A stretch of 29,904 nucleotides of DNA from Gemmatimonadota bacterium. GTDB taxonomy: Bacteria; JBHIER01; G020348925. The position numbers and the translations under genes were made by a program. The stretch lies in contig CP070758.1 in NCBI GenBank assembly GCA_020348925.1, positions 1,200,262 to 1,230,165 on the forward strand. The letters are read 5' to 3'. This document shows, piece by piece, positions 1-29,904 of the stretch. Numbering within the stretch: position 1 is the stretch's first letter; each line of letters begins with the position of its first letter. The notes beneath the pieces were generated by a model. The model made no database searches. It was given only the letters and a program-made list of their open reading frames with translations, and was not told the origin of the DNA.

Positions 1-912
1 CTTGGGGGCAGAAGTCGAAGGCAGCGCAAGCCTTTGAAAGCGCCCCGTCCAAGGAGACGACTCACCTCTACAGAGGAGATACACAAAGCGCTTGTCATTG
101 GTACTCGAGACTATGTTCGAAAAAATGGATTTCAGAAAGTCGTCATCGGTCTCAGCGGGGGAATCGACTCCGCCCTGACAGCTACCATTGCCGTTGACGC
201 CGTGGGGTGTGGTAACGTCGTGGGCGTGACGATGCCATCCCAATATTCGTCAAAAGGGAGTGTCACCGACTCGGAGGCTCTGGCCAAAAATCTGGGAATT
301 GAACTGAAACAGATCCCTATCGCAGAGCTTTTTGATGTATTCAAATCTACGCTCAAGAAAGAATTCGCTCTCCTGCCTGAGGATATCACTGAAGAAAACC
401 TCCAAGCCCGTGTTCGGGGTGTCCTTCTTATGGCCCTCTCCAACAAGTTCGGCTGGCTCGTCCTGGCACCGGGAAACAAGAGCGAGATCAGCGTTGGCTA
501 TTGTACCCTTTATGGCGATATGGTGGGAGGCTTCGCCGTCATCAAGGACGTCCCCAAAACACTCGTGTACAAACTCGCCCGATACAGAAATAGGCTTGCC
601 GGGAGAAAACTCATTCCCCGAAGGATCATCATCAAGGAACCCTCCGCCGAACTCAAGCCCGACCAGAGGGACGTGGATAGTTTGCCTCCGTATCACATTC
701 TGGATCCCATCTTAGAGGCTTATGTCGAAGACGATAAAAGCATCCGGGAGATCGCCGACATGGGGTTCGATAAGAAGCTGGTGAGGCATATAATCCGGAT
801 GGTGGATGCAAACGAATACAAACGCCGCCAGGGACCTCCCGGCATCAAGATCACGCCGCGAGCTTTCGGAAAAGATCGCCGGATCCCCATTACCAACTGG
901 TACACGGACTGA
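1..912 (+). CDS. nadE: NAD+ synthetase, C-terminal synthetase domain (5' partial)
   Basis: The frame is open from the first base, so the gene begins upstream of the window; only about 300 C-terminal residues are visible. They make up the ATP-pyrophosphatase domain that amidates deamido-NAD+ to NAD+ using ammonia. The PP-loop [11 protein letters not shown] is plain near the start, followed by the conserved [22 protein letters not shown] segment (a split of the usual NKSE...YGD motif) and a C-terminal arginine/lysine-rich [20 protein letters not shown] tail typical of the glutamine-dependent (two-domain) enzyme. The N-terminal glutaminase (nitrilase-fold) half should lie upstream but cannot be checked. 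It is cytoplasmic and performs the last step of NAD biosynthesis. It ends 460 bases before the next gene, so it is probably not in an operon with it. Family assignment is secure; the two-domain form is inferred. Confidence 0.95.
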
Positions 913-1372
913 CCCTTCATAGTTTCCCCACACACACTCTCTCTATAGTAGCACTTCTCATCTCCTTAAAGTTCATACATAAAGGAATATTCTTGAACTC
1001 CGAAAGAGGGGAACGGCCTCTGAAACGGAGTCTCATATTACACTTGACAACGACTTTTTTATATATACCTTTTGGCGTCAAAAGTCGTATTTTTGGGCGG
1101 AAGTACAAAATTTAAAACTCATGTATAATGCACACATGAAAATAGAAGCTGTCATTCCTGCGAATGCAGGAATCTCCTCGGTTTGCTCAACATACCCTCG
1201 ATTAAGGAGACTCCGATATAAAACCGGAATGACATTCAGACTTACGGGGGAAAGCAGAAACCAACGGAGTTCAAAAAACAATAACTTTCATAAGTCACAT
1301 AAAAGTTGTAAGTTAAATTATAATCAAATAGATTTTATGAATAATTCAGGAACTATATAAAGGACGCGAAAC
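913..1372. other. Intergenic region with a palindromic repeat and weak promoter elements
   Basis: No convincing coding frame. It holds a TTGACA at 1044-1049 followed by an A/T tract without a well-spaced -10, an extended -10 (TGTATAAT, 1122-1129) without a good -35, the palindromic repeat at 1151-1233 and another TATAAT at 1319-1324 just upstream of the phosphatase gene. Any of these could start the downstream transcript; none is a strong call. Confidence 0.4.
1151..1233. repeat. Small palindromic interspersed repeat (REP/MITE-like)
   Basis: The 83-base element is bounded by GTCATTCC (1151-1158) and its inverse GGAATGAC (1226-1233). It begins with a perfect 8-bp hairpin, ATTCCTGC-GAAT-GCAGGAAT (1154-1173). 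Elements starting GTCATTCC(C/T)GCGAA are a common type of intergenic palindromic repeat in bacterial genomes. Only one copy is visible here, so repetitiveness is inferred from that resemblance. Confidence 0.6.
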
Positions 1373-2602
1373 ATGCCATTTGATCCAAAACAGTTTTACA
1401 GAAAAATGGAATCACTCTTGGCTGAAATAGATGCAACGGAGGATACGGATCAGCTTCTCGAGACGGTCTTGGACAAACTCGTTCAGACTTTTGGCGAGGA
1501 GTTGCTGATTCACAACGGCAGGCTCTACATTGGTGAGGGGGATGGATTCGTTCTAACAAAAACGATCACCGAAAACGAAGATAATCTCATCGGTCTGAAA
1601 ATACCTCTCTCATATCCTCCCATGCAACTTCTCTTGCAGAACCGGATGTATATCTACGACCAATCCACACCGGGTCTCGACTCACAGTTGGAGGAGCGTT
1701 TAGGGGGCGTGTTCTCCGTAGCGATTTTAGTTGCAGGTCCTGACCATCAGTACATTTTGGCGTTCGGACTGAGGGAAGGATGGAACAGGGAGATTCTGGA
1801 GTTTTCCTTGAACACGATTCGCAATCTCATCAACCACCGCTTCGTGGAAGTGCGGTTCCAGTCGAAGCTCATGGAGGCAAAAGAGATTCAGCAAAGTTTA
1901 TTGCCCCCTCCCCAGTATTCTTTTTACGGATTCGATATTTATGCTTCATCGATTCCAGCTGAAGAGGTAGGTGGCGATTTTTACGACTTCATCCCCATTA
2001 CTGGACAAAATCTGGGGATCGCCATCGGCGATTCCAGTGGGCACGGACTGACGGCGGCTTTACAGGTGCGCGACGTCGTGACCGGTCTCCGTATGGGTAT
2101 CGAAAAGGATTTTAAAGTCACAAGTGTCATTGAACGGTTGAACCGGGTCATCCACAAAAGTAGCCTGTCGACCCGTTTCATCTCTCTCTTCTTCGGCGAG
2201 CTGGACGAGAACGGCGATCTGTTCTATATTAACGCCGGTCATGTACCGCCCATACTCTTTGACACCGGGACAGTTTCAACTCTGACCGTTGGAGGTTTAC
2301 CCCTCGGACCGACCCCCGAGAGCAACTATCGCCGGGGATATGTTCATCTGAATCCCGGATCCATATTGCTTTGCTACACCGATGGAATTGAAGAACGATC
2401 AAACGCTAAGAAGGTTCAGTTTGGTGTGGAACGTATCACGCGCCTCGTCCAGGAGAAGATGGACCTCTCTTCAGAGCTCTTGGTTCAATCCGTCATGGAT
2501 GAGGCCGATATCTTTGGTCAGAAAGCCGAATGGGACGACGATGCCACGGTAATTGCGATTAAGAGAACGGGCCAGGAGGTGTGTTCGGAGGGGATTCTAT
2601 AG
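1373..2602 (+). CDS. SpoIIE/RsbU-type PP2C serine phosphatase with N-terminal GAF-like sensor domain
   Basis: A 409-residue soluble protein. Residues about 20-160 look like a GAF-type sensory domain; about 165-175 is the short helical linker (EAKEIQQSLLPPP) that precedes this phosphatase class; the rest is the PP2C SpoIIE domain. Metal-binding and catalytic motifs are intact: GGDFYD (200-205), GDSSGHG (219-225), NAGH (287-290), YTDGIEE (335-341) and DDATVIAIK near residue 395. Such proteins dephosphorylate anti-sigma-factor antagonists in partner-switching systems, but no anti-sigma or STAS gene lies next to it. The ATG has an AAGGA ribosome binding site about 8 bases upstream. It stands alone between two long non-coding stretches. 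The phosphatase call is secure; the signal sensed and the target are unknown. Confidence 0.92.
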   Translation: MPFDPKQFYRKMESLLAEIDATEDTDQLLETVLDKLVQTFGEELLIHNGRLYIGEGDGFVLTKTITENEDNLIGLKIPLSYPPMQLLLQNRMYIYDQSTPGLDSQLEERLGGVFSVAILVAGPDHQYILAFGLREGWNREILEFSLNTIRNLINHRFVEVRFQSKLMEAKEIQQSLLPPPQYSFYGFDIYASSIPAEEVGGDFYDFIPITGQNLGIAIGDSSGHGLTAALQVRDVVTGLRMGIEKDFKVTSVIERLNRVIHKSSLSTRFISLFFGELDENGDLFYINAGHVPPILFDTGTVSTLTVGGLPLGPTPESNYRRGYVHLNPGSILLCYTDGIEERSNAKKVQFGVERITRLVQEKMDLSSELLVQSVMDEADIFGQKAEWDDDATVIAIKRTGQEVCSEGIL

Positions 2603-2902
2603 GGCAGCCCTCGACAATCCAGCCTTTGAATGTGCGCGGTTCATCAGATCCAATTCTTAAAAACCCAAAGTGAAGTTCTCAAAGAAAACATCACTCTCAC
2701 ATGTATTACATCAGTGCATATTCCTGGCGAAAATTCGCAATCTGCTCAGATTCAAGGAAATGTACTGAAACAATATCTGACATGCGACTATAAGTGGCTT
2801 AGTATAGAAATGTAAATCAGAATTTATACACAATAGATAATTGAATGTTAGATCCAATTCTCGTATTTCTTTTCTCGCCGTCAACAAACATCAAAATAAC
2901 GC
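2603..2902. other. A/T-rich intergenic region, nothing recognised
   Basis: Between the phosphatase and the transposase remnant. Short open frames are present but none has a ribosome binding site or recognisable protein sequence, and no strong hairpin with a T-tract follows the phosphatase stop. It may contain decayed mobile-element sequence, given the transposase tail immediately downstream. Confidence 0.35.
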
Positions 2903-3172
2903 TTGACATATAAAAAAACCGGATCCTTTGCATCTGTCGTGATTGAGCTGGACAATTGGATCCACGAAGCCCAAGACAGCGGTATCCCGGAAGGGCAAAA
3001 GGTGGCTGACACCTTTGTTCGTTGGAAACCAGAGATCCTCAATTTCTTGGTCTATCGCATCAACAATGCTGTCACCGAAGGCAAGATCAACAGGATCAAA
3101 ACGATCAGGCATTGGGCTTACAATTACAACAACTTTGAGAACATTTGCCTCAAGATCTTGGAAGCAGAGTAG
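2903..3172 (+). pseudogene. ISL3-family transposase, C-terminal remnant
   Basis: About 85 residues ending at 3172 match the C-terminal end of ISL3-family DDE transposases as I know them: an LDNWIHEAQDSGI block, a WKPEILNFLVYRI helix, then the region around the final catalytic Glu (NAVTEGKINRIKTIRHWAY) and FENICLKIL. In intact elements this follows about 300 further residues. Here an in-frame stop sits at 2897-2899, and no other frame upstream continues the protein. The start given is only the first TTG in the open stretch. It is therefore a dead fragment. The inverted repeats of the original element cannot be identified with confidence. Confidence 0.72.
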
Positions 3173-3322
3173 TCGACTCGTCTGTCAAAGAACAAAGAAC
3201 TCCTTACTACCGCTCTGACGATAAGGGGAGTTAGTACATCTAAAGAAAATCACGACAGGCGAAAAAACAGTACACCAAAACTACATAACTTTCACAACAG
3301 ATGACAGAGACCTGAAAATTTA

Positions 3323-3351
3323 TTGACAATTCTACATTTAATGTGTAATTT
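3323..3351 (+). promoter_or_regulatory. Promoter of the first C25-like paralog
   Basis: TTGACA (3323-3328), a 17-base spacer, then TAATTT (3346-3351) with TG upstream. The same TTGACA-N17-TAATTT arrangement occurs 3504 bases later before the second paralog, which supports it as a real promoter. It lies about 300 bases before the likely start codon, giving a long 5' leader. Confidence 0.65.
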
Positions 3352-3631
3352 AAATCCTGTAGAAGTCGGTTCAACACCTATGGTGTGAGTGAACAAGGAG
3401 GTGACGAATGGACCAAATTGTTACTTTCTACCCGCTCACGGAAGTTATAACCTTATTAATCTTTAGCATTATTGTTGATTTCATCGTAAAGCTTTTTGAT
3501 AATGAGATGTTGTAGATAACTGATACTTGTGTTTGAATGCTAAGGTTACTTTAGACGCATCAGAATCGTGGTCGAAGGAAAGATATCCTTTGAACGAATT
3601 GAAAACATCCCTCAAAGAAAAGAGCAGAAAA
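3352..3631 (+). promoter_or_regulatory. Long 5' leader with a perfect anti-SD complement, conserved in both paralogs
   Basis: From promoter to ATG this leader aligns base for base, with no net insertion or deletion, to 6856-7135. A perfect 10-base complement to the 16S rRNA tail, AAGGAGGTGA, lies at 3395-3404, which is 236 bases before the main ATG. A small hairpin ACACC-TAT-GGTGT precedes it (near 3374-3386). The central stretch (about 3410-3490) has diverged while the ends are conserved. It may act as a leader-peptide or RNA regulatory region; the mechanism is unknown. Confidence 0.45.
3408..3515 (+). CDS. Possible 35-codon leader peptide
   Basis: An ATG at 3408 lies 3 bases after the perfect Shine-Dalgarno sequence AAGGAGGTGA and opens 35 codons to a TAG at 3513-3515. 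The product would be hydrophobic in its middle (LLIFSIIVDFIV), like a tiny membrane peptide. The second paralog's leader also has an ATG right after the same Shine-Dalgarno, at 6908, but in another frame and with an unrelated 31-residue product, so the peptide sequence is not conserved. Translation of something here is plausible because of the ribosome binding site. The spacing of 3 bases is tight, and function is unknown. Confidence 0.25.
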   Translation: MDQIVTFYPLTEVITLLIFSIIVDFIVKLFDNEML

Positions 3632-6379
3632 ATGATGACCCGAAATATCGTTTTGCAGAAAAATTGGGAATATTTGCTTCGATTGATTCCGTTCGTTTTA
3701 TTTGCCCTCCAATGTTCCATGCTCTCGACCGCCCACACCCAGCCATTGGACGCGAGGAATATACAGGTCACTTTTGATCCCTCTCATAAAAAACTGACGA
3801 CGTATAAGGAGTATTTGGAGAGATCCTCCCCTCCGACTCCATTTCGTGTGGACAAACTCTACGAGACGCTGAAAGAAGGAAAAATGAGCCGCAGTCAACA
3901 GACCGGTAAAGTGTTGGTAATTGTCAATTCCTCTATTCAATCGGGTATTCAGGCATCGTTAGATCTATATGTGATTGATTTGGAAAGGGAGGGTTATGAT
4001 GTCACAGTGTGGGCGACCTCGGGTGGAAATCACAATAGTATTAAGAACCACATATTATCAGAGTCTACAAATCTCGTCGGTGTTGTTTTAATCGGTGATG
4101 TTCCCGTCCCGTGGTTTGAAATGTATTACGATTATGACATTGATAATGATTGGGATGGAGAAATTGATGAGGACCCGATTGATGGGGTGGATAACGATGG
4201 GGACGGGGAGATCGATGAAGATCCCCCTTACGATAATGACGGAGATGGCCAATATAACGAGGACCACATCGACGGGATCGACAACGACGGCGATGGCTTG
4301 TTTGATGAAGATACCTATGATGGGGGCTATTCGGAGTTTCCCTGCGACCTGTTTTACATGGATTTGGATGGAACCTGGGACGATAAGGATGCCGACGGTC
4401 TTTTAGATGGCCATCGCGATAATTCGGCCGACGTTGGACCAGATATATGGCTGGGCCGACTCACTCCTTCGCCGATGACGTTCGGGGGAGCTAATGAGGT
4501 CACCCTCTTGAACAACTATTTTCGGAAAAACCACGACTACAGAATGGGCACGTTGACGGCCAACGAGAGGGCGTTGGTTTACGTGGACGATGATTGGGAG
4601 CATTGGGCAGATGATATTAATGACAATATGAAGTTGGTCTATTCTACAACTGGGCTGGTCAGAGGCAAGGTACAGACCTGCGGGACCGACTACGTTGTCC
4701 GACTGACGGCGGATTACGAATGGATACACGTTATGGTCCACTCCTCCTGGGAGAACCATCATTTTAAAATCAGAGATGGCTGGGAACTGGTGACGAATAC
4801 CGATATTCAGGGAATCGATCCTGTGGCTCTTTTCTACAATCTTTTTGCCTGCTCCAATTGCCGATACGTGGAGGCGGATTATATGGGAGGGTGGTACATT
4901 TTTGTCGAAGAACATGGCCTGGGTGCGGTGGGGAGCACGAAAAGCGGAAGCATGCTATACTTTGAGTCTTTCTATGAACCGCTGGGTCAGGGAGCAAGTA
5001 TAGGGGAAGCGTATCAACAATGGTTTGAATTCATCTTATCGTTGTGGGCTGACAACGACTGGCAGCTTTATATGCAAGGCTGGTTTTACGGTATGACGCT
5101 GCTCGGTGATCCGACTTTGACTCTCGAACAAACATTTTTTGACCCTGATATTCATGTATCAGCTACAAGTTATAATTACGGGGATATGCTCGTAGAAACT
5201 TCCAGCGACTGGGTATTCGATGTCTCCAATGTGGGAGCATCTGACTTGATGATCACGAATATCACTTCCGACCATTCAAACTTTGAGATTACGTCTCCCG
5301 GTTTTCCTCAAACGGTTTCACCTGGGGATGAGATCAGTGTAACTGTCACTTTCACCCCCTCAACCACCGGCATGAAAACAGGCCACCTCAGTATCACCAG
5401 CAATGACCTCGCTGAACCGACTTTAAATGTAACCGTAGTCGGAAAAGGCGTGGTTCCGGATATCCGCATCAGACCTGAGGCGTTGGACGAGACGGTTGTG
5501 GAAGGTGGGATGATGACGACCGAACTGACGATTACCAATCGGGGCGATTGGGACCTGACCTTTCAGATCACCGAAACGATAGACTGGGTCGAAGTGGATC
5601 CGGCTTCTGGGACGGTTGCCGCTGATGGTAACCAACCTGTTGAGGTAGTCATTGATGCAACGGCTCTGTCCCCCAGTGAGCGCACTGGAAAAGTGACTGT
5701 CATTTGTAATGATCCTGATGAGCCTGAATGTATAGTTCCCATATACCTGAAGGTTGAAGCTGCCCGCGTCATCGTCAGTCTGCCCACGACCAGTATCCTA
5801 CCCGGAGAAACCGCTCACATCTCCCTTGGTACGGATAACCTGACGTGGCTTGATGTACCTATCGGTCGTATTGAAATGGAGCTTACCTTTGACGACAGCT
5901 TCCTGGAAGTAGCTGACATAACACCGGGAGAACGCGCCCAGCATATGGGCAATTTTGAATGGAGCCTTCCTGACCCCGGTGTGATATCTTTGGCCATGTA
6001 CGACGAGTCGGAGAATGTGATTGAGCCCGGCACAGGTGCGGTGGCGGAAATATCCTTTGTTGTGAGTGAAGAGGCTGCTTACGGTGCCAGTTCTTTGATT
6101 ACAATTGTGGAGACAACTCTTACAGATGAAAATGGAGAAATTCTTAGTGTCGAGTCGGTGAACGGTATGATCAGCCTGGGATTGAGGAGCGATGTGAACC
6201 TCAACGGAGGGGTTGACATTGTTGATGCGCTTCTTGCGGTGAACATTGTGCTCCAGATGATGACACCGACCGGTTACGAACAATGGGCCGCTGACTGCAA
6301 CGGGGACGGCGTGGTCAACATTATGGATGTACTGGGTATTGTCAACGTTGTTTTAGGGATCAGCACGTGTGAACCGTGA
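3632..6379 (+). CDS. Secreted C25-like (gingipain-type) peptidase with Ca-binding repeats, Ig-like, cohesin-like and dockerin domains, copy 1
   Basis: A 915-residue exported protein. Order: signal peptide (about 1-35, hydrophobic LLRLIPFVLFAL); C25-like peptidase domain with VLIGDVPVPWFE near 152, candidate catalytic His370 (MVHSSW) and Cys407 (FACSNC), and a closing GMTLLGDPTLTL; inside it an insertion of DxDxDG acidic repeats (about 167-231), thrombospondin-3-like and probably Ca-binding; an ASH/HYDIN-type Ig-like domain (about 502-605); a second Ig-like domain (609-710); a cohesin-like domain (711-848); and a type I dockerin (853-914) with two loops, DVNLNGGVDIVD and DCNGDGVVNIMD. The 37-residue His-Cys spacing is close to that of gingipain R (33). 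Clan CD enzymes usually have His-Gly; here it is His-Ser, so activity is uncertain. The frame is open upstream to a TTG at 3527, but the ATG at 3632 gives the signal peptide and is chosen. It is a tandem paralog of the gene at 7136. Confidence 0.85.
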   Translation: MMTRNIVLQKNWEYLLRLIPFVLFALQCSMLSTAHTQPLDARNIQVTFDPSHKKLTTYKEYLERSSPPTPFRVDKLYETLKEGKMSRSQQTGKVLVIVNSSIQSGIQASLDLYVIDLEREGYDVTVWATSGGNHNSIKNHILSESTNLVGVVLIGDVPVPWFEMYYDYDIDNDWDGEIDEDPIDGVDNDGDGEIDEDPPYDNDGDGQYNEDHIDGIDNDGDGLFDEDTYDGGYSEFPCDLFYMDLDGTWDDKDADGLLDGHRDNSADVGPDIWLGRLTPSPMTFGGANEVTLLNNYFRKNHDYRMGTLTANERALVYVDDDWEHWADDINDNMKLVYSTTGLVRGKVQTCGTDYVVRLTADYEWIHVMVHSSWENHHFKIRDGWELVTNTDIQGIDPVALFYNLFACSNCRYVEADYMGGWYIFVEEHGLGAVGSTKSGSMLYFESFYEPLGQGASIGEAYQQWFEFILSLWADNDWQLYMQGWFYGMTLLGDPTLTLEQTFFDPDIHVSATSYNYGDMLVETSSDWVFDVSNVGASDLMITNITSDHSNFEITSPGFPQTVSPGDEISVTVTFTPSTTGMKTGHLSITSNDLAEPTLNVTVVGKGVVPDIRIRPEALDETVVEGGMMTTELTITNRGDWDLTFQITETIDWVEVDPASGTVAADGNQPVEVVIDATALSPSERTGKVTVICNDPDEPECIVPIYLKVEAARVIVSLPTTSILPGETAHISLGTDNLTWLDVPIGRIEMELTFDDSFLEVADITPGERAQHMGNFEWSLPDPGVISLAMYDESENVIEPGTGAVAEISFVVSEEAAYGASSLITIVETTLTDENGEILSVESVNGMISLGLRSDVNLNGGVDIVDALLAVNIVLQMMTPTGYEQWAADCNGDGVVNIMDVLGIVNVVLGISTCEP

Positions 6380-6826
6380 TTTTTAAGAAAAAAGAATCAC
6401 AATAAGAGTGCCGCTCTGGTCTTGATCGACCAGCATATGTATGCTGGTTGCTGGAGTCACAATTGGGCTGTATATCTCGGTACACGTTTCAAAACCTCTT
6501 CGACATTTACTGTTCGATAATCAATTTGAATGTGGATTTTCTGAGACACCCTGGTTGGGACAAATGTCCCTTTCTCTCCCTTCAAACGGGACACCTATTT
6601 CTACGATCAATATTCGGAGACCGTTTGGCTACGCTACAAAGTATCATGTTTGCTGAGAGAATGCCATAAGGTGTTATGGAAAAAAGACGATTGCTCTTTG
6701 AAACGAATAGAGTCCCCTCTTTAACTCAAACTTCTTTAAAAAATATAGAAATATTTGGACTAAAGCTGTACAAACTGTTCGTCACTTCGGCTAAATCCTT
6801 TCAATTTTTTGCATTTTAAAAATTGG
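6380..6826. other. Spacer between the tandem paralogs
   Basis: A 447-base stretch with no recognised gene. Two overlapping plus-strand frames of about 70 codons (from 6441 and 6448) have no ribosome binding site and no recognisable domain. Near its left end are two overlapping hairpins (6416-6448). The right end is A/T-rich and leads into the promoter of the second paralog. The sequence upstream of the first paralog's promoter is different, so the duplication unit seems to begin close to the promoter. Confidence 0.4.
6416..6448 (+). terminator. Two overlapping hairpins after the first paralog
   Basis: CTGGTC-TTGATC-GACCAG (6416-6433) and ACCAGCAT-ATGT-ATGCTGGT (6429-6448) share the ACCAG segment, so only one can form at a time. 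They lie 37 bases after the stop codon. No T-tract follows, so a role in intrinsic termination is uncertain. Confidence 0.3.
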
Positions 6827-6855
6827 TTGACAATACTACATTTTTGTTATAATTT
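6827..6855 (+). promoter_or_regulatory. Promoter of the second C25-like paralog
   Basis: TTGACA (6827-6832) and, after 17 bases, TAATTT (6850-6855); an overlapping TATAAT (6848-6853) would give a 15-base spacer. The -35 and first -10 positions correspond exactly to 3323-3351 with an offset of 3504, so each paralog has its own promoter. Confidence 0.65.
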
Positions 6856-7135
6856 GGATTCTGTCTAAGTCAACTCAAGACGTACGGTGGGATTGAACAA
6901 GGAGGTGATGAATAGCCAACCTGCTACTAACAAACAGCTTATAAAATTCACAATGCTGATAATCTTTGACACTCATTTTTTATTTCACAGAAGAGTGTTT
7001 TGATAATGTGATGTAATAGATGACTGATACCTGTGTTTGAATCCCAAGGTTATTTTCAACGCAGCAAGATCGTGTTCGAAGGAAAGATATCCTTTGAACG
7101 AATCGAAAACATCCCTCAACAAATGGAGCAGAAAA
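6856..7135 (+). promoter_or_regulatory. 5' leader of the second paralog, with the same upstream anti-SD complement
   Basis: AAGGAGGTGA lies at 6899-6908, again 236 bases before the ATG at 7136. An ATG overlapping its end (6908-6910) opens a 31-codon frame stopping at TGA (7001-7003), unlike the peptide in the first leader. A closer GGAG (7125-7128) lies 7 bases before the main ATG and is the likely ribosome binding site for the protease gene. Confidence 0.45.
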
Positions 7136-9886
7136 ATGATGACCCGAAATATCATTTTGCAGAAAAATTGGGAATATTTGCTTCGATTGATTCCGTTCGT
7201 TTTATTTGCCCTCCTATATTCCATGCTCTCGACCGCCCACACCCAGCCATTGGACGCGAGGAATATACAGGTCACTTTTGATCCCTCTCATAAAAAACTG
7301 ACGACGTACAAGGAGTATTTGGAGAGATCCTCCCCCCCGACTCCGTTTCGTGTGGACAAACTCTACGAGACGCTGAAAGAAGGAAAAATGAGCCGCAGTC
7401 AACAGACCGGTAAAGTGTTGGTACTTATCAATTCCTCTATCCAATCAGGTATTCAAACATCGGTAGATCTATACGTCATGGATTTGGAAAATGTTGGTTA
7501 TGAAGTCACCGTGTGGGCGACCTCGGGCGGAAATCACAATAGTATTAAGAACCACATCGTGTCAGAGTCTGCAAATCTCGTCGGCGTCGTTTTGATCGGT
7601 GATCTCCCCGTCCCGTGGTTTGAAATGTATTACGATTTCTACATTGATGATGATAGGGATGGAGAAAAAGATGAAGATCCGATTGACGGGACGGATAACG
7701 ATGGAGACGGACAAATCGATGAAGATCCTCCCTACGATAATGACGGAGATGGCCAATTTAACGAGGATCATATCGACGGGATCGACAACGACGGCGATGG
7801 TCTGTTTGACGAGGACACCTATGATGGGAGTTATTCGGAGTTTCCCTGTGACCTCTTTTACATGGATTTGGATGGGACGTGGGACGATAAGGATGCGGAT
7901 GGTCTTTTAGATGGCCATCGCGATAATTCGGGCGACATTGAGCCGGAGATATGGGTGGGCCGACTTACTGCCTCGCCGATGACATTGGGAGGAGCGAATG
8001 AGGTCACCCTCTTGAACAACTATTTTCGGAAAAACCACGATTACAGAATAGGTATATTGAAGACCAACGAAAGGGCTTTGGTTTACGTGGATGATTCTTG
8101 GGCGGGAAGGGCAGACATTTATAACGAGAATTTGCAGTTGGTTTATCCAACAACTGTGCTGGTCAAAGACGAAGTCCAGACCTCAGGGACCGACTACGTT
8201 AACCGACTGACGGAGAATTACGAGTGGATACATATCATGGTCCACTCTTCGTGGGAAAGCCATGCCTTCAGGGTCGGAGAGGACTGGCAATGGGTGTCGA
8301 ATGTCGATATTGAAGGGATCGATCCTGTGGCTCTTTTCTACAATCTCTATGCGTGCTCGAATTGTCGTTACGTTGAGACTGATTATATGGGAGGTTGGTA
8401 CATATTTGTGGAAGAACACGGTATAAATGCGGTGGGGTGTACTAAAACCGGGAGCATGCTCCATTTCGATAAGTTCTATGATTCACTGGGACAGGGAGTA
8501 AGTATAGGGGAGGCGTATCGACAATGGTTTGGATTTGCTTTTCGGATATGGTTAGACGTCGACGACCCAATTGGGATGCAAGCATGGTTTTACGGTATGA
8601 CGATGCTCGGTGATCCGGCTTTGGCTCTCGATCAAATATTTTTCGACCCTGACATTTACTTATCAGCCACAAGTTATAATTATGGAGAGGTCCTATTGGG
8701 AGGATCCAGCGAGTGGGCACTTACTATCTCCAATATAGGGGCGACCGATTTAGTAATCACTCAAATCACCTCCGATCATGCCGATTTTGAGGTAACATCT
8801 CCAAACTTGCCTCAAACGCTCCCGCGTGGAGGAGATGAGGTCTTGGTGACTATTACCTTCACCCCATCGACCATAGGAACGAAAACGGGCAATCTTAGAG
8901 TCATCAGCAGCGATCCCGACGAACCTACGTCAACTGTGTCGGTGAAAGGGAAAGGCGTGGCCCCGAATATTCGCATCACCCCTGCAACATTGGACGAGAC
9001 GATTGTGGAAGGTGGGGTGATAATTACAGAACTTACTATTGCCAATCGGGGCAACTTAGAGTTGACCTTTCAGCTCACCGAAGGGATAGACTGGCTCGAA
9101 CTGTATCCGACTTTTGGGACGGTTGCCTCTGATGGTAACCAACCCGTTGAAGTAACCATTGATGCAACAGATCTGTTCCCTGCTGAGTACACCGGAGAGA
9201 TAACTATTGCTTGTAATGATCCTGATGAGCCTGAGTGTATTGTTCCCATATACCTGAAGGTTGAAGCGGCTCGGGTTATCGTCAGTGTGTCGACAATATG
9301 TTGCCTGCCAGGAGAGACAGCCCAACCATCCTTTGATATGGACAATTCGACGTGGCTGAGTGTGCCCATTTGTCGCCTTGAAGTGGAACTTGATTTTGAC
9401 AATACCCTTTTAGAACTAAATGATATCACTCCGGGAGAACGCACCCAGCATATGGGCGTCTTTGAATGGAGCCAGCCGGATCCCCGTACGACATTAATAT
9501 CGATTTACGATGAATCGGGGAATGTGATCGAGCCCGGTTCAGGTTCTGTTGTGGAGATGTCATTTGTTGTGAGTGAGGAGGCTGCATTCGGGATTCAGGC
9601 TATGATTGCGATTTCGAACGTAATTCTGAGAGACGAAAATGAAGGCACTCCTGCTTGTGAGAGTGTGGACGGTATGATCAGCTTGGGGTTGAGGGGTGAT
9701 GTGAATGTCAACGGAGGGGTGGACATTGTCGATGCACTTCTTGCGGTGAACATTATGCTCCAGATGATGATACCGACTGATTATGAAAATTGGTCTGCTG
9801 ACTGCAATGGGGATGGTGTAATCAATATTGTGGATGCACTTGGTATTGTGAATGTGGTCTTGGGAATTGGTGAATGTGCGCCGTAA
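7136..9886 (+). CDS. Secreted C25-like (gingipain-type) peptidase with Ca-binding repeats, Ig-like, cohesin-like and dockerin domains, copy 2
   Basis: A 916-residue paralog of the product at 3632-6379 with the same domain order and almost no length change. Candidate catalytic residues are at identical positions: His370 (MVHSSW, also followed by Ser) and Cys407 (YACSNC). The acidic repeats between the first strand motif (VLIGDLPVPWFE) and the His are retained. The dockerin loops DVNVNGGVDIVD and DCNGDGVINIVD are intact. The signal peptide and following propeptide-like segment are almost identical in DNA to copy 1, while later parts differ much more. The ATG at 7136 is supported by GGAG 7 bases upstream. 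It is likely exported and attached through its dockerin to a cohesin partner, possibly itself, its paralog or a scaffold elsewhere. Proteolytic function is inferred. Confidence 0.85.
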   Translation: MMTRNIILQKNWEYLLRLIPFVLFALLYSMLSTAHTQPLDARNIQVTFDPSHKKLTTYKEYLERSSPPTPFRVDKLYETLKEGKMSRSQQTGKVLVLINSSIQSGIQTSVDLYVMDLENVGYEVTVWATSGGNHNSIKNHIVSESANLVGVVLIGDLPVPWFEMYYDFYIDDDRDGEKDEDPIDGTDNDGDGQIDEDPPYDNDGDGQFNEDHIDGIDNDGDGLFDEDTYDGSYSEFPCDLFYMDLDGTWDDKDADGLLDGHRDNSGDIEPEIWVGRLTASPMTLGGANEVTLLNNYFRKNHDYRIGILKTNERALVYVDDSWAGRADIYNENLQLVYPTTVLVKDEVQTSGTDYVNRLTENYEWIHIMVHSSWESHAFRVGEDWQWVSNVDIEGIDPVALFYNLYACSNCRYVETDYMGGWYIFVEEHGINAVGCTKTGSMLHFDKFYDSLGQGVSIGEAYRQWFGFAFRIWLDVDDPIGMQAWFYGMTMLGDPALALDQIFFDPDIYLSATSYNYGEVLLGGSSEWALTISNIGATDLVITQITSDHADFEVTSPNLPQTLPRGGDEVLVTITFTPSTIGTKTGNLRVISSDPDEPTSTVSVKGKGVAPNIRITPATLDETIVEGGVIITELTIANRGNLELTFQLTEGIDWLELYPTFGTVASDGNQPVEVTIDATDLFPAEYTGEITIACNDPDEPECIVPIYLKVEAARVIVSVSTICCLPGETAQPSFDMDNSTWLSVPICRLEVELDFDNTLLELNDITPGERTQHMGVFEWSQPDPRTTLISIYDESGNVIEPGSGSVVEMSFVVSEEAAFGIQAMIAISNVILRDENEGTPACESVDGMISLGLRGDVNVNGGVDIVDALLAVNIMLQMMIPTDYENWSADCNGDGVINIVDALGIVNVVLGIGECAP

Positions 9887-9930
9887 TTTCTGTGATTCTC
9901 GTGAGAAGCTTGATTATTTGGCACAAATCT

Positions 9931-9963
9931 AAAGTGATGAATATCTTTGAAAATAATCACTTT
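9931..9963 (+). terminator. Weak hairpin after the second paralog
   Basis: AAAGTGAT (9931-9938) and ATCACTTT (9956-9963) form a perfect 8-bp inverted repeat with a 17-base loop, 45 bases after the stop. It is A/T-rich and lacks a following T-tract. It might help separate this gene from the convergent gene at 10129-10662. Confidence 0.3.
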
Positions 9964-10128
9964 CAAGGTAGCATTTCTATCCCAGAGGAATATGCATGTG
10001 AGTTGTGATGCTCGTGTAAAGTTCATCTCTGGTCAGATACCCGGAGAGATCAGAAAGAGAACTGCCTCCGCCCAAGATACTCAAAGTTTCGATACCGTCC
10101 ATACTTGGGCTAAGCAGTATTGAAATAT

Positions 10129-10662
10129 TTAATTCTCCTTTCGATACCACGTATTCGTCATCCAGCAGGAATAGCCCTTCCCGGAAAATCCAAGCTCAAA
10201 ATTCTCGACAAATTCATCGGCGTTCTTAATTTCCAAAGTGTATTTCGCCATTAAACCCGGGGGTGCATTTTCGCTATGCTCCGTAGTAAGAACGAGCCGG
10301 CTCCCATCACTTGAAAGGCTGTCCAAAACATACTGGTTGACGAATCCCTCGGTATTGAACTGTCGCACGACGAGACTGTTTCTGTTTTGGTCGAAACTGA
10401 AGAAAACCCAGTCCTCATGCACCTCACCCTCGGGATTCTTCTCCTGCGGCTCGAAGTGCATAACAGTCTTATAATGAAGATACGTTCCCTCCATAATAAA
10501 CTCACACGTTCTTTCTCCCTTGCCGTCACCGGCCTTGCCCGTGCTCTCACCTGTCCAGCTTCCGACAAAATATCTGAGGGGTTCCCAGACGTCTTTTCCA
10601 CCGTTCTCCTGTGCAAAGAGAACGAGTGGAATAAACAGAATCAAGAAGACACGTTTCCGCAT
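10129..10662 (-). CDS. Exported DUF1579-like / lipocalin-type small protein
   Basis: A 177-residue protein with a clear signal peptide (KRVFLILFIPLVLFA, cleavage likely before Gln18). The mature part starts with WEPLRYFVGSWTGE and continues with alternating beta-strand-like segments (CEFIMEGTYLHYKTVMHFE, a FFSFDQNRNSLVVRQF strand pair, YVLDSL, YTLEI). The F-x-GxWxGE opening and length are those of DUF1579-like and other small calycin-type beta-barrel families; the ligand is unknown. A strong AAGGAG lies 9 bases before the ATG. It is convergent with the protease gene and separated by 364 bases from the next minus-strand gene, so it is probably transcribed alone. Export is secure; the family assignment is moderate. 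Confidence 0.75.
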   Translation of the reverse strand: MRKRVFLILFIPLVLFAQENGGKDVWEPLRYFVGSWTGESTGKAGDGKGERTCEFIMEGTYLHYKTVMHFEPQEKNPEGEVHEDWVFFSFDQNRNSLVVRQFNTEGFVNQYVLDSLSSDGSRLVLTTEHSENAPPGLMAKYTLEIKNADEFVENFELGFSGKGYSCWMTNTWYRKEN

Positions 10663-11026
10663 TTGTAAATTCTCCTTTCCCTATTCAGAACAACACACTT
10701 CATTCACACGGTCTTGAGACAATGTGCATTCGGGCACACTCCTTGCCACTGATTAGGACACAATAAATAATGAATTCACTTTCTCGTATCATCATGAAAC
10801 TAAGATAGACACAAATGATTCCAAACACAATGATCAGTTATGATTTTCGTGAACCACACACATCTAAAGAACAGGTTGATATCTTAAAAAAAATAGATAC
10901 AAAACCTGATATGGGAAAATGCATCAAAAAGAATGTTCCCCTTTACTAATTACTTCCGAAGGAAATTTCTATGCTATGAACTTATTATCATGGCTAAATA
11001 TTCGACATATTGGCGCACGAATAGTA
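10663..11026. other. A/T-rich intergenic region between two minus-strand genes
   Basis: It contains the 5' region of the exported calycin-like gene (no clear promoter recognised) and the 3' end of the long arsS/pentose-phosphate run. One short plus-strand frame (10815-10949) is noted separately. I see no RNA gene or mobile element. Confidence 0.4.
10815..10949 (+). CDS. Possible 44-codon small ORF
   Basis: A plus-strand frame starting ATG at 10815 encodes a hydrophilic, protein-like peptide (MISYDFREPHTSKEQ, then VDILKKIDTKPDMGK). After its TAA the same frame stays open for nine more codons. No Shine-Dalgarno sequence precedes it. It could be a small gene, a decayed gene end or chance. Nothing is recognised in it. 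Confidence 0.2.
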   Translation: MIPNTMISYDFREPHTSKEQVDILKKIDTKPDMGKCIKKNVPLY

Positions 11027-11037
11027 TTACTTCGTGC
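11015..11037 (-). terminator. Hairpin overlapping the end of the long minus-strand gene run
   Basis: GCACGAA (11015-11021) and TTCGTGC (11031-11037) form a perfect 7-bp stem with a 9-base loop spanning the stop codon of the last gene. No T-tract follows on the minus strand, so it may stabilise the RNA end rather than terminate transcription. Confidence 0.3.
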
Positions 11038-11725
11038 TCCATTTCCATTGTAGCAAAAATGTTATCGTCTTCGTGATGGAAACCTGATTAGTTTTTACTC
11101 CACTCATGAACTCCCTTATGTCGTCAACAGTATCTATATCATTCAATTCAGGTAGGAGATAGACTTCATGACATCTCTTTTCCAAAATTTGCAGAGTCTC
11201 CTTAAAAACAGTACGGGAACCCCAGGGCATATCTTCAAAGACATCAGTTACAAAAGTATTATCGCGAAAGCCAATTAAATAGTAACCACCGTCTTTGGAT
11301 GGTCCAATGACACAATCCTTGTGGTATAGGGCATCAAGCCCAGCTCGTATGATGTCCTCCGTCATGTCCGGACAATCCGTACCTGTGAGGACGACGCGCG
11401 TCATCCCTGATTGAAACGCATCTGTGAAAGCCCGGGCCATGCGCTGGCCAAGATCACCGTTCCCCTGGGAACAGTAGGACACATCTTTTCCCAGCCATTG
11501 CTCTATGAGCTCGGCGTTTCCTCCCTCATAACGTACTTCAACATGAAGAGGGTGATCTTTTTTCGCTGCGAGAACACATGCAAGCGTGTCCTCCGTCATG
11601 TACCGCTGCAGCTCGGCAGCACCTTCTTCTCCGAGAGCAGGGATGAGGCGGGTTTTCGTCTTCCCGGGCTCCGGATACCGTGTCAAGACAATAATACGCT
11701 CTCCGAGATCGTATTCTCTGGGCAT
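11027..11725 (-). CDS. TIGR04282-type transferase of arsenosugar (rSAM/selenodomain) systems
   Basis: A 232-residue cytoplasmic protein with a nucleotide-diphospho-sugar transferase (GT-A) fold. Characteristic segments are LTRYPEPGKTKTRLIP, GDLGQRMARAF, GTDCPDMT (metal/nucleotide site), and GPSKDGGYYLIGF followed by PWGSRTVF. This is the TIGR04282 family (DUF2064), repeatedly found beside TIGR04283 and the radical SAM enzyme ArsS; its exact donor and acceptor are not established. The frame opens at a TTG at 11752, but the ATG at 11725 lies 2 bases after the stop of the upstream oxidoreductase gene, suggesting translational coupling, and is preferred. It is the last gene of the run that starts with arsS. 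Confidence 0.85.
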   Translation of the reverse strand: MPREYDLGERIIVLTRYPEPGKTKTRLIPALGEEGAAELQRYMTEDTLACVLAAKKDHPLHVEVRYEGGNAELIEQWLGKDVSYCSQGNGDLGQRMARAFTDAFQSGMTRVVLTGTDCPDMTEDIIRAGLDALYHKDCVIGPSKDGGYYLIGFRDNTFVTDVFEDMPWGSRTVFKETLQILEKRCHEVYLLPELNDIDTVDDIREFMSGVKTNQVSITKTITFLLQWKWSTK

Positions 11726-11727
11726 CT

Positions 11728-13248
11728 CTATTTTCTTGTCAAGTCGAACCAACGCGAGAATAAACTTTTCACAAAAGGCGTCAGTCTCGTGCGGTTGTAC
11801 TCATCCCCCACCTGCTTGATCGCCTCCGCTTGCGTCGGATACGGATGGATAATATTCGCAATGGTCTTCAGGCCAACATCGCCGACAATGGCCACACTGA
11901 TTTCACCAATCATCTCCCCGGCATGTCGGGCCACAATGGTCGCCCCGAGGATCTTATCAGTTCCCTTCTTGACGTGAACTTTGACAAAACCCTCCTCTTC
12001 CCCGTCGGTAATGGCCCGGTCCAAATCGCTGAAGGTTTTCTGAAAAGTTTCAATCTCGACACCCTTCTGATGAGCATCCCTCTCGTACATACCGACGTGG
12101 GCTATCTCCGGGTCCGTATAGGTACACCACGGCATGGTCAGAGCGCTGAGCTTTCGGTGTCCGGGAAACATGGCGTTGGCAATGACCAGCCGGGCGGCGG
12201 CATCCGCGGTGTGGGTGAATTTGTATTTCATGCAACAGTCACCGGCGGCGTAGATGCGGTGATTCGTGGTCTGCAGATGGTCGTTCACTTCAATGCCCTT
12301 TTTTGCATCAAATTTGACCCCCGCTTTTTCAAGATCCATGCCCTCGACGTTGGGCGCCCGGCCAGCACCGATCAGGATCTCATCCACAGGGATAGTCTCT
12401 TCCTTCCCTTTGCAATCAAAGGTAATGACTTTTTCACCATCCTTCTCTTCGACACGCTTCAGTTTCACATTGAGGACGAGGCGAATACCCTCGCGGATGA
12501 AGGCGTTCTGCAAAATGTCGGCCGCATCACTGTCCTCTCTGGGCAGTAGATGCGGATTGCGGTCCATAATGGTGACCTGCGAGCCGAAGCGTTGAAAGGC
12601 CTGGGCCAGCTCACAACCCAGGGGGCCTCCGCCGATGACGGCCAGTCGGGACGGCCTCTCGGTCAGATTAAAGATTGTCTCGTTCGTAAAGTACCCAGCT
12701 TCCTTTAATCCATCGACCTGAGGGTGAACGGCCCGCGCCCCTGTTGCCAGAACCGCTTTTTTGAATTTGAGTATCTTCCCATCCACGTCGATGGTATCAG
12801 TGGAAGCAAAGACCGCATCTCCGAGAAAGACATCAATGCCAGAATCCTTGAAATGGTCGACCGCATCATGGTGGCTGATCTTTGCCCGCAGACGTCGCAT
12901 CCGCTCCATGACTGCGGAAAAATCCACCTCGACTCCATCAGGGACGCGTATTCCGAATGCCCCCGAACCCCGGACGTCCGCCCAGGCCCGGGAAGAGCGG
13001 ATAACGCACTTCGAGGGAACACAACCGTAATTCAAACAGTCGCCGCCGAAGAGATGACGCTCAACAAGGGCGACTTTGGCCCCCAAGCCTGCTGCGCCGG
13101 AAGCGGCCGTGAGTCCTGCCGAACCAGCGCCGATGACCACAAGGTTATACATGTGAGCGGGTTCGGGATTCACCCAGTCCGCTGGGAAGACATTGGAGAC
13201 GAGCTCCTCATTGTAGACATCCATTGGAGAAACTTTTAGGAGATTCAT
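11728..13248 (-). CDS. MerA-like FAD-dependent pyridine nucleotide-disulfide oxidoreductase
   Basis: A 506-residue flavoprotein. It has the FAD-binding GAGSAGL, the redox-active disulfide motif GGDCLNYGCVPSK (Cys71 and Cys76), the NAD(P)H-binding GGGPLGCELAQAFQRFG, the second FAD motif YAAGDC and a C-terminal HPYPTQAEA with the catalytic His. It resembles proteins often labelled mercuric reductase. It lacks the C-terminal vicinal Cys pair used by true MerA to bind Hg(II), ending instead in WFDLTRK, so the substrate is unknown. Members of this group with a PADWVNPEPA leader commonly sit next to, or are fused with, TVP38-type membrane proteins, as here. The ATG at 13248 is chosen over the one at 13266 because GGAGGT precedes it; it also overlaps the stop of a small upstream ORF as ATGA. 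Its stop is 2 bases before the next start. Confidence 0.9.
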   Translation of the reverse strand: MNLLKVSPMDVYNEELVSNVFPADWVNPEPAHMYNLVVIGAGSAGLTAASGAAGLGAKVALVERHLFGGDCLNYGCVPSKCVIRSSRAWADVRGSGAFGIRVPDGVEVDFSAVMERMRRLRAKISHHDAVDHFKDSGIDVFLGDAVFASTDTIDVDGKILKFKKAVLATGARAVHPQVDGLKEAGYFTNETIFNLTERPSRLAVIGGGPLGCELAQAFQRFGSQVTIMDRNPHLLPREDSDAADILQNAFIREGIRLVLNVKLKRVEEKDGEKVITFDCKGKEETIPVDEILIGAGRAPNVEGMDLEKAGVKFDAKKGIEVNDHLQTTNHRIYAAGDCCMKYKFTHTADAAARLVIANAMFPGHRKLSALTMPWCTYTDPEIAHVGMYERDAHQKGVEIETFQKTFSDLDRAITDGEEEGFVKVHVKKGTDKILGATIVARHAGEMIGEISVAIVGDVGLKTIANIIHPYPTQAEAIKQVGDEYNRTRLTPFVKSLFSRWFDLTRK

Positions 13249-13409
13249 CTCACACGTAACCTCCATTTTAAACTCATACGATGGCTATTCCATTTGTTCA
13301 TTGAGTGACCAGTCATATTTTGGGTATTTGATCTCATACTCTCCCCCTGAGAATATATCTTCTGTTTTACTTTCTCATTTTTAGAATCCGTCTTACTCTC
13401 ATTTTTCAT
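13245..13409 (-). CDS. Candidate 54-codon basic small protein between TVP38 and the oxidoreductase
   Basis: Too short for routine calling, but its position is striking. Its ATG (13409-13407) overlaps the stop region of the TVP38 gene, and its TGA (13247-13245) overlaps the ATG of the oxidoreductase gene as ATGA. The product would be hydrophilic and strongly basic, rich in Lys, Arg, Asn and Ser (start MKNESKTDSKNEKVK, end KWRLRVR), with no recognised domain or membrane segment. The Shine-Dalgarno is weak (GTGAGAG directly before the ATG). It may be a real small protein, a translational coupling ORF that carries ribosomes across the gap, or chance. Confidence 0.35.
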   Translation of the reverse strand: MKNESKTDSKNEKVKQKIYSQGESMRSNTQNMTGHSMNKWNSHRMSLKWRLRVR

Positions 13410-14439
13410 CTCTCACTTGTCGGAACGGCCAGACCATGGGCACGAGAAACATAACAAGAAGCGCACACATACCGGAGATGAGGAAGCTCAGCCACAGGGG
13501 GAAATCCGCAGTCAACATGTTATGAAGCAGACGCTCAACACCGATAAAGAATCCCATGAGAACGATGACGGCTAAAAACCAGGCCTGAAAACGTATTCGC
13601 GCCCCGCATCCGGGACATACAAATCGGCCCCATTTGTCCCACCCTACCAGTATAGCAATCGGGCTTATCTTTTGAGAACAGCCAGGACACTCTCCTCTCC
13701 TCCGTTCCTTTGACAGAAGTTCTCCCGAAGGTTCAGGAACGGTCTCACGCTTCCCCTTTGCTCCAACTCCCCTGGCGATGGCTTTATAGATTGCAGGAGC
13801 AAACATCAGAAGAATAAAAATCCCCAGGGCCAAAAAAAACTGTACAGATAGAATGTTGTCCAGAGAGCTTCCGAGCATGGCGTTTATGAATCCTCCGGGC
13901 GCCATACCGATGAGTGATCCGAATGCATAGTCACGAAACTTCATCTTGGACAGACCGAAACCGTAATTGATGGCATCATACTGGAACAGAGGTACAAGTC
14001 TGAGAAAAAGAATCATGCGAAAGCCGTGCTTCTCCGTCCCCTCGTCAAAGGATTTTATCCGTCCCTTGTGCAGCCAACCGAAGCTCTCGATGAATCTCCG
14101 TCCCAGATATCGTGCGAGTAAAAAAGAAATGCACGCCCCGAGGGTGGCCCCAATGAGAATATAGACCGTCCCCCACCACTTGCCGTACGCCAGTCCGCCA
14201 GCGAGAGACATGGCCCCGACAGGGATCACGACGACGATTGCCCGGAGAGAATATATACCGATAAAGACTACAGGACCCCACACGCCAAACCGAATCAGGA
14301 AGTTCCGTAAGTTTTCCGGAGCGAAATCTGAAATGCTCAGACCCGTGTATCGAAATACCAGAACGATTGCGATGATAAAGACGAGCAGCCCACCCAGCTT
14401 CAATAGGCTTGACTTTCCTATCCTTCGGGTCCTACTCAT
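13399..14439 (-). CDS. TVP38/SNARE-associated (DedA-like) membrane protein fused to a CxxC-x20-CxxC zinc-ribbon/TM module
   Basis: A 346-residue integral membrane protein. Residues about 15-220 form the TVP38/TMEM64 (SNARE-associated, VTT) domain: a first membrane helix, the re-entrant GGLAYGKWWG segment, GATLGACISFLLARYLG, and the conserved FLRLVPLFQYDAINYGFGL motif. After a charged linker comes a second module: Cys251-PG-Cys254, exactly 20 residues, then Cys275-PG-Cys278, followed by two hydrophobic helices (about 286-302 and 314-334). This matches the pattern called cxxc_20_cxxc in small membrane proteins. TVP38 proteins are thought to act in lipid or ion transport; the Cys module may bind zinc or another metal, possibly arsenic in this setting (speculative). 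GGGAGG lies just before the ATG. It sits between the TIGR04283 transferase and the oxidoreductase. Confidence 0.88.
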   Translation of the reverse strand: MSRTRRIGKSSLLKLGGLLVFIIAIVLVFRYTGLSISDFAPENLRNFLIRFGVWGPVVFIGIYSLRAIVVVIPVGAMSLAGGLAYGKWWGTVYILIGATLGACISFLLARYLGRRFIESFGWLHKGRIKSFDEGTEKHGFRMILFLRLVPLFQYDAINYGFGLSKMKFRDYAFGSLIGMAPGGFINAMLGSSLDNILSVQFFLALGIFILLMFAPAIYKAIARGVGAKGKRETVPEPSGELLSKERRRGECPGCSQKISPIAILVGWDKWGRFVCPGCGARIRFQAWFLAVIVLMGFFIGVERLLHNMLTADFPLWLSFLISGMCALLVMFLVPMVWPFRQVRDEK

Positions 14440-14476
14440 AGTGCCTCCCTCTTGGATCCTTCAAATCCAGAATATC

Positions 14477-15181
14477 TTAAATTCCCAGTGCGCTCTCTCT
14501 GTCTTCGTGAAAACGATAGAACCGTGCCAATCGATGCGGTGAGATCCCCAGAGCCCATCCGCTTTGAAGCATCCAGCTTCGTACGGAATTTTTCACATAC
14601 CCTTCCTCGACCCACCTTCTGGCCGACGTCTGAATTTTGTGAGGTAGAATCACGATATCGCCGAACCGCTTGAGCCGGCGGCTGAAATCCATATCCTCCA
14701 TGAGAGGAATCTCTGTGTATCCACCCATCTCATTAAAAACCGGCCGCCGCACGAAAACTCCCATGTCACCATACAGAAGTCCAAGCACCCTGTTCTTATA
14801 ATTCGAAAGCGTCTCGGCTATTCTGTAATGAAATCCAATTTGATGTAAACAGTATTGAAAACCTCCTCCGACAATTTTCTGATTCCTCAAGACCCCTCTT
14901 ATCGCTTTCAGGGAATCATGATGGGGACGGCAATCCGCATGGAGGAACCACAGTACATCCCCCGACGAAGCGTACGCCCCTGCATTCATCTGCGAACCTC
15001 GTCCTCTCGTTGCTTGAACGACTTGAGCCAAGGGCCTCGCTTTCCTTACAGTATCATCGGAACTTTCGCCGTCAGCGACGATGCGTTCAATCTTCGGATC
15101 CAGCTCCTGCAGGTATCTCAAGAGCGCCGTGATCGTGTCGGATTCATTTAGTGTGGGGATGATGATCGAAATGGAGATCAT
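14477..15181 (-). CDS. TIGR04283-type GT2 glycosyltransferase of arsenosugar (rSAM/selenodomain) systems
   Basis: A 234-residue GT2-family glycosyltransferase without membrane helices. The N-terminus SIIIPTLNESDTI is the nucleotide-binding strand. VADGESSDDTV, the family-specific RGRGSQMNAGA, GDVLWFLHAD (the metal-binding region) and MEDMDFSRRLKRFG (the ED acceptor-site motif) follow. This is the TIGR04283 family, the second transferase usually found with ArsS and TIGR04282. It is thought to act in assembling arsenosugar-type products, but its reaction is not proven. It starts 21 bases after pgl with no obvious Shine-Dalgarno, so it may depend on coupling. The next gene follows after 37 bases. 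Confidence 0.88.
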   Translation of the reverse strand: MISISIIIPTLNESDTITALLRYLQELDPKIERIVADGESSDDTVRKARPLAQVVQATRGRGSQMNAGAYASSGDVLWFLHADCRPHHDSLKAIRGVLRNQKIVGGGFQYCLHQIGFHYRIAETLSNYKNRVLGLLYGDMGVFVRRPVFNEMGGYTEIPLMEDMDFSRRLKRFGDIVILPHKIQTSARRWVEEGYVKNSVRSWMLQSGWALGISPHRLARFYRFHEDRESALGI

Positions 15182-15202
15182 GCAAATATTATTAGGGTTT
15201 TC

Positions 15203-15994
15203 TCACAAACGCCTTTTTTTCGTGCGCTCTCTTCCTGAAGATCCCGCCACGTCCCCATCCAACCACCATACGGCCCCTCTCTTGGGGCGGACCATCGCTG
15301 CCGGATACCGTTTCCTCGACGTTTTCGAATCATTCAGGATTGCCTGGACCGTTTCTCGTTTATGGGCTCCTGTGACAATAAAAAATACACTGCTCGCGTT
15401 ATTGAGAACCGGCAGGGTCATCGTAATACGCCAGCGCGGGGTAATTTCAGGAGGAGCGTAAACAGAGGTAACCAATCGCTCCTTTTCATCAAGAGCCGAA
15501 TTGTCAGGAAAAAGTGAGGCCGTATGACCATCCTGCCCGATGCCAAGCAATACGAGGTCGAATCGTGGAAGGAGCTCGCCGGTACGGATTTCCTTTCGTC
15601 TGAAGCGGGGATAGAAAAATGAAAGCAGCCTGCGCTCGTAATCATCGGCGGCCTTGGCGGGTTCGATCTCACCGCGGATGCGATGGATATTATCCTTCGG
15701 AAGGGGTACATGATCGAGAAGCGTTTCCCGGGCCATGCGATAGTTGCTGTCAGAATGATCGGGCGGAACACAGCGTTCATCGCCCCAGAAGACGTGAACG
15801 AACTGCCAGCCTATCTTCTTCACGAATTCTTCCGAAGCGAGAAGCGAATAGATCTTTCGAGGCGTCGAGCCGCCGGCAAGGGATAGAGCACATCGTCCAT
15901 GGGTGGCAATCGCCTTCACTGCCAGCTTCAAGAACTGCTCCGCTACCGCGTGGGCAAGACTATCGAGATCAGGAAATATTTTAACGTTTTTCAT
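15203..15994 (-). CDS. pgl: 6-phosphogluconolactonase
   Basis: A 263-residue cytoplasmic enzyme hydrolysing 6-phosphoglucono-lactone to 6-phosphogluconate, the second step of the oxidative pentose phosphate pathway. Diagnostic motifs of the SOL/DevB-type enzyme are present: SLAGGSTPRKIY, VFWGDERCVPPDHSDSNY and LLGIGQDGHTASLFP, with the catalytic His of the last motif. The frame opens further upstream (16030), but the ATG at 15994 overlaps the zwf stop as ATGA and starts the conserved protein, so it is chosen. The coupling puts its product directly after glucose-6-phosphate dehydrogenase, its pathway predecessor. Confidence 0.95.
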   Translation of the reverse strand: MKNVKIFPDLDSLAHAVAEQFLKLAVKAIATHGRCALSLAGGSTPRKIYSLLASEEFVKKIGWQFVHVFWGDERCVPPDHSDSNYRMARETLLDHVPLPKDNIHRIRGEIEPAKAADDYERRLLSFFYPRFRRKEIRTGELLPRFDLVLLGIGQDGHTASLFPDNSALDEKERLVTSVYAPPEITPRWRITMTLPVLNNASSVFFIVTGAHKRETVQAILNDSKTSRKRYPAAMVRPKRGAVWWLDGDVAGSSGRERTKKRRL

Positions 15995-17490
15995 ACGTCG
16001 ATCCCATGCTCCCCGTGGACGGACAACCACTTTCGGCCAGTTTTATTAAGGAGGTCTTCGGCCTCAGGGGGGCCCCAACTCCCGGGCTCGTAAATTGCCA
16101 GAGGGGGTGATTTCGAACTTTCCCAAACCTGGACAATCGGGTCTATGAGTTGCCAAGCCAGTTCGATACCGTCGCTGCGCGTGAAGAGAGATGCATCGCC
16201 CTTTATTGCATCCAGGAGCAATCGTTCATAGGCATCCGGAAGAGCATCAGCGCCAAAGGCATCCGCGTAATGAAACTCCATATCAACGGAGCGCGTCTCG
16301 GCCAGCGTATTCGGTGTTTTCACCTCGAAGCAGAGGTGCATGCCCTCATCGGGTTGAATGGACAGGGCCAGAACGTTCGGAGTTATCTCCCGGCCCGGCG
16401 GCAGCGGGAACATGAAGTGCGGCGGACGCTGGAATTGAACGATAATCTCCGACGTCTTGTTGGTCAGCATCTTGCCTGAGCGGAGGTAGAACGGGACACC
16501 CTGCCAGCGCCAGTTGTCAATGAACAATTCAAGGGCCCCGTATGTGGCGGTTTGGGAATGGGGCTCAATCTCCTCGGTCTCGCGGTAACCTCTGTACTGC
16601 CCCCGAACAGTACACTCTAAAACATCTCCAGACGAGATGTGACGGATCGCGGAGAACATTTTCACCTTCTCATTGCGAATGGCGTCGGCGTTGAAGGAAG
16701 CCGGCGATTCCATGGCCGTCAGGGCCATGAGCTGCAGTAAATGGTTTTGAAACATGTCCCGCAGCACACCCACCTTGTCGTAATAACCGGCCCGATGGCC
16801 GACACCCACCGTTTCGGCCACAGTGATCTGAATATTGTCAATATATTTTCTGTTCCAAACAGGCTCAAAGATGGTATTGGCGAACCGGAAGAAGAGGATG
16901 TTTTGAGCGGTCTCCTTACCAAGATAATGATCGATTCGAAAGACCTGATGTTCCTCGAACACGGCATGAACCTGTCCGTTCAATTGACGGGCACTCTCAA
17001 AGTCATTTCCGAAGGGCTTCTCAATGATGATACGAGTCCATCCGGTTCCGCTTTTGTTCAGCTCGGCTTTTCCCAGTTGTTCTATAATTATTGGATACAG
17101 CACAGGCGGAGTTGCCAGGCAGAAGAGTCGATTTCCTCGTGTGCCCGCCTCTTCATCAAGCTGCCGCAATCGCTCTGCAAGGCGGCGATACGTTTCGGGA
17201 TCGTCGTAACTGCCGGCCACATAGGTATGTCTCTCCGCCGACCGAGGCCAGAGCTCGCATGTTCCCGGTCGTCTTCGAGCATAAGCCTTCACGCCCTCGA
17301 AAAGATTATGTCGAAAATCCTGGTCGGACAGATCCGTTCGCGCAACACCCACGATCCTGCTTTGCATGGGCAGCAATCCGTCACAGGCCAACGTATGAAG
17401 CGCCGGCACAAGCTTCCGCTGCGTCAGATCACCCGATGCGCCGAAGATAATAATAACCGCGGGTTCAGTGGTTAAATGTGTCTGAGACAT
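15991..17490 (-). CDS. zwf: Glucose-6-phosphate 1-dehydrogenase
   Basis: A 499-residue enzyme of normal family length that oxidises glucose 6-phosphate to 6-phosphoglucono-1,5-lactone, making NADPH (cofactor not proven here). It shows the dinucleotide-binding FGASGDLTQRKLVPAL, IIIEKPFGND, the catalytic RIDHYLGKE and, further on, FYLRSGKML. The open frame extends to a TTG at 17514. The ATG at 17490 has GGAG 8 bases upstream and is preferred. A 96-base gap, the largest in the pentose-phosphate part of the run, separates it from gnd and contains a three-unit 14-bp tandem repeat. It overlaps pgl by 4 bases. Confidence 0.97.
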   Translation of the reverse strand: MSQTHLTTEPAVIIIFGASGDLTQRKLVPALHTLACDGLLPMQSRIVGVARTDLSDQDFRHNLFEGVKAYARRRPGTCELWPRSAERHTYVAGSYDDPETYRRLAERLRQLDEEAGTRGNRLFCLATPPVLYPIIIEQLGKAELNKSGTGWTRIIIEKPFGNDFESARQLNGQVHAVFEEHQVFRIDHYLGKETAQNILFFRFANTIFEPVWNRKYIDNIQITVAETVGVGHRAGYYDKVGVLRDMFQNHLLQLMALTAMESPASFNADAIRNEKVKMFSAIRHISSGDVLECTVRGQYRGYRETEEIEPHSQTATYGALELFIDNWRWQGVPFYLRSGKMLTNKTSEIIVQFQRPPHFMFPLPPGREITPNVLALSIQPDEGMHLCFEVKTPNTLAETRSVDMEFHYADAFGADALPDAYERLLLDAIKGDASLFTRSDGIELAWQLIDPIVQVWESSKSPPLAIYEPGSWGPPEAEDLLNKTGRKWLSVHGEHGIDV

Positions 17491-17529
17491 TTCTATTGCT
17501 CCGCATCTATTCAATAAACGAGAGTTACG

Positions 17530-17571
17530 TTTTTCGTAGTGCGTGTTTCGTACCCCATGTTTCGTGGCATG
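17530..17571. repeat. Three degenerate 14-bp tandem repeats in the gnd-zwf gap
   Basis: Three 14-base units (17530-17543, 17544-17557, 17558-17571) each begin with T(T/G)TTTCGT and then vary. On the coding strand they read as ACGAAA-containing repeats just upstream of zwf. Role unknown; they may be remnants of a dispersed intergenic repeat. Confidence 0.55.
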
Positions 17572-17586
17572 TCATGTGTCCCAGCA

Positions 17587-18501
17587 TCACTCCTGCCTTC
17601 TCACCGTATGCCCGCCGAACTGGTTGCGCAGTGCAGCCAACAGTTTCGCGGCGTAGCTTTCATCCTGCCGGCTGACGAAACGCATCATCAGCGCCAGAGT
17701 GATTACTGGTGCCGGCACATCCTCATCTATCGCCTCTGCTATTGTCCACCGGCCTTCGCCGGAATCGTCGACCCAGTCTCTGATCTCGGTCAGGTTTTGA
17801 TCCTGGGCCAATGCCTCTGCCGTTAAGTCCAGGAGCCAGGATCTCACGACGCTCCCATAACGCCAAATCTCAGCCACCTGGTGCAGGTCCAGATCGAAAT
17901 CTTTTTTTGCTCTCAAGATCTCAAAGCCTTCGGCAAAGGCCTGCATAAGACCATACTCGATACCGTTGTGCACCATTTTCACAAAATGGCCGGCGCCGTT
18001 CGAGCCCACATGTCCCCAGCCTTTATCCGAACCGGGGGCAAAAGTTTCAAAAACAGACCGTAATCGACCCACCACCACCTTTTCACCCCCCACCATCATA
18101 CTGTATCCCTCCGTGAGACCCCATATGCCGCCACTGGTGCCCACATCGACAAAATGGATCTCCTGCGCTCGAACCAGTTCCGCCCGACGCATTGTGTCCT
18201 TATAATAGGAGTTTCCTCCCTCAATGATGGTATCGCCAGGAGATAGAATCTCCAGCAGGGCTTCAATCGTGCTCTCCGTCGCCTCACCAGCCGGTACCAT
18301 AATCCAGATCGTTCGTGGAGCTGCGAGTTTTTCAATCATCTCGTTCAACGTTGTGGCAGCTTCAATGTTCGATTCCTCTTCCGCCAGGATTTCGGCCTTT
18401 TCAGCTGTTCGATTGTGAGCGACAATCCTGTGACCGTTCCTCGCCAATCTCCGGGCGATATTGGCGCCCATTCTGCCCAAACCTACGATTCCGAGTTCCA
18501 T
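17587..18501 (-). CDS. gnd: 6-phosphogluconate dehydrogenase, decarboxylating (short form)
   Basis: A 304-residue enzyme oxidising 6-phosphogluconate to ribulose 5-phosphate and CO2. It is the short form (about 300 residues) rather than the 470-residue E. coli type. Motifs: N-terminal GIVGLGRMGANIARRL, HNRTAEK (Arg after the Asn suggests NADP+ preference, an inference), VGTSGGIWGLTEGY, and the catalytic region HFVKMVHNGIEYGLMQ with Lys, His and Asn. An ATG at 18516 overlaps the rpe stop as ATGA, but the ATG at 18501 has AGGAG at good spacing and gives the usual N-terminus, so it is chosen. It follows rpe with at most an 11-base gap. Confidence 0.95.
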   Translation of the reverse strand: MELGIVGLGRMGANIARRLARNGHRIVAHNRTAEKAEILAEEESNIEAATTLNEMIEKLAAPRTIWIMVPAGEATESTIEALLEILSPGDTIIEGGNSYYKDTMRRAELVRAQEIHFVDVGTSGGIWGLTEGYSMMVGGEKVVVGRLRSVFETFAPGSDKGWGHVGSNGAGHFVKMVHNGIEYGLMQAFAEGFEILRAKKDFDLDLHQVAEIWRYGSVVRSWLLDLTAEALAQDQNLTEIRDWVDDSGEGRWTIAEAIDEDVPAPVITLALMMRFVSRQDESYAAKLLAALRNQFGGHTVRRQE

Positions 18502-18512
18502 TCTTTCTCTCC

Positions 18513-19172
18513 TCATTGCTCCGCACTGTTCCGGAGCGCAGCGATGTTGTCAGCAACGGACGCTTCCTCGTTGTAAATGCTCGAACCTGCCACCAGGACC
18601 GTCGCTCCGACCTCCACAACCTGTGGTGCGGTTGTGACACCGATCCCGCCGTCGACCGCAATAGGGATATTCAGCTTCCGCTTTTTCAACTGATCATGGA
18701 GTTGCCTGATCTTTCCCAATTGGCTTTCGAGGAACTTCTGTCCCCCCCAACCAGGATTTACCGTCATTATCTGAATGAAATCGGTCATAGCCAGAACTTC
18801 TTCCAGCACCTCCACAGGCGTGCCTGGATTGATTGAGACGCCCGCTTCAATATTGTGCTCGCGAATCGACTGCAATACCCGATGGAGGTGGGGACATGCT
18901 TCTTGATGCACAATGAGACGACCGGCACCAGCGTCTACAAATGCACTTACATGGCGCTCAGGTTCAACGATCATGAGGTGTACATCCAACGGTATCTCTA
19001 CATTCGAGCGAACCGCCCGCACCACGCCTGCACCAAAAGTGATATTGGGTACAAAACGGCCATCCATGACATCTATTTGGATTGCATCAGCCCCGGCCGC
19101 TTCAGCTTGCCGTGCCTGTTCGCCGAGCCGTCCAAAATCCGCTGAAAGAATTGAAGCTTCAATCTGGATCAT
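18513..19172 (-). CDS. rpe: Ribulose-phosphate 3-epimerase
   Basis: A 219-residue TIM-barrel enzyme interconverting ribulose 5-phosphate and xylulose 5-phosphate. Conserved segments are SILSADFGRLGEQ, the metal/catalytic IDVMDGRFVPNITFG, LDVHLMI, MTVNPGWGGQKF and IAVDGGI, followed by a phosphate-binding VLVAGSSIY. Normal family length. Its ATG lies inside the end of rpiA (14-base overlap), with AGGAG 7 bases upstream. Confidence 0.97.
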   Translation of the reverse strand: MIQIEASILSADFGRLGEQARQAEAAGADAIQIDVMDGRFVPNITFGAGVVRAVRSNVEIPLDVHLMIVEPERHVSAFVDAGAGRLIVHQEACPHLHRVLQSIREHNIEAGVSINPGTPVEVLEEVLAMTDFIQIMTVNPGWGGQKFLESQLGKIRQLHDQLKKRKLNIPIAVDGGIGVTTAPQVVEVGATVLVAGSSIYNEEASVADNIAALRNSAEQ

Positions 19173-19872
19173 TATATTCTCCTCTTCTAAGATGGCGAAT
19201 TCCGCTACGTCCTGCTACAATGACATCCCTCGCCAGGCCCAGAAACAGCCCATGCTCCACAACGCCTGCGCGCTCACTGAGACTCGCTGCCAACCGGGCC
19301 GGTCGATCGATCGGCCCGAATGTGCAATCAAGGATCAGGTTCCCCTGTTCCGTCTTGAACGGTGTCCCATCATTTTCCTGACGCAAGGCTGGCTTGCCGC
19401 CCATCGATTTGAGAAATGACAACTGAGTCTCCCAGCCAAAGGGGATGACTTCAAGGGGAACCGGCCTGTGGGTTCCAAGGACCGGTGAAAGTTTGCTCTC
19501 ATCCACCACAATGATCTCACGCAAACTGGCCTGGGCGACAATCTTCTCTCGCACAAGCGCACCCCCTCCGCCCTTGATCAGATTCAGATGGGGATCGACT
19601 TCGTCCGCACCATCGATCGTAACGTCAAGGGCAGGGTGTTCCTCCAGTGTTGTCAATGGAATTCCAAGTCGCTGCGCCTCGGTTTCAACCTGGCGAGAGC
19701 ACGGCAGGCCAAGGATATTCCGTAATTGGCCCTCTTTTAACAATTGTGCTATATGTCGGACAGCGAAGGTGGCCGTACTCCCGTGGCCCAGTCCCACAAT
19801 CATCCCCGATTTTATGAATCCAACTGCATGCTCGGCAGCTTGGCGCTTGAATTCTGAAGTATCTTCGTTCAA
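19159..19872 (-). CDS. rpiA: Ribose-5-phosphate isomerase A
   Basis: A 237-residue RpiA-type enzyme interconverting ribose 5-phosphate and ribulose 5-phosphate. Motifs: GLGHGSTATFAV (the substrate loop, with His where Thr or Ser is more usual), TIDGADEVD and IKGGGGALVREKIVA with the catalytic Glu/Lys region. The start is a TTG at 19872; there is no upstream ATG, and GGAGGT precedes it by about 10 bases, lying across the pgi stop codon. The gap to pgi is 8 bases. The TTG may keep its translation low relative to its neighbours. Confidence 0.95.
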   Translation of the reverse strand: MNEDTSEFKRQAAEHAVGFIKSGMIVGLGHGSTATFAVRHIAQLLKEGQLRNILGLPCSRQVETEAQRLGIPLTTLEEHPALDVTIDGADEVDPHLNLIKGGGGALVREKIVAQASLREIIVVDESKLSPVLGTHRPVPLEVIPFGWETQLSFLKSMGGKPALRQENDGTPFKTEQGNLILDCTFGPIDRPARLAASLSERAGVVEHGLFLGLARDVIVAGRSGIRHLRRGEYNDPD

Positions 19873-19880
19873 CCGACTTG

Positions 19881-21659
19881 CTACCTCCGCAATATCACAT
19901 TATTAGCGCATTCACCGAGGGCACCGGTCAACTGTTTCAGCCTGCCTTCTACGTCGTGATCCAGGTGAAAGGTTATGACGCGCCGCCCTCTGTCCAAGAG
20001 GGCCTGACGGTCCCCCAGAGCTTGAGCCGCTTTGAGCAGACCGAAGGTCATTGACGATTCAGGTGATCCGGCTTTATCGGGGATGGGTACATCGCACTGA
20101 TCGTCAGCCGTAAACTGGATGAAGAGACCGTGTCCTCCGTCTCCCTTGTGAAGCTGGCCGGTCGAGTGTAAAAAACGTGGACCAAAGCCAACCGTTGTGG
20201 CCAACTTGTATTTGTCGCGAAGCGCGCGGCGGAATTCCCGAAGCGCCCCATCTGTACCGACAGTAGGCGGGACATACGCTTGCAACGCTACATAGTCCCC
20301 GGGTCTCGACTGACTGAGAAACGTGTTCAGTGCTTCTGTTGTAAGTGGCGCAGACTCACAGGGAGGCCATGCGCCCTTCTTACTGTATTCAGCAACCGTG
20401 TCCCTGGCCAGCACCTTCGAGGCCTCAACATCCGGCTGATCGAAGGGATTGATACCCATAAGCGAACCGGCCACAGCCGTGGCCATCTCCCACAGGAAGA
20501 ACTGTCCGCCAAGATCGTAGAGATCATCTAAGTGAATCCGAATGGCGGGATGCCCGCCATCTTCAAGAGCTTTCATCGCCGCATCGTTCGTGTTATCACT
20601 ACTCAGTTTCATTGAAACAAAAAGCCGATCACCTCCGTATACCTCCGGAGGACCCAGGGGTTCGTGCACGACCGGAAGGATACCGGTCCTCTCTTTTCCC
20701 GTACTCTCAGCAATGAGTTGTTCCACCCAGTCACCGAAGCCACCGATCTCCTGTGAGATGGCAAAGGTAACTTTATCGCGCCCTGCTTTTGCCAATTCTC
20801 CCATGACGGTACCGAGCTGCAATCCGCAGTTGTCGCTCTCAAGAGAGGAATCACTGTTCTTGGAGTTACCTGCCATGCTCAGAGCTCGACGGAGCAGGGT
20901 CTCTACATCCATTCCAATGAGTGCCGCTGGCACGAGCCCGAAATAGGAGAGGGCCGAATAGCGTCCTCCAATATTTGGATCGTTCAAAAAAGTCCTGCGG
21001 AAATCATACTCAGCGGCCAGTTCCTCAAGATGCGAGCCGGGATCGGTGATGGCCACAAAGCATTCACCCGCCTCAGCCGGACCGACAACTTCGGCCACCA
21101 AGTTGTAAAAATACTTAAAAAAGGAGAGGGTCTCAACGGTTCCGCCGGATTTCGTCGAGACGATGAATAATGTTCTGGTGAGATCCAACCGCTCAGCATG
21201 GGCTTTCACGGCTCCGGGGTCCGTACTATCCAATACGGCAAAATCCAGTTGACGCGGCGAACGGCCGTTCGTCTCTCCACCACCGAATGTCTTGCTGAAA
21301 ACCTCCGGGGCCAGGCTGGAGCCCCCCATTCCCAAGAGTAAGGTGTGGGTATACCCCGCAGTCCGCACTTCTTCCACAAAAGCTTCCAGGTGGGGGAGAT
21401 TCTCGAGCATCATCTCCGCCGTGGTGAGCCAGCCGAGCCTATTCGTAATGTCAGTCGATTCAGGTTTCCACACCGTGTGGTCGTGAGTCCAGATCCGGGT
21501 CATCGTCCGATTCTTCCTCATCTCTGCCAAGGCCGAATCAACCGATTTCTGATATGAGCCAAGACTCTTCGAGAGGCGTTTCCGGTCCGGCTGAAATATT
21601 TCCTGTTTCCCGTCAATTATCATTCGAATTTTCCTTCTCCGGCTCTTCATGCGCTCCAT
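19881..21659 (-). CDS. pgi: Glucose-6-phosphate isomerase domain protein (Pgi part of the Tal-Pgi type)
   Basis: A 592-residue SIS-fold isomerase interconverting glucose 6-phosphate and fructose 6-phosphate. It shows LLLGMGGSSLAPEV (108-120), LDSTDPGAV, VSTKSGGTVETLSF (167-180), GGRYSALSYFGLVPA and GINPFDQPDVEASK. The sequence resembles the Pgi half of bifunctional transaldolase/glucose-6-phosphate isomerases more than stand-alone E. coli-type Pgi, but the transaldolase half is absent. The first ATG overlaps the arsS stop as TAATG, so the two genes are translationally coupled; another ATG follows three codons later. It begins the pentose-phosphate part of the operon. Confidence 0.9.
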   Translation of the reverse strand: MERMKSRRRKIRMIIDGKQEIFQPDRKRLSKSLGSYQKSVDSALAEMRKNRTMTRIWTHDHTVWKPESTDITNRLGWLTTAEMMLENLPHLEAFVEEVRTAGYTHTLLLGMGGSSLAPEVFSKTFGGGETNGRSPRQLDFAVLDSTDPGAVKAHAERLDLTRTLFIVSTKSGGTVETLSFFKYFYNLVAEVVGPAEAGECFVAITDPGSHLEELAAEYDFRRTFLNDPNIGGRYSALSYFGLVPAALIGMDVETLLRRALSMAGNSKNSDSSLESDNCGLQLGTVMGELAKAGRDKVTFAISQEIGGFGDWVEQLIAESTGKERTGILPVVHEPLGPPEVYGGDRLFVSMKLSSDNTNDAAMKALEDGGHPAIRIHLDDLYDLGGQFFLWEMATAVAGSLMGINPFDQPDVEASKVLARDTVAEYSKKGAWPPCESAPLTTEALNTFLSQSRPGDYVALQAYVPPTVGTDGALREFRRALRDKYKLATTVGFGPRFLHSTGQLHKGDGGHGLFIQFTADDQCDVPIPDKAGSPESSMTFGLLKAAQALGDRQALLDRGRRVITFHLDHDVEGRLKQLTGALGECANNVILRR

Positions 21660-22615
21660 TAGTTAACAAGTGCACCACCGCACGAGGAGCCGCAACCGGC
21701 CGTACAGCCGAAGCAGTGAATGCCAGTGACAATCCTTCGTGGTAACAATTCTGGGAGTCTGAAATTCTCGATACGGTCTGGCGCGCCATGGTCCACTGAA
21801 AGTCCCAAGGCCAGATTAAAATCGCAATCGTACAGCGTCCCGTCCCAGCCGACGCTGATCTGATGCCGACACATCAAGCCCTCGAGGGTCTGGGGATTGT
21901 ACGATTCCTTGAGCAGCTGCAGATATTCCTCATCCTGCCCCTGCTTCCGCAGGTAGATTTGGAATCGACCGATGGGCATATTCGTGATGGTCAAGAGCCT
22001 GGAAAAGATGATGCCGTAGCGCCCCTTCAGTTCACGACGGTAATCGGCCTCAAGCCCTACCTGACTGGGTGGAAGAAAAGGGCCGCCGGGATTATAGACG
22101 AGATTCAAAGGCAAATGCTCCTCGGAACCGTAACCCAAGGTGTTCAGACGTCGAATGGCATCGACACTCCTTTCGTACACACCCTCCCCCCGCTGTGCCC
22201 TGACGTTCTCCTCAAGATAACAGGGCATCGAGGCCACAAGTTGGACCCCATTGTCTTTAAAAAACTCAGGTGTAGCCTCCATGCCCTCCTCGAGAAGCAC
22301 GGTCAAATTGGTTCGCACTTGAACAGGGAGATCTTTTGCGCGCAAGATTTCGACGAACCGACGGAAATCAGGATGAAGCTCCGGCGATCCACCTGTCAGA
22401 TCGACGAGTTGACATTCGACCCTCTTCACCACATCGAGGATCAATTCCATGGTACTCCATTCCATCATTTCCCCTCGACGCGGAGAGCAGCTCAAATGGC
22501 AATGTGCACATTCTTGATTGCACATCAAACCGAGATTGACCTGAAGAATATCGATGTCGTCGGCATACAGTCCACCGCTGCTGATATCAGCGATTTTCGT
22601 CTCGAACTCGTTCAT
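21659..22615 (-). CDS. arsS: Arsenosugar biosynthesis radical SAM protein ArsS
   Basis: A 318-residue radical SAM enzyme. The [4Fe-4S] motif is Cys32-x3-Cys36-x2-Cys39 (LMCNQECAHC), followed by HLSCSPRRGEMM, LVDLTGGSPELHP (the GGxP-type SAM site) and the family's NLVYNPGGPFLPPSQ. The C-terminus is Cys-rich: Cys301, 304, 308 and 312 in HCFGCTAGCGSSCGGA. In the ArsS family the enzyme joins the 5'-deoxyadenosyl group of SAM to dimethylarsenite on the way to arsenosugars. Some members are selenoproteins; here no in-frame UGA occurs and all these positions are Cys. AAGGAG lies about 11 bases before the ATG. It is first in the run, behind its own promoter, and overlaps pgi. No arsM is in the window. 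Confidence 0.93.
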   Translation of the reverse strand: MNEFETKIADISSGGLYADDIDILQVNLGLMCNQECAHCHLSCSPRRGEMMEWSTMELILDVVKRVECQLVDLTGGSPELHPDFRRFVEILRAKDLPVQVRTNLTVLLEEGMEATPEFFKDNGVQLVASMPCYLEENVRAQRGEGVYERSVDAIRRLNTLGYGSEEHLPLNLVYNPGGPFLPPSQVGLEADYRRELKGRYGIIFSRLLTITNMPIGRFQIYLRKQGQDEEYLQLLKESYNPQTLEGLMCRHQISVGWDGTLYDCDFNLALGLSVDHGAPDRIENFRLPELLPRRIVTGIHCFGCTAGCGSSCGGALVN

Positions 22616-22679
22616 AGAAGATCAACTCCTTTCGCTGAGAATAGCAGAGTCGCACACTGGGAAATGTGCACATAGCCTT

Positions 22680-22708
22680 TATATATATTGAAATATTTCC
22701 TCTGTCAA
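22680..22708 (-). promoter_or_regulatory. arsS: Promoter of the arsS-pentose phosphate run
   Basis: On the minus strand, TTGACA (22708-22703), a 17-base spacer and TATATA (22685-22680). The spacer contains a perfect 10-bp palindrome, GAAATATTTC (22690-22699), and another palindrome, TGTGCACA (22665-22672), lies around the expected transcription start. Either could be a repressor site. The predicted 5' UTR is about 60 bases. Confidence 0.65.
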
Positions 22709-22860
22709 GTATTTTTATTTGCTTCCACTCTTTCAACATCGGCTCAATTGAAAGTCCGTTTTCGATTGGCAGTTGGATTTTAAACGATCTGAAATCGAAT
22801 GGGTCGTTGAATTGAAAGAATGACAGATAAAAGTGATATTTTCAGCGTGAACGTTTTCAA

Positions 22861-23142
22861 TTACATTTCACCGGAACCCATGTCACCAGCCGCTTGACTC
22901 AAGGCCTGTTTCATGCGCTCACGAATTTCCGAACTCAGAGGAGTCGCAAAAAACGATTCCACGCTTTCCACGCGATCCTGGAACTGGCGCAGGGCATCTC
23001 TCATAAATCGAACCTGTTTCTCAAATTGAGGACAGGCCTTGCAGAACAGATAGTGCGTTCTTACAGCCAACCGTTTCCTTAATGGAAGTTTACGATCCAG
23101 AGATTCAGATATTAATTGTGCGACCTGTTCGCAAGTGAGCAT
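22861..23142 (-). CDS. Soluble zinc-binding anti-sigma factor (ZAS type)
   Basis: A 93-residue protein with the zinc-binding anti-sigma signature His30-x3-Cys34-x2-Cys37 (HYLFCKAC) and an N-terminal CEQVAQLISESLDR helix. No membrane segment follows, so it is a cytoplasmic anti-sigma factor of the kind that can release its sigma factor on thiol oxidation or metal binding. The ATG at 23142 overlaps the sigma gene's stop as TGATG, with AAGGAA upstream; a TTG one codon earlier is less likely. Pairing with the adjacent ECF sigma factor is strongly implied. Arsenite reacts with such Cys sites, which is interesting given arsS next door, but sensing of arsenic is inference. Confidence 0.85.
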   Translation of the reverse strand: MLTCEQVAQLISESLDRKLPLRKRLAVRTHYLFCKACPQFEKQVRFMRDALRQFQDRVESVESFFATPLSSEIRERMKQALSQAAGDMGSGEM

Positions 23143-23726
23143 CAATGATTCCTTTCATTTTTTTTGCCAAACCAGTTCATCTCCAGGCAACGACGCAACC
23201 GCATGCGAGCGCGATAAAGCATAACCCATAAGTTAGTCGTAGAAACACCCAAGACTTTACACACTTCTTTGCTGTCCAGCCCATCCATCTCTCGAAGCGA
23301 AAAGGCATCGCTCAGACGGGAGGGGAGATCGGATAAACACTTTTCGATAACATCTTGAAACTCCTTTTGCTCCAATATCTTACTTGGATCAGGAGCCCAT
23401 TCTGAGGGCATCACTCTCCATTTCCCCCTTTCGTCGAACAGATCCTTCATCGTATCCTCCGGGGTGCCGGGGCTCTCGACGGAACGTTCCCTACTCGCTC
23501 TTCGAATATGGTCGACAATCTTGTGCTTGAGAATACCGAAGAGCCAGGTCTTCTCCGAAGATCGGCCCGAGAAACTCTTCCGGGCACGAAGAGCCGCCAG
23601 AAAGGTCTCCTGAACAATATCCTCGGCAAGCCGGGAATCCCTGAGCCGGAGCAGTGCATACCGGAAGAGGTCGTCCCCGTATCGGTCCACCCACTGCTCC
23701 GGCTTTGACAGTCGAACGTCGTTCAT
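23142..23726 (-). CDS. ECF-family RNA polymerase sigma factor
   Basis: A 194-residue sigma-70 family protein with region 2 (about 15-80: DLFRYALLRLRDSRLAEDIVQ, then TFLAALRA and TWLFGILKHKIVDHIRR, given here in parts) and region 4 (about 125-180: LSDLPSRLSDAFSLREMDG, VCKVLGVSTTNLWVMLYRAR). No region 1 or 3, as expected for the extracytoplasmic-function class; it resembles the TIGR02943 group. GAGG lies 5 bases before the ATG. It is cotranscribed with the overlapping zinc anti-sigma gene. Its upstream region contains a 9-bp inverted repeat (23780-23814), a possible autoregulatory site. It lies between the glk-tkt and arsS units, so it may control one or both. Confidence 0.9.
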   Translation of the reverse strand: MNDVRLSKPEQWVDRYGDDLFRYALLRLRDSRLAEDIVQETFLAALRARKSFSGRSSEKTWLFGILKHKIVDHIRRASRERSVESPGTPEDTMKDLFDERGKWRVMPSEWAPDPSKILEQKEFQDVIEKCLSDLPSRLSDAFSLREMDGLDSKEVCKVLGVSTTNLWVMLYRARMRLRRCLEMNWFGKKNERNH

Positions 23727-23779
23727 TAGGGCCTCAAAAGAAATCCGGAAGAATCCTGAGTGTTATTTCCAGAGATTCG

Positions 23780-23814
23780 CTCCTTAGTCCAAACATTCAT
23801 AATCTACTAAGGAG
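23780..23814. promoter_or_regulatory. 9-bp inverted repeat upstream of the ECF sigma gene
   Basis: CTCCTTAGT (23780-23788) and ACTAAGGAG (23806-23814) are perfect inverse copies with a 17-base spacer, starting 54 bases upstream of the sigma start codon. The symmetry suggests a dimeric operator or an RNA hairpin. Confidence 0.45.
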
Positions 23815-23834
23815 AGATCTGACACATAAGCTTC

Positions 23835-23862
23835 AAAAAATCCTATCTTCTTGAAAAAGAAG
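23835..23862 (-). terminator. Weak terminator candidate after tkt
   Basis: On the minus strand, a CTTCTT-TTTC-AAGAAG hairpin (23862-23847) is followed 6 bases later by a run of six T (23840-23835). The stem is A/T-rich and weak. A stronger small hairpin, CGGGT-CAC-ACCCG, lies just after the tkt stop but has no T-tract. Confidence 0.35.
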
Positions 23863-23900
23863 TTTTCGTCACCATGGGCAATGGCTCCGGGTGTGACCCG

Positions 23901-25952
23901 CTACCCTTTTCCCATCACTTTTTTGGCGATTAGGACAACACTCTCCTTCGTAATCCCAAACTTTTCGTACAAAACCTTATACGGAGCACTTGCTCCGAAA
24001 CCGTCCATTCCAATGACCGCCCCTTCAAGTCCCACGTAATGCTCCCAACCCAGTTTTATGCCCGCTTCCACGGCCACACGAGCTTTCACCTGTGATGGCA
24101 GTACACTTTCGCGATACTCTACCGGCTGATCATCAAAGAGTTCCCAGCTGGGTATGGAGACAATTCTCACCCTCATCCCTTCTTTACCCAGTATCTTACC
24201 TGCCTCCAGAGCAATATGTACCTCAGAGCCCGTGCCCACCAAGATCAGTTCCGGTGTCCCACTATTCGAATCCCACATCACATAACCGCCACGGTGCAGA
24301 CTTTCAGCAGAAGGGTATGTGCTCCGATCGAGGACGGGCAGGTTCTGCCGGGTCAAGATGAGGGCGGTGGGGCCGCTCGTATTGAGCAGGGCCGCCCGCC
24401 AGGCCTCAACAGCCTCGTTGGCGTCGGCAGGGCGGATGACGGTCAGGTTGGGCACGGCGCGTAAGTTCATGACGTGCTCGACGGGCTGGTGCGTGGGTCC
24501 GTCCTCCCCCAAAGCGATGCTGTCGTGGGTGAAGACGTAAATGGCTCGGATGCCCATCAGCGCTGCCAGACGCATGGGCGGACGCATATAATCCGAGAAG
24601 GTGAGAAACGTACCCGTGAAGGGGATCGCGCCACCGTGCAGGGCCATACCGTTGGCAATGGTTCCCATGGCGTGTTCTCGCACACCGAAGTGGAGGTTCC
24701 GTCCACCGTAGCCCCATTCGTCTCCGACGGCACCCTGTGTGTCCTCAACAGAGAGGTCGGGCGATTGAAAATCGCCGCAGCCCTTGAGCCAGGTGAAACA
24801 GGACGGATTGAGATCGGCCGAGCCTCCGATCAATTCGGGAACCTTAGAGGCCAAGGCCTGCAGGACGGTCTCGGAGGCTTTGCGGGTTGCCGGTCCCGCC
24901 TCCTCGGGGGAAAAGGACGGTAAATCTTTTTCCCAACCTTGGGGCAATTCTCCCGATTGCATTCTCCGAAACTCCGCCGCCAGGTCAGGATGCGCCGCTT
25001 CGTACCGAGCAAAAGTCTCCTGCCACTCGGACTCCCATTCCTGACCTCGCGAAAGGGCTTGATGGAAGCGCTCTCGCGCTTCCTCCGGAATGTGAAATAC
25101 AGTTTCCTTGGGCCAGTCGAGGTTCTCCTTCGTCGCCTGAAGCTCTTCATCGCCCAAGGGCGAGCCATGGGATTTGAACGAACCCTGCATGTGAGGTGCA
25201 CCGTATGCGATCTGGCTCCGCACCGCAATGATGGAGGGGCGGGACGTATCGGTGTGTGCCTTCTTCAGCGCGCTTTCGATAGCTTCCAGATCATTACCGT
25301 CATCCACCCGCTGAACATGCCAGCCGTAAGCCTCAAAGCGCATTCCCACATTCTCGGTAAAGGTAAGACCCGTCGAGCCGGCCAGGGAGACGCGGTTATC
25401 GTCGTACAGCACGATTAGCTTGCCCAGGCGCAAATGCCCGGCAATGGAACAGGTCTCAGAGGCGACGCCTTCCATGATGTCCCCGTCACTGGCCATAACG
25501 TAGGTGCGATGATCGACGATCGTATAACCGGGACGATTGAACCCGGCGGCAAGATGGGCTTCAGCGATAGCCATGCCTACGGCGTGACTCAATCCCTGGC
25601 CCAGGGGACCGGTCGTCACCTCAACGCCCGGCGCGTGACCGTACTCCGGATGGCCCGGTGTTTTGCTGCCCCATTGGCGGAAATTCTTCACCTCCTCCAT
25701 GGAGAGATCATATCCCGTCAGGTGCAGTAGTGCATACAGCAACATCGAGGCATGCCCGGCCGAGAGGACGAAGCGATCCCTGTCAGGCCACTGCGGATTG
25801 TTGGGATTATGCTTCAGAAACCGGTCCCATAGGATGTACGCCGCGGGCGCCGCTCCTAACGGCATGCCCGGATGGCCGGAATTGGCTTTCTGTATGGCAT
25901 CTGCGGCTAAAAAACGGATGGTGTCGATGCACAGTTCGTCCAATGATCTCAT
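23901..25952 (-). CDS. tkt: Transketolase
   Basis: A 683-residue thiamine-diphosphate enzyme moving two-carbon units between pentose, triose and hexose phosphates in the non-oxidative pentose phosphate pathway. Conserved parts: [12 protein letters not shown] (25-36), [14 protein letters not shown] (115-128), the ThDP/Mg motif SDGDIMEG (155-162) closing with DDN (184-186), and the pyrimidine-domain [12 protein letters not shown]. Full family length. Its ATG overlaps the glk stop as ATGA, so the two are cotranscribed. It is separated from the sigma gene by 174 bases with a weak terminator. Confidence 0.97.
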
Positions 25953-26932
25953 GGTGTTCCCTCCATCACTTTGTTTCTGGCGTGGGTCGCCGCTCCGATG
26001 GCCACGGCGTTACTCACAAAGGACGCCTTGACGATTCGCAAATCCTCGAGGGCCGCCCTCAAAGCCCTTTCTCTCACACCCCTTTCTACAAGTTGAATCA
26101 ATTCCGGAATACCGTCAATGATGCCACCTCCCAATACGAGCAGGCACGGATTGATCGCATTCACCAGACCCACCACACCGGCGGCGAGATAGTGTCCCGC
26201 CTCCTCAATTATACGAATCGCTAAGGGGTCTCGCTCATGATACGCCTCGCCAACGACTTTGGCCGTGATCTCTTCAATGGAACCGGCTTTGCTTAATATT
26301 GTCTGACCCTGTTTCTCGTCCTGCTGCACCGCCTCTTGAGCCCGCTCGGCAATGGCCCAACCCCCGGCGTAGGCCTCCATGCAGCCGATATTGGGCCCCC
26401 GGCACGGTCGACCGTCGACCGCAACGGTCATGTGCCCGATCTCCCCGGCCGTGTTGCTGCATCCCTCCAGTAAACGCCCGCCACTGACGATCCCACCGCC
26501 AACACCCGTCCCGACGAAAACACAGATGAGATCGTCAATTCCCTTTCCCGCGCCGTGGTACCACTCCGCCACCGTCGCGGCCCGGACGTCGTTTAAGACG
26601 AACACCGGCATATTCAAAGCTCGCTCAAGTTGAGCGCCCAGGGGGACCTCCTGCCAGCGCAGGTTCGGAGCAAAGCGGACCGCCCCTGTGGCTCTCTCGA
26701 CCTGCCCGGCCACACCGACGCCCACCGCCCTGGTTTCTTGGGGCACGTTCTTGAGGCACGTTTCGACACACGAAACGACATCCTCAACAACACCCCCGGC
26801 CCCCTTCTCAGGTTTCGTCGGATATCGTTGAGATTCCACGATATTGCCGCGACTATCGACAACGGCCGTTTCCACATTTGTTCCGCCGATATCGACACCC
26901 ATCGTTAGAAATTGAGCTTCATTAGGATTCAT
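25949..26932 (-). CDS. glk: ROK-family glucokinase
   Basis: A 327-residue ROK sugar kinase, probably phosphorylating glucose to glucose 6-phosphate, the entry substrate for zwf and pgi in the neighbouring run. Motifs: ATP-binding [27 protein letters not shown] (catalytic Asp), [12 protein letters not shown], the ROK signature AGEIGHMTV and LGGGIIDG. The zinc motif reads [12 protein letters not shown], so the usual middle Cys (CxCGxxGC) is replaced. The ATG at 26932 with GGAG 8 bases upstream is chosen over an ATG at 26956. It overlaps tkt and has a consensus promoter. Fructo- or other sugar-kinase activity cannot be excluded. Confidence 0.88.
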
Positions 26933-27046
26933 ACATTTTTCTCCGGATAGTCTCATTCCTCAAACAGGAAACTGTCTTTACGAGTTCTTCTTTGACTCCT
27001 CTCAATCCGTGCCTGTGCGACACGATTGCATTTTATCCTTCGTTCA

Positions 27047-27075
27047 ATTATAACATATTTCTATCCTCTTGTCAA
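27047..27075 (-). promoter_or_regulatory. glk: Consensus sigma-70 promoter of glk-tkt
   Basis: On the minus strand, a perfect TTGACA (27075-27070), a 17-base spacer and a perfect TATAAT (27052-27047) with an extended-10 TG. The leader to the glk ATG is about 110 bases. It is the strongest promoter in the window. Confidence 0.85.
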
Positions 27076-27132
27076 CGCATTTTTCGTATACCAGGAGAAG
27101 AAACGCTACCCCACGTACTCGCTCAGAACAGC

Positions 27133-27159
27133 TTTCCACGATGACTGTTTTCGTGGAAA
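27133..27159. promoter_or_regulatory. 9-bp inverted repeat between divergent promoters
   Basis: TTTCCACGA (27133-27141) and TCGTGGAAA (27151-27159) are perfect inverse copies around a 9-base spacer. The site lies between the glk promoter (27047-27075) and the plus-strand promoter at 27196-27224. No T-tract follows on either side in the needed orientation, so an operator is more likely than a terminator. Confidence 0.45.
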
Positions 27160-27195
27160 AAAGTGAATCGATCTCAAGATCTTAAATAAAAAGGC

Positions 27196-27224
27196 TTGAT
27201 CTTATCTCCCCTTTGATGTAATAT
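27196..27224 (+). promoter_or_regulatory. Promoter of the secreted beta-propeller gene
   Basis: TTGATC (27196-27201), 17 bases, TAATAT (27219-27224) with TG before the -10. It lies about 80 bases upstream of the start codon and is divergent from the glk promoter. Confidence 0.6.
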
Positions 27225-27304
27225 TATCTCTCTGCATGTGGTATTATGCAGATCGAAATATTTTGTAATGAGCCGAAAATAAAGGTACACAGAGGAAGGT
27301 AACT

Positions 27305-29419
27305 ATGCGTATTCAAAGATTCTTTACGGTTTGCTTGTTATGCACAGCCATCATTTTATCGACCAGAGCATTCGGTGTTGAAACATCGATCTGGGAAGTG
27401 CGGACTGCCAACGATTTCGAAAAAGGGGAACCGGCGGATGTTTCCATCCGGAGCGACGGTCAGGTTTTACTCGCATCGTCCCTCGAGCTCCTCTACGATA
27501 CCGGGGAGCTCTATGTGTGGTGCCTGGCGCACGACTCCAAGGGCAATATCTACGCCGGAACGGGCAACAACGGAAGAGTATTTAAAATCAATAAAAACGG
27601 TGTGGGGGCTCTCTTTTTCGATTCCCCTGAGCTGGAGATACTGAGCGTAGTGGTGGATAAGAACGACAATCTCTTTGCCGGAACCGCCCCGGACGGAATT
27701 ATTTACAAAATAAGCCCTGAAGGAGAAGCGACGACGTTTTTTGAAACGCGAGAGCAGTATGTGTGGGCCCTTCTCTTCGACAGGCAGGGCAACCTCTATG
27801 CCGGAACAGGCATTGGTGGGAAAATCTTCAAAATTGCTCCCACTGGCGATAGCGAGCTCGTCTATGATTCGAACGAGACCCATATCATGACATTCGTCCT
27901 TGATGACAACAACAATCTTTATGCCGGCAGCGAGGGGACCGGTATTATTTACAGAATATCGCCTCACAAGGATGTCTTTGTCCTGTACGATGCCCCCCAG
28001 AAGGAGATTCATTCACTGACACTGACGCCCGACGGCACTCTCTACGCCGGAGCAACGGAGGCCGTTATCCGAGTGAAAAAGGTCCCCGTTCCCACGGACC
28101 GACCGGACCAGGGGGGAGAGCGATCGCAGGAGGAATCCGAAGACATCCAGCCGGCGATAGCCAGGGTAGCCCAGGAGAAAAGCGCTGTCTATGAGATCGG
28201 CCCCGAGGGGATCGTAAAGACACACTGGGCCTCTTCGGCCCTTCTGCTCTCCCTCATCGTCAACGATGACGGATCGCTCACAATCGGAACCGGCGATGAG
28301 GGAAAGCTCTACTCAGTCCTCGAAGATGGAACATCCCTCTCCTTCGCCCAAAGCTCGGAATCACAAATTCTCGCCCTCCGCAGGGACAGTCGAGGGGGGA
28401 CTCTTTTAGCAACGGGAAACCACGGTAAAATTTTTCGTCTCGCTTCCGATTACGCTCAGGAGGGCACCATCGTTTCGGACGTCTTTGATACCCAGACACT
28501 CTCCAAATGGGGAAAAATCTCTTGGCAGGCCGATCTTCCCTCAGGAACACGGATCGCTTTCGAAACGCGAAGTGGCAACTCGGAACACCCGGACGACACG
28601 TGGAGTGACTGGTCGGATGCACACACCAACTCCCAAGGTGAACCCATCTCCAGCCCCTCGGCCCGTTTTATCCAATGGCGGGCCAAGCTGACCACCTCAA
28701 ATCCCTCACACACTCCCCTTCTGAAAGGCGTCTCCGTTGCCTATCTCCAGAGAAACATGCCGCCGGAAATCATGTCGATCACCATCAATGCTTCAGGTCA
28801 GAAATCCGGGAGATCGATCCCACGGATTTCTTCCAAGCCAGAGGAGATCTCAAACAATCGAAAATCGAACAACGGGGCGCGATCCGTAGACTGGAAAGCC
28901 CACGATCCCAATGGCGATAACCTCACGTACACGATCCTTTTCAGGGGTATCGATGAGCACACCTGGAAAGTTCTGAAGGGTGACGAGACATCGATATCGT
29001 ACACATGGGACACCGAATCGGTCCCCGACGGCCGGTACATCTTGAAAGTCGTCGCCAGCGACAGTCCGAACAACCCACCCAACACCGCCCTGACCGCCGA
29101 GAAAATCAGTGAACCGTTCACGGTGGACAATACACCGCCCCGCGTTTTGAACGTAAAAGCGACACCGGGGTTGGAAAAAAGTCACCTCATCTCCGCCACA
29201 ACTGAAGATGAAACAAGCATCATCACCAGGGCCGAATATTCCCTGGACGCCGGGGAATGGACGATGATCTTCCCGGAGGACGAGATCTTCGATTCGAAAA
29301 CCGAGATGATCTCCTTCACCACAGAACCGCTCAAGCCCGGCGAGCACACCCTCACCATCAGAGCCACCGACGATGCCGGCAATATCGGCGCGGGGAAAGT
29401 TATCTTTACCGTGAAATAA
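27305..29419 (+). CDS. Secreted seven-bladed beta-propeller protein with C-terminal Ig/FN3-like domains
   Basis: A 704-residue exported protein. It has a signal peptide (FFTVCLLCTAIILSTRAFG), then seven repeats of about 40-50 residues with the core x-L-x-D-x-x-G-N-L-Y-A-G-T-x-x-x-G-x-I-(F/Y)-K-I (for example NIYAGTGNNGRVFKI, NLFAGTAPDGIIYKI, NLYAGTGIGGKIFKI), interrupted after blade five by a charged loop (about 259-290). The rest is beta-sandwich-like: a domain with SKWGKISWQADLPSGTRI and QWRAKLTT, a FN3-like domain with DPNGDNLTYTILF, and a terminal Ig-like domain with RATDDAGNIGAG. GAGG lies about 9 bases before the ATG. No sorting signal, dockerin or membrane anchor is visible. Function is unknown; binding or scaffolding outside the cell is likely. 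Confidence 0.85.
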   Translation: MRIQRFFTVCLLCTAIILSTRAFGVETSIWEVRTANDFEKGEPADVSIRSDGQVLLASSLELLYDTGELYVWCLAHDSKGNIYAGTGNNGRVFKINKNGVGALFFDSPELEILSVVVDKNDNLFAGTAPDGIIYKISPEGEATTFFETREQYVWALLFDRQGNLYAGTGIGGKIFKIAPTGDSELVYDSNETHIMTFVLDDNNNLYAGSEGTGIIYRISPHKDVFVLYDAPQKEIHSLTLTPDGTLYAGATEAVIRVKKVPVPTDRPDQGGERSQEESEDIQPAIARVAQEKSAVYEIGPEGIVKTHWASSALLLSLIVNDDGSLTIGTGDEGKLYSVLEDGTSLSFAQSSESQILALRRDSRGGTLLATGNHGKIFRLASDYAQEGTIVSDVFDTQTLSKWGKISWQADLPSGTRIAFETRSGNSEHPDDTWSDWSDAHTNSQGEPISSPSARFIQWRAKLTTSNPSHTPLLKGVSVAYLQRNMPPEIMSITINASGQKSGRSIPRISSKPEEISNNRKSNNGARSVDWKAHDPNGDNLTYTILFRGIDEHTWKVLKGDETSISYTWDTESVPDGRYILKVVASDSPNNPPNTALTAEKISEPFTVDNTPPRVLNVKATPGLEKSHLISATTEDETSIITRAEYSLDAGEWTMIFPEDEIFDSKTEMISFTTEPLKPGEHTLTIRATDDAGNIGAGKVIFTVK

Positions 29420-29705
29420 TTTCTCATCTCAAGTCAGCATATTTGCACGACTCATTTTCAGTCTGAAGGGTCACCGCCAAACCTGTTTTGAAGACGGCTC
29501 ATCCTTTCCACGCCCCCAATGTACCTTGCGGAGTGGACCGTTCTTCAAGACCGAATAAAGCACCGCCACAACGCCGTCTGGCCGAGTAATCCGGAAACAC
29601 ATTGTAGACCTTCTCCATTTCTCCTATTGCTTGCGGCATTCAGACAGGAACACACCGTTCTCAACACATCGGATACACCATTCCCTTCAGTCTGTTCTGT
29701 AAAAA

Positions 29706-29749
29706 GAGAAAAGCCGCCTGTGACGATGCAAGCTGAGGCGGCTTTTCTC
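29706..29749. terminator. Strong bidirectional terminator
   Basis: GAGAAAAGCCGCCT (29706-29719) and AGGCGGCTTTTCTC (29736-29749) form a perfect 14-bp stem with a G/C-rich top and A/T base, giving a T-rich 3' side on both strands. It separates the plus-strand propeller gene from a convergent minus-strand gene. The 286 bases between the propeller stop and this hairpin contain nothing recognised. Confidence 0.85.
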
Positions 29750-29811
29750 GTTGAAAGCTGAAAACGAGTATCTCCCCTTATCCTATATATCCTAAAAGTC
29801 GATCGCGGTGC

Positions 29812-29904
29812 CTACAGCGTAACAGTAATTCTTCCCCGTATCGTTCTCCCTTCAGCCGGATACAACATTTTCTGACCGGTCAGGGGATCGATATATCCGA
29901 AGGA
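29812..29904 (-). CDS. C-terminal end of an unidentified minus-strand gene (partial)
   Basis: On the minus strand one frame is open from the window edge for 30 codons to a TAG (29814-29812), while the other two frames stop within about 20 codons. The peptide (SFGYIDPLTGQKMLYPAEG, then RTIRGRITVTL) looks like a real protein end with a final beta strand. The strong terminator just downstream supports a gene ending here. Family unknown. Confidence 0.5.
   Translation of the reverse strand, partial: SFGYIDPLTGQKMLYPAEGRTIRGRITVTL

Follow-up and report, generated by a model that had tools for sequence, protein, structure and literature searches.

Genes of an arsenosugar-type module and of the pentose-phosphate pathway share a predicted operon in a Gemmatimonadota bacterium

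Background

The genome of a Gemmatimonadota bacterium (assembly GCA_020348925.1, contig CP070758.1) contains a long run of co-directed genes in which an arsenosugar-type module is combined with what appears to be the cell's only oxidative pentose-phosphate pathway. We consider it slightly more probable than not (probability about 0.55) that the two gene sets are co-expressed since organoarsenical synthesis would use the output of the pathway. The run lies in a stretch of 29,904 nucleotides, hereafter the window, and the pairing recurs in several phyla.

Little is known of bacterial arsenosugar synthesis beyond ArsM and ArsS, be it the reactions, the cofactors or the role of the process in the cell. 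The reference system is the ArsM-ArsS pathway of Synechocystis PCC 6803 (Xue 2019; Cheng 2021, as cited in PMC8552651 and PMC12159101), and arsM, an accepted pathway partner of arsS, served here as the yardstick for neighbour frequency. ArsS, TIGR04282 and TIGR04283 were annotated by homology, and only the chemistry of ArsS is established, in cyanobacteria. Full-text literature searches, whose coverage left out most subscription papers, returned no published description of a link between arsS and the pentose-phosphate pathway.

Methods

Genes were assigned by matches to protein families, junctions were read directly in the sequence, and the window was scanned for intrinsic terminators and consensus promoters. 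Copy numbers were obtained by family searches of the genome. For the comparison, 161 arsS loci were sampled, the closest relatives first and then by phylum; the sample leans towards ArsS proteins close to that of the window, and many of the loci belong to metagenome bins cut by contig ends. As a control against chance, E. coli proteins were used as queries and their matches within 3 kb of arsS in the sampled loci were counted.

Results and discussion

Eleven minus-strand genes, each with a full-length family match, run from position 22615 to 11027 in the order arsS-pgi-rpiA-rpe-gnd-zwf-pgl-TIGR04283-VTT-FAD oxidoreductase-TIGR04282 (Table 1), which bears out the content and order given by an earlier, sequence-only reading. 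The junctions that it listed also hold: TAATG for arsS/pgi, 8 bases for pgi/rpiA (taking the TTG at 19872 as the rpiA start codon), an overlap of 14 bases for rpiA/rpe, ATGA for zwf/pgl, where pgl probably starts with the ATG at 15994, and 2 bases between the oxidoreductase and TIGR04282 genes. To these we add an ATGA junction between rpe and gnd. Larger gaps separate gnd/zwf (72 bases), pgl/TIGR04283 (21), TIGR04283/VTT (37) and VTT/oxidoreductase (132). The terminator scan found no convincing intrinsic terminator interrupting the run on the minus strand. Judged from co-direction, tight junctions and the lack of a strong terminator between them, the genes from arsS to TIGR04282 are predicted to form one transcription unit.

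Table 1. Features of the run (window coordinates; scores in bits, with model cut-offs where given)
Feature	Position	Strand	Support
ROK-family sugar kinase (probable glucokinase)	25949..26956	-	PF00480 213; ROK_glcA_fam 204, below cut-off 260
tkt, transketolase	23901..25952	-	TIGR00232 897, cut-off 682; 4-base overlap with kinase
ECF sigma factor	23142..23726	-	TIGR02943 198.5, cut-off 162
Anti-sigma factor (zf-HC2)	22861..23145	-	NF052368 67, cut-off 50
Promoter-like TTGACA-17-TATATA upstream of arsS	TTGACA 22708-22703, TATATA 22685-22680	-	read directly
arsS, radical SAM arsenosugar enzyme, DUF3641 C-terminal domain	21659..22615	-	TIGR04167 413.6, cut-off 300; PF12345 174
pgi, PGI half of tal/pgi-type protein	19881..21659	-	PF00342 59; NF007080 641, profile 372-946 only
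rpiA, ribose-5-phosphate isomerase A	19159..19872	-	TIGR00021 239.8, cut-off 126
rpe, ribulose-phosphate 3-epimerase	18513..19172	-	TIGR01163 250.5, cut-off 212.6
gnd, short-type 6-phosphogluconate dehydrogenase	17587..18516	-	NF007161 459, cut-off 271
zwf, glucose-6-phosphate dehydrogenase	15991..17514	-	TIGR00871 596.9, cut-off 400.6
pgl, 6-phosphogluconolactonase	15203..16030	-	TIGR01198 217.9, cut-off 124
TIGR04283 GT2-type glycosyltransferase	14477..15181	-	236, cut-off 182
VTT/TVP38 membrane protein, C-terminal CxxC...CxxC tail	13399..14439	-	PF09335 99.6; TIGR04104 30, below cut-off 45
MerA-like FAD disulfide oxidoreductase, CLNYGC redox motif	11728..13266	-	NF004991 832, cut-off 620
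TIGR04282 CofC-like nucleotidyl/glycosyltransferase	11027..11752	-	216.8, cut-off 134; PDB relative 3cgx, E 2e-42

Upstream, in the same direction, lie four genes that had been overlooked (26956 to 22861). They encode the probable glucokinase, the transketolase, an ECF sigma factor and its anti-sigma factor; the first two make the pentose-phosphate set fuller than previously described. The genes zwf, pgl, gnd, rpi, rpe and tkt are all present with scores above curated cut-offs. Transaldolase is the missing step, its only match elsewhere in the genome being a weak one, a TalC-like frame of 217 amino acids.

A TTGACA-17-TATATA site, which looks sigma-70 in type, can be read directly upstream of arsS. 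It was, however, absent from the output of the consensus scan, which gave only 15 promoter-like sites where 10.5 ± 3.3 were expected. The single clear promoter proposed earlier is thus plausible, though putative.

The CX3CX2C cluster motif of ArsS corresponds to C32, C36 and C39 and is invariant. The pgi product lacks the tal half of the tal/pgi fusion type, and the gnd product, with its NRT motif, would be of the NADP type. The flavoprotein was rejected as a mercuric reductase, as it scores 406.5 bits with the MerA equivalog model (TIGR02053), below the cut-off of 454; it is an FAD-containing oxidoreductase of the NF004991 family. Its second Rossmann motif reads IMDRN in the window, QRN or QRD in pathway-linked Aminicenantes, and mostly E together with a residue that is small or hydrophobic in the bin47 phylum, a feature that is only suggestive of coenzyme preference.

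Both zwf and pgi, the latter encoding the only PGI, are single-copy in the genome, and zwf is also single in three other genomes (G044, G064 and G090). The operon's pathway genes are therefore the housekeeping copies; dedicated paralogs are ruled out for zwf and pgi, and the earlier idea of a dedicated supply to an organoarsenical is not supported. No arsM or ars transporter was recognised within the window. The genome does encode arsM, for which the sequence-only reading had suggested a search: two copies, at 3007072 and 2739600, score above the NF008823 cut-off and lie 1.5-1.8 Mb from arsS.

The locus thus resembles the Synechocystis pathway in having an ArsS of the same equivalog family and arsM in the genome, but differs from it in the distance to arsM and in the long operon shared with the pentose-phosphate pathway. 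NCBIfam describes an arsenosugar cluster of TIGR04167, TIGR04282 and TIGR04283, often with a VTT protein and a PRK06370-type FAD oxidoreductase. All five families occur in the window, as in most of the near relatives of the locus; here, however, six pentose-phosphate genes stand between arsS and the other module genes. Bacterial tal/pgi-gnd-zwf-pgl clusters have the same enzymes and a PRK09533-type PGI, whereas the operon lacks the tal half and has arsS, the transferases and the oxidoreductase joined on. Coupling of a central-carbon enzyme gene to arsenic genes is also known from arsenic islands with gapdh-arsJ, in which GAPDH makes an arseno-ester for export, but glycolysis genes are absent near arsS in the sampled loci.

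Conservation outside the window, on which the sequence-only reading had staked the pairing, was found: a pentose-phosphate or glucose-6-phosphate gene lies within 3 kb of arsS at 28 of the 161 loci, and arsM at 21-22. The two linkages are almost mutually exclusive, occurring together only at L202 and L206. Among the Aminicenantes, one locus (L131) reads rpiB-rpe-glk-tal-pgi-gnd-zwf-pgl-arsS-VTT-FADox-TIGR04282-TIGR04283, in another (L133) the ars module is flanked by glk-gnd-zwf-pgl on one side and tkt-rpiB-pgi on the other, and three more are linked (L060, L065, L132). Of the 12 genomes from the bin47 phylum, 11 are linked, with all or part of rpiB-tal-pgi-glk divergent from arsS; the divergent arsS/rpiB-tal-pgi intergenic regions were searched for a shared operator, and no 8-mer was common to 6 or more of the 11. 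Nitrospirota contribute L109, L201, L205, L209, L210 and L214, with pgl only in L202, L206 and L213, and Myxococcota/Desulfobacterota contribute L040 and L149. L149, from the closest-relatives set, is the sole exception among Desulfobacterota, about 40 further loci of which have no pathway gene within 3 kb of arsS. Most ArsS loci are without the linkage, including the two nearest ArsS relatives (L037 and L039), which also lack zwf.

The pathway genes lie upstream, downstream, divergent from or around arsS, and supported branches of the ArsS tree require no fewer than 8 changes between linked and unlinked, so that one frozen block, moved horizontally, does not explain the distribution; a single ancient origin followed by many losses might account for it. 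Chance adjacency is ruled out by the control: matches to 7 E. coli pentose-phosphate proteins fell within 3 kb of arsS at 18 loci, against 2 for 42 other housekeeping proteins, and gapA, pgk, eno, pfkA, fbaA, tpiA, edd and eda, of glycolysis and the Entner-Doudoroff pathway, had none. The pairing is probably a real functional link, previously unnoticed, and no accident of one genome.

That the arsS module simply landed beside a pentose-phosphate cluster, with no functional meaning, is already disfavoured by this control, with its specificity for the pentose-phosphate pathway. Clusters of zwf-gnd-pgl-tal-pgi are common in bacteria and most ArsS lineages lack the linkage, as neutral juxtaposition would have it, but the spread over several phyla and orientations, the independent changes on the ArsS tree and the retention in nearly all bin47 genomes make it improbable. 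We hold it slightly less probable still that the ArsS homologue and the transferases make some other sugar-containing metabolite or lipid from pentose phosphates. The near-exclusive linkages and the lack of a recognised arsM or ars transporter in the window are compatible with such a non-arsenic substrate; against it stand the TIGR04167 equivalog score, the two genomic arsM genes and the interleaving of arsM-linked and pathway-linked ArsS in one family tree.

A stress regulon deserves more weight, though we consider it unlikely: arsS and the pentose-phosphate genes would be needed together under metalloid or oxidative stress, perhaps through the upstream ECF sigma/anti-sigma pair, with no metabolic channelling. 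Relatives of the ECF factor occur near arsS in six other loci (L040, L041, L059, L078, L098, L150), TIGR04169 peroxidase-like genes adjoin arsS in 35, and in Agrobacterium antimonite increases both NADPH and the flux through the pentose-phosphate pathway (PMC7876068). However, the window and L040 are the only loci where arsS has both the ECF pair and pentose-phosphate genes nearby, and the promoter-like site of arsS looks sigma-70 in type. Linkage is moreover kept in two genomes with no zwf match (G055, G069), where pgi or rpiB-tal-pgi-glucokinase lies beside arsS, so NADPH defence is not general.

The mechanism proposed earlier is supported only in part. The same two genomes exclude NADPH as the sole reason, since it is not the common factor of the linkage. 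Simple ribose supply is unlikely too, because the ribose of ArsS products derives from the 5'-deoxyadenosyl group of SAM; relatives of the depurinating nucleosidase/phosphorylase genes mtn, deoD and rihC were found beside arsS in none of the 161 loci. Our best guess is a shared supply of sugar phosphates and reductant to a module of ArsS, TIGR04282, TIGR04283, the VTT protein and the MerA-like FAD reductase, with glucokinase and transketolase adjoining. In all linked genomes, sugar phosphates would serve as precursors of the ribose of SAM and of the activated sugar of TIGR04282/TIGR04283; where zwf-gnd-pgl are present, NADPH would be used to reduce As(V) to As(III) and by the FAD reductase. 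ArsM, encoded elsewhere, would probably provide DMA, which ArsS would adenosylate, an activity described for this enzyme (PMC12159101), before the transferases finish the sugar.

Conclusion

In this sample, arsS has pentose-phosphate neighbours about as often as it has arsM nearby. This recurrent physical association points to what the arsenosugar pathway consumes, and what was an oddity of annotation becomes a prediction on arsenic and central carbon metabolism that can be tested. As a tentative extension, organoarsenical synthesis in several phyla may be tied to the one pentose-phosphate pathway that the cell has, repeatedly under one promoter, with the flux of both set together. The arsenosugar might then be a routine, carbon-linked product instead of an occasional product of detoxification, and Aminicenantes, the bin47 phylum and some Nitrospirota are the organisms in which it may be constitutive.

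Locus comparison

Eighty ArsS loci were gathered first, and more were added from the class or phylum of genomes in which a pentose phosphate or glucose-6-phosphate gene lay within 3 kb of arsS (hereafter linked); the sample is weighted towards ArsS resembling that of the window. Up to 20 kb around each arsS locus (L numbers; G numbers for genomes) were mapped by tblastn, using window proteins and locus representatives as queries. The window genome (5.04 Mb, single contig) was the only member of its phylum among the genomes searched. Control queries were E. coli K-12 proteins, pgi being counted among the seven pentose phosphate proteins.

Gene organization in the window

The eleven same-direction genes of the sequence-only reading were borne out (order arsS-pgi-rpiA-rpe-gnd-zwf-pgl-TIGR04283-VTT-FAD oxidoreductase-TIGR04282), and its junctions were correct on direct reading, which added an ATGA overlap between rpe and gnd. 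In HMM scans ArsS scored 413.6 bits (cut-off 300), and rpiA, rpe, gnd, zwf, pgl, TIGR04283, NF004991 (FAD oxidoreductase family) and TIGR04282 also passed their cut-offs. The flavoprotein described as MerA-like belongs to the NF004991 family but misses the mercuric reductase equivalog (406.5 vs 454). Of the tal/pgi fusion model NF007080, the pgi product matched the PGI portion alone (profile 372-946, 641 bits vs 712) and is therefore a PGI without the transaldolase half. Inspection of zwf and gnd revealed NADP-type motifs.

Features of the window
Feature	Position	Strand	Evidence
Eleven-gene run	22615-11027	-	ORF listing, HMM scans
Anti-sigma	22861-23145	-	HMM scan
ECF sigma	23142-23726	-	HMM scan
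Transketolase	23901-25952	-	HMM scan
ROK sugar kinase	25949-26956	-	HMM scan
Long ORF, 950 aa	3527-6379	+	
Long ORF, 949 aa	7037-9886	+	

HMM scans also extended the same-direction run upstream of arsS; counting these genes, 26956 to 15203 encodes all pentose phosphate steps but transaldolase. The proposed single clear promoter can be seen as TTGACA-17-TATATA, 64 bases upstream of the start codon of arsS, but is missing from a consensus scan, in which promoter-like sites showed no excess over expectation. The terminator scan gave no convincing minus-strand terminator within the run. The two long plus-strand ORFs are successive, and the 949-aa product combines HYDIN-type Ig, weak cohesin and dockerin matches.

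Family searches found one ArsS over cut-off, one zwf and one pgi in the genome. The pathway genes of the run are therefore the housekeeping oxidative pentose phosphate set rather than a dedicated second one, and the notion of a dedicated supply finds no support. Two arsM copies over cut-off, sought elsewhere in the genome, lie 1.5-1.8 Mb from the window.

Recurrence of the linkage

Linkage of arsS to pathway genes recurs in Aminicenantes, the bin47 phylum, Nitrospirota, L040 and L149. Every Aminicenantes locus whose upstream DNA is visible, five in all, is linked: in L131 a full pathway operon (rpiB-rpe-glk-tal-pgi-gnd-zwf-pgl) directly precedes arsS-VTT-FADox-TIGR04282-TIGR04283, in L133 the pathway operon encloses the ars module, and in L060, L065 and L132 pgl or pgi directly precedes arsS. 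In the small bin47 phylum, that of G055 (CP070719), arsS is present in 12/12 genomes, which suggests a core function, and rpiB, tal, pgi and/or glucokinase are divergent from it within ~0.65 kb in 11. The orders tkt-rpiB-tal-gnd-zwf-pgl-glk-pgi-arsS and tkt-tal-arsS occur in L040 and L149. Among Nitrospirota, gnd-zwf-pgl and/or tal are divergent from arsS in L109, L205, L210 and L214, pgl is upstream in L202, L206 and L213, glk follows arsS in L201, and tal lies at 2.8 kb in L209; among the 20 Nitrospirota loci whose ArsS is less similar, two show pathway clusters 4-6 kb away, and most have arsM instead. Except for L149, pathway genes were absent within 3 kb of arsS in ~40 further Desulfobacterota loci.

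A pathway gene lies within 10 kb of arsS in 32 of the 161 loci; the distance is at most 3 kb in 28 of these and at most 1 kb in 25, while the four loci at 7.7-9.1 kb have lone genes. The accepted partner of arsS, arsM, lies within 3 kb in 21 loci, a frequency similar to that of the pathway genes in this sample. The seven E. coli pentose phosphate proteins matched 18 different loci within 3 kb, and 42 other housekeeping proteins matched two; gapA, pgk, eno, pfkA, fbaA and tpiA of glycolysis and edd and eda of the Entner-Doudoroff pathway matched none. The Mann-Whitney p over genes (~4e-10) assumes gene independence, which clustered genes lack, and is to be read as strong rather than literally.

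Parsimony on a tree of the 161 ArsS sequences gives 14 changes of the linked state, at least 8 of them on well-supported branches, against 26 with shuffled labels. The linkage is thus clustered, yet was gained or lost repeatedly; one ancient origin followed by many losses is an alternative reading. L037 and L039, with the ArsS nearest to the window's, are unlinked, and their genomes have no zwf match. Linkage to arsM (22 loci) and to the pathway (28 loci) is nearly exclusive, both occurring only in L202 and L206.

Other features of arsS loci

A related ECF sigma factor (49-58% identity) lies near arsS in the window, L040, L041, L059, L078, L098 and L150, loci of different phyla, mostly with an anti-sigma alongside; it is a possible regulator of the ars module. 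A gene for a PiT-type phosphate (possibly arsenate) transporter is found just upstream of arsS in 12/161 loci (L059, L071, L078, L083, L091, L098 and others of planctomycete type; also L041). Many Desulfobacterota and Nitrospirota ArsS frames contain a single in-frame TGA, as would be expected of selenoprotein forms; that of the window has none. The L103 contig, filed as Akkermansia muciniphila, is probably a misnamed metagenome bin.

Possible role of the linkage

ArsS attaches the 5'-deoxyadenosyl group of SAM to arsenic (PMC12159101; PMC8552651). The arsenosugar ribose thus comes from SAM and not straight from ribose phosphate, so that the proposed ribose phosphate supply loses its direct route and could act only indirectly, by feeding nucleotide synthesis or through a sugar nucleotide possibly used by the CofC-like TIGR04282 and GT2-like TIGR04283 proteins. 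The NADPH likewise proposed would plausibly serve As(V) reduction or the FAD reductase where zwf and gnd are present, but this explanation is not general, because G055 and G069 carry linked arsS with no zwf match in the genome.

What linked loci share are enzymes that interconvert sugar phosphates (pgi, tal, rpiB, glucokinase, gnd-zwf-pgl), a gene content that speaks for sugar phosphates being supplied or recycled, with reductant in addition in some loci. The main rival is that arsS and the pathway genes are co-expressed under stress, for which speak the ECF/anti-sigma pair encoded in the window and the pentose phosphate flux reported to be raised by antimonite in Agrobacterium (PMC7876068).

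The window locus is a variation of the known arsenosugar cluster, and what is new is the pathway linkage, of which a full-text literature search, with most subscription papers outside its reach, found no description. Its recurrence gives the finding its value, since it opens to testing the part that central carbon metabolism plays in organoarsenical synthesis.
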